From: a virus
Strand: one strand, 5' to 3'
DNA length: 42,538 nt
IMG/VR virus record: IMGVR_UViG_3300043464_001525
Coordinates: 1-42,538 of that record
The notes under the pieces are model-generated. The model was given only the letters and a program-made list of their open reading frames with translations, ran no database searches and was not told where the DNA came from. Every line of letters begins with the position of its first letter. Positions within the stretch are counted from its first letter, which is position 1. Positions 1 to 42,538 of the stretch are shown here, piece after piece. A program made the position numbers and the translations under genes.

Positions 1-683
1 AAGCGGCTATTATCGCTTACAATAAATCGGAAGACAATAGAGAACGAAATAAATTATATTCAGAACATATTCATTATTCATTTTATAAGTTATCCGAAAA
101 CGTATTAAACACGTGGGGATTTACTTACTTTGATGATGATAAAGAAGATATCAAACATGAAGTAGTTTCTTTTTTATTAGAAAAAATACATAAGTTTGAA
201 GAAGGAAAGGGTAAGGCATTTAGTTATTTTACTATCGCAGCTAGAAACTATCTTATCCTAAATAATAATTCTAATTACAAACGTTTCAAAGCAACATCCC
301 AATTAAGTACAATGCCAGACCATTGGGATTTAGAAAATGATTTTAAACAAGAAGCGCACAATGATGAGTTTAAAACATTTAATATTAGAATGTTACAATA
401 TTGGGATTTAAATCTTAATAAAGAGTTTTCTAAAAAAAGAGATATACAAATTGCAGATGCTGTTTTAGAATTATTTAGAAGAGCCGAATATATTGAGAAC
501 TTTAATAAAAAATCGTTATACTTATTGGTTAGAGAAATGACTGGTTATAAAACACATTATATAACTAAAGTTGTTTCTAAAATGAAAGAAACTCAAATGA
601 AATTGTATTATCAATTTTTAGATGAGGGTGATATTACACAAGAATCAAAAGACCCGTTTTGGAAGAGAGCAATAACGCGATGA
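1..683 (+). CDS. Late-transcription sigma factor, T4 gp55-like (5' end outside window)
   Basis: The reading frame is open from base 3 and ends at TGA 681-683, so about 226 codons are present and the true start lies upstream of the window. An internal ATG at 312 would give only a 123-aa fragment and is not the start. The visible N-terminal part (helices around bases 90-290, including YFTIAARNYLI) looks like sigma-70 region 2. The C-terminal part (bases 490-580) has a helix-turn-helix-like stretch, LLVREMTGYKTHYITKVV, resembling region 4. T4 gp55 (185 aa) is a minimal sigma factor that directs host RNA polymerase to late promoters, and length and layout fit it. The family call rests on remembered similarity and could also cover a generic phage ECF-like sigma factor. 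Its end overlaps the next gene's ATG. Confidence 0.68.
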   Translation, partial: AAIIAYNKSEDNRERNKLYSEHIHYSFYKLSENVLNTWGFTYFDDDKEDIKHEVVSFLLEKIHKFEEGKGKAFSYFTIAARNYLILNNNSNYKRFKATSQLSTMPDHWDLENDFKQEAHNDEFKTFNIRMLQYWDLNLNKEFSKKRDIQIADAVLELFRRAEYIENFNKKSLYLLVREMTGYKTHYITKVVSKMKETQMKLYYQFLDEGDITQESKDPFWKRAITR

Positions 684-2374
684 GAATATTAGGAATATCA
701 GCATTTTATCACGACTCAGCAGCTGCATTGATTATAGATGGCAAAGTTGTATCGGCACAAGAAGAAGAACGATTTACAGGTATAAAGCACGACCAAAGAT
801 TTCCTATTAATTCAATTAAGTGGATTCTAAAACAAAACAAATTAAAGATTAACCAAATAGATAAAATTGTTTGGTACGAAGACCCTAAGAAAAAATACGA
901 AAGATTTAAAGAACAATATTTTAAGTATTTTCCAAAAACAATTGGATTAACTAAGAAACTTATATTTTGGAAAAAGAATAATAACATTGAAGATATTATT
1001 CGTACACAATTAGAATATAAAGGTTCAATAGAATATGTAGAACATCACATATCACATTTAGCATATTCATTCTATACATCACCCTTTGAAAACGCACACC
1101 TATTTTCAGTAGATGGTGTTGGTGAAAACGAAACAGCAATATTAGGATTAGGTTTAAAGGGTAGATACATACAACCATTAGAGAGAACGTTCTTTCCACA
1201 TTCATTAGGATTATTATATGCAAGTATTACTGCATTCTTAGGATTCAAACCGAATAGTGGTGAATACAAAGTAATGGGATTAGTAGCATATGGTAATCAA
1301 AAAGATTTATATAGAGAACAATTTGAAAAGATTGCTAAACTCAATGGTAATAATTTAGAATTAGATTTAAGATACTTTTCATTTCATTATTCAGAGAAAG
1401 GGATGTTTACTTCTAAACTTGCAGAACTATTTAATGTAGCACCGAGAGTTCCTGAAAGTGAATTAGAGCAGGTGTATATGGATATCGCGTTTTCATTACA
1501 ATCACATTATGAAAGATTATTTTTCCAAATGTTAAATAACTTTTATAAACATTACCCACAAGACAATTTATGTTTGAGTGGTGGTTGTGCTTATAATGGA
1601 TTAGCAAATGGTAAGATAACATTACAAACTCCTTATAAGAACGTATATGTTCCACCAGCACCATCTGACGCCGGCAGTGCTATTGGATGTGCATTATATG
1701 TGTATTATAAAGAATCATTATCAAAAAGAGTAGAAAATTCAAATCCATTTTTAGGACCTTCATATGGGGCAGCTGATTTTATAACGGCAATTGCTAAATT
1801 AGTTCCAAAAGATAAAGTAAAGAGATTTGAAAATTATAATCCATTAATAGAAAAGGTAGCAGATTTAATTAATGATGGTGCAATTATAGGATGGTTTCAA
1901 GATGGTAGTGAATTTGGACAAAGAGCATTAGGACATCGTTCTATCTTAGCTAATCCAACTATTAAAGATATTAAACCAAAGGTAAATAGAGTAATTAAAA
2001 AGAGAGAAGGATTTAGACCTTTTGCACCAATGGTTACTGCGGATGATGCAAATAAATACTTTGAGATGTTGGGACAGGAAGTTCCATATATGAATCAGGT
2101 ATTTAAAGTTAAAGATAAATTTATTGCAGGTTTACCATCTATTACTCACGCAGATAAAACGGCGAGAGTTCAGACAGTTCGTTCTACTTTCAATCCATAT
2201 ATTTTTAGTTTACTTAAGAAATTTGAAAAGAAAAGTGGTTATCCTATCTTACTTAATACCTCATTCAATCTTAGAGGTCAAACAATGGTATTAGACCCAA
2301 AAACAGCTATTAAAACATTTTACGATTGTGAAATGGATTATTTAGTATTGGGTAACTATTTGATTAGTAAGTAA
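680..2374 (+). CDS. Carbamoyltransferase, NodU/CmcH/TobZ family
   Basis: Transfers a carbamoyl group from carbamoyl phosphate, through carbamoyl-adenylate, to a hydroxyl group. The protein (565 aa) starts MRILGISAFYHDSAAAL, the usual N terminus of the family. I therefore choose ATG 680, which overlaps the TGA of the sigma gene, over an in-frame TTG at 659 that adds seven unlike residues. The ASKHA/Kae1-like N-terminal domain has the metal-binding HHISH motif at 122-126 and a glycine-rich LSGGCAYN block. The C-terminal carbamoyltransferase domain has FGQRALGHRS at 412-421. Length matches full enzymes (about 550-600 aa). Known substrates include nodulation factors, cephalosporins and tobramycin. 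In phages, a member was linked to 5-hydroxymethylcytosine carbamoylation in DNA (MetaGPA work, from memory). The substrate here is unknown; DNA bases or glycans are both possible. Confidence 0.92.
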   Translation: MRILGISAFYHDSAAALIIDGKVVSAQEEERFTGIKHDQRFPINSIKWILKQNKLKINQIDKIVWYEDPKKKYERFKEQYFKYFPKTIGLTKKLIFWKKNNNIEDIIRTQLEYKGSIEYVEHHISHLAYSFYTSPFENAHLFSVDGVGENETAILGLGLKGRYIQPLERTFFPHSLGLLYASITAFLGFKPNSGEYKVMGLVAYGNQKDLYREQFEKIAKLNGNNLELDLRYFSFHYSEKGMFTSKLAELFNVAPRVPESELEQVYMDIAFSLQSHYERLFFQMLNNFYKHYPQDNLCLSGGCAYNGLANGKITLQTPYKNVYVPPAPSDAGSAIGCALYVYYKESLSKRVENSNPFLGPSYGAADFITAIAKLVPKDKVKRFENYNPLIEKVADLINDGAIIGWFQDGSEFGQRALGHRSILANPTIKDIKPKVNRVIKKREGFRPFAPMVTADDANKYFEMLGQEVPYMNQVFKVKDKFIAGLPSITHADKTARVQTVRSTFNPYIFSLLKKFEKKSGYPILLNTSFNLRGQTMVLDPKTAIKTFYDCEMDYLVLGNYLISK

Positions 2375-2389
2375 GTTTTTAAATACACA

Positions 2390-2398
2390 ATATTTATA
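2390..2398 (+). promoter_or_regulatory. ATATTTATA motif before the 2409 gene
   Basis: This is an exact copy of a 9-mer that recurs in six intergenic gaps of the window. It ends 10 nt before ATG 2409 and runs on as TATAAAAAAG. It could be a late promoter element (T4 late consensus TATAAATA) or an AT-rich translation leader. It marks the change from the sigma/carbamoyltransferase pair to the tail genes. Confidence 0.35.
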
Positions 2399-2408
2399 AA
2401 AAAGATTT

Positions 2409-2828
2409 ATGGCAAGTGTAGATATGAATTTTCCTTTATTTAAGGGAAAAACATTTAGTGATTTGTTGGGAGATATTTATGAAAACCAACAAAGTAAAAA
2501 GAAAAACATTTCATCTTTAATTGAAGAAATGAGAAAGTTGGTAACTAAACCATCCGATGTAATTACTATCGGTCCTATTATTACACAATTAATTGAAGCG
2601 AGTATTAGTAATGATGACCATTTAATTAAGATTGCAAATATAGCACAAAAGTTAGTGTTAGCAAATACAAAGAAGGCAGGTGATGAGGGTTGGTTAAGTG
2701 AAGACGATAAGAAAGCTTTATTAGAGGAGATGGATGTAGTTGCAAAAGAAATCACACAAAGTACAGATGACAAAATTGAAGATTTAGAATTTGAAATTGA
2801 ATCATTAAAAGAAAGTATAGGTAAATAA
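2409..2828 (+). CDS. Unrecognised protein, probably tail-associated
   Basis: This 139-aa acidic and lysine-rich protein has no family I recognise. It is predicted mostly helical: residues 20-45 and 60-85 look like amphipathic helices. The last 35 residues (DKIEDLEFEIESLKESIGK at the end) have the heptad character of a coiled coil. There is no signal peptide or membrane segment. Its TAA overlaps the ATG of the spike gene by one base, so it is probably co-translated with the baseplate block. In T4, gene 53 (baseplate wedge) lies just before gene 5, but I see no clear gp53 similarity, so a baseplate role is inferred from position only. Confidence 0.6.
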   Translation: MASVDMNFPLFKGKTFSDLLGDIYENQQSKKKNISSLIEEMRKLVTKPSDVITIGPIITQLIEASISNDDHLIKIANIAQKLVLANTKKAGDEGWLSEDDKKALLEEMDVVAKEITQSTDDKIEDLEFEIESLKESIGK

Positions 2829-4129
2829 TGGCAATAGGTAATTATGTATCCAGTAAATCAGGTGGTTCAGTACAAACCTCAGTAGGTAAGGGTGGACAAG
2901 AAACTAAACTTGCTTCCGTAGCATTTGTATTTACTGAACCTGATGATATAATTGAAAAATTAACTGAAACTGATAAGATATTTGAAGAAATAGAAAATGC
3001 ATCGGATTACTTTGAAAAAGATGGTTTGTATTATGGTGCAATTCGATATAGAACACCTGAACAAGCTGAAACTAAAGATGAAGATTTAAAAGTAGCTTTT
3101 CCATTAGATAGATATAATTTTACATTACCGGTTAGAGGTGAGATTGTATTTATAGATGTTATAAATGGTAAACCTTTTTATAAAGCTATCAGTTTTCAAA
3201 ATTCGGTTGGGTTTAATACAAATTTAGATGTATTACTTAACACCATAAAAACAATTGAATCAAATAGTAATACAGCGGGTTTAGCTAATTTTAAAGAAGT
3301 ACAAGCAACCGGTATTGCAAATTCAAATGAACCAAACGTTACACAAACAACAGTAAATAAAGGCTTTGCCGGTAAGTATTATAAAAGAAATGTTAGGTTA
3401 CATCAATTAAAACCAAATGAAGGTGATACTTTACTACAAGGTAAAGCCGGTAATTCAATTAGATTTAGTGGATACATTCATAGTGATAGAACCGATGGAA
3501 AACAATATCCTGCTATTTTAATTCGTAATGGTGAGAATGCAGAATCACAAACAAATAATAAAGTATTTGCTACTACAACCGAAGATGTGAATAAAGATGG
3601 AACATCAATTCAAATTACTTCCGGTGAATACATTAGTTTATTTAAAGAAACTATTGCAGTTGAAAAGGAAGCAGTTGGTAAGTACCCATCATCGGATGAA
3701 TTAAAGGGAGACCAAATTGTAGTTAATAGTGGTAGAGTTATTGTATCTGCAAAAACTGCTGAATTATTTTTGTTTAGTAAGAAAAATTTATCTATCTTTA
3801 CGGATGATATTGTATCAATAGATGCAGAAAAAGGATTGAACTTTATTGTTCAAAATGGTCCTATCCAAATAGCAGCAAGTGGAAATAACAATATAATAAT
3901 TGGTGTTGAAAATGGAAAAATATTTGCAGGAAAGGATGCAGCAGAAGAACCGATGTTATTAGGAAATGTGATGGTTGATTTAATAGGTAGATTGATAGAT
4001 GCTATAAATCAAATGACAATTGCAACACCATCAGGTCCTTCCTCACCTGGTCCTATTAATAAAGCACCATTTAATAATATTAGAAATGATTTAAAAACAG
4101 CATTATCTAAAACGAATTATTTAATCTAA
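2828..4129 (+). CDS. Baseplate central spike / hub protein, gp5/VgrG-like
   Basis: A 433-aa protein. The region around residues 90-130 (FPLDRYNFTLPVRGEIVFI and following) looks like the OB-fold used by gp5, gpV and VgrG spikes to sit on the tail-tube hub. Residues 195-290 form further beta-rich sequence with a surface-like IRFSGYIHSDRTDGKQYPAI block. Residues 295-370 contain short repeating beta strands, for example GRVIVSAKTAELFLFSKKN and GPIQIAASGNNNIIIG, compatible with a spike beta-helix. There is no lysozyme domain; the peptidoglycan-cutting activity appears to be in the next gene. The start ATG overlaps the preceding stop, and the end overlaps the next ATG by one base. The assignment is from fold-like features and position upstream of gp25/gp6, not clear homology. 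Confidence 0.55.
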   Translation: MAIGNYVSSKSGGSVQTSVGKGGQETKLASVAFVFTEPDDIIEKLTETDKIFEEIENASDYFEKDGLYYGAIRYRTPEQAETKDEDLKVAFPLDRYNFTLPVRGEIVFIDVINGKPFYKAISFQNSVGFNTNLDVLLNTIKTIESNSNTAGLANFKEVQATGIANSNEPNVTQTTVNKGFAGKYYKRNVRLHQLKPNEGDTLLQGKAGNSIRFSGYIHSDRTDGKQYPAILIRNGENAESQTNNKVFATTTEDVNKDGTSIQITSGEYISLFKETIAVEKEAVGKYPSSDELKGDQIVVNSGRVIVSAKTAELFLFSKKNLSIFTDDIVSIDAEKGLNFIVQNGPIQIAASGNNNIIIGVENGKIFAGKDAAEEPMLLGNVMVDLIGRLIDAINQMTIATPSGPSSPGPINKAPFNNIRNDLKTALSKTNYLI

Positions 4130-5499
4130 TGTCTTGGTCTCAATTTAAAGATGAAGTTGGTAGTAGAATGAAAGAAGCTAATTGGAAAACATCCGATGAG
4201 TGGGCTAAGTTCTTTACTAAAAAATACGATGAGTGTATTAAAAGAGGTACGGATTTAAGTGGTAAAAATCCTGTACTAAAGGGTAATACCGAATTAATGG
4301 AACAAACCTTAATTAATGCAGGTAATATAGCATTAGCAGCAAAGGCGCCGGCTTTTTATGGTACATATTTAAATTTATTAGGACAGGCAGTTATTGGGTA
4401 TTGGAGTACGGCAACTTTACAAAAAATGAGTACACCATTAATTCCAGCACCAGGTACAATTTTAAACTTACAAGTAACAAACAATTATTGTACAAATCCA
4501 GGAAAATTTGTAGGAACACCTACTCCACCAACAAAAGAGGTTGATTCATTTTTAAGTGCATTTATTTCTGCAGCTACAATACACTTAACAACAATTAGTG
4601 GAACAACTGAATTAATTTCACAATACATTCCACCATTACCAATAGGTCCGGCAATTACAACTTGGACTGGATATAAAATTGAAGGTGCTAGCAATCGTAG
4701 ACAAAGAGTTATAGCACCGATTGAAATAGATGACCCACCAATTGAAGATGATACACCAATAGTTGAAGGTAAGGCACATTTAGAACATGAACGAAGAAAT
4801 GGTAGAGTTAAATTTAATAGAGTAGAGGATGCCGAAGATCCGGAATTAATAGAACAACCAAAGCGTGTATTGTATAAAGCACCGGAGCCAGTTAGAGCAA
4901 CAACTCCAGCACCACAAACAACAGCTGAACGGATTCAACAAACTACATCTACACCACTTACACAGGATGTATTAGAACCAATTAGAAATATAGGAGAGAT
5001 TGGTAGAGGATTACCACCAAAAGCACCATCACTAATAATCTATAAAAATGGTAGCATTGATACAAAGCTTTTAGTTCCTATTGCAAAGGGTGGATTAAGT
5101 AGATATGGTGGTAATTACTTATTAGAAAAACAGGCAGCAGATCAATTTAAAAGATGGAAAGCTCAAGCTGATAGAGATGGTTTTTATTTCACAATTACAT
5201 CTGCATATAGGGATTTACAACAACAAAGCGGTTTGAAAGGTGGAGCAGGTACAGTTGCAAAAGCAGGTTCTTCTGCACATGGGTTAGCATTAGCAATTGA
5301 TATTGGTGAATTATTTAAGTTAGTAAAAGGAAGTGGAAATCCTGGCATTAATACTAGAGCAAAACAAAATAGTAAATTGTACAAATATTTAGCAAAGACC
5401 GGACCACAATATGGTTGGTATAATCCAATTAGATTAGCAGATAATTTTGGTGTTGATGAATGTTGGCATTGGGAATATTGGGGATATTATAAAAAATAA
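4129..5499 (+). CDS. Tail-associated peptidoglycan peptidase, M15 (VanY/endolysin-type) C-terminal domain
   Basis: A 456-aa protein in three parts. Residues 1-190 are a structural-looking domain (MSTPLIPAPGTILNLQV near 105) that may attach to the tail. Residues 195-305 are a Pro/Thr/Glu-rich linker. Residues 310-456 are a D,D-carboxypeptidase or L-Ala-D-Glu endopeptidase of family M15. The M15 zinc site is visible: SAHGLALAID with His384 and Asp391, and E444-C-W-H447 carrying the catalytic Glu and third ligand. The Gly usual in SxHxxGxAxD is Ala here. The family cleaves peptide stems of peptidoglycan, and in a tail protein this would open the cell wall during DNA injection. Coupling to the spike gene fits a spike that lacks its own lysozyme. 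Confidence 0.82.
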   Translation: MSWSQFKDEVGSRMKEANWKTSDEWAKFFTKKYDECIKRGTDLSGKNPVLKGNTELMEQTLINAGNIALAAKAPAFYGTYLNLLGQAVIGYWSTATLQKMSTPLIPAPGTILNLQVTNNYCTNPGKFVGTPTPPTKEVDSFLSAFISAATIHLTTISGTTELISQYIPPLPIGPAITTWTGYKIEGASNRRQRVIAPIEIDDPPIEDDTPIVEGKAHLEHERRNGRVKFNRVEDAEDPELIEQPKRVLYKAPEPVRATTPAPQTTAERIQQTTSTPLTQDVLEPIRNIGEIGRGLPPKAPSLIIYKNGSIDTKLLVPIAKGGLSRYGGNYLLEKQAADQFKRWKAQADRDGFYFTITSAYRDLQQQSGLKGGAGTVAKAGSSAHGLALAIDIGELFKLVKGSGNPGINTRAKQNSKLYKYLAKTGPQYGWYNPIRLADNFGVDECWHWEYWGYYKK

Positions 5500-5526
5500 A
5501 TACTTATATAAAGAAAACACAATTTT

Positions 5527-5982
5527 ATGGATCAAACACAATTAATTAAAGCATTAGTAAAAGTTCTAAGAGAAGATATTAAAAAAACTCTTAAAGAAGA
5601 AATACGAAATGCTGTTCACGAAGTGTTAAATGAACAAATTGAAACACCTAAACAAAAAGTGAACGAAGGTTACGAATTTAAATCAAAAGATGATGGTACT
5701 TATGGTACAATCCAATACGGACAAAAACCACAGGCAACTAGACCTATGATATCTCCGGCTGATTTGGGATATGGTGATAATTTTAGAGAATACTCACAAC
5801 CTGAGGTACCTGTGGGTGGTGCTCAATCCGAATATGGTTCTTATTTACAAGGACAAGAAGAAGGTGGTATTCCATTAGAACATAAGATGGCAATGGCAGC
5901 TAGGAAAAATCCAGAAGCAGCTCAATCAGTTATGAAAGCATTAAATAGAGATTATTCACAATTGGTAAAAAAATTCAAATAA
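5527..5982 (+). CDS. Unrecognised small tail-region protein
   Basis: A 151-aa protein with no recognised family. Residues 1-45 form a charged amphipathic helix (LVKVLREDIKKTLKEEIRNA) likely to be a coiled coil. Residues 50-110 are low-complexity, rich in Gly, Tyr, Gln and Pro and probably disordered. Residues 115-151 are helical (KMAMAARKNPEAAQSVMKAL). It sits between the M15 tail lysin and gp25 in the baseplate block. A 27-nt leader contains TACTTATATAAAG, a degenerate relative of the AT-rich motif found in other gaps. The position suggests a virion or assembly role, but the sequence does not show one. Confidence 0.6.
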   Translation: MDQTQLIKALVKVLREDIKKTLKEEIRNAVHEVLNEQIETPKQKVNEGYEFKSKDDGTYGTIQYGQKPQATRPMISPADLGYGDNFREYSQPEVPVGGAQSEYGSYLQGQEEGGIPLEHKMAMAARKNPEAAQSVMKALNRDYSQLVKKFK

Positions 5983-5986
5983 GGAG
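5981..5986 (+). promoter_or_regulatory. Shine-Dalgarno site AAGGAG deciding the GTG start of gp25
   Basis: AAGGAG lies 8 nt before GTG 5995 and overlaps the TAA of the preceding gene. It is one of the few strong Shine-Dalgarno sequences in the window; most leaders are A-rich without one. It supports the GTG start. Confidence 0.75.
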
Positions 5987-5994
5987 TAACCTAA

Positions 5995-6417
5995 GTGGCA
6001 AGAATATTAGAAAAAAAGTTTTTAGTAGATGAACAAGATAAAAGTGTTGGTGTTACACTTCCATTAAGGAAAGGAAACAACGGATACTTTGAAGTGTCTT
6101 ATACAACTAAAGACCAAATTAAATCTAATATTAAATCATTATTATTAACTCAAAAAGGTGAAAGAGTAATGCAACCCAACTTTGGTTCTGATTTAAGAAA
6201 ATGTTTATTTGAACCAATTACTCAAACGTTAGATTCGTTTATAGAAGATAATATTACCGAAGCAATCAATACTTGGATGCCATATGTTACAGTTGAAAGT
6301 ATAGTGTATGATGTAGATAATACATTGAAAGATAGAAATAGAATAGATTTAGAATTAAAATATAGTTTGAAATATTCTAATTCACAAATATTAGAACAAT
6401 TAAATATAGTAATATAA
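5995..6417 (+). CDS. gp25: Baseplate wedge protein gp25-like
   Basis: A 140-aa protein close to T4 gp25 (132 aa). The family signature is visible: after a short N-terminal beta strand comes SNIKSLLLTQKGERVMQPNF followed by GSDLRKCLFEP, matching the conserved pattern of gp25/P2 gpW/T6SS TssE proteins (QKGER...P.FG..L...LFEP). In contractile systems gp25 forms the inner wedge ring that links the sheath to the gp6/gp7 heterotrimer. The GTG start at 5995 is supported by a strong AAGGAG 8 nt upstream and gives MARILEKKF. It is followed one base later by the gp6 gene, the same order as gpW-gpJ in P2. Confidence 0.92.
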   Translation: MARILEKKFLVDEQDKSVGVTLPLRKGNNGYFEVSYTTKDQIKSNIKSLLLTQKGERVMQPNFGSDLRKCLFEPITQTLDSFIEDNITEAINTWMPYVTVESIVYDVDNTLKDRNRIDLELKYSLKYSNSQILEQLNIVI

Positions 6418-6418
6418 A

Positions 6419-8455
6419 ATGGCATTAAAACCTATCGATAAAAGTTGGGCAACAAATAAAAAAGATATTAAATATCTTAATAGAGATTTTGCATCCCTAA
6501 GACAAGCATTAATTGAATTTACTAAAACATATTATAGTAACACTTATAATGATTTTAGTGAAGCATCACCTGGTATGATGTTCATTGAACAAGCAGCATA
6601 TGTTGGAGATATTCTTTCATATTATACCGATGCACAATTAAAAGAATCATTTATTAACTTAGCAAGTAATAAAAATAACATTTATCAATTAGCACAAAAC
6701 TTAGGATATAAACCAAAGATTTCTACTCCTGCGAGTGTTACGTTAACATTGTATCAAACATTACCATCTAAATATGTGTCAAGTAATGGTACGAGTGTTA
6801 ACTATGAACCTGATTTTGATTATGCATTAAAAATAAATGAGGGGATGTTGGTGGGTTCTAATTCTAATCAAAATGTAGAATTTTTAACAACAGATTTTGT
6901 AGATTTTGCAGATTCTAATAATAGAGAAGTAAGTGTATTTACAGTTGATGCTAGTAACAATCCTATAACTTATTTGATTACAAAAAAAGTATCAGCAATA
7001 AGTGCAACTAGATATACACAAACATTTGATGTTGGTGAATTCAAACCAAATCCAACTTTTAGACTTACATCTACTAATTTTATTAAGATAGAAAGTGTAA
7101 AAGATAGTGATGATACTACATATTATGAAGTTCCATATTTGGCACAAGAAATGGTATATATCAAATCACCAAACGAAGCTTACAACGAACCACTATTAGC
7201 AACCGCTAATTCACCAAAATATATTTTAAAGTTACAACAAACAAATAAAAGATTCACAACTCGTTTAGTAGATGAGCAAACTATTGAATTAAGATTTGGT
7301 AGTGGAAATGAATCTACACCGGATGAATCATTAATTCCAAATACAAAGAATGTAGGATTGGGATTAAACAATTCAATTAATAGAATGGGTGAATCATTTG
7401 ACCCTTCTAACTTTTTGAAAACAAATACATATGGTATTGCACCAGCACAAACAACATTAACAGTTAATTATTTAGCAGGTGGTGGTATTCAATCAAATGT
7501 ACCACAGGGTGATTTAACTAAAATAAAAGCAGTTTCATTTAACGATGATATATTAGCATTTACTGAAATTAATTTTCCGGTATATAATGAAGCTAGACGT
7601 TCTTTAGTTGTAGAAAATATTGAACCTGCAACTGGTGGAAAAGGGTTTGAAACATTGGAGGAGATTAGAGAAAATGCAATAGCTAACTTTGGTGCTCAAA
7701 ATAGAGCGGTAACTAAAAAAGATTATGAAGTTAGAGCATTAGCAATGGATACTATGTTTGGTGGAATTGCAAAAGTATATGTTGAACAAGATGGTTCAAT
7801 TGATACAAGTGCAGCACAACAAGTTCTAAGAAATCCATCAGTTAAAAAAGATTTTACTAATTTAGTTAAATCATTAAAGACTTCAACTGATGATGAAATT
7901 ACTTTGGCATTAGATACTTTCTTAAAAACAAAACAAACCTTTGCAGTAGAAAGTAATCCATTTGCAATTAATATGTATTTGTTAGGGTATGATTCTAATA
8001 ATAAATTAACAACGTTAAATGCAACAGTAAAACAAAACTTAAAAACATACTTAGAAGAATATAGATTATTGACAGATGCTATTAATTTAATTGATGGTTA
8101 TATTGTTAATATTGGTGTAAACTTTGATATAACTGTTTTTGCTAATTATAACAAACGAGAAGTTGTATTGAAGTGTGTACAAGTAGTAACTAACTATTTT
8201 GACATTAATAAATGGAAAATGAATCAATCAATTAATTTAAGTGAATTAGAATTAGAATTGGCAAATGTAGATGGTGTTTCATCAGTTCCTAAAGTAGAAA
8301 TAGTAAATTTAGCAGATTCAACTGGTTTAACGTATTCACAATATTCGTACAACATTATAGAAGCAACTAGAAATAAGATTGTTTATCCATCATTAGACCC
8401 TTCTATATTTGAAATTAAATATCCAAACAAAGATATTAAGGGGAGAGCATTATAA
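6419..8455 (+). CDS. gp6: Baseplate wedge protein gp6-like
   Basis: A 678-aa protein, close to T4 gp6 (660 aa). The N terminus (KDIKYLNRDFASLRQALIEF then DFSEASPGMMFIEQAAYVGD) is the conserved start of the gp6/gpJ (baseplate_J/TssF) family, with the aromatic D-x-L-SYYTDAQL helix. The central region carries the J-like motif ...GKGFETLEEIRENAIANFGAQNRAVTKKDYE at about 410-440, written here with a typical RAVTKKDYE block. gp6 dimers form the iris ring of the baseplate. The stop codon overlaps the next ATG. Its position directly after gp25 supports the call. Confidence 0.92.
   Translation: MALKPIDKSWATNKKDIKYLNRDFASLRQALIEFTKTYYSNTYNDFSEASPGMMFIEQAAYVGDILSYYTDAQLKESFINLASNKNNIYQLAQNLGYKPKISTPASVTLTLYQTLPSKYVSSNGTSVNYEPDFDYALKINEGMLVGSNSNQNVEFLTTDFVDFADSNNREVSVFTVDASNNPITYLITKKVSAISATRYTQTFDVGEFKPNPTFRLTSTNFIKIESVKDSDDTTYYEVPYLAQEMVYIKSPNEAYNEPLLATANSPKYILKLQQTNKRFTTRLVDEQTIELRFGSGNESTPDESLIPNTKNVGLGLNNSINRMGESFDPSNFLKTNTYGIAPAQTTLTVNYLAGGGIQSNVPQGDLTKIKAVSFNDDILAFTEINFPVYNEARRSLVVENIEPATGGKGFETLEEIRENAIANFGAQNRAVTKKDYEVRALAMDTMFGGIAKVYVEQDGSIDTSAAQQVLRNPSVKKDFTNLVKSLKTSTDDEITLALDTFLKTKQTFAVESNPFAINMYLLGYDSNNKLTTLNATVKQNLKTYLEEYRLLTDAINLIDGYIVNIGVNFDITVFANYNKREVVLKCVQVVTNYFDINKWKMNQSINLSELELELANVDGVSSVPKVEIVNLADSTGLTYSQYSYNIIEATRNKIVYPSLDPSIFEIKYPNKDIKGRAL
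8438..8445 (+). promoter_or_regulatory. Shine-Dalgarno-like AAGGGGAG before the 8455 gene
   Basis: A purine-rich AAGGGGAG lies inside the end of the gp6 gene, 9 nt before ATG 8455. It supports that start in an otherwise Shine-Dalgarno-poor genome. Confidence 0.6.
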
Positions 8456-9561
8456 TGGTACTATTTTATACAGCATCGCAAGATGCAACTATATACTTAC
8501 AACAACCTTACCAAAATACCGGTATAGATGAAATACTAGAAATTTCAAAAGTATATTATGGTGATACACCGGATATGAGTAGAGTATTAATTCAGTTTGA
8601 TACTACGGAAATATCTAAAAGTTTAGCAAATGGTACAATACCAAGTGGTTCATTTACAGCATCTTTACAATTAAAAATAACTAAAGCAGATGAAATTGCA
8701 GCTAGATTTAGTATAGAAGCATACCCAATTTCACAAAGTTGGGAAAATGGTACTGGTACTCGTTTTGATAATCTTACTACAAATGGTGCAACTTGGATTT
8801 ATAAAAATGGTGATGATACAACAACCATATGGAATAATACTTATGATGGAGCTAATACTACATTTAATCCATTTACAACTGGTTCACAGACGGGATGGGG
8901 TGGAACGTGGTTTACATCATCGGTAGTATCACAATCGTTTAGTTATACATTAGAAGATGTTAATTTAAATGTAACTGAATTTATTAAAAGATGGAATAGT
9001 GGGAGTATAGCAAATAATGGATTTATTCTTAAATTTGCAAATGATAAAGAATTGGATACTATTGATTATGGAACTATTAAATTCTTTTCAAAAGAAACAA
9101 ATACAATATACCAACCAAAATTAGTAATAACATATCCTGAAAGTAGTACATCAGGTTCATTGATAGATATTACTGAATTTGCGGATAGTAGTAGTTATGA
9201 TGTAGTATATCGTTGTTATTCACCAAATTTGAAAGTATCGTATAAACAAGGTCAGAAAGTATCAATAAAGGTGGATGCGAGAGAGTTATATCCTGTTAAA
9301 CAATTCAATAGTACATTTGCATATCAAGTTAAATACTATCTGCCAAATGAGGCCTATTACGCAGTAATGGATACATTAACAAAAGAGTTTATTATAAATT
9401 ACTCACCAGATACAAAAGTATTGAGGGGGTTGCGTAACAATATGATTAACTTAAACTTTACCAATTGGCCTATCGGTAGAAATTACACATTATTTGTAAA
9501 ATCAATTGATACCAATAACGAAGAAATTTTCGAAATTGGTAGTTTTGATATTTATGAATAA
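8455..9561 (+). CDS. DNRLRE-like beta-sandwich virion protein
   Basis: A 368-aa protein. Residues 1-230 match the look of a DNRLRE-type domain: an N-terminal ASQDATIYLQQP strand, then SRVLIQFDTTEIS, a SFTASLQLKIT strand, FSIEAYPISQSWENGTGTRF, and a closing NNGFILKF...IYQPKLVITY pair. Such domains are jelly-roll modules found on surface and phage virion proteins. Residues 235-368 form a second beta-rich domain (VVYRCYSPNLKVSYKQGQKV, then FTNWPIGRNYTLFVKSID). There is no signal peptide. The gene overlaps the gp6 stop and lies 2 nt before the next gene, so it is probably a baseplate-peripheral or fibre-attachment protein. The precise role is unknown. Confidence 0.6.
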   Translation: MVLFYTASQDATIYLQQPYQNTGIDEILEISKVYYGDTPDMSRVLIQFDTTEISKSLANGTIPSGSFTASLQLKITKADEIAARFSIEAYPISQSWENGTGTRFDNLTTNGATWIYKNGDDTTTIWNNTYDGANTTFNPFTTGSQTGWGGTWFTSSVVSQSFSYTLEDVNLNVTEFIKRWNSGSIANNGFILKFANDKELDTIDYGTIKFFSKETNTIYQPKLVITYPESSTSGSLIDITEFADSSSYDVVYRCYSPNLKVSYKQGQKVSIKVDARELYPVKQFNSTFAYQVKYYLPNEAYYAVMDTLTKEFIINYSPDTKVLRGLRNNMINLNFTNWPIGRNYTLFVKSIDTNNEEIFEIGSFDIYE

Positions 9562-9563
9562 TA

Positions 9564-10628
9564 ATGGCAAACGAAACAAAATATATAAATCTTTCTGATG
9601 ACACTAACATTAGTGTATCTACTAAATTATATGTAGATAAGTACAACAAAGGTGAATTAGCCAAGTCCGTTGATTTAAGAGTTACGGAATTAATTAAACC
9701 TTTACCTGATGTTAATCTAAACTTAGTTCCCAAACCAATATATGATGCAGAAGTTCAGTTAAATGAAGATTTGCAGGCAGAAATTGAAATTCTAAATATT
9801 ACTATTGATGATTTATCCGCACAGTTAGCAGTAAAAACAGCAGATAGTTCTTCTTTAGTTTTAGAAAATGATGCATTGAAATTGAAAGAAGCTAAATCGG
9901 ATAATAATATACAATCAATACAAACTACGGTTGTTGATTTAAGAAGTAACCTTACAACATCATTGACTAAAGCAATTAATGAAGCAACTGAAAAGGTAGC
10001 ATTAGAAGCAGAAAACAATGGTCTATCTGCACAAAAGAATGCATTGATTAAACAAATAGATACATTAAATAATTTATTAGCACAGGCAAATGCAAGTTTA
10101 CAAGTTGCACAACAACAATTAAGTGCAAAGGCACAAGCAGTAGCAGCGGGTGGGTTAGCTACCGGAGAATTGGCTACAATTGTATTTGATATTGGTGACC
10201 CTACTAAAAAGAAAGTTGAAGGTAAAGATTTGGCAATGGATTATAATGGTGGACCAAACGGAGTAAAAGATAAATTTAGTTCTGCGGGTGATCCTTTTAG
10301 AAATATTTGGAGTTCATATTTTGATATTGTTGTTGGACCTAAAGATGTAACGGTAACGGTTGAGCCACTTAGTGGATATAAACAAATCCCATGGGATTTT
10401 GGATTTGCATTACCAATTACATTAAAAGCAAATGAAACAAAACGATTTAATACTGTCAATCCAAATTCAGCCTGGGTAAGAGGAAATCCTGGTAATGATG
10501 GTGGAAGTTTTTGGAGAAGTTCAAAAGCATCGATGACGGATTGGAAGTTTACAATTAAAGTAAAAGATATAGATGCAAATGGAAAAACCGAAAGTAAAGA
10601 TTTTTCAATAAGAACGTACAAATATTAA
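9564..10628 (+). CDS. Coiled-coil tail/fibre protein, function unknown
   Basis: A 354-aa protein in three parts. Residues 1-60 form a small domain. Residues 62-195 form a long coiled coil, with leucine heptads in LNEDLQAEIEILNITIDDL and LIKQIDTLNNLLAQA and an Ala/Gln-rich end. Residues 205-354 form a globular beta-rich domain (FDIVVGPKDVTVTVEPLSGY and WKFTIKVKDID). This shape, a trimeric stalk with a C-terminal head, is typical of short fibres or baseplate spikes. I do not recognise a specific family. It lies between the DNRLRE-like protein and a second large tail protein with only 2-3 nt spacing. Confidence 0.6.
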   Translation: MANETKYINLSDDTNISVSTKLYVDKYNKGELAKSVDLRVTELIKPLPDVNLNLVPKPIYDAEVQLNEDLQAEIEILNITIDDLSAQLAVKTADSSSLVLENDALKLKEAKSDNNIQSIQTTVVDLRSNLTTSLTKAINEATEKVALEAENNGLSAQKNALIKQIDTLNNLLAQANASLQVAQQQLSAKAQAVAAGGLATGELATIVFDIGDPTKKKVEGKDLAMDYNGGPNGVKDKFSSAGDPFRNIWSSYFDIVVGPKDVTVTVEPLSGYKQIPWDFGFALPITLKANETKRFNTVNPNSAWVRGNPGNDGGSFWRSSKASMTDWKFTIKVKDIDANGKTESKDFSIRTYKY

Positions 10629-10631
10629 TAT

Positions 10632-11912
10632 ATGGCACTAAACGATTTTAAAAATATAGAAAATATAAATCTTAATTTAGATACAACGGCTCAATTACTA
10701 AATTCAAAAGATTTAAATATATTCAAAACATCAATATCAAATGTTACTGATTTCGGAATGTCAAAAAATGATGTTATTGAGTTTAGAGTATATGATATTG
10801 GAAATAACTTATTAGAACAAACAGGTGGTAAGACGGTAAATTATATTCATAAAGATAACTTACCAAAGTATTTAAAATCATCCATAGATTCTAAAACACA
10901 AGAAAAAATATTTGAAATCGATGTTGAGAAATTGGTTAAAGAAGCAGGATATGGTAATGGTGAATTCAAAGTTGTATTTAATTTCTTAAAGAATTATGTT
11001 GGTAACGAAAATCAAAAACAAAAAGTTTGGATACATGAAGTTTCACCGAGTAGAACCGAAATTCGTATACAACCATTGATAACAAACGATGAAGCTCAAA
11101 ATAGACAAATCAATCGTAGATATACATCGTTTATGGATGGAGCAGCAGAATTAAGAGAAAATGTTATAAATATAAAAAATCAAATAGATAAAGTTGAATT
11201 ACAAATAAGTGATTTAATTGATAAATATTTTATAGAAAAGCATGGTCAGAAATGGTTAGATGTTGTTAAAGCAGATTATAAGTTTTTAACAGATTCACAA
11301 TACAAATCATTTAAACAAAAAATATTTACTGATTTTAAGACAAGTGTATTTGCACAATTAGATGGTAAAGAATTTAAATTGGGAAATCCTAATTTTAATA
11401 AACAAGTAACCACACCTTTAGATTTAGATGAATACCTAACACCTATTGAGATTAACGCATTGGTAAATTCTAGATTACTTGAAGCAATTGATTATAATAT
11501 GAGTAATGTTACATATAAAGATTACCCACAAGCAATAAAAGATATTATTAATCAAAAGAAAGATTTACAAGTATTACAAAATTTATTAGATACAAATACA
11601 ATTACAAAATCTAATTTAACACAAACACAAAAATTAGGAAAGGTAAATAGAGATGTAAAAATAACACCTAATACACCTATTTTAGAAGTGATTGAAGAAC
11701 CTATTTTAAGAAAAGTTGATCCACCGGTAGTTGAGCCACCGGTAAAGGTAATCCCAACTCCTGATGTTATTGTTCCTAGAGAACCAGTATATGGTGGTGG
11801 AGGTGGTTTTGGTGGTGAAGTAATTGATAATAGTAGGTTGGGTGGTGGTATGGGTAGAGAGCAACTTTTTAATAATGATGGGTTAAATCAACAAATAGAA
11901 AACCTAAGATAA
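10632..11912 (+). CDS. Structural protein with glycine-rich tail, function unknown
   Basis: A 426-aa protein. Residues 1-150 are beta-rich (NDVIEFRVYDIGNNLLEQ, then FKVVFNFLKNYVG and EIRIQPLITNDEAQNRQI). The arrangement resembles the start of the S74 tail fibre at 25846, hinting at a shared attachment domain, but similarity is weak. Residues 155-340 are helical. Residues 350-390 are a proline/valine-rich linker (EPPVKVIPTPDVIVPREP), followed by a poly-Gly stretch and a C-terminal tail. The next gene begins 14 nt later and also carries a poly-Gly run near its start. Probably a virion component of the baseplate or fibre connector. Confidence 0.55.
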   Translation: MALNDFKNIENINLNLDTTAQLLNSKDLNIFKTSISNVTDFGMSKNDVIEFRVYDIGNNLLEQTGGKTVNYIHKDNLPKYLKSSIDSKTQEKIFEIDVEKLVKEAGYGNGEFKVVFNFLKNYVGNENQKQKVWIHEVSPSRTEIRIQPLITNDEAQNRQINRRYTSFMDGAAELRENVINIKNQIDKVELQISDLIDKYFIEKHGQKWLDVVKADYKFLTDSQYKSFKQKIFTDFKTSVFAQLDGKEFKLGNPNFNKQVTTPLDLDEYLTPIEINALVNSRLLEAIDYNMSNVTYKDYPQAIKDIINQKKDLQVLQNLLDTNTITKSNLTQTQKLGKVNRDVKITPNTPILEVIEEPILRKVDPPVVEPPVKVIPTPDVIVPREPVYGGGGGFGGEVIDNSRLGGGMGREQLFNNDGLNQQIENLR

Positions 11913-11913
11913 G

Positions 11914-11922
11914 ATATTTATA
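11914..11922 (+). promoter_or_regulatory. ATATTTATA motif before the 11927 gene
   Basis: An exact copy of the recurrent intergenic 9-mer, only 4 nt before ATG 11927. That is too close for an ordinary -10 box followed by a leader, which argues that at least this copy is not a simple promoter for the adjacent start. Confidence 0.25.
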
Positions 11923-11926
11923 GATA

Positions 11927-14900
11927 ATGAGTTTAGCAGACATATACAATAGAAATCAAGCAGGAGCATTATATACTCCAATTAATGATAACGTCTTTGA
12001 TTTTTCATATGGTGGAGGAGGTGGCGGAAATACACCACCAACAGTGTCAACTACTCCTACGTTTGATGTTAAATTAACACTAAGAAACGCAACTGCTGTT
12101 CCTAATGTTTTTACCTTTGATGTACAAAATAGAACATACAATGAAAATGCAACGGTTGAATTAAATAGTAATACTTTAAATGATGTATTAAGAATAAATC
12201 CAACAGCAAGAGATAATTTTGAACCTACTAATAGATTTGAAATTGTTAAAAAATTAATTGAAAAACAAATATTAGTAAAAGATGTTATTGATTATCAACC
12301 ATATGCATTTAATTTAGATCCAGCTTCATCATTATTTGGTGGTATGGGTGGTAATACTGGATTTAGTGGATTAGGATTTATAAATACTCCTATACCATCT
12401 AGACCTGATTTAAACAAGTTTACCGAAATTTCACAAACAATTAAAGTAAATGGTGTTGCAGTAAATGAATATGATAATAATAATTTGTTATTAACATCAA
12501 CTGATTACCCTTTAGCAGCTAACATTGTATTAGATTTTAAAGGAACAAACAAAACAACAGTTACAAAAGTAACACAAACATATACTAGAACTCAATCTAT
12601 ACAATTTACTTCAAATTATACAAACGATGCGTTATATAATGAAATTGAAATTGAGATTGACACTATTGATTTAAAAGCCGGTAAAATTGTTAATAAATTA
12701 AATACCAATGGTGGTGAATTATTATTAACAAATACAATAGGGAAATTAAATCCTGTTAATATTTCGTTTAAAGGATTTAGTGCTTTTACATTTAGAAATT
12801 TATATTGGCAATATATTGATAAAATAGATACAAATACATTAAATTTAGCAGAATTTAATAGTGTGAATGATACCACACTAAAATTAAGTTCAGATGAGTT
12901 TAATAGAAACATTGTAGTTTATTTAGATGTAATACCTGCCAATTCAAAATTACCAAATCTTACACTTAAGAATAATAAAATTGAGCAAAGTATTTTAGAA
13001 TCCGTATATGTTTCTAAAACGGAAAGTGCTTTAATTGATATTGATTTAACAATTTCTAATACGGATTATGTAAGAATTAAAACACCATATAGAGAATTTA
13101 ATCAACAATTAGTTGCAACAACGGCTACTACAAGTAGAATTACATTAGATTTAAAGCGAGATTTTTTAAATAATGAAGGTTCTTTTAAAGTATTATTAGT
13201 ACCAGCTTCTAATTTATATGGTGAGGGATCGGTATCAGATGTTATTGTAAAACTTACTAAAACATTAGATACTCCAATTATAGATAAAGTAGATTATCCA
13301 ACTAATGTTTATATTCCATCTTATACATTTGGTGATGTTAAATTTAAAGTTGATTTTGAATCTAATTTAGCAGATTATATATTAGTATATCATAGTACCG
13401 AAAATGATAATAATATCTTAGGTAAGTTTGGTGCAAAAGGTTCTCTTATATTAAATTACAATGAACTAAAAAGTAAACAAGTTAAATTTCCACTTGATTT
13501 ATTATTAGTTCCATATAATGATGGTACTAAAGTAGTTAGGGGTGAAACTGAAAGACTACAAATTACATTTTCTGATGCAGGTATTTATGTATCTACACAG
13601 GATTTAAAAAATAATTTATTTGATGCGATTTCTAAGAATTTAAATTTAACATTACAAACCGAAGAAAAATATTTATCGCATATTGCATCATTTGATAAGA
13701 ATGATTCACAAATATTAATATCAAATTGGGATAGTGATTTAACTACATTTACTAAATTTAAAAGAGATGAGTTAGGAAATCAGGTACCCGATGGTCAAAT
13801 AAATAAAAGTGTTGTATTAAAGTTATATGAAGCCTTACCAGCAAATATTACTAAAAATGATGTTTTATGGGTTTCTAGATTATCATCATTACCAATTATA
13901 CAAAAGGTAATTATTAATAGTAATCCTGAAGATAATACATTACCATTAAGAGCACCTAATTTTAATATTCAGGCTGATTATGTAAAGGGACAATCAACCA
14001 TATATGAATCTTATAATGATTTAATACTAAGTGGTTCATCAACATCTCAACAATTAGTAGATAAATATCTTACCGATAATTTAGTAGAAACGGCTAAGAT
14101 AAACATAGATTATTCGGAATTTTCTAATTTTGTAAAATATAGTAGTGCAAAGGAAAGATTAACTAACTTTAGATATAAAAAAGAATTAGCAGAATATTAT
14201 GAAGATAAGATTACATTTTTAAGTGCATCTTATTATGTAAGCCGTAGTGTTATTACATTAAATGATATTCAAAATTATACTGATACACTTTCTACGTTAG
14301 TAAGTGGGTTTGATGGTTGGGAAAAAAGTTTAGTAAGTAGTTCATTAATATTTAACTCGGATACAGCATCCTATGGATCATTTCCTGGTGGCAGATTTAA
14401 TGAATTAAGTGGAACTGATGCATTTTCAATTGATGGAACGGATTACTTAACGGATGTAAATTCTACGTTACATAATTGGTTCTTAGGAACATATGAATCT
14501 GCATCTGTATTTGATGATAATAACTTATCTTCATTGCGAAACAATATACCATTGTTTATAAATGATAATCCAGAGAATGATGAATTTTTATTATTCTTAG
14601 ATATGATTGGTAACCACTTTGATATTATACACACCTATATCAAAGGAATGACAGAACAACGATTGATAAGTGAAAATAATTCATATGGTATAAATGATGA
14701 ATTACTTTATAACTACTTACAATCATTAAGTTGGGATGCTAAAAATCTTAATTCAAATAAGCAACTTTGGAGTTATACATTTGGACAAGATGCAGATGGT
14801 GATGGTATTATGGATGAGGTTGATGGTTACACTATTACACCTGAAGAATATACTAAAAAGATTTGGAGAAGAATATCTAATAACTTACCTTATTTATTAA

Positions 14901-17125
14901 AACATAAAGGTACCGGTAGAGGTATTAAAGCATTGATGGCTTGTTATGGTGTTCCTCAAAGTGCATTAACTATAATGGAATTTGGTGGTCCGGCAGATAA
15001 TAGATTAGCATCGGCTTCATTGTTTACATACGAAACATTAAGTCCTACATTAGTATTTAATGACAATTCTTATATTACAGCAAGTTGGAGCGGAAGTACA
15101 AAACCACAATCAATTGAATTAGTAATAAAACCGGAGTATTCATCATCTATTAATTTAGTTAGTGGTAGTGGATTTAAATTATACATTAGTGGTGGTGTTA
15201 CGGTTAATGATACTATTAATACACAATATGGTACATTGGGATTAAATGTAGCAGGTGTTAATTTATTTAATACACTCCCATATACATTTTTTGATGGTAA
15301 TTTTCATACAATATTATTAACTAAAGAATATGATGGCTCAAATTCTGATTTTACAATTTATTATGGTTATGCAGAAAAAGATAGAATTGTTAAAAAACGA
15401 ATAGATTATACAACCGCAGCTAATAATGTTTGGGAAGGTGGTTCTCATATTTACATCGGTGGATTTAGAGGTGAATTAGATGAAGTTAAAATATGGAAAT
15501 CAGCACTAAGTGCTTCGTTATTTGATATTCATTTGTTAGATAGTGAAAATATGATTGGTAATTATATTTCGGCATCAACAGAAGATTTATTAATAAGATT
15601 AGATTTTGAAAATCCACATCAACTTTCCGGTTCTGTTATTGAAATTCAATCTGGTAGTGTAAAGGATTATATTAAAAACGTAGCACCTAATGTTATATTA
15701 TCAAATATTACAAGTAGTGTAAAATATGGTGAAAGATTATTAGAAAGTGGATATGTTTCATATGTTAGTGCAAGTGGCTTTATTTCGGCATCTCAATACG
15801 ATAGTACAACACATCAACATTGGAACTACCTATATAGAAGTAAAGATTCGGCAGTTGAATTACCAAACACAGGTGTAACAAGATTATCTAATAATAAAAT
15901 TAGAATTGAAGGACAAGAATTAATAGGTGATTTATCTCCAACAAAAAGAGTAACTAAAAAAGCATTTGATACGGCGGCTAATGATTCTAATAGATTGGGA
16001 TTATTTTTCTCACCTAATAAAGATTTAGATTTGGATATTGCAAAATCATTTGGTGGTGATGCAATTGATGATTATTTTGGTGACCCGGCGGATGACTATA
16101 ATAATACTTACAAAGATTTAGATGATTTACGAAATTACTATTTCCAAAGAGTTAGTAATAGAAACATTTATGATTTTATTCGTTTGATTAAATACTACGA
16201 TAAATCATTGTTTGTTAATATTAAACAAATGTTGCCGGCGAGAGTTAAAGCAACAACTGGTTTACTTATAGCACCACACTTTTTAGAAAGAAGTAAAGTT
16301 AAACATACTAAACCAACCGCTGAAAATACACAATTAGAAGGTGTAATTAGTGATACAACGATTACAACATTACATTCTACATTTGATACCTATGAGGGTA
16401 ATTTAAATTTATCCGAATCAATTGATGTGTTAAGTGGTGAATATAATACATATGAAGCAAATATTTCAACCGAAGAAGTTACTACGATAGCGGGTGAGTA
16501 TAATACATATGATGCAACGATTGGTGATATTGTTGAAGATTTAGTTTCAGCAACATACGATACATATGAAGGAACAATTGATTTTAAATTAAAAGACCCA
16601 ACTATATTAGCACAATATGATTTATTTGGTGGAGCTACTATTGTTGGTTTAGATGACAAATATAGTGAATATGGATTTAATACATATTTTAATAATGGAT
16701 ATGGAAAATATCATTACGAAGAAAATGGTTCATTTAAATCTAAAGGTATTAGAGCATTTATGGTAACAAAAAAAGATACAATAATAATACCAAGTGCAAG
16801 TGTAGGTGGAATTTATACAAATGTATTAACCTCATCTTATCATAATGAATTAATTATTCAAGATATTGGTGTAAGTGCAAGTTTAGCAAGTGACCCTAAT
16901 ATAATAGGAATAACTACTGCTAGTGGATATTTACCATCACATTATATTTATAAAAGTGGAAAATCTATTGGATTACAAAATTTATTTTATAAAGGTTCTA
17001 AGCAAACTACAAATACTACTATTGATGGCAAAGATGCAGTAGAAACATTTATAACTAATCCAACAGTTCTTAGAATTAATAAACAAGGTAGAAATACATC
17101 TGAACCAATCTTAGAAGTAGATTAA
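11927..17125 (+). CDS. Giant baseplate wedge/tail protein with gpI-like segment, LamG domain and TY-type repeats
   Basis: A 1732-aa protein, the largest here. Near the start is a poly-Gly hinge. Residues 50-900 are mostly beta-rich with no recognised family. A calcium-loop-like DADGDGIMDE lies at about 955. It is followed by IWRRISNNLPYLLKHKGTG and IKALMACYGVPQSALTIMEF (about 973-1013), which resembles the KGT...I..L...YG segment of P2 gpI-type wedge proteins. Residues 1060-1205 form a LamG/concanavalin-like domain ending HIYIGGFRGELDEVKIWKSA. Residues 1482-1558 hold four short repeats built around FDTYEG/YNTYEA. T4 gp7 (1032 aa) pairs with gp6, and position after gp25-gp6 plus the gpI-like segment suggest this is the gp7/gpI counterpart, enlarged. 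The LamG may bind carbohydrate. Confidence 0.65.
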   Translation: MSLADIYNRNQAGALYTPINDNVFDFSYGGGGGGNTPPTVSTTPTFDVKLTLRNATAVPNVFTFDVQNRTYNENATVELNSNTLNDVLRINPTARDNFEPTNRFEIVKKLIEKQILVKDVIDYQPYAFNLDPASSLFGGMGGNTGFSGLGFINTPIPSRPDLNKFTEISQTIKVNGVAVNEYDNNNLLLTSTDYPLAANIVLDFKGTNKTTVTKVTQTYTRTQSIQFTSNYTNDALYNEIEIEIDTIDLKAGKIVNKLNTNGGELLLTNTIGKLNPVNISFKGFSAFTFRNLYWQYIDKIDTNTLNLAEFNSVNDTTLKLSSDEFNRNIVVYLDVIPANSKLPNLTLKNNKIEQSILESVYVSKTESALIDIDLTISNTDYVRIKTPYREFNQQLVATTATTSRITLDLKRDFLNNEGSFKVLLVPASNLYGEGSVSDVIVKLTKTLDTPIIDKVDYPTNVYIPSYTFGDVKFKVDFESNLADYILVYHSTENDNNILGKFGAKGSLILNYNELKSKQVKFPLDLLLVPYNDGTKVVRGETERLQITFSDAGIYVSTQDLKNNLFDAISKNLNLTLQTEEKYLSHIASFDKNDSQILISNWDSDLTTFTKFKRDELGNQVPDGQINKSVVLKLYEALPANITKNDVLWVSRLSSLPIIQKVIINSNPEDNTLPLRAPNFNIQADYVKGQSTIYESYNDLILSGSSTSQQLVDKYLTDNLVETAKINIDYSEFSNFVKYSSAKERLTNFRYKKELAEYYEDKITFLSASYYVSRSVITLNDIQNYTDTLSTLVSGFDGWEKSLVSSSLIFNSDTASYGSFPGGRFNELSGTDAFSIDGTDYLTDVNSTLHNWFLGTYESASVFDDNNLSSLRNNIPLFINDNPENDEFLLFLDMIGNHFDIIHTYIKGMTEQRLISENNSYGINDELLYNYLQSLSWDAKNLNSNKQLWSYTFGQDADGDGIMDEVDGYTITPEEYTKKIWRRISNNLPYLLKHKGTGRGIKALMACYGVPQSALTIMEFGGPADNRLASASLFTYETLSPTLVFNDNSYITASWSGSTKPQSIELVIKPEYSSSINLVSGSGFKLYISGGVTVNDTINTQYGTLGLNVAGVNLFNTLPYTFFDGNFHTILLTKEYDGSNSDFTIYYGYAEKDRIVKKRIDYTTAANNVWEGGSHIYIGGFRGELDEVKIWKSALSASLFDIHLLDSENMIGNYISASTEDLLIRLDFENPHQLSGSVIEIQSGSVKDYIKNVAPNVILSNITSSVKYGERLLESGYVSYVSASGFISASQYDSTTHQHWNYLYRSKDSAVELPNTGVTRLSNNKIRIEGQELIGDLSPTKRVTKKAFDTAANDSNRLGLFFSPNKDLDLDIAKSFGGDAIDDYFGDPADDYNNTYKDLDDLRNYYFQRVSNRNIYDFIRLIKYYDKSLFVNIKQMLPARVKATTGLLIAPHFLERSKVKHTKPTAENTQLEGVISDTTITTLHSTFDTYEGNLNLSESIDVLSGEYNTYEANISTEEVTTIAGEYNTYDATIGDIVEDLVSATYDTYEGTIDFKLKDPTILAQYDLFGGATIVGLDDKYSEYGFNTYFNNGYGKYHYEENGSFKSKGIRAFMVTKKDTIIIPSASVGGIYTNVLTSSYHNELIIQDIGVSASLASDPNIIGITTASGYLPSHYIYKSGKSIGLQNLFYKGSKQTTNTTIDGKDAVETFITNPTVLRINKQGRNTSEPILEVD
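16370..16600 (+). repeat. Four tandem 18-20-residue TY repeats in the giant tail protein
   Basis: Translated units at residues 1482-1558 share the pattern S/E-x-F/Y-D/N-T-Y-E/D-G/A-x-I/L: TFDTYEGNL, EYNTYEANI, EYNTYDATI and TYDTYEGTI. Two weaker units may follow (QYDLFGGATI, GFNTYFNNGY). The DNA units have diverged, so the conservation is at protein level. Confidence 0.8.
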
Positions 17126-17152
17126 AAATAATGTAACAAAAAAATATTTTAT

Positions 17153-17161
17153 ATATTTATA
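17153..17161 (+). promoter_or_regulatory. ATATTTATA motif before the 17181 gene
   Basis: An exact copy of the recurrent 9-mer, followed by AAAG, ending 19 nt before ATG 17181. It lies in a 55-nt AT-only-like gap after the giant tail gene. This spacing would allow a short-leader promoter. Confidence 0.4.
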
Positions 17162-17180
17162 AAAGAATAATAAACAAACT

Positions 17181-17807
17181 ATGGCATATTTAGATAACAC
17201 AACGATTACGGTAGATGCTATCCTTACAAAAAAAGGAAGAGAAAAATTAGCAGCTGGGCAACCTTTAAACATTTCTCAATTTGCATTGGGTGATGATGAA
17301 ATTGATTACACATTATATGATGCAGCACATCCAAAAGGATCTGCTTACTATGATGCATCTATTTTAGCAACTCCAATCTTAGAAGCTAGTCCGGATGAAA
17401 CTCAGGCACTAAAGTACAAATTAGTAACTTTACCAAAATCTACAACAAAGATACCACAAGTTTCTTTAAATGCAACTTTAATTGCAGCTAAAACAACCGG
17501 TGGACAATTTCCTATCACACCTTCAACATCTCCAGCAGGAAATAAGAATGGTGGATATACAGCAGTATTAGGAAATAAAAATGCTGGTACAATTGTAGGT
17601 GAAGGATTAACAAATGTAAATACTACAACTACTACATTTAGTAATAGTGTAACTGCAACTGCAGAAGTAGTAAAAGGATTAACATTTACATTTATACCTA
17701 ATAGTTCATTAACTTCAAACATAACAACAACTTTAACTATATTTGGTAACGAAACAGGTGGTAGTGTAACTATTCCTGTAACTGTTACATATGTAGCCGC
17801 AGTATAA
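17181..17807 (+). CDS. Phage virion structural protein with TTITVDAILTKKGRE N-terminal region
   Basis: A 208-aa protein. The N terminus (YLDNTTITVDAILTKKGREK, then FALGDDEIDYTLYD) is a pattern I associate with small tail or virion proteins of T4-like and other environmental myoviruses. Residues 75-208 are Thr/Val-rich and beta-predicted (VVKGLTFTFIPN, SVTIPVTVTYVAAV), perhaps an Ig-like or fibre-tip domain. It has no signal peptide. It begins a run of three tail-type genes preceded by an AT-rich gap and ended by the terminator region near 19100. The exact role is not known; a fibre or collar component is plausible. Confidence 0.6.
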   Translation: MAYLDNTTITVDAILTKKGREKLAAGQPLNISQFALGDDEIDYTLYDAAHPKGSAYYDASILATPILEASPDETQALKYKLVTLPKSTTKIPQVSLNATLIAAKTTGGQFPITPSTSPAGNKNGGYTAVLGNKNAGTIVGEGLTNVNTTTTTFSNSVTATAEVVKGLTFTFIPNSSLTSNITTTLTIFGNETGGSVTIPVTVTYVAAV

Positions 17808-17825
17808 TAAAAAAGAAATAACAAT

Positions 17826-19049
17826 ATGGCACAATTAGGATCAAATACTGGTACACAACTTACCAATGATATAGCAAATTATCTAACACAACAAAGGCAA
17901 GCTGCTAATGGAGCAATAGATACAACACAATTAGCAACTATTATTAATAATTACCTTACAACAGGTGAAAAATTAGTAATGGAAACAGGTGTAACAACGA
18001 ATTCAGTTTATAAAGTATTTAATACAACAGATATCGTTACTGCTAAAAATGAAATAGTAACAACTGGTATTTGGAGTAATGGTAGTGGTAGTTTAACTTC
18101 ATTTTTCACTAGTTCTACAATAGCAGCAGGTGGCAGTGGTTCTGCAACGGATGAGTATTATTACAATGTATATGGTTCATCTAATACGGGTTCTTCGGCA
18201 GTTGAGTTTGCAGTATCTTATGGACATAAAACAGGTGGTGGTGCTACTGATTTGGCAACTGATGATAATTCAACATTACCAACAAAAGCAACTTACGCAC
18301 AATATAGAGCATTATTAACAGATACAAATGAAACTAGTTTTCGTTTCTATTCTGGTTCAACTGAAGATGCTTATAGTTCAGATGATATTTATATAATTAA
18401 CTTAAGTAGAGCTAATTATAGAGAAAGAATGGATGCTGGAAACTGGCAAATTACATTGACTGGTACAAGTGGTTCATTTACATTTATTGATAATAGTGGT
18501 GAAAAGTTTAATACTACAAATAGTGGTACAAACGAATTCAACATTGTAAGTGGTTCATTAAACTTAGGAACAAATACAGCAGCAACTATTAATTCATATG
18601 TAGCAACTGATGGTAAAGGTTTTGGTAAATTTTATCCTGATTATGGTATTTTAATTTTCAATCCAACTGCATTAGCAACTACATTAGGTGCTCAAACAAT
18701 ATTACCTACTACAACTACAACGGCTAATGCATTTAATCATATTAAATTGTTTAATGCAATTAAAGCTGGTGCAGATTTTGAAGCAAGAAGAATTGAAAAC
18801 GTATCAACAGCACACTACTTTGTAAGAGTTAACAATAGAGAATTTAACTATTCTAATAACCCTACATTTGTAACTGGTTCTCAAGGTGATTTCTATAACG
18901 CAGCATTTACAACTGATCCTGTTGTTTATCCTACTACAATTGGATTATACAATGATTCAAACGAATTGATTGCAGTAGCTAAAACATCTAAACCAATCGC
19001 TAAATCATTTAGTAAAGAAGTATTGGTAAAAGTTAAATTAGATTTCTAA
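17826..19049 (+). CDS. Tail/fibre structural protein, paralogous C-terminus with the 19152 product
   Basis: A 407-aa protein. Residues 1-60 are helical; residues 60-300 are Ser/Thr/Gly-rich beta sequence typical of virion proteins. The last 85 residues contain EFNYSNNPTF, then YPTTIGLYNDSNELIAVAKT and KEVLVKVKLDF. The same pattern (EFNTSTNPTA, YVTTIGLYDENMDMVAVAKL, NFLVRID) ends the next protein, so both share a homologous C-terminal module. I recall this TTIGLYN...AVAK ending in structural proteins of T4-like marine phages. It lies 18 nt after the preceding gene. A hairpin pair follows its stop. Confidence 0.62.
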   Translation: MAQLGSNTGTQLTNDIANYLTQQRQAANGAIDTTQLATIINNYLTTGEKLVMETGVTTNSVYKVFNTTDIVTAKNEIVTTGIWSNGSGSLTSFFTSSTIAAGGSGSATDEYYYNVYGSSNTGSSAVEFAVSYGHKTGGGATDLATDDNSTLPTKATYAQYRALLTDTNETSFRFYSGSTEDAYSSDDIYIINLSRANYRERMDAGNWQITLTGTSGSFTFIDNSGEKFNTTNSGTNEFNIVSGSLNLGTNTAATINSYVATDGKGFGKFYPDYGILIFNPTALATTLGAQTILPTTTTTANAFNHIKLFNAIKAGADFEARRIENVSTAHYFVRVNNREFNYSNNPTFVTGSQGDFYNAAFTTDPVVYPTTIGLYNDSNELIAVAKTSKPIAKSFSKEVLVKVKLDF

Positions 19050-19050
19050 G

Positions 19051-19091
19051 ATATTGTTTGAAAGTATCGTAGAACAAAAATCAAACAATAT
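19051..19091 (+). repeat. 11-bp perfect inverted repeat after the 17826 gene
   Basis: ATATTGTTTGA at 19051-19061 is the exact reverse complement of TCAAACAATAT at 19081-19091, with a 19-nt loop. It begins 1 nt after the stop codon and precedes the terminator hairpin. It could form a transcript-stabilising 3' hairpin or bind a dimeric protein. Confidence 0.7.
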
Positions 19092-19096
19092 AAAAG

Positions 19097-19126
19097 AAAC
19101 CCAACCTTAAAAAAGTTGGGTTTTTG
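19097..19126 (+). terminator. Rho-independent terminator
   Basis: AAACCCAAC (19097-19105) pairs with GTTGGGTTT (19115-19123) across a 9-nt loop, and the T-tract runs to 19125. It is the clearest intrinsic terminator in the window and separates 17826 from 19152. Confidence 0.85.
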
Positions 19127-19135
19127 TTTATTAGA

Positions 19136-19144
19136 ATATTTATA
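19136..19144 (+). promoter_or_regulatory. ATATTTATA motif between the terminator and the 19152 gene
   Basis: An exact 9-mer copy just downstream of the terminator, ending 7 nt before ATG 19152. Because the terminator should stop upstream transcription, a restart signal is expected here. That is the best contextual support that the motif takes part in initiation. Confidence 0.42.
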
Positions 19145-19151
19145 TTAAGAT

Positions 19152-20279
19152 ATGTTAAAACAAATACCTAAATCAGATATTACACTTAGACCATTTAAGG
19201 TTTATAAAAATTTCACAGCAAATCAATTTGATAGTGGTAGTGGATTCAATACACAGATTGCATATAATCATACAGGTAGTTATGATGTATTAACTACGGA
19301 AGAAGCATTAGAAAATGGTACTTGGCATCAATTAAGAACAATGTATTATAGAGACCCTCATAATCTATATACATCCTATGGTACAATAAAACCCACATAT
19401 ACTGATATTGAAAGAGTTAAACAAAGAGTTTTAAATGATAAGGCCTATGTTTTTCAAGTTCCACAAATAAAATTTGGAGAAGAAATAAAACCAAATTCAG
19501 TTATACTTACATCACAATTATTAAACGAAACTATTGTAGATGATGGATTTGGTAATTTATCATCCAATTATAACTCATATTTATTTAAACGTATTGATGT
19601 AGACAATTCTTTGTTTATTTTTGAAGATCCAAATGGTACTGAACTTATTGCTGAATTGATGCCATATGATGATGGTCCAAGTATTGAAATTGAGACCGGT
19701 GTGTTTAAGATTAAATTTGATTATGTATTTTATTTAGTAAGAATAGATATGCAAACATCTTTTATATCATGGTTAGGAAGATTTGATATAAATGGAAATT
19801 TAAAAGTATCTACGATTATAATGGGTAATGTATTTTATTCACATGGTATTATTGTAATTACTAGAGATACAGATACAGTTAGAAACAATATGTTGGATTA
19901 TGATTGGCAATTAAATTATCAATCTACAAATACTATTTATGAAAACGAAATTTTATTAGTAGTAGATGAAGATGAATTTAATACATCAACTAATCCAACC
20001 GCAATAGATTTTGTTAATTTACAAAATGTAGAATACACTACATCATTTGAAGGAACTAAACGAACAAGTAAATATGATGCAGCAACTATAAAACCAGAAT
20101 TTTTAGCATACGAATATAGTTCATCAATCGATCCAACCGGTTCATTTAAAGCACCATATGTTACAACAATTGGATTGTATGATGAAAACATGGATATGGT
20201 AGCGGTAGCTAAGTTAGCAACACCAATTAAATCAACTCCAGACCTTCCTGTAAACTTTTTGGTAAGAATTGATACTTAA
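19152..20279 (+). CDS. Tail/fibre structural protein, shares C-terminal module with the 17826 product
   Basis: A 375-aa protein. The N-terminal 130 residues begin LKQIPKSDITLRPFKVYKNF, a start I associate with structural proteins of T4-like marine phages. The middle is beta-rich (VFKIKFDYVFYLVRIDMQTS, NVFYSHGIIVITRD). The C-terminal 85 residues match the preceding gene's end (EFNTSTNPTA, YVTTIGLYDENMDMVAVAKL, VNFLVRID). It is the first gene after the terminator at 19097 and is likely transcribed from its own signal. Probably a baseplate or fibre subunit; the family is not firmly recognised. Confidence 0.6.
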   Translation: MLKQIPKSDITLRPFKVYKNFTANQFDSGSGFNTQIAYNHTGSYDVLTTEEALENGTWHQLRTMYYRDPHNLYTSYGTIKPTYTDIERVKQRVLNDKAYVFQVPQIKFGEEIKPNSVILTSQLLNETIVDDGFGNLSSNYNSYLFKRIDVDNSLFIFEDPNGTELIAELMPYDDGPSIEIETGVFKIKFDYVFYLVRIDMQTSFISWLGRFDINGNLKVSTIIMGNVFYSHGIIVITRDTDTVRNNMLDYDWQLNYQSTNTIYENEILLVVDEDEFNTSTNPTAIDFVNLQNVEYTTSFEGTKRTSKYDAATIKPEFLAYEYSSSIDPTGSFKAPYVTTIGLYDENMDMVAVAKLATPIKSTPDLPVNFLVRIDT

Positions 20280-20282
20280 CAT

Positions 20283-20291
20283 ATATTTATA
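20283..20291 (+). promoter_or_regulatory. ATATTTATA motif before the 20308 gene
   Basis: An exact 9-mer copy followed by TTAAAC, ending 16 nt before ATG 20308. It lies in a 28-nt gap. Candidate promoter or AT-rich leader element. Confidence 0.38.
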
Positions 20292-20307
20292 TTAAACAAA
20301 ACGAATT

Positions 20308-20580
20308 ATGGCAATCATAGACACATACAATAAAAGTAAATTAGCAGAAAAAAACGCTGATAAACAAGCTGTTGATTTTATTAAAAACAAAAAATTTGGA
20401 ATTGAAGCAGTTAACGGATTTACACCAAACTTAAAAACCGGTGATAAATCGGAATTTAATATGATTGATGCAAATGGTCTTAAAACCGTTAAAGTATTTG
20501 ATGTATTAAGTACCAATGGTGGTAAAGAAGCACCATATACACCAACGAAGAAATATACTTCGGTTAATACTAGAAAATAA
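20308..20580 (+). CDS. Small unrecognised protein
   Basis: A 90-aa basic protein with no recognised family. Residues 1-30 are helical and charged (YNKSKLAEKNADKQAVDF). The remainder is loop- and strand-rich and ends PYTPTKKYTSVNTRK. There is no signal peptide or membrane segment. It lies between the tail genes and the Holliday-junction resolvase, 2 nt before the latter, so it is probably co-transcribed with DNA metabolism. Position does not decide between a structural and a replication role. Confidence 0.6.
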   Translation: MAIIDTYNKSKLAEKNADKQAVDFIKNKKFGIEAVNGFTPNLKTGDKSEFNMIDANGLKTVKVFDVLSTNGGKEAPYTPTKKYTSVNTRK

Positions 20581-20582
20581 TA

Positions 20583-20987
20583 ATGGCAAAAAAGGTTACA
20601 AAAAAAGGTTGGGTAGAAAAAAAGAATGGTTATAAAAGTGGATTAGAAGATACGGTTTCCCAACAAATCGAATCAATGGGTATTAAAGTAGAATATGAAA
20701 CTGAAAAGGTTAATTATATTATACCTTCCTCACCTCACACATATAGTCCAGATTTTAAATTACCCAATAATATTAGGGTAGAAACGAAAGGTAGATTTGT
20801 ATTAGCTGATAGAAAGAAACATCTATTAGTTAAAGAACAGAATCCTACATTAGATATTCGTTTCGTGTTTACCAATTCAAAGAACAAAATCAATAAAAAA
20901 TCCAAAACAACTTACGCAGATTGGTGTGATAAACATGGATTTAAGTATGCCGATAAGGTGATACCAGATGAATGGTTCTCCGAATAA
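20583..20987 (+). CDS. Holliday-junction resolvase, T7 endonuclease I-like
   Basis: A 134-aa protein (T7 gp3 is 149 aa). The catalytic set of T7 endonuclease I (E20, D55, E65, K67) is matched by E22 in SGLEDTVSQQIE, D57 in YSPDFKLP, and E67/K69 in RVETKGRF, each offset by exactly two residues. This PD-(D/E)XK nuclease cuts four-way junctions and branched DNA, here probably to resolve recombination intermediates before packaging. T4 itself uses the unrelated endonuclease VII (gp49), so this is a T7-type enzyme in an otherwise T4-like set. A basic N-terminal tail (AKKVTKKGWVEKKNGYKSG) may contact DNA. It is followed by the primase and the gp46/47 fusion. Confidence 0.9.
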   Translation: MAKKVTKKGWVEKKNGYKSGLEDTVSQQIESMGIKVEYETEKVNYIIPSSPHTYSPDFKLPNNIRVETKGRFVLADRKKHLLVKEQNPTLDIRFVFTNSKNKINKKSKTTYADWCDKHGFKYADKVIPDEWFSE

Positions 20988-21023
20988 TTTGGTAATTTAA
21001 ACTATTTTCCGTATATTTGATAT

Positions 21024-22025
21024 ATGGAGATAATACAACTATTTGATAAATACATCGGACCTAGCAGAACTCTAAAGAAAAATGAGCATGCATATCATTG
21101 TCCTTTTTGTCATCATCACAAACCAAAACTACAAATAAACGATAAAACATATAAGTTTCATTGTTGGACTTGTAATGCCGGTGGTAATCTTATTTATTTA
21201 GGTAAGAGAATTGGAATGAATGATTTAGACCTAAGTGATTTGGTAGGCCGTTGTGGAATAAGTGAAGAAATCCGAAAAAAACTTAAAGATGATTGGGGAG
21301 GTTCTATTAAAGAATTGTTAGATAAAATTACAACAGAATCAGAACAAGAAGAAGCTGAAAATACATCTCAATTATTTTTACCACCAGAATTTAAATCAGC
21401 ATTAGAATTATCAAATAGTATTTCAAATCCATTAGAAAGAAATGCAATATCATATCTTAAACAAAGAGGTATTACTAAAAAACATATTATTAAATATAAC
21501 ATAGGATTTTGTCCAAAAGGATTATATGGTGGTAGAATTATTGTTCCTTCATATGATAGTAAAAATCAATTAAATTATTTTATAGCAAGAAGTATCTTTC
21601 CTGAAGAAAAGCAAAAATATAAAAATCCTCCTGTATCTAAAGATGTTATAGTATTTTCTAATCAAATTGATTGGAAACAACCTATTGTTTTATGTGAAGG
21701 TGTATTCGATGCAATTGCTCTAAAAAGAAATGCTATTCCATTATTAGGTAAATTTGTACAAAATACCCTAATGGGGGCTATAAAAAATACCAATCCTGAG
21801 GTGTATATTTGTTTAGATTCCGATGCTCAAGAGGATGCATTGGTATTATATAACAAAATTAAATCATATGTAAAGGTGGTGAGGAACATTAAGTTAGATG
21901 GTAAGGATGCCGGCGAAAATAACTTCCAAAATATTTTGAAATATCAGAAAAATTCCGTAACTTTAAGTTGGGAAAGCGTATTAAAAGAAAAGCTATCTAA
22001 TTTCAGTAGTAGTATATTAAAATAA
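21024..22025 (+). CDS. DNA primase with zinc-binding and Toprim domains (T4 gp61/DnaG-like)
   Basis: A 333-aa protein, similar in length to T4 gp61 (342 aa). The N-terminal zinc ribbon is visible: HCPFC at 25-29 and HCWTC at 46-50 (C26, C29, C47, C50). A Toprim catalytic domain follows, with VLCEGVFDAIALK (acidic Glu near 225) and YICLDSDAQED (DxD near 263-265). Primases of this kind make short RNA primers for lagging-strand synthesis. No helicase domain is fused, so a gp41-type helicase should be encoded elsewhere. ATG 21024 is preceded by ATATTTGATAT rather than a Shine-Dalgarno sequence. The next gene starts 3 nt after the stop. Confidence 0.88.
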   Translation: MEIIQLFDKYIGPSRTLKKNEHAYHCPFCHHHKPKLQINDKTYKFHCWTCNAGGNLIYLGKRIGMNDLDLSDLVGRCGISEEIRKKLKDDWGGSIKELLDKITTESEQEEAENTSQLFLPPEFKSALELSNSISNPLERNAISYLKQRGITKKHIIKYNIGFCPKGLYGGRIIVPSYDSKNQLNYFIARSIFPEEKQKYKNPPVSKDVIVFSNQIDWKQPIVLCEGVFDAIALKRNAIPLLGKFVQNTLMGAIKNTNPEVYICLDSDAQEDALVLYNKIKSYVKVVRNIKLDGKDAGENNFQNILKYQKNSVTLSWESVLKEKLSNFSSSILK

Positions 22026-22028
22026 AAT

Positions 22029-25000
22029 ATGAGTAAATTAAAGAAAATTTATCACATTGCGGACATTCACATTAGAAATCTAAAAAGACACCAGGAATAT
22101 AGAGAGGTATTTGATAGATTATTTAATGATATAAAGCAAAAGGGAACAGAAAATTCCCTTATTTATTTAGCGGGAGATTTGGCTCACGCTAAATTAGAAA
22201 TGTCACCGGAGCTTCTTAATGAAATAAATTATTTTCTTAAGAAGTGTTGTGAATTATGTCCTACCATATTAATCGCTGGAAACCACGATTGTAACTTAAA
22301 CAATGCTGGTAGATTGGATGTATTAACTCCAATTGTAGAAGCATTAGATTTACCTAATTTAACTTATTTAAGAAATACTCAAAGTTATACCTATGGGGGT
22401 GTAAGATTTGATACATTTTCTATTTTTGATGAGAAAGAAAATTGGGTGTTTGAACCATTAACATCAGATACTAAAAATATTGCATTATTTCACGGACCTG
22501 TATTAGATGCAACTACGGATGTTGGTTATACAATTTCCTCTCGTCATTTTACATCAGAAATGTTTGATGGATATGATTTAGCTTTATTAGGTGATATACA
22601 TAGAAGACAAACTATGATTTCTCCTAAAGGATGTAAAGTAGTTTATCCTGGTTCTTTAATACAACAGAATCATGGTGAAGCATTAGATAAACATGGTTAC
22701 GCTATTTGGAATATGGATGATTTATCAGTTGAGTATGTAGATGTACCAAATGATTATGGTTACTATACTTTACATGTAGAGAATGGTGTTGTACCCGATG
22801 TAACGGATATGCCTATTAAACCTCGTCTTAGAGTGTTTGTATCTAAAACCGATGCGGCAGATATTAAGAGGGTTACTACGGAAATTAAAAAGAAATATAA
22901 AGTAGATGAGTTTACTATTACTCGTACCGACACTTTAGCTCGTTTAAGGACAGGTAATAAAGATGGTAAGTTGAATGTAGGTAATGTAAATGACCCTCAA
23001 TACCAAGCTGGTCTTATTAAAGATTACTTAGGTAGAAACTATATGTTGGATGATGAAACATTGGGTAAGATTGAGGATTTGAACAATAAACTAAACAAAA
23101 GATTAAATGATGATGATTTAGTTAAGAACATAGCTTGGAAACCAATTAAGTTTGAGTTTAATAATATGTTCAGTTATGGTGAGGATAATATCGTTAACTT
23201 TGAGAATATGAAAGGGTTAATGGGTGTGTTCGCTCCAAACGCTAGTGGTAAATCGTCTTTATTTGATGCTCTTTCGTTTTGTATCTTTGATAAGAGTAGT
23301 AGAGCATTTAAGGCAGCTAACATTCTAAACAATCGTAAAACATCATTTAGTTGTAAGTTAGAGTTTGATATTAATGATGAGAGATTTTTCATTGAAAGAA
23401 CGGCAAAAACTACAAAAAAAGGTGATGCGGTTAAATGTGATGTAAACTTTTGGAAAATAGAGGGTGGTGAAATTGTAAACTTAAATGGTGATGAACGTAG
23501 AGGAACGGATAAAGTAATTGAATCTTATTTAGGAAAGTATGAAGATTTTGTATTAACTGCATTATCCTTACAAGGAAATAATTCTTTATTCATTGATAAA
23601 TCACAATCAGAAAGAAAAGATTTATTAGCTCAATTTATGGGTATTAATGTATTCGATAAGTTATATGATTTAGCGAGTGAAGATATTAAAGAAGTTCAAG
23701 TCTTATTAAGAAACTTTAAGAGAACCGATTTTACATCTGAATTAGCAACGGCTGAAAATAAATTGGAAACCTTAAAGGATGAGTATGAAGAATTTGAAAT
23801 TGAGAAAGAAGGTTACGAAGATAGACAAGATGATTTAAATGATGAAATAACAAATTTATCAGCTCAATTAGTTCCTATTGATGGTAACTTAGATATTACC
23901 CAATTAGAAAGTAAACAATTAACTTTACAATCTCAAATCACAGGTTCCGATGCAACTATACAAACCAAATCGGTAAGTATTGGTAAGATAATGGATGTAA
24001 TGGCTGAGTTGACAATTGCAATTGATAGTAAAAAACAATTCAATGGTATTGAGATAGAAGTTGTATATTCTAATTATCAAAGAGAACAAAATGCTTTAAT
24101 TGAAGCAACAAAGTTATATGATACTGCAAAAGAACATGTAAGTTCCGCAGAAGAAACCATTAAACATTTGCATAATCATGAATATGACCCAAATTGTAAA
24201 TTCTGTTGTGATAACGTATTTGTAAAAGATGCAATGAGAGTAAAAGAATTATTACCTCAATTGAAAGAAACACTTAAACAAGCAACAATTGATGCAACTG
24301 GTATTCAACAAACTTTAGATTCTTGGGACGGTATTGAAGAACAATATTCACAATTTGAGGATTACAAAGCTAAATTAGAAAAAGGTAAAGCACTTCATAA
24401 AACTACATACTTAGAATTGAGTGGATTGATTACTCAAAAAGAATTATATGAAACACAATTAGCAGCAGTAGAATTAGATATTGAAAGATACCACGCTAAC
24501 GAAACTACTATTCAAAATAATGATTCTTTAGAGGAACAAATTGATATTAAGAAGTTAGAGTTGGTGGGTGTTAATAAAGACCTAAGAGAGATAGCTGCTA
24601 AATTATTAGATATGAATGGACAAATAGTTCAAACACAATCTTATATTACATCAGTTACCGATAAGATGAGGGAAGCAAAAGATTTAGAAGAAAAGTTCCA
24701 AATCTACGAATACTACTTAGATGCAGTTAAGAGAGATGGTGTATCGTATGAATTAATTGCAAAGGCTCTACCGGTGATAGAAGGTGAGGTTAACAACATC
24801 TTACAGCAAATTGTAGAGTTTGGTATCGTCTTTGATATGAGTGGCAAAAATGTGAACGCTAGGATTGTTTATGAGGACCAGAGTTGGCCATTGGAAATGT
24901 GTAGTGGTATGGAGAAGTTTGTAAGTGGATTGGCAATTAGAGTTGCACTTATTAATGTATGTAATCTACCTCGTCCAAACTTCTTAGTTATTGATGAAGG

Positions 25001-25175
25001 ATTTGGTACATTAGATAGTGATAATTTACAATCTATCTTTATGATGTTTGATTATTTGAAAACACAATTCGATTTCATTAATATTATTTCTCACTTGGAT
25101 GCAATGCGAGATATTGTAGATACCTTAGTAGAAATTAAAAAGGTTGATGGATTCTCACAAATACAATATAAATAA
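22029..25175 (+). CDS. Fused SbcD-SbcC type recombination nuclease-ATPase (gp47-gp46 fusion)
   Basis: One uninterrupted 1048-aa frame holds both subunits of the Mre11/Rad50-like complex. Residues 1-340 are a calcineurin-type nuclease with ADIHIR (11-16), AGDLAHAK, AGNHD and LLGDIHRRQ metal motifs. Residues 350-1048 are the SMC-like ATPase. It has a Walker A APNASGKSS at about 402-410, coiled-coil arms, a zinc-hook-like CKFC near 723, a signature MCSGMEKFVSGLA near 955 and Walker B FLVIDEGFGTLD near 985. The family resects DNA ends for recombination-dependent replication. In T4 the two are separate genes (339 and 560 aa). No stop or ribosome site is visible between the domains, so the fusion looks genuine. 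Confidence 0.93.
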   Translation: MSKLKKIYHIADIHIRNLKRHQEYREVFDRLFNDIKQKGTENSLIYLAGDLAHAKLEMSPELLNEINYFLKKCCELCPTILIAGNHDCNLNNAGRLDVLTPIVEALDLPNLTYLRNTQSYTYGGVRFDTFSIFDEKENWVFEPLTSDTKNIALFHGPVLDATTDVGYTISSRHFTSEMFDGYDLALLGDIHRRQTMISPKGCKVVYPGSLIQQNHGEALDKHGYAIWNMDDLSVEYVDVPNDYGYYTLHVENGVVPDVTDMPIKPRLRVFVSKTDAADIKRVTTEIKKKYKVDEFTITRTDTLARLRTGNKDGKLNVGNVNDPQYQAGLIKDYLGRNYMLDDETLGKIEDLNNKLNKRLNDDDLVKNIAWKPIKFEFNNMFSYGEDNIVNFENMKGLMGVFAPNASGKSSLFDALSFCIFDKSSRAFKAANILNNRKTSFSCKLEFDINDERFFIERTAKTTKKGDAVKCDVNFWKIEGGEIVNLNGDERRGTDKVIESYLGKYEDFVLTALSLQGNNSLFIDKSQSERKDLLAQFMGINVFDKLYDLASEDIKEVQVLLRNFKRTDFTSELATAENKLETLKDEYEEFEIEKEGYEDRQDDLNDEITNLSAQLVPIDGNLDITQLESKQLTLQSQITGSDATIQTKSVSIGKIMDVMAELTIAIDSKKQFNGIEIEVVYSNYQREQNALIEATKLYDTAKEHVSSAEETIKHLHNHEYDPNCKFCCDNVFVKDAMRVKELLPQLKETLKQATIDATGIQQTLDSWDGIEEQYSQFEDYKAKLEKGKALHKTTYLELSGLITQKELYETQLAAVELDIERYHANETTIQNNDSLEEQIDIKKLELVGVNKDLREIAAKLLDMNGQIVQTQSYITSVTDKMREAKDLEEKFQIYEYYLDAVKRDGVSYELIAKALPVIEGEVNNILQQIVEFGIVFDMSGKNVNARIVYEDQSWPLEMCSGMEKFVSGLAIRVALINVCNLPRPNFLVIDEGFGTLDSDNLQSIFMMFDYLKTQFDFINIISHLDAMRDIVDTLVEIKKVDGFSQIQYK

Positions 25176-25186
25176 TATTTATTGAT

Positions 25187-25819
25187 ATGAATATTGAATT
25201 ACACAATAAATTAACAATTGATGGTTATTTATCTTTTGATTTATCAACTGAAATAAAAGAAAAACTAATACCAATTGCAGCTAAAATAAAAGAAATAGAG
25301 TTTAGAAATTTAAGACATACTGGTTGTGGTAATTCGGATAGTACAAATGATTCTTTTGAAAATTTGGAAAAACTAAAAAAAGAATATGCACCATTAAAAA
25401 AATGGCAAGTTTGGTATCAAGATACTAATTTTAGACCAAAAATAACAGAGGATGAATATAGTTTCTTAAGAGAAGTATTTACCTCTATAATAGAAGATGT
25501 GTATCCTGCAGATTCATACGATACAAACTTTTTTATAAATTGTACAATGTATAACAAATTATGTTATATTAATAGACATCAAGATGGTAATGCAGGTCAT
25601 AGACTTACCAATATATTAATTTATTTAAATGAAGATTATGTGGAAGGTATGGGTGGTGAAATTGTTATTAATGATGAAAAAGTAAATCCCGAATTAGGTA
25701 AGGTGGCAATTATTGATTTTTCTGAAAACAATCCTACACATGCTGTAACCGAAGTGTTAGATGAAAATTTTAGACGAATTACTATAATAGTTGAATTAGC
25801 ACGAAATACTAAAAAATAG
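25187..25819 (+). CDS. 2-oxoglutarate/Fe(II)-dependent dioxygenase (prolyl-4-hydroxylase-like)
   Basis: A 210-aa protein with the double-stranded beta-helix iron site: HQD at 131-133, His185 in PTHAVTEV, and Arg196 or Arg197 in FRRITI for 2-oxoglutarate. The core between them (LTNILIYLNEDY, GMGGEIVI, GKVAIIDF) is typical of the P4H-like 2OG-Fe(II) oxygenases common in large phages. They couple oxidation of 2-oxoglutarate to hydroxylation or demethylation. The substrate is unknown: a tail protein residue, a nucleobase or a small molecule. It sits between the gp46/47 fusion and the S74 fibre. Combined with the carbamoyltransferase, a hydroxylation-carbamoylation route is conceivable but not shown. 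Confidence 0.87.
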   Translation: MNIELHNKLTIDGYLSFDLSTEIKEKLIPIAAKIKEIEFRNLRHTGCGNSDSTNDSFENLEKLKKEYAPLKKWQVWYQDTNFRPKITEDEYSFLREVFTSIIEDVYPADSYDTNFFINCTMYNKLCYINRHQDGNAGHRLTNILIYLNEDYVEGMGGEIVINDEKVNPELGKVAIIDFSENNPTHAVTEVLDENFRRITIIVELARNTKK

Positions 25820-25820
25820 A

Positions 25821-25829
25821 ATATTTATA
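25821..25829 (+). promoter_or_regulatory. ATATTTATA motif before the tail-fibre gene
   Basis: An exact 9-mer copy followed by AAAAAAG, ending 16 nt before ATG 25846. It lies within a weak 6-bp inverted repeat (AGAATA/TATTCT). It marks the switch from DNA-metabolism genes to the fibre/glycan block. Confidence 0.4.
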
Positions 25830-25845
25830 AAAAAGTATTCTTTAC

Positions 25846-28800
25846 ATGGCAGTTGAAATAAAATTAGCTCCGGATGAAAAATTAGAATTAGTAAGAGCAC
25901 AAATTACAGACACATCATTAAATTCAGATTATTTTAATGTAACAGAACTATCCGATACTTTTTCGGGTGGTAAGAATGCATTTTTAATTGCAGGTTCAGA
26001 ATTATTAGAACCAAATACCGAAGTAAAAGTTCAAATTAGAGATAGTGCTGGTAAAGTATTATATTGTGAATTTTCGGATGGCTCTCCGGATGAATATTAC
26101 GAAGGTATTTCTAAAGTAGTTGCAGTATACGTTTATCCAACTGAAACTTCATTTGGACCAGCAACTATTACTTTAGTAGGACAAATCAGAGATACATTAG
26201 ATTTAGTAAAATGGCAAAGAACAATAAACATTGATCCATCTTTACCAAATACAACTAGAGTAAGATTTTATAAAAGACCAATTGTTTCAATTGTAGAAGA
26301 ATTATCACCTATATATGCGTTTGATGCTACTGGTTCAAAAGTAGCGTCATTAGTTACACAATCATTTGCAAATATTAAAGTTTCTCAATTAGATACATTT
26401 GCAGGAGATGTAAAACGAGTAAAAGTTTATAGAACATCCGAAGGTGATATTTCGGATTATGATTTAATACAAGATATATTAGTTGAATCAAAAGAGTTAT
26501 TAACTACTACAACACTTAGTGGTAGTGTAGTTGGACAAGCGGGATTATTCACATCCGAAACTTTACAAAAATTATGGATACCAACGGGTGTAACCACACA
26601 ACTTACTTCTAGTAAAATTGATAATGGTGTTAAATTAAGTGGTAGTGGATATTTTACATATTCATCTTCTTTGGATATAAAAAGTGCAAATACATATGAA
26701 TTAGGAATAGACGCATTTTATTCTTCATCCACCTCAAGTAATATAGGTATTTATTTAAGTCAAGTTACAACTTCAACCGATGGTGTGACACCTTTAATTA
26801 TATCAAGTAGTATTGGTACATTAATAGGAACTCAACCAACAAAAAATTTATCAGATACCACACTTCCTTTTAAAATAAATAAAGATTACCCATCCGCAAG
26901 TTTATACCTTTCACAATCGCAGGGTGAATGGCATGTTGGAAATATTAGTTTAAAATTATCAGAAGATAGTGCATTTTCTCCATCGGAAATTTCATTTGTT
27001 ACATCAATGCCAACTGTATTAGGTAATGAAACATATAATTTCAAATTTGAGTTTTATGATGTAAACAATAATTATGTTCCGGTAGCAGTTACACAATCTG
27101 CACTATTTACGGGCGGCAATAATAATATCGGTGGAACTTTAATTTTGATTAGTGGTTCTACATCGGCATCAAACGCATCTATATTAGCATTATCACAATC
27201 GGTTAGTGGAACTATTGGAAACGTAACAGCAAGTGTATCTCAATCATTTTTTACAGCATCAGCATTTTCGGCATCATTACAAAGTTCATCTTTATTTATA
27301 AGTTCTAGTTTAAGTTCATCGATATCCTCAAGTAAAGGAGCAGCAATATCATCATCGTTTGGTAATATACAAACATTAGCAAATGGTAATTTTAGTGGTT
27401 CATTTATTAGTGACACAACAATATTTGCACCGGTTATTGGTGGTAATAATGGTTATATTTCGGACTTATTCAAAGTAGGAACAGCACCTTCAATTTATTT
27501 AGATGCAAGACAAAATCCAAGAAAAATATTTATAGGGGGTGTTGCTGATGTAGGTTCGTATAATAGTGCAACTACAACTGTGTATATGGATAGTACCGGT
27601 AAATTTTCATTAGGAGATCAATTATTATGGAATGGTAGTGCTTTAACTATAAATGGAACTATTAATGTAACAGGTGGAACTGCAGCTACTGATGCAAATG
27701 CATTATTATATGCACAAAGAGCAGCACTATCAGCTTCAATTTCTGCATCGGCCGCACAATCAAATGCAATTTCATCTGCTAGTGGTAGTGCGTATACTAT
27801 GGCAATTACATCTGCAAATACAGCATTTACTAATGCAAGTGCTAGTGCATTTACACAAGCAAATACAGCATATAATAATGCAATTTCAGTAGCATCATTA
27901 GATGCAACAACCAAATCCAATACAGCATTTGATAACGCAGCAGCACAAGTTAAATTATTAGCAGATGGTGGTTATACGGGAACATTTATTAGTAGTAAAG
28001 AAATTTTTTCACCTGTGGTTGGTGGTACGGTTGGTTATTTTAGTAATCAATTTAGAGTTGGTGATGCGGGAATAGTATTAGATGGTGTAAATAAAAGAAT
28101 TTATATAGGTAGTGGTACATATGGAAATTCAAATACTGGATTTTATGTAGATAATAGTGGAAATTTTTCATTAGGTAATAAACTTACATTTAATGGTAAT
28201 GCACTAAATGTAGTAGGAGCAATAACTGCAGAATCAGGGTTTATCGGAACCGCAGCTGCAGGTTGGACAATTGCATCAAATAAAATTTTTAATACAAATG
28301 TTGATATAGATAATGCAAATAATAGAATTGATTTCAAAAGTGGTGGTATAGTTAAAACAAGAATTAAAAGTGGTAATGCAGATATTGGTTCATTTACAAC
28401 AACACCAATTACAATTGCATCTGGAACTACCTCTCAAAATACACAAAATGGTAGCAGTATTAGTCCAGGGCCATTGGTTGTACAAAATTCAACTGGTGGT
28501 AATACAGCAGAAGCTACTTTTACAACACCACTTGCAGCTAATGGTCTCCCATTTTCAATTACCGTACCATACCCAGCATTATCTACGGTTGGATTTTCAA
28601 CAGTCACAAATTTAGGAACCGGAACGAGTTGGGATTGGAGTTATTACGCTAGAATAGACTATGTAGTACGATTAAATAATTCATCAGGCACAGCAATTGC
28701 AAGTGGTAATAAAATTTTATCACAGGGTTCAACTGGTACTACCATTGGTTCGACGGGTACTGTTACACATCCAGGATTTGCAGCGGGTACTATGATTATT

Positions 28801-29445
28801 CCAAATGTTGCAACAGCAACTACGGGTCAAGTATATTGGATAGGTGTAGCTATTGGAAGTAATGTACAAACAAGAATAAACCCGTCAGGAAATACACCAA
28901 TAGGTAATAGTGGCCAGGCCACTGCTGGGACTACTGGATGGTTAGATACCTCAGGGAATGCGGGTTTATTAGCAGTTGCAAATAGAGCAGAATATGCAAC
29001 GAATGGTGCACAGATTGGTTCAGCTGAAGGTACATATGTTGCATTTGGTGATGCAGCTGGTAGTGGTTATGTTGGCTCTTTTAATGGAAATGTTCAGATA
29101 ATAGGAGTGCTCACTGCAGGTGCAATTTCTGCATCTGATATAAGAGCAAAAACAAATATACAACCTATATCAAATGGAATTGAAACTATAAAAAAATTAA
29201 ATCCGGTTAAATTTGATTGGTTACAGCATATAACAGGAAATAATGAATTTGAAAAAGGATATGGGTTTATAGCAGATGATATACAACAAATAATGCCCGA
29301 ATTGATATATGAAAAAAAGGGTTACAAATATGATGATTTTAAACATTTAGATTATACATCATTTCATGCTATTGCAATTAAAGCAATACAAGAATTAATA
29401 GAAAAAGTAGAAAAATTAGAAGCACAAATAAGTGGTTCAATATAA
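25846..29445 (+). CDS. Tail fibre with C-terminal S74 intramolecular chaperone
   Basis: A 1199-aa protein. Residues 1-130 are beta-rich and may be the virion attachment region. Residues 130-480 are mixed beta domains. Residues 440-510 and 615-703 are Ser/Ala-rich segments likely to form a trimeric coiled coil. A module of about 95-100 residues is duplicated at 511-611 and 705-798. The C-terminal 105 residues (from SDIRAKTNIQPI, with KLNPVKFDW, YGFIADDIQQIMPEL and HAIAIKAIQELI) are a peptidase S74/endosialidase chaperone. It trimerises the fibre and is usually released by self-cleavage at its N-terminal serine (ISAS/DIRAK here). Such fibres bind host surface glycans. The glycan cassette begins 9 nt downstream. 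Confidence 0.88.
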   Translation: MAVEIKLAPDEKLELVRAQITDTSLNSDYFNVTELSDTFSGGKNAFLIAGSELLEPNTEVKVQIRDSAGKVLYCEFSDGSPDEYYEGISKVVAVYVYPTETSFGPATITLVGQIRDTLDLVKWQRTINIDPSLPNTTRVRFYKRPIVSIVEELSPIYAFDATGSKVASLVTQSFANIKVSQLDTFAGDVKRVKVYRTSEGDISDYDLIQDILVESKELLTTTTLSGSVVGQAGLFTSETLQKLWIPTGVTTQLTSSKIDNGVKLSGSGYFTYSSSLDIKSANTYELGIDAFYSSSTSSNIGIYLSQVTTSTDGVTPLIISSSIGTLIGTQPTKNLSDTTLPFKINKDYPSASLYLSQSQGEWHVGNISLKLSEDSAFSPSEISFVTSMPTVLGNETYNFKFEFYDVNNNYVPVAVTQSALFTGGNNNIGGTLILISGSTSASNASILALSQSVSGTIGNVTASVSQSFFTASAFSASLQSSSLFISSSLSSSISSSKGAAISSSFGNIQTLANGNFSGSFISDTTIFAPVIGGNNGYISDLFKVGTAPSIYLDARQNPRKIFIGGVADVGSYNSATTTVYMDSTGKFSLGDQLLWNGSALTINGTINVTGGTAATDANALLYAQRAALSASISASAAQSNAISSASGSAYTMAITSANTAFTNASASAFTQANTAYNNAISVASLDATTKSNTAFDNAAAQVKLLADGGYTGTFISSKEIFSPVVGGTVGYFSNQFRVGDAGIVLDGVNKRIYIGSGTYGNSNTGFYVDNSGNFSLGNKLTFNGNALNVVGAITAESGFIGTAAAGWTIASNKIFNTNVDIDNANNRIDFKSGGIVKTRIKSGNADIGSFTTTPITIASGTTSQNTQNGSSISPGPLVVQNSTGGNTAEATFTTPLAANGLPFSITVPYPALSTVGFSTVTNLGTGTSWDWSYYARIDYVVRLNNSSGTAIASGNKILSQGSTGTTIGSTGTVTHPGFAAGTMIIPNVATATTGQVYWIGVAIGSNVQTRINPSGNTPIGNSGQATAGTTGWLDTSGNAGLLAVANRAEYATNGAQIGSAEGTYVAFGDAAGSGYVGSFNGNVQIIGVLTAGAISASDIRAKTNIQPISNGIETIKKLNPVKFDWLQHITGNNEFEKGYGFIADDIQQIMPELIYEKKGYKYDDFKHLDYTSFHAIAIKAIQELIEKVEKLEAQISGSI
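27376..27678 (+). repeat. Fibre module copy A
   Basis: Residues 511-611 of the tail fibre. Landmarks FSGSFISDTTIFAPVIGG, FKVGTAPSIYLDA, and STGKFSLGDQLLWNGSALTI match copy B at 27958-28239. Confidence 0.8.
27958..28239 (+). repeat. Fibre module copy B
   Basis: Residues 705-798 of the tail fibre. Landmarks YTGTFISSKEIFSPVVGG, FRVGDAGIVLDG, and NSGNFSLGNKLTFNGNALNV match copy A. The two copies are separated by an Ala/Ser-rich probable coiled coil. Confidence 0.8.
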
Positions 29446-29454
29446 AAATAAGTT

Positions 29455-30474
29455 ATGTTTGATGTATTAGTTACAACAGGAGCAGGTAATGTTCCTATGG
29501 GTGGCAGTGATATTTGGGTAAACAATTTTTTAGAAAATGTATATCTTCATTTAGATTATCCAATCGTATTATTAATTGATGGTAGAAAACCAATAGGATT
29601 TAATCCTGATTCTATCCCTTGTCAATTTTGTTTTTCAAAAGAACATCCATTATTAGTAGAACCTCTTTTAAGAAATGCAAGAAAGATACATTTTTTACAC
29701 AACAATTATTATCGTAGAGATGCATTGTGGGAATACAAACATAAATTCCATACAATCTTTTGCCACGCTTACATTAAAGAAATTATAAACACTAATGTAG
29801 ATTTAGGATTAGATAGAGTTTATTTACCTACTACAATGGATTTACAATGGGAACAAGATGTAATGAACCAATGTAAACAAATAGTTTGGATTGGGTGTAA
29901 CGATGGAATGGTACAAAAAGATTTTAAAGAAAAAACAATTCAGATACCAAATTATTATGAGTTTGATAATAATATAGAATATAGATGGAATACCGATAAG
30001 ATAGGATATGCAGCCCGTAGTGAAACAAGAAAGTGTTTTCATTTTTTAGATAAACATAGGGGATATGCAATTACCGATTGGATGGGATATGAAAATTTAA
30101 AAGAAGGATTAAACTTAGATTTAAAAAAAATAAGATTCTACCCATATAATTTGGAAAACCATAAAAATTTCTTTAACTTAGACTTTACGATATTCCACGG
30201 ATGTTATGTAAATGAACCTTTTGGATATTCTATATTTAACGCAGTTGATTACGGTAAATTACCAATCTTAAACAAATATTGGTTACCTAAAATAGATTAC
30301 AAATATAGAGCAAATACAAAAGAAGAATTCAATAAAATGTACGAAATAATGTGTAACGATTTTGAAGTTGAAAGACAATATAATTTTAATAAATTGAAAC
30401 AAGCTTTACAAAAATATAATAATAAAGCAAATTGGATTCACAGGATAAAACTATTACTTAATGATAACAAATAA
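29455..30474 (+). CDS. GT-B-like glycosyltransferase (probable)
   Basis: A 339-aa protein that opens the glycan cassette. The N terminus (VLVTTGAGNVPMGGSDIWVN) looks like a Gly-rich Rossmann start. The C-terminal half carries FHGCYVNEPFGYSIFNAVDY followed by GKLPILNKYW, which resembles the E/PFG...A...G.P signature where GT-B enzymes (GT1/GT4) bind the nucleotide sugar. A PYNLENHKNFFN segment precedes it. There are no transmembrane helices. It would transfer a sugar from a nucleotide donor; acceptor and donor are not visible. It overlaps the next gene by 14 nt, indicating co-expression. The call is moderate because the conserved motifs are partial. Confidence 0.58.
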   Translation: MFDVLVTTGAGNVPMGGSDIWVNNFLENVYLHLDYPIVLLIDGRKPIGFNPDSIPCQFCFSKEHPLLVEPLLRNARKIHFLHNNYYRRDALWEYKHKFHTIFCHAYIKEIINTNVDLGLDRVYLPTTMDLQWEQDVMNQCKQIVWIGCNDGMVQKDFKEKTIQIPNYYEFDNNIEYRWNTDKIGYAARSETRKCFHFLDKHRGYAITDWMGYENLKEGLNLDLKKIRFYPYNLENHKNFFNLDFTIFHGCYVNEPFGYSIFNAVDYGKLPILNKYWLPKIDYKYRANTKEEFNKMYEIMCNDFEVERQYNFNKLKQALQKYNNKANWIHRIKLLLNDNK

Positions 30475-31216
30475 AAATTATATAAAAGAATTTATTTCTA
30501 ATAATCAAGAAATAGATGATTATGGTGATCAAACTTTAATCAATGTTCCATATCGTTGGTCGCATGGTGCAACCGATGACCATTTAGGAGATGGGCTGAT
30601 TATATATTCATTAATTCAATATATGAGAGCAAAGGTGTGTGTATGTTTGGGTAGTGGTGGAGGATTTATACCAAGAATAATGACGCAGGCTAGAATTGAT
30701 TTACACTCACAAAATATATTTGAAGGTGATGATAATAAAAATTGGGGTGATATTGGTACGACGTATATTGTAGATGCGATGAATGGTATTGGTGGTAATG
30801 TAAGTTGGTTTAATGAAGAAAGTTTTTTTAGAAGATTATTTTCACCAAGAATTATAGCAGATACAACTGCAAATGCGTTTCACAATCACTTTGTATTAAA
30901 CGATATTAAGATTGATTATCTGCATATTGATGCGGGACATAGTTACGAAAATGTAAAAGAAGATTTTGAATTATATTCTCAGTTAATGAGCGAGAATGGT
31001 ATTATATCAATTCACGATACCGACCCTAATTATGCAGATAAATACATAGTGACAAATGAGGTTAAAGATAGGGGTGATTTTGATGATTGGAAAGGACCTA
31101 TACAATTAGCAAAAGAAATAGATACAGATAAGTGGCAAGTATTTGATTTATTTAACTTTGGTATTATAAAAAATAAACCAGCATCAACAGGATTAACGTT
31201 AGTAAGAAAAAAATAA
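30461..31216 (+). CDS. SAM-dependent methyltransferase, Methyltransferase_24-like
   Basis: A 251-aa protein with a class I methyltransferase fold. Motif I-like VCVCLGSGGGFIPRIM lies at about 59-74. The characteristic IDYLHIDAGHSYENVKEDFE block (about 150-170) is followed by LMSENGIISIHDTDP, as in the cephalosporin-hydroxylase/Methyltransferase_24 group that methylates sugars and small molecules. It overlaps the upstream glycosyltransferase by 14 nt, and its stop overlaps the next ATG by one base. Sugar O-methylation is the likely role by context, but the substrate is not visible in the sequence. Confidence 0.8.
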   Translation: MITNKNYIKEFISNNQEIDDYGDQTLINVPYRWSHGATDDHLGDGLIIYSLIQYMRAKVCVCLGSGGGFIPRIMTQARIDLHSQNIFEGDDNKNWGDIGTTYIVDAMNGIGGNVSWFNEESFFRRLFSPRIIADTTANAFHNHFVLNDIKIDYLHIDAGHSYENVKEDFELYSQLMSENGIISIHDTDPNYADKYIVTNEVKDRGDFDDWKGPIQLAKEIDTDKWQVFDLFNFGIIKNKPASTGLTLVRKK

Positions 31217-32055
31217 TGAAAAGATTAGTTACAGTTACAGGCAGTAGAACAAATACATTATGGCATTTTTTTAAATACTATGAAACATTAGTAGATGAAA
31301 TATATGTGGTTGTATATGAATGGGAAGGAATGAGTACATATGATGAAGTAGAAAAAATATCAAAAGATTTTCCAAATGTACAAATAATTAAACGTTCTAA
31401 AAAAGAAAAATTTAATTGGGAACATGTAACTTATTTATATAATCAAACTAAAATGTTACATCCTAACGATTGGTGGGTTGTAGCAGATGATGACGAGTTT
31501 CATGTATATTCAAAAGAGTTAGATACAATTATAAATGAATGTAATCAAAATGGTTGGGAGTTAGTAAGAGGTGGATTTATAGATAGAATTGGTTTAGATG
31601 GTGAATTTTCTGAACTAAAAGAAGATATAGATATATTTGAACAATTTCCATTAGCAGGTTTTTTTCGTTATCCTTTAAGTGGTGCATGTCCAAATAAAGT
31701 ATGTATAATGAAAGGATATATAGAATTAACATCGGGTCAACATTACGCTAAAATAAATGGTGAAACAACTTGGAGATGGCAAGGTTGGAATCATCCTTTA
31801 ATTGCACCAACAAATGAATATAGTGTGGAAGTTAATCATTTTAAGTGGGATTCAACCTGTATAGATAGAATAAAATCAGTAGCAGATATTAATCAAACAT
31901 ATTCTTATTCAAAAGAATATCAACAAATGTACGATGCTATAAAACTAAATAATTTTAAAATTGATATTTATGATGAGAGGTTTATGATTGAAAATTGTGG
32001 TTACTATGGGTATTCACAATGGGATAAACTTTTTAAAATAATTCAGTCAATTTAA
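31216..32055 (+). CDS. GT-A-type glycosyltransferase (GT2/GT92-like)
   Basis: A 279-aa protein. The N terminus (KRLVTVTGSRTNTLWHFFKY) begins a Rossmann-like GT-A fold, and WWVVADDDEFHVY at about 92-104 supplies an Asp-rich DxD metal site. Later landmarks are FFRYPLSGACPNKVCIM, GWNHPL and VEVNHFKWD, the last being a typical acceptor/lid histidine region of GT92-like enzymes. No transmembrane segment is seen. It would add a sugar from a nucleotide-sugar donor using a divalent metal. It couples by 1-nt overlap to the methyltransferase and is followed by a 35-nt gap containing TATAAATA. Confidence 0.72.
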   Translation: MKRLVTVTGSRTNTLWHFFKYYETLVDEIYVVVYEWEGMSTYDEVEKISKDFPNVQIIKRSKKEKFNWEHVTYLYNQTKMLHPNDWWVVADDDEFHVYSKELDTIINECNQNGWELVRGGFIDRIGLDGEFSELKEDIDIFEQFPLAGFFRYPLSGACPNKVCIMKGYIELTSGQHYAKINGETTWRWQGWNHPLIAPTNEYSVEVNHFKWDSTCIDRIKSVADINQTYSYSKEYQQMYDAIKLNNFKIDIYDERFMIENCGYYGYSQWDKLFKIIQSI

Positions 32056-32063
32056 TTTGGTTT

Positions 32064-32071
32064 TATAAATA
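32064..32071 (+). promoter_or_regulatory. Candidate T4-type late promoter TATAAATA
   Basis: An exact match to the T4 late-promoter consensus recognised by gp55, on the + strand, ending 19 nt before ATG 32091 of the first GT7 gene. The spacing fits a -10 element with a short leader. A gp55-like sigma factor is encoded at the start of the window. Confidence 0.42.
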
Positions 32072-32090
32072 AAATTCGTTACATTTAGAT

Positions 32091-33572
32091 ATGAGTAATC
32101 ATAAATTAGCAATTGTTGTACCATATAGAGATAGGAGAGAACATCTCGATATTTTCTTGCCACATATGGTTGCGTTTTTAAGTAATAAAAATATTGATTA
32201 TAAATTATTTGTAATAGAACAATCAGATGATAAACCATTTAACTATGGTAAAGTTTGTAATGTAGCATTTGATTTATTAAAAGATGATTATGATTACTTT
32301 TGTTTTCATGATATTGATATGTTACCTACATCCGATAAAGCAGATTATTCATATCCCAAAACACCAATTCATTTAGCAACAAGAGTACAGGTACATGAAA
32401 ATACATTACCATACTTACAATATTTAGGTGGTGTATTTATAATTCCAAAAGAACAATTTGAAGAAGTTAATGGTTTCTCTAATGAATATTATGGTTGGGG
32501 ATATTATGATTTGGATTTATTATATAGAATGGATAAAGCAGGATTGAAATTAGATTCCGAATATATTTTTCCTAAAATTGATGGTGAATATGAATTAGAT
32601 AGATTAAAAATAACGGATTCAATTAAAAAAGAAAAAGTAACTTATTTGAAATTTGATGGTGAAACCCAAATGGAAATAATACCAAATAAATTTCTTAAAC
32701 CAATAACTACTGATTCATTTACAATTTCAGCTTGGGTAAACTTTGATGATTTTGTTAAAGAAGAACAATATATAATTTCATTTCCTGGATATAATAGTGG
32801 TATTTCAATTCAACCTGATAATACACTTAGATTTAATTTTTGGGGTAAAGAATCACAATACTATTTTAATTATAGAAAACTAAAACCAAATCAATGGCAT
32901 CATATTGTTGCTAATATTGATTATGATTCTAATAAACTTAAATTAGTAATTGATACGTTTGAAGAAAATAAAAAATTCGATACACTTACCGATTTTGAAT
33001 TACCATTGTGGGATTACACCAAAGATAAAATCTATATAGGATGTGGTTCACATGGTAAAAATATGTTTAGAGGTAAATTAGCTAATTTGTATATTTTTGA
33101 TTATTTATTAAGTGAAAACGAAATTAAGAATTTATATTTAAATGGATTGGTACATAATAGAACATTACAAACACAATTTGAACCAATATTAAAATATCAG
33201 TTCAATAATTTTTATAAGAATTTTGTAATGGATGGCAGTAAAAATCATAATCACGCAACTTTATATAATACACATGGTAGTAATTATTCGGAATATACAA
33301 AGAAAGATGAGATTATAAAAACAACTAAAATAAAATTACCAAAAAGAATTGAAGCAACATTTCAATCATTACCACATGATAATGATACAAATATTGTAGA
33401 AAGATATAAGGGATTTGATCCTGATACTATTGAAAATGGTATTATATTTTTTAATGATATTCTTACTGAAAAGTTTTCAACAAAAAAAATTGGATTAAAT
33501 AATTTAAAATATAAATTTATTGAAAATGAAAAATTTGATGAAAAAACAAATTGGATTAAAATAATACTTTAA
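32091..33572 (+). CDS. Beta-1,4-galactosyltransferase-like (GT7) protein with inserted LamG domain, copy 1
   Basis: A 493-aa protein. Residues 1-150 match the beta4GalT family: VVPYRDRREHL (9-19), NYGKVCNVAF, the DxD metal motif in FHDIDMLP (74-76), and LGGVFIIPKEQFEEVNGF leading to NEYYGWGYYDLDLLYR. Residues about 183-390 are a LamG domain (YLKFDGETQMEI, FTISAWVNFDD, QWHHIVANID, IYIGCGSHGK). Residues about 405-493 return to the galactosyltransferase: LPHDND with His429 at the metal-ligand position, then GLNNLKYKFIENEKF and WIKIIL, as in the family's DGLN...Y end. The Glu of GWGxEDDD is Tyr and one Asp is Leu, so activity or specificity may differ from copies 2 and 3. There is no signal anchor. 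Confidence 0.85.
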   Translation: MSNHKLAIVVPYRDRREHLDIFLPHMVAFLSNKNIDYKLFVIEQSDDKPFNYGKVCNVAFDLLKDDYDYFCFHDIDMLPTSDKADYSYPKTPIHLATRVQVHENTLPYLQYLGGVFIIPKEQFEEVNGFSNEYYGWGYYDLDLLYRMDKAGLKLDSEYIFPKIDGEYELDRLKITDSIKKEKVTYLKFDGETQMEIIPNKFLKPITTDSFTISAWVNFDDFVKEEQYIISFPGYNSGISIQPDNTLRFNFWGKESQYYFNYRKLKPNQWHHIVANIDYDSNKLKLVIDTFEENKKFDTLTDFELPLWDYTKDKIYIGCGSHGKNMFRGKLANLYIFDYLLSENEIKNLYLNGLVHNRTLQTQFEPILKYQFNNFYKNFVMDGSKNHNHATLYNTHGSNYSEYTKKDEIIKTTKIKLPKRIEATFQSLPHDNDTNIVERYKGFDPDTIENGIIFFNDILTEKFSTKKIGLNNLKYKFIENEKFDEKTNWIKIIL

Positions 33573-33582
33573 AATAAAAAAT

Positions 33583-33840
33583 ATGGCAGACAAAAAAGAA
33601 TTATCATTAGAAGAAAGACAAGTTATTGCTTTAGAAAAACAAGCAAAAGCAACTGAAAAATTAACTTACGCAGTAGAAGATATTGCTGACTTCTTTCATA
33701 GTGCTGATATAGGAAAATTCACAGAAAAATTAGAATGGTATTTATATGAATTTCACCAAATCTTAAAAACAAGACAAGTAGGTGGTTCATCATCTCGACC
33801 GGACAAAGATTACGAAAGAGATTTTAATAGTGAAAAATAA
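33583..33840 (+). CDS. Small unrecognised protein between GT7 copies
   Basis: An 85-aa, mostly helical, charged protein (LSLEERQVIALEKQAKATEK, then EDIADFFHSADIGKFTEKLE) with a flexible Ser/Arg-rich end. There is no signal peptide or membrane segment. Its end overlaps the GTG start of GT7 copy 2 by 11 nt, so translation is probably coupled. The acidic/helical character suits a small adaptor or chaperone, but no function can be read from the sequence. Confidence 0.6.
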   Translation: MADKKELSLEERQVIALEKQAKATEKLTYAVEDIADFFHSADIGKFTEKLEWYLYEFHQILKTRQVGGSSSRPDKDYERDFNSEK

Positions 33841-35245
33841 ATTAGCAATCATAGTACCTTATAGGGATAGAGCATCTCATTTAGAAGTGTTTGTTCCTTA
33901 TATGCAAGAGTATTTAAAAGATTACGACTACAAAATCTTTGTCATAGAACAAAGTGATAGTAAACCTTTTAATAGAGGTAAGTTATTGAATGTAGGAGCT
34001 AAGATTGCAATTAAAGAAGGGTTTGATTACTTCGCATTACATGATGTGGATATGTTACCATTGAAAGGTGTAGATTATTCATATCCAGAAACACCGGTTC
34101 ATTTGATATCTAAAGTTGATAAAGAAGTTCCATTCATTGATTATTTTGGTGGAGTTACGTTATTTAATGTACATGATTATAAATTGATTAATGGTTATTC
34201 AAATGAGTATTGGGGTTGGGGATTTGAAGATGATGATTTACTTTATAGATGTACTCAAAGAAACATACCATTAGATAAAATTTCAGTTGGTATACCGGAT
34301 AAAAACTATTTAATAAATTATTTTAAGTTTGATGGTAAAACATCTTACATAAAAATTCCATATCAAAATTTACAATCAATATTTAATAATGATTTTACAT
34401 TATCTATTAAGTTAAAACCGGAAGATAGTAAAACATCATTAAAGGAAGATTTTGATGAATATTATGCAGTATCTATACCAGGCAGAAACACAGGTATATC
34501 ATACACATCATTTAAAAGATATAAAGGTGAAGTTTGGACAAAGGATGATATTTCAACATCAATTCAAAGTGACATTATTGGTGAAGTATGGTCACATTTA
34601 GTAATTACAAAAGCAGATAATGTATTTTGTTTTTATATGAATGGTGAATTGATTGATACTAAAAAATTAAGTGAGCAATTATATGAATACGATAATGATT
34701 ATTTTTACATTGGTGTAGGTAATCCAACATTAGATAGTGAGCAATTTTATTTTAAAGGATTAGTTGCTGAGTTTGCTATTTGGAATATTGCATTAGATAA
34801 AAATAATATAAACGAAATATACGAAACATCATTATATAAATCAATTATAAATGATTATAAAAAATATAATAAATCTAAGTTTTTAAAATGTTATTACGAT
34901 TTTAAAAATTTCAAAGGAGATATTATACAAGATTTAAGTGGTAATAGAAACAATGGTATTATTTACAATTGTGAAGATAATGTGATGCTAGATAAATTTG
35001 AGACAGATATTGTAGTTCCAATTAGAAGAGAAGGAAAATTTAAAACATTAAAACATAGTTCAAATTCTACAATTGGAAATAAATGGATTCATTCAGAAAC
35101 AAGAACAAACCAAGAAAGGTTTTATAATGAAATGAAAGGTAATATTGTAGATTTATCTATTGATGGATTAAACACTTGTATTTTTAAAGAAGTAGAAAGA
35201 ACAACTATAACAAATAACGCAATTAAAATTTCAGTTAATTTATGA
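33830..35245 (+). CDS. Beta-1,4-galactosyltransferase-like (GT7) protein with inserted LamG domain, copy 2
   Basis: I choose GTG 33830 (471 aa), which gives MKNKLAIIVPYRDR like the paralogs. An earlier in-frame start would add 16 unlike residues inside the upstream gene. This copy is the most canonical. It has FNRGKLLNVGA (47-57, as in animal beta4GalT), the metal motif HDVDMLP (72-74), DYFGGVTLFNVHDYKLINGY, then EYWGWGFEDDDLLYR (129-136 core intact). A LamG domain fills about 163-387 (YFKFDGKTSYIKIP, VWSHLVITKAD, FYIGVGNP). The galactosyltransferase then resumes: GKFKTLKHSSN with His409, NQERFYNEMKG, SIDGLNTCIFKEVERT and IKISVNL. beta4GalT enzymes transfer galactose from UDP-Gal with Mn2+; donor and acceptor here are inferred only. 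Confidence 0.9.
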   Translation: MKNKLAIIVPYRDRASHLEVFVPYMQEYLKDYDYKIFVIEQSDSKPFNRGKLLNVGAKIAIKEGFDYFALHDVDMLPLKGVDYSYPETPVHLISKVDKEVPFIDYFGGVTLFNVHDYKLINGYSNEYWGWGFEDDDLLYRCTQRNIPLDKISVGIPDKNYLINYFKFDGKTSYIKIPYQNLQSIFNNDFTLSIKLKPEDSKTSLKEDFDEYYAVSIPGRNTGISYTSFKRYKGEVWTKDDISTSIQSDIIGEVWSHLVITKADNVFCFYMNGELIDTKKLSEQLYEYDNDYFYIGVGNPTLDSEQFYFKGLVAEFAIWNIALDKNNINEIYETSLYKSIINDYKKYNKSKFLKCYYDFKNFKGDIIQDLSGNRNNGIIYNCEDNVMLDKFETDIVVPIRREGKFKTLKHSSNSTIGNKWIHSETRTNQERFYNEMKGNIVDLSIDGLNTCIFKEVERTTITNNAIKISVNL

Positions 35246-36687
35246 AATTAGGTGTTTGTGTACCATATAGAAATAGAGAAGCTCATTTAAAAGAGTTTTC
35301 ACCGAGAGTTCATAAATTTTTAGAAGAACAAGGTATTGAACATAAAATATATTTTGCGCATCAATGTGATGATAAGTTATTTAATAGAGGTAAAATGAAA
35401 AATATTGCCGCAAAACACGCTTTTGATGATGGGTGTGATTATATTGTATGGCACGATATAGATATGGTACCAGAAGATGATTCTTGTGATTATAGTTACA
35501 ATCCTGAGAACCCAAAACATTTAGCAGTAAGAATATCTCAAACTGATTATAACCTTAAATATGAGGAGTATTTTGGTGGTGCGGTACTATTCACAAAAGA
35601 ACAAGTTGAAGCAACAAATGGTTACTCAAATGATTATTGGGATTGGGGAATGGAAGATGATGATTTATTTTGGAGATGTGTATTGACAGGTAATGCAGAG
35701 CAACATTATTTATCAGAAAAATTTAAAAATCAAAAGTATGGATATTTTAATGGTAAAGATTCATATGTAAAAATAGAACCATCTCGTTCAATTAGAAATG
35801 TTTGTTCACGTTCACATACGGTTTCAATTTTAGTAAGAGCACATCAACAAGAGGAGAAAGTTCCTATTTATTTAATTGGTGATGAAGATAGAAGATTTTG
35901 TGAGTATCCAATATTTAGAAGACCAGGACATGATTGGGGATTGAGTTATAACAATAGTAGAGCATTTACTACAATGATGTGGAATAATCAAAGAGAGTTT
36001 TTGTATCTATGGGCTAAACGATACGAAGAACAATGGACTTGGGTTACATTGACAGTTGATGATGATAGCAAAGAAATTTCACTTTATATCAATGGAAAGA
36101 AAAGTGATGCAAGATTTGGAACAGGATTATCTTCACCATTAAAATATGAAGGATTTTTAAAAAGATATGGGATTGATCCTTACTATATTGGAACTACTAC
36201 ATCAGTTGGTATCAATGAAGTTAATAGATGGTTTAAAGGTGATATTGCAAAACTTATGATATGGGATAGGTGTTTAGATGAAAATGAAATATTAGAGTTT
36301 CCTGATGAAATGGTTGCACACTATGATTTTAATAATGTAGAAGGTAATATATTAACAGATTTAACGGATAATCAAAATCATGGTGAAATATATAATGTAG
36401 AAATAAAAGAGGAAGATATTTTGAAAGTTCATAATACTATCTTACCTTTTCGTAGAGATGGTAAGTTTGAATGTTTACCACACCAAACGGAAGGATTAAT
36501 TAGTGTAGGTGGAGTTGATAAATGGGCAAAGGGTGAAACTACTGCAAGAAATGAAAGAAGATACATTTTAGAAATGCAGCAAGGTAAATATAATTGGAAA
36601 AATGATGGTATGAATAGTTTAGAATATGAACTAATATCAATCGAAGATATAGAAAATAATTCAGTAATGATAAATTGTAAAGCATAA
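35242..36687 (+). CDS. Beta-1,4-galactosyltransferase-like (GT7) protein with inserted LamG domain, copy 3
   Basis: A 481-aa protein; its ATG overlaps the previous TGA (ATGA). The N-terminal part has VCVPYRNREAHL, FNRGKMKNIAA (47-57), the DxD motif in WHDIDMVP (72-74) and EYFGGAVLFTKEQVEATNGY. It continues with NDYWDWGMEDDDLFWR (134-141), where the first Gly of GWG is Asp but EDDD is intact. A LamG domain occupies about 166-392 (GYFNGKDSYVKIEP, WTWVTLTVDD, KEISLYINGKK). The GT7 end follows: GKFECLPHQTE with His414, TARNERRYILEMQQ and NDGMNSLEYELISIED. The position of the insertion is the same as in copies 1 and 2. The radical SAM gene overlaps its last base. Confidence 0.88.
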   Translation: MKLGVCVPYRNREAHLKEFSPRVHKFLEEQGIEHKIYFAHQCDDKLFNRGKMKNIAAKHAFDDGCDYIVWHDIDMVPEDDSCDYSYNPENPKHLAVRISQTDYNLKYEEYFGGAVLFTKEQVEATNGYSNDYWDWGMEDDDLFWRCVLTGNAEQHYLSEKFKNQKYGYFNGKDSYVKIEPSRSIRNVCSRSHTVSILVRAHQQEEKVPIYLIGDEDRRFCEYPIFRRPGHDWGLSYNNSRAFTTMMWNNQREFLYLWAKRYEEQWTWVTLTVDDDSKEISLYINGKKSDARFGTGLSSPLKYEGFLKRYGIDPYYIGTTTSVGINEVNRWFKGDIAKLMIWDRCLDENEILEFPDEMVAHYDFNNVEGNILTDLTDNQNHGEIYNVEIKEEDILKVHNTILPFRRDGKFECLPHQTEGLISVGGVDKWAKGETTARNERRYILEMQQGKYNWKNDGMNSLEYELISIEDIENNSVMINCKA

Positions 36688-38078
36688 TGGCAAGTTACGA
36701 AAAATTTGAATCAGTAAGAGAGCAATTAAATGCAGTAGGAGTGGGATTTTGTTTAGCTAAATGGATGCAAGTAACAATGCATTTACATATTGGTCACAAC
36801 CATAGTTGTCACCACCCGATGACACATCAAACTTCAATAACGGAAATTGAAAGAGACCCTTCGGCACTTCATAATACTCGTTTCAAAAAGGAAAAGAGAA
36901 AGGAAATGTTAGAAGGTAAAAAACCGGCAGAATGTGATTATTGTTGGGGTGTAGAAGATAGTTCAAATCAATTTAGTGATAGAACCTTTAAATCATCGGA
37001 ACCATGGGCATATCCACATTTAGAAAAAATAAAAGAATCACATTGGAGAGAAAACATTAATCCATCGTATGTAGAGGTTTCATTTAGTAATGCATGTAAC
37101 TTTGCTTGTTCATATTGTGCACCACCATTCTCAACAAAATGGATGGAAGAAATTGAACAACATGGTGGTTATCCAACATCCGATTCATTTAATGATTTAA
37201 AACATTTTACAAGTAGTGGTAGAATACCAATTCCACAAAATGAATACAATCCATATGTAGAAGCATTTTGGAAATGGTGGCCAGAGTTATATAAAGATTT
37301 GTATACATTTAGAATTACCGGTGGTGAACCTATGATGCATAAAGATACTATGAAAGTATTAGATTATATTATTGATTCACCAAATCCAAATAAAAATTTA
37401 TGTTTAAGTATTAATTCAAATTTAGGAGTACCGGATTCATTGTATAAAAAATTTAGAGAGAAATTTAAAATTATATCCGATAGAGAATTGGTAAAAGAAT
37501 TAATAATTTATACAAGTTGTGATGGATATGGTGCACAGGCTGAGTATGTTAGAAATGGTTTAGTATATAATCAATTGATGGATAGAATAGATGATTTATG
37601 CCAGTATATTCCGAGATTAACAATAGATATAATGAGTACATATAACGCATTATCAGTACCATCATATCGTAAATTAATTGATGATGTTTATTCATTAAAA
37701 GCAAAACATACTAACGCCCTAAGATATTATAGACAACCATTGTTATTAGATAGTTCATATTTAAGATATCCTAATCACCAATCTATTAAAATATTAGATA
37801 AAGAATGGTCAGAAGAAATATTTAAACAAGCACAATTGGTTGAGTATTATGAAATGTTAAGAGAAGATATAAATTGTTATGGATTTAGTGATGTTGAAAT
37901 TGTTAAGATTAGACGAATTTATGATTATTTTATATCAATAGATGACGAAGATAGAATGGCACATAGAAAAGATTTTTATAAATTTTTCAGTGAACATGAT
38001 AAACGTAGAGGAACTAATTTTGAGAAAACATTCCCTGAATTAGCTGATTTTTATAACAAATGTAAAGAAATGAAATAA
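36687..38078 (+). CDS. Radical SAM protein with N-terminal twitch/SPASM-like cysteines, copy 1
   Basis: A 463-aa protein. The canonical 4Fe-4S site CNFACSYC is at 137-144 (C137, C141, C144), followed by an RITGGEPMM block (about 209-217), the SAM-binding GGE region. N-terminal to the core are C41 (SCHHPMTH), LHNTRFKKEKRKEMLEGKKP and C83-x2-C86 (ECDYCW). This pattern resembles the half-SPASM (twitch) motif that normally follows the core and probably binds an auxiliary Fe-S cluster. Radical SAM enzymes use a 5'-deoxyadenosyl radical; the reaction here is unknown. The gene sits inside the sugar cassette, overlapping GT7 copy 3 and the LamG gene by one base each. A paralog lies at 39734. Confidence 0.85.
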   Translation: MASYEKFESVREQLNAVGVGFCLAKWMQVTMHLHIGHNHSCHHPMTHQTSITEIERDPSALHNTRFKKEKRKEMLEGKKPAECDYCWGVEDSSNQFSDRTFKSSEPWAYPHLEKIKESHWRENINPSYVEVSFSNACNFACSYCAPPFSTKWMEEIEQHGGYPTSDSFNDLKHFTSSGRIPIPQNEYNPYVEAFWKWWPELYKDLYTFRITGGEPMMHKDTMKVLDYIIDSPNPNKNLCLSINSNLGVPDSLYKKFREKFKIISDRELVKELIIYTSCDGYGAQAEYVRNGLVYNQLMDRIDDLCQYIPRLTIDIMSTYNALSVPSYRKLIDDVYSLKAKHTNALRYYRQPLLLDSSYLRYPNHQSIKILDKEWSEEIFKQAQLVEYYEMLREDINCYGFSDVEIVKIRRIYDYFISIDDEDRMAHRKDFYKFFSEHDKRRGTNFEKTFPELADFYNKCKEMK

Positions 38079-38764
38079 TGGAACAATTTAAAGATACTTT
38101 TTGTGTTAGTTTGTTTAGAGAAAGTAAACATAATACATCATTAAAACCAAATTTATTAGCAAATTTATTTCAACATTCATTCAAAATACAATGTAAATTT
38201 GTAGCAGAAGATAATAAAAAAACACAATGGATTTTTTCTAAGCAGGGTATAGTTAATAGTGGTGTTTATATAAATGGTGATAAATTGTATTGTACATTAT
38301 CAACTAGTCCTAATGACATAGATTTTTCAAAAAACGAAACATTTATGATACATGATTTTGAATATGATAAAGAATATACAATTACATACGAAGTTAATGT
38401 AGAAAATAATACATTTATAACATCAGTAAATGGTGATATTAAAACTAATACACTTATTAATAAAGTAAGTGATTACTCAAATGTACCATTATGGATTGGA
38501 ACATCAAATCCATTTTTAGAAACCAAAAATTATTTTAATGGAATCATATCGGAATTTATAGTTTCAAATAATGATGGTGTAATTACTGATTTAGATTTTA
38601 CAAATGTAAATAGATTTAAAGTGTGGGATAAAAGTGGTAATGGTAATTTTGCATATATTGAAGAATTTATGAATAGACAAATACAAATTAAATTAAATAA
38701 AAGAATTGCTGGAAATTCATTAGAAACATCAGATATTACAAACATACCAAAAACATTAATATAA
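38078..38764 (+). CDS. Stand-alone LamG-like protein
   Basis: A 228-aa protein consisting almost wholly of a concanavalin/LamG-like domain: SFKIQCKFVAED, TYEVNVENNTFITSVNGD, VPLWIGTSNPFLETKNYFNG and IISEFIVSNND are the usual strands. After the domain comes IQIKLNKRIAGNSLETSD, which resembles the linker IKLPKRIEATFQSLPHD that joins LamG to the GT7 end in copy 1. It may therefore derive from a GT7-LamG gene that lost its catalytic halves, or act as a separate glycan-binding partner. There is no signal peptide. It lies between the first radical SAM gene and the epimerase with 1-nt overlaps. Confidence 0.7.
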   Translation: MEQFKDTFCVSLFRESKHNTSLKPNLLANLFQHSFKIQCKFVAEDNKKTQWIFSKQGIVNSGVYINGDKLYCTLSTSPNDIDFSKNETFMIHDFEYDKEYTITYEVNVENNTFITSVNGDIKTNTLINKVSDYSNVPLWIGTSNPFLETKNYFNGIISEFIVSNNDGVITDLDFTNVNRFKVWDKSGNGNFAYIEEFMNRQIQIKLNKRIAGNSLETSDITNIPKTLI

Positions 38765-39732
38765 TGAAAATACTAATTACAGGTGGAGCAGGTTACTTAG
38801 GTTCAGTAATCACAAAAAAAATGTTGGAAGCAGGACATAGTGTTACTGCTATTGATAATTTATCATTTAAACAATTATCACCATTACAATTTACATCAAA
38901 TCCAAATTATAATTTTATTTATGGTGATGTAAGGAATGTAGATTTTTTAAAACATCAAGTTGGTTTACATGATGTTATTATTCCATTAGCAGCAATCGTA
39001 GGATTTCCGGCGTGTAAAGCAGATCCTAAGTTAGCTTGGGAAGTAAATTATACACAAATAGAAACTATATTAGATTCTATAACGGATAATCATATTGTGT
39101 TATATCCAAATACAAATAGTGGATATGGTATTGGTGAAGGACAAACGGAATGTACGGAAGAATCACCACTAAATCCAATATCAGTATATGGTGAAAGTAA
39201 ATGTGCAGCAGAAAAATTACTATTAGAATGTTCACAAGCAATATGTTTTAGATTAGCAACTGTTTTTGGAACATCTACTAGAATGAGAACTGATTTGTTG
39301 GTAAACGAATTTGTGTACAAAGCAATGACAGATAAATACATTACGGTATTTGAAAAACATTTTAAACGAAATTTTATTCATATTCAAGATGTAGCAAACG
39401 TATTTTTATGGGCATTGGATAACTATGAAACGATGAAACATAATGTTTACAATGTAGGATTAAGTAATGCAAATTTAAGTAAACAAGAATTATTAGAAAA
39501 AATACAACAATATATTCCAGATTTTGCAATTAGTTATTCTGATTTTTATGAAGATCCTGATAAGAGAGATTATATTGTATCAAATGCAAAAATAGAAAAA
39601 ACAGGTTGGAATCCACAATATAGTTTAGATGATGGCATTAAAGAATTGCTGAAAACTTATCAGGTATTAATTCCTAGACTTTCATTTGAATTTAGAAACG
39701 GATTTCCATTAGGTTACTCACAAACATTCTAA
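38764..39732 (+). CDS. NAD-dependent nucleotide-sugar epimerase/dehydratase (extended SDR)
   Basis: A 322-aa protein. The Rossmann NAD site GGAGYLG is at 7-13 (MKILITGGAGYLGSVI). The active-site Tyr-Lys pair is in VYGESKCAAEK (YxxxK), with the serine/threonine-rich PNTNSGYGIG strand before it. The C-terminal substrate half has RNFIHIQDVANVFLWAL and YNVGLSNANLSKQELL, typical of GalE/dTDP-glucose dehydratase-like enzymes. It would change the stereochemistry or oxidation of a nucleotide sugar to supply the glycosyltransferases. The exact sugar cannot be told. The RmlC-like gene further on suggests a deoxysugar route. Confidence 0.9.
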   Translation: MKILITGGAGYLGSVITKKMLEAGHSVTAIDNLSFKQLSPLQFTSNPNYNFIYGDVRNVDFLKHQVGLHDVIIPLAAIVGFPACKADPKLAWEVNYTQIETILDSITDNHIVLYPNTNSGYGIGEGQTECTEESPLNPISVYGESKCAAEKLLLECSQAICFRLATVFGTSTRMRTDLLVNEFVYKAMTDKYITVFEKHFKRNFIHIQDVANVFLWALDNYETMKHNVYNVGLSNANLSKQELLEKIQQYIPDFAISYSDFYEDPDKRDYIVSNAKIEKTGWNPQYSLDDGIKELLKTYQVLIPRLSFEFRNGFPLGYSQTF

Positions 39733-39733
39733 T

Positions 39734-41260
39734 ATGGCAGAATTTGTATATGCAAAAAAAGGTGATGAAACATTTCAAGAATATAGAGATAGAGCAATAA
39801 ACTCACTCTCTAATTCTTTTTGTGGAGCAAAGTGGTATAATGCTACTATATGGTTAAATATGGGACAAACTACTTCGTGTCATCATCCTCCGGCGCATAA
39901 AATTCCATTAGAAGAATTAGAAAAATCATATAAAGCATTACATAATACGAACTATAAAAAAATGGTTCGTAAAGAAATGATGGAAGGTATTAGACCTAAT
40001 GAGTGTGAGTATTGCTGGAAGATTGAAGATTTAGGACCGGATAAAGTAAGTGATAGAGTTTACAAATCAGTAATCTATACCGATGAAGAATTGATAGAAG
40101 CAAAGAATGAATTGGGATATACTAAAGATGTTGATTTAAAAACATTAGAAATTAGTTTTGATGCTAATTGTAACTTTGCTTGTTCATATTGTAACGCATC
40201 ATTCAGTACAACTTGGCAAACGGATATTAAAACAAATGGTGCATACCAAAATTTAGTAACCGATGGTGCTGGAGCATTTCACCACGCTGGGGATGATGCA
40301 ATGATGTATGGTAAAGATAATAAAGATAACCCATATGTTGAAGCATTTTGGAAATGGTGGGAAGGTGAGTTACAACATTCATTAAGAGAGTTAAGAGTGA
40401 CGGGTGGTGAGCCTACAATGAGTAAAGATTTTTGGAAGTTAATGGATTGGTGGGAAAAAAATCCTAATTGTGATGTTCACTTTGCAGTAAATTCTAATTT
40501 AGGTCAAAAGAAAGAATTGGTAGATAGATTAATCAAAGCAACTCACAATTTTAAATCAATTGATATTTACACATCAAATGAAAGTTTTGGTAAGCATGCA
40601 GAATATATTAGAGATGGTTTGAAATGGGAAGTATGGAGAGAGAACGCAGAGAGAATGATTAGAGATGGTAACTTAAGAACATTTAACGTAATGATGACAA
40701 TTAACGCATTATGTATATTTAGTATTACCGACTTTTTAGATGAAATGAATAAACTAAGAGAAAAATATATTAATAAAACATCAGTATTAATGACTCTTAA
40801 TATTTTACGTTTTCCATCATTTCAATCAGTTAGTACATTACCTGAAGAAGTACGTCTAGAAAGAGCAGAACACCTTCAAAATTGGGTTGAAACATTTGTT
40901 AAGAGTAAACCTTCGTATTACAATGACACCGATTTATGGGGGTTAGTAAATCAAATATATAGATTGTGTGAATATCTAAGAGAAGTAACACAAGGACATA
41001 GATTCGCATCTGATTTAAGAAGTAGACAAAGAGATTTCAAATCATTCTATCAACAATATGATATTAGACGTGGTAAGAATTTTGTAGAAACATTTCCTGA
41101 ATTAGAAGATTGGTATGATTCACTTAGAGAAAATAGATTAACAAAAGTAACGGAAATTAAAAAAGTAAGAGGTGATGAAAATAATCCATATATTAAAAAC
41201 TATGTGGTAACTGATGAACTAGAAAACGATATAATAAAACATTTGAATAATGAGCAATAA
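39734..41260 (+). CDS. Radical SAM protein with N-terminal twitch/SPASM-like cysteines, copy 2
   Basis: A 508-aa paralog of the 36687 product. The core site CNFACSYC is at 146-153 (C146, C150, C153) and RVTGGEPTMS supplies the GGE motif. The N-terminal extra set is C49 (SCHHPPAH), LHNTNYKKMVRKEMMEGIRP and C91-x2-C94 (ECEYCW), with the same spacing as copy 1. A conserved NPYVEAFWKWW segment lies between core site and GGE motif in both. Both also end with RRG.NF..TFPEL.D(F/W)Y, confirming descent from one ancestor. The extra 40 C-terminal residues are charged. Function unknown; two diverged copies in one cassette suggest two related reactions or a heterodimer. It overlaps the RmlC-like gene by 11 nt. 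Confidence 0.85.
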   Translation: MAEFVYAKKGDETFQEYRDRAINSLSNSFCGAKWYNATIWLNMGQTTSCHHPPAHKIPLEELEKSYKALHNTNYKKMVRKEMMEGIRPNECEYCWKIEDLGPDKVSDRVYKSVIYTDEELIEAKNELGYTKDVDLKTLEISFDANCNFACSYCNASFSTTWQTDIKTNGAYQNLVTDGAGAFHHAGDDAMMYGKDNKDNPYVEAFWKWWEGELQHSLRELRVTGGEPTMSKDFWKLMDWWEKNPNCDVHFAVNSNLGQKKELVDRLIKATHNFKSIDIYTSNESFGKHAEYIRDGLKWEVWRENAERMIRDGNLRTFNVMMTINALCIFSITDFLDEMNKLREKYINKTSVLMTLNILRFPSFQSVSTLPEEVRLERAEHLQNWVETFVKSKPSYYNDTDLWGLVNQIYRLCEYLREVTQGHRFASDLRSRQRDFKSFYQQYDIRRGKNFVETFPELEDWYDSLRENRLTKVTEIKKVRGDENNPYIKNYVVTDELENDIIKHLNNEQ

Positions 41261-41786
41261 ATGGGATGAGTTTCAAATTACTCCATCAAAAAAATTCGGA
41301 TTAGAAGTACCAACATATACTCCATCAATTTATAGAGAGTATAGAGGTGAGATATTTACAACTTTTCATTCAGGTGAACATCCTGTTATGACAAAAGTTG
41401 GTGAAGGAAATGAAATACATGGTAGATTCTCAAAATCATACAAAGGTGTATTAAGAGGATTGCATTATGATAATAAGACTTGGAAATTAGTTCAAGCAGC
41501 AGTTGGAGATATTTACCTAATTGTTTTGGATATGCGAAAAAATAGTCCTACCTTTGGAGAGTGGGAATCTTTTATGATAACTGAGAAAGATAGAAATCAA
41601 GTATTAGTTCCACCAGGATTTGCAAATGGACACTACGCATTAACCGATTGTATGTTTCATTATAATTTATTTTACAAAGATGGTTATGTAGATGCAGACG
41701 AGCAAGGTGTAGTTAAATGGAACGACCCGGAATATCAAATGGAATGGCCAACCACAAACCCAACATTACAAAAAAGAGATAGATAA
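41250..41786 (+). CDS. dTDP-4-dehydrorhamnose 3,5-epimerase-like (RmlC family) protein
   Basis: A 178-aa cupin, the usual RmlC length. The catalytic region KGVLRGLHYDNKTWKLVQ (65-82) holds the base His72 in RGLHY and a Lys at 79. VGDIYLIVLDMRKNSPTFG and VPPGFANGHYA (120-130) are further family signatures. RmlC-type enzymes epimerise dTDP-4-keto-6-deoxyglucose at C3 and C5, and relatives act on other 4-keto sugars. No RmlA, RmlB or RmlD gene is in the window, so the substrate probably comes from the host or from genes beyond the edge. It overlaps the second radical SAM gene by 11 nt. Confidence 0.88.
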   Translation: MSNKWDEFQITPSKKFGLEVPTYTPSIYREYRGEIFTTFHSGEHPVMTKVGEGNEIHGRFSKSYKGVLRGLHYDNKTWKLVQAAVGDIYLIVLDMRKNSPTFGEWESFMITEKDRNQVLVPPGFANGHYALTDCMFHYNLFYKDGYVDADEQGVVKWNDPEYQMEWPTTNPTLQKRDR

Positions 41787-41805
41787 GAAAAAATTATTAT
41801 TTATT

Positions 41806-42538
41806 ATGGAAATAGGAGTATTTTTTAGAAGTCCAAATTTGGATATACAAAAAGTAGCATCATTATTTTGGATATTTAAAAATTCAAAATACCATTTAAA
41901 ACAATTAAATGATTTTCAATGGGAATATGCATATTATAAGTTAATTGATGTACATAATATAAGATTAGTTCCAGATTTTGAATGTGATATAAATTTTCTA
42001 TGGGATTGTTGTGATGTAATAGAAATACAGCAATTAATAAAAAGAAATCCCGATAAAAAGTTTTTTGAATTGTGTCCATTAAATTTAGACCACCACATAC
42101 CAAAAAAAGCAGATGCGGATTATCCAAATTTGTTTTATCTAACATCGGAAATAACAAATGAGGAAAATTGTATATTTGATTTATCATTGTTATTGAATAG
42201 ATATGTTTATCATAAAGATTGGAATTATCATTATCTATTAAGAGAAACATTTGGTATGATAAACACAAAACCATATAGAATGGATTATTCAATTTATTTA
42301 CCATTTAAACCAAATAGAATAAAATACGCCAAATTATTTTACAAAAGATATAAAACATTATTTTATTCAGTAAATAATTTTCATACTGAAATGATTAAAA
42401 ATAATATTGAGTATAACAAATATAATCAATCATTATTAGAGCAATATCAAAATATGGAAAGTATGTATAAAGATGATTTAGGTTTTTTTGTTAACATGGA
42501 TAAAGAATTTATAATAGATGATTTCTTTGATGGTAATG
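41806..42538 (+). CDS. Unrecognised protein, 3' end outside window
   Basis: The frame opens at ATG 41806 (MEIGVFFRSPNLDIQKVASL) and stays open to the last base, at least 244 codons, so the gene is cut by the window edge. The protein is rich in Tyr, Phe, Asn and Lys (for example WEYAYYKLIDVHN, YLPFKPNRIKYAKLFYKRYK). I see no nucleotide-sugar or catalytic motif in the visible part. Its leader (ATTATTTATT) resembles other AT-rich leaders here. Because it follows the RmlC-like gene in the same direction with a 19-nt gap, it probably belongs to the glycan cassette. An antisense frame at 41876-42304 is a shadow. Confidence 0.65.
   Translation, partial: MEIGVFFRSPNLDIQKVASLFWIFKNSKYHLKQLNDFQWEYAYYKLIDVHNIRLVPDFECDINFLWDCCDVIEIQQLIKRNPDKKFFELCPLNLDHHIPKKADADYPNLFYLTSEITNEENCIFDLSLLLNRYVYHKDWNYHYLLRETFGMINTKPYRMDYSIYLPFKPNRIKYAKLFYKRYKTLFYSVNNFHTEMIKNNIEYNKYNQSLLEQYQNMESMYKDDLGFFVNMDKEFIIDDFFDGN

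Follow-up and report, generated by a model that had tools for sequence, protein, structure and literature searches.

Three tandem genes of an environmental virus encode proteins in which a LamG domain is, with near certainty, grafted inside the catalytic domain of a GT7-family glycosyltransferase. The window analyzed here, the whole stretch of 42,538 nucleotides, corresponds to an environmental virus record of 42.5 kb with myovirus-type structural genes, including one for a baseplate protein (6419-8455) that shares 38-43% identity with its counterparts in Flavobacterium phage immuto and Microcystis phage Mel-JY01; the examined regions of these two relatives of the baseplate gene contain no annotated glycosyltransferase. 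The window's 1732-amino acid structural protein has a LamG-like stretch (15266-15514). The three transferase genes, referred to here as copies A, B, and C, lie on the plus strand and extend over 32091-33572 (A), 33782 or 33830-35245 (B), and 35242-36687 (C). Copy B probably starts at the GTG codon at 33830, the point at which its GT7 sequence begins, rather than at 33782, and its start is overlapped by a small plus-strand ORF of about 85 amino acids located between A and B (33583..33840), whose family (F13) is present in 11 loci. ORF calls, Pfam matches, and structure models are all in accord with the initial sequence-only reading, which had placed three tandem GT7 proteins, each with LamG inserted in its catalytic part, at 32091-36687.

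Each copy can be divided into three segments. In copy A, the N-terminal GT7 part (residues 1-154; 32091..32552), delimited by the Pfam GT7N and GT7C matches and by the strands and helices of the model, is followed by the LamG insert with its flanking stalk (residues 155-416; 32553..33338), recognized by Laminin_G_3 and the model, and by a C-terminal GT7 part (residues 417-493 plus stop; 33339..33572) that superposes on the beta4GalT1 C terminus and contains the equivalent of the metal-ligand His, H429 (33375-33377). Copy B comprises an N-terminal part assigned by Pfam and alignment (residues 1-147; 33830..34270), an insert delimited by AlphaFold and VIA-align (34271..35017) in which LamG (161-391) lies between strands 149-153 and 392-396, and a C-terminal part supported by alignment, profile, and model (residues 397-471 plus stop; 35018..35245), with the metal His H409 in GKFKTLKH (35054-35056). 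In copy C, Pfam and alignment define the N-terminal part (residues 1-152; 35242..35697), Laminin_G_3 matches residues 170-350 within the insert and its flanks (residues 153-401; 35698..36444), and alignment defines the C-terminal part (residues 402-481 plus stop; 36445..36687), with H414 in GKFECLPH (36481-36483).

Matches to Glyco_transf_7N (E-values of 2e-24, 1e-21, and 9e-20 in A, B, and C, respectively) exceed the Pfam cut-offs, as do those to Glyco_transf_7C (6e-15, 1e-16, and 4e-19), which end at profile position 61-62 of 78, and those to Laminin_G_3 (2e-21, 1e-16, and 8e-12), which come next. Both GT7 models were found in all 49 homologues scanned and the LamG model in 44 of them. The remainder of the GT7 domain is located beyond the insert. 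Against human beta4GalT1, a profile of the family gives two separate matches (profile positions 7-159 and 434-483), the second of which aligns to the C-terminal NPQRF...DGLNSLTY of the human enzyme (conditional E-value 2.9e-5). A profile of the C-terminal block alone retrieves LamG-less bacterial GT7s (best E-value 1.2e-8 in the small set searched), and in the genome of Simkania two parts of the full-length profile, 5-157 and 414-476, are matched a mere 18 bases apart and so mark an empty site. The C-terminal block therefore belongs to GT7, as had been proposed, and not to a LamG-associated domain.

Structures were predicted by AlphaFold for copies A (mean pLDDT 93.6, pTM 0.87) and B (mean pLDDT 93.8, pTM 0.89), whereas copy C was assigned from sequence. 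VIA-align superposes 213 residues of the A model on bovine beta4GalT1 (1tvy) at 1.7 A (Z 28.1) and 211 residues of the B model at 2.2 A (Z 27.3), and both superpositions run from the first residue to the last, drawing on both sides of the insert. Thus, in the models the C-terminal stretch of approximately 75 residues completes the GT-A fold, bearing out the expectation that N- and C-terminal segments form one domain into which LamG is grafted rather than appended. The alternative arrangement, in which LamG replaces the C-terminal block, is ruled out by the two-piece profile match, the C-block profile, and the superposition. The inserted domain itself (residues 161-391 in B, about 182-414 in A) has the jelly-roll fold and matches the LamG domains of PAPP-A and 4dqa with Z of 21-22; the closest folds accordingly include domains that are not known as lectins, such as that of PAPP-A. 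The three proteins are of the beta4GalT type (GT7, inverting GT-A), B and C being members by every feature examined, in a new domain layout.

The position of the graft is apparent from spacing. The distance between the NGxSN motif and GxFxxLxH is 281-295 residues for the three window proteins and a Fibrobacter copy (L081), in comparison to 32-33 residues in LamG-less phage and bacterial GT7s, where the empty site is a short loop such as RCLHQGIFLK-RRNGRYTCLDH (L083). The graft occupies this short loop, which connects the xED helix (alphaF) to the strand leading to the metal-ligand His, where the lid begins. The inserted LamG spans approximately 250 residues with a two-strand stalk counted in, and in the model of copy B the strands on either side of LamG appear to constitute that stalk. 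By alignment, the loop replaced by the insert corresponds to approximately residues 328-335 of human B4GalT1, in which the lid comprises residues 338-365 with Met340 and His361 as proposed hinges (PMC6198961); elsewhere the lid is given as 345-365 with His347, in bovine numbering (PMC12074965). The graft thus lies at the N-terminal hinge of the lid, directly ahead of it, and LamG is followed by an intact lid-equivalent sequence (LxH ... NxxR ... DGLN). The suggestion that LamG had been inserted into the lid loop is consequently not upheld, and a graft within the lid itself is ruled out, because the insert precedes the lid and the lid sequence is retained. GT-A enzymes are reported to expand in three hypervariable regions, HV1, HV2, and HV3, located between beta3 and alphaC, between beta6 and beta7, or after beta8 (PMC7185993); judged from motifs and the secondary structure of the model, the insert site falls outside all three.

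In the B4GalT1 homodimer, Arg330 pairs across the dimer rim with the xED-motif Glu313 of the partner, adjoining acceptor loop1 (PMC6198961). Since Arg330 is in the replaced loop, the graft should face the side of the acceptor, and it would be expected to disturb a dimer of the B4GalT1 type. A purely structural role would follow if LamG, binding no ligand, were a prop that stiffens the lid hinge, takes the place of the dimer contact known from B4GalT1, or brings about a different oligomer. That LamG is mounted by two stalk strands at the base of the lid and overlaps the Arg330 contact (PMC6198961) is compatible with such a role; however, many phage and bacterial GT7s function without LamG, and LamG outpaces the core in sequence change by a factor of approximately 1.6, in the manner expected of a binding surface, so that we regard a prop as unlikely.

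The residues expected of an active beta4GalT-like enzyme are retained in two of the three copies. Copy B carries VPYRDR, FNRGK, HDVD (D72, D74), and EDDD (133-136), followed after the insert by GKFKTLKH, NQERF, and DGLN; copy C carries VPYRNR, FNRGK, HDID, and EDDD, then GKFECLPH, NERR, and DGMN. Across the homologues, DxD is kept in 98-100% of clades B and C and in 88-91% of clade A. Within EDDD, the donor-binding Glu and the base Asp are invariant in clades B and C (100%), and the second, acceptor-binding Asp is invariant in clade C and is Asp (86%) or Asn (13%) in clade B. The metal-ligand His before the lid is present in all three window copies and in 100% of clade B, 98% of clade C, and 77% of clade A, while the metal-ligand position equivalent to B4GalT1 Met340 is Cys in 95% of clade C, mixed in clade B, and mostly Ser in clade A. 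In B4GalT1, donor specificity has been reported to be set by the Tyr of YFGG (PMC6198961); 97% of the insert family retain this residue, a conservation that suggests that UDP-galactose would be the favored donor.

Copy A differs. It has VPYRDR, FNYGK, and HDID, but its xED region is changed to YYDLD, and in clade A generally the Glu of EDDD is found in 44% of proteins, the acceptor-binding Asp is replaced by Leu in 83%, and the base Asp is kept in 91%. The sequence-only reading was correct in excluding copy A from those with FNRGK but mistaken in attributing EDDD to all copies. Lacking EDDD, copy A would be catalytically altered. It occurs in only part of the loci, whereas B and C are found together in almost all complete loci, and it is best read from its sequence as an optional, diverged accessory paralogue in which catalysis may be altered, reduced, or lost. 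The altered active site of copy A, the size of the family, and its conserved cassette are observations that go beyond the original reading.

A scan of IMG/VR recovered 73 loci which, with the window, provide 168 full-length proteins of the GT7-LamG layout and no LamG-less GT7; 38 loci have two copies and 29 have three, and the most divergent of the full-length homologues are roughly one-quarter to one-third identical. An artefact, whether chimeric assembly or a frameshift fusion of separate transferase and LamG genes, can be dismissed for practical purposes, being refuted by so many independent full-length homologues, which come from numerous samples. In a second scan, for which LamG-less GT7s were the seeds, 79 loci were obtained, partly on the same contigs as the first: 39 contain proteins with the insert only, 40 contain empty-site proteins only, and none is mixed. 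On these counts the insert is never lost. In GTDB, the layout was detected in two MAGs, L081 (titled Fibrobacter succinogenes) and L082, both nesting in clade C; as no others turned up among the 168 genomes searched in their phylum, the layout is rare in cells there. A tblastn search of the isolated phages in INPHARED with copies B and C gave no match.

The core tree splits proteins with the insert from those without it by a single change. One insertion event is therefore the simplest reading, albeit not proven because the separating branch is without support. The three paralogue groups A, B, and C are old. They are recovered in a tree of the inserted LamGs at the minimum of two changes, and core and LamG distances are correlated (r 0.66, with 0 of 2000 permutations as high), indicating that LamG most likely predates the A/B/C split and has not been exchanged since; swapping of LamG modules among the copies is rejected, as the LamG tree keeps the three groups. 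Median dN/dS is 0.14 for LamG, denoting purifying selection on this domain, and 0.078 for the core. Stand-alone LamG proteins form a branch of their own in the LamG tree, and their origin as recent excisions from the transferases is rejected for that reason, with the proviso that the deep branches are weak.

The transferases are part of a conserved gene cassette that, in the window, starts within 10 bases of a tail fibre gene on the same strand (25846..29445; PHROG tail fibre, E-value 2e-20) whose product has an S74-type C-terminal chaperone segment. The recurrent order is [protein 29455]-methyltransferase-GT2-like-[A]-B-C-radical SAM-(stand-alone LamG)-(epimerase)-radical SAM. In the window, the first protein (29455-30474) matched no Pfam family and is followed, all on the plus strand, by a class I methyltransferase (30461-31216; Methyltransf_24) and a GT2-like protein (31216-32055; weak match to Glyco_tranf_2_4). 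Downstream of copy C are a radical SAM protein (36687..38078) of the twitch-domain kind typical of the cassette (NF033640, E-value 5e-97) and a stand-alone LamG-like protein (38078..38764) that matches the inserted-LamG profile (E-value 3e-12) and whose homologues hold the equivalent place in other loci. Among 74 loci, window included, methyltransferase, GT2-like, and radical SAM families are represented in 64, 65, and 68, respectively. A GT2-like gene is found within 2.5 kb in 17 of 39 insert loci versus none of 40 LamG-less loci; hence the insert is associated with the cassette. Of 12 cassette-bearing records, 11 encode an S74 fibre domain, which in the six records where both were mapped lies 2.8-10.9 kb upstream of the cassette on the same strand. 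The family defines an apparently unrecorded and widespread phage glycan cassette.

This setting makes a role in the synthesis of a virion (tail-fibre) glycan reasonably probable, and glycosylation of virion proteins by phage enzymes has a precedent in the capsid and tail proteins of mycobacteriophages, as cited in PMC12619734. No strong membrane segment was found in copies A, B, or C, which are therefore expected to be cytoplasmic enzymes with a soluble acceptor. Host surface sugars are another conceivable target of a cassette located close to fibre genes. That the cassette alters host surface polysaccharide during infection, in superinfection exclusion, instead of the virion, is an interpretation that has been applied to sugar clusters of jumbo cyanophages (PMC7824862), but no lipid-carrier transferase, flippase, or polymerase was recognized among the cassette ORFs of the window and the transferases are without a strong membrane segment, so this appears quite unlikely. 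It is very unlikely that the enzymes glycosylate hypermodified phage DNA. Hydroxymethylases preparing DNA for glycosylation have a thymidylate-synthase fold, and the presence of a gene of that fold in only 3 of 12 cassette-bearing records, which may be fragments, is mild counter-evidence. The activity itself has been reported for phage glycosyltransferases (cited in PMC12619734).

The best explanation of the whole, held tentatively and at slightly less than even confidence, is that B and C are sequential galactosyltransferases building a virion glycan with LamG presenting the acceptor. The donor of B and C would be UDP-galactose or a close relative, and the two would act successively on one glycan chain, working in the host cytoplasm with a GT2-like starter enzyme, the methyltransferase, and radical SAM proteins; the target would be a phage virion protein, most likely a tail fibre. 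LamG, presumably fixed in place next to the acceptor mouth and the hinge of the lid, may bind the growing glycan or its carrier and present the chain end to the active site, and a chain held in this way could confer acceptor specificity or processivity. For the positioning of the acceptor by LamG, taken separately, the chances seem evenly balanced. LamG might alternatively be a protein-docking domain that tethers the transferase to a virion protein or to the stand-alone LamG without binding sugar, a possible if somewhat doubtful reading. Candidate virion partners could be LamG-bearing fibre or baseplate proteins; the LamG-like stretch in the 1732-amino acid structural protein, the stand-alone LamG proteins sharing the cassette, and the occurrence of PAPP-A, a LamG-bearing protease, among the top fold matches are all in its favor, whereas the separate branch formed by the stand-alone LamGs and their absence from some cassettes detract from it. 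Acceptor presentation by LamG remains the preferred reading. A bolder version of it, which we consider distinctly doubtful, would make LamG an integral specificity subunit at the hinge of the lid, with its glycan binding coupled mechanically to lid closure, such that B and C, as one-polypeptide counterparts of lactose synthase, would successively read and lengthen one chain to form a phage-specific virion glycan.

With the animal beta4GalT enzymes (B4GalT1 and B4GalT7), the phage proteins share the fold across the whole GT part at 31-36% identity over aligned residues, and B and C share the DxD, EDDD, and YFGG motifs, the metal His, the lid motif, and the DGLN block. They differ in being soluble, without a membrane anchor, and in carrying the 250-residue LamG insert between alphaF and lid. 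LamG-less GT7s of phages and bacteria (such as L103, L117, L083 from Planctomycetota, and L084 from Simkania) are close relatives of the core with the same motifs flanking the graft site, but have a loop of a few residues there and are without the GT2-like and methyltransferase partners. Since relatives with a naturally empty site exist, cause and effect can be tested by removal or addition of the domain. Laminin_G_3 or pentraxin-like LamGs of phage proteins, PAPP-A, and Bacteroides 4dqa have the same fold as the insert, in different host proteins and positions.

No paper pairing GT7 with LamG was found in the literature and no chain with LamG inside GT7 was found in the PDB, and matches among the BFVD viral structure models span either the LamG part or the GT part alone, the best TM-score by query being 0.41; the statement that no enzyme of this layout had been described thus stands among the sources searched. 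As described in PMC4432651 and PMC9296478, GT27 GalNAc-transferases and the GT54 enzyme MGAT4A also combine a GT-A domain with a domain that binds carbohydrate and directs activity or the selection of the acceptor; however, that lectin domain is separate and beside the catalytic domain, whereas the phage LamG interrupts it. In GalNAc-Ts a flexible linker joins the two domains (PMC5716993), and in POMGNT1 the lectin domain is N-terminal of the catalytic lobes (PMC7014118). Lactose synthase, in which alpha-lactalbumin beside the lid of B4GalT1 alters acceptor use, provides an analogy only, with a module that is a separate protein where the phage LamG is built in. What is new is a whole domain interrupting the GT-A core, the known lectin-bearing transferases that were found having their domain beside it. 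The family offers soluble beta4GalT-like enzymes, possibly with new acceptor specificity, and while GT-A enzymes have been thought to gain acceptor specificity through three hypervariable regions or domains beside the core, in the phage GT7s a whole domain breaks the common core at a fourth place, the hinge of the donor-covering lid.

Copy A (32091-33572), one of the window's three tandem GT7 proteins with an inserted LamG domain, is a diverged paralogue whose clade comprises 36 proteins. It carries FNYGK, its EDDD position reads YYDLD, and the metal-ligand His is missing in about a quarter of clade A proteins. Copy A may be a pseudo-enzyme or an enzyme of changed specificity. In 11 loci, a small conserved ORF of approximately 85-106 aa lies between A and B. 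It occupies 5736-6008 in the cassette locus L018 and 33583-33840 in the window, where it runs into the beginning of the B gene.

Another conserved cassette protein (29455-30474; 37 loci) resembles GT-B at first sight; Pfam gave no match for it. The single sugar cassette of the window encodes two twitch-domain radical SAM proteins (36687-38078 and 39734-41260), and up to four or five are encoded in some loci. Directly after the first radical SAM gene, many cassettes, among them those of the window (38078-38764), L025 (10286-11125), and L005 (10249-11052), encode stand-alone LamG-like proteins that have no Pfam match. Several sequence families (F7, F11, F17, F18, F21, and F31) occupy this slot. 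A NodU/CmcH-type carbamoyltransferase-like gene (659-2374) lies at the opposite end of the window from the cassette, and a homolog accompanies the cassette in L043.

The bacterial contig L082 (5842-13407) is an instance of the GT7-LamG layout beyond phages, in a secretion-like setting: judged by eye, the GT7-LamG gene is followed by an apparent second glycosyltransferase and by apparent ABC-exporter, membrane-fusion, and outer-membrane-channel genes.

In the column of Met340, the weak metal ligand of the animal enzyme B4GalT1, 95% of clade C proteins have Cys, and clade A proteins mostly have Ser, a hint that the metal preference differs.
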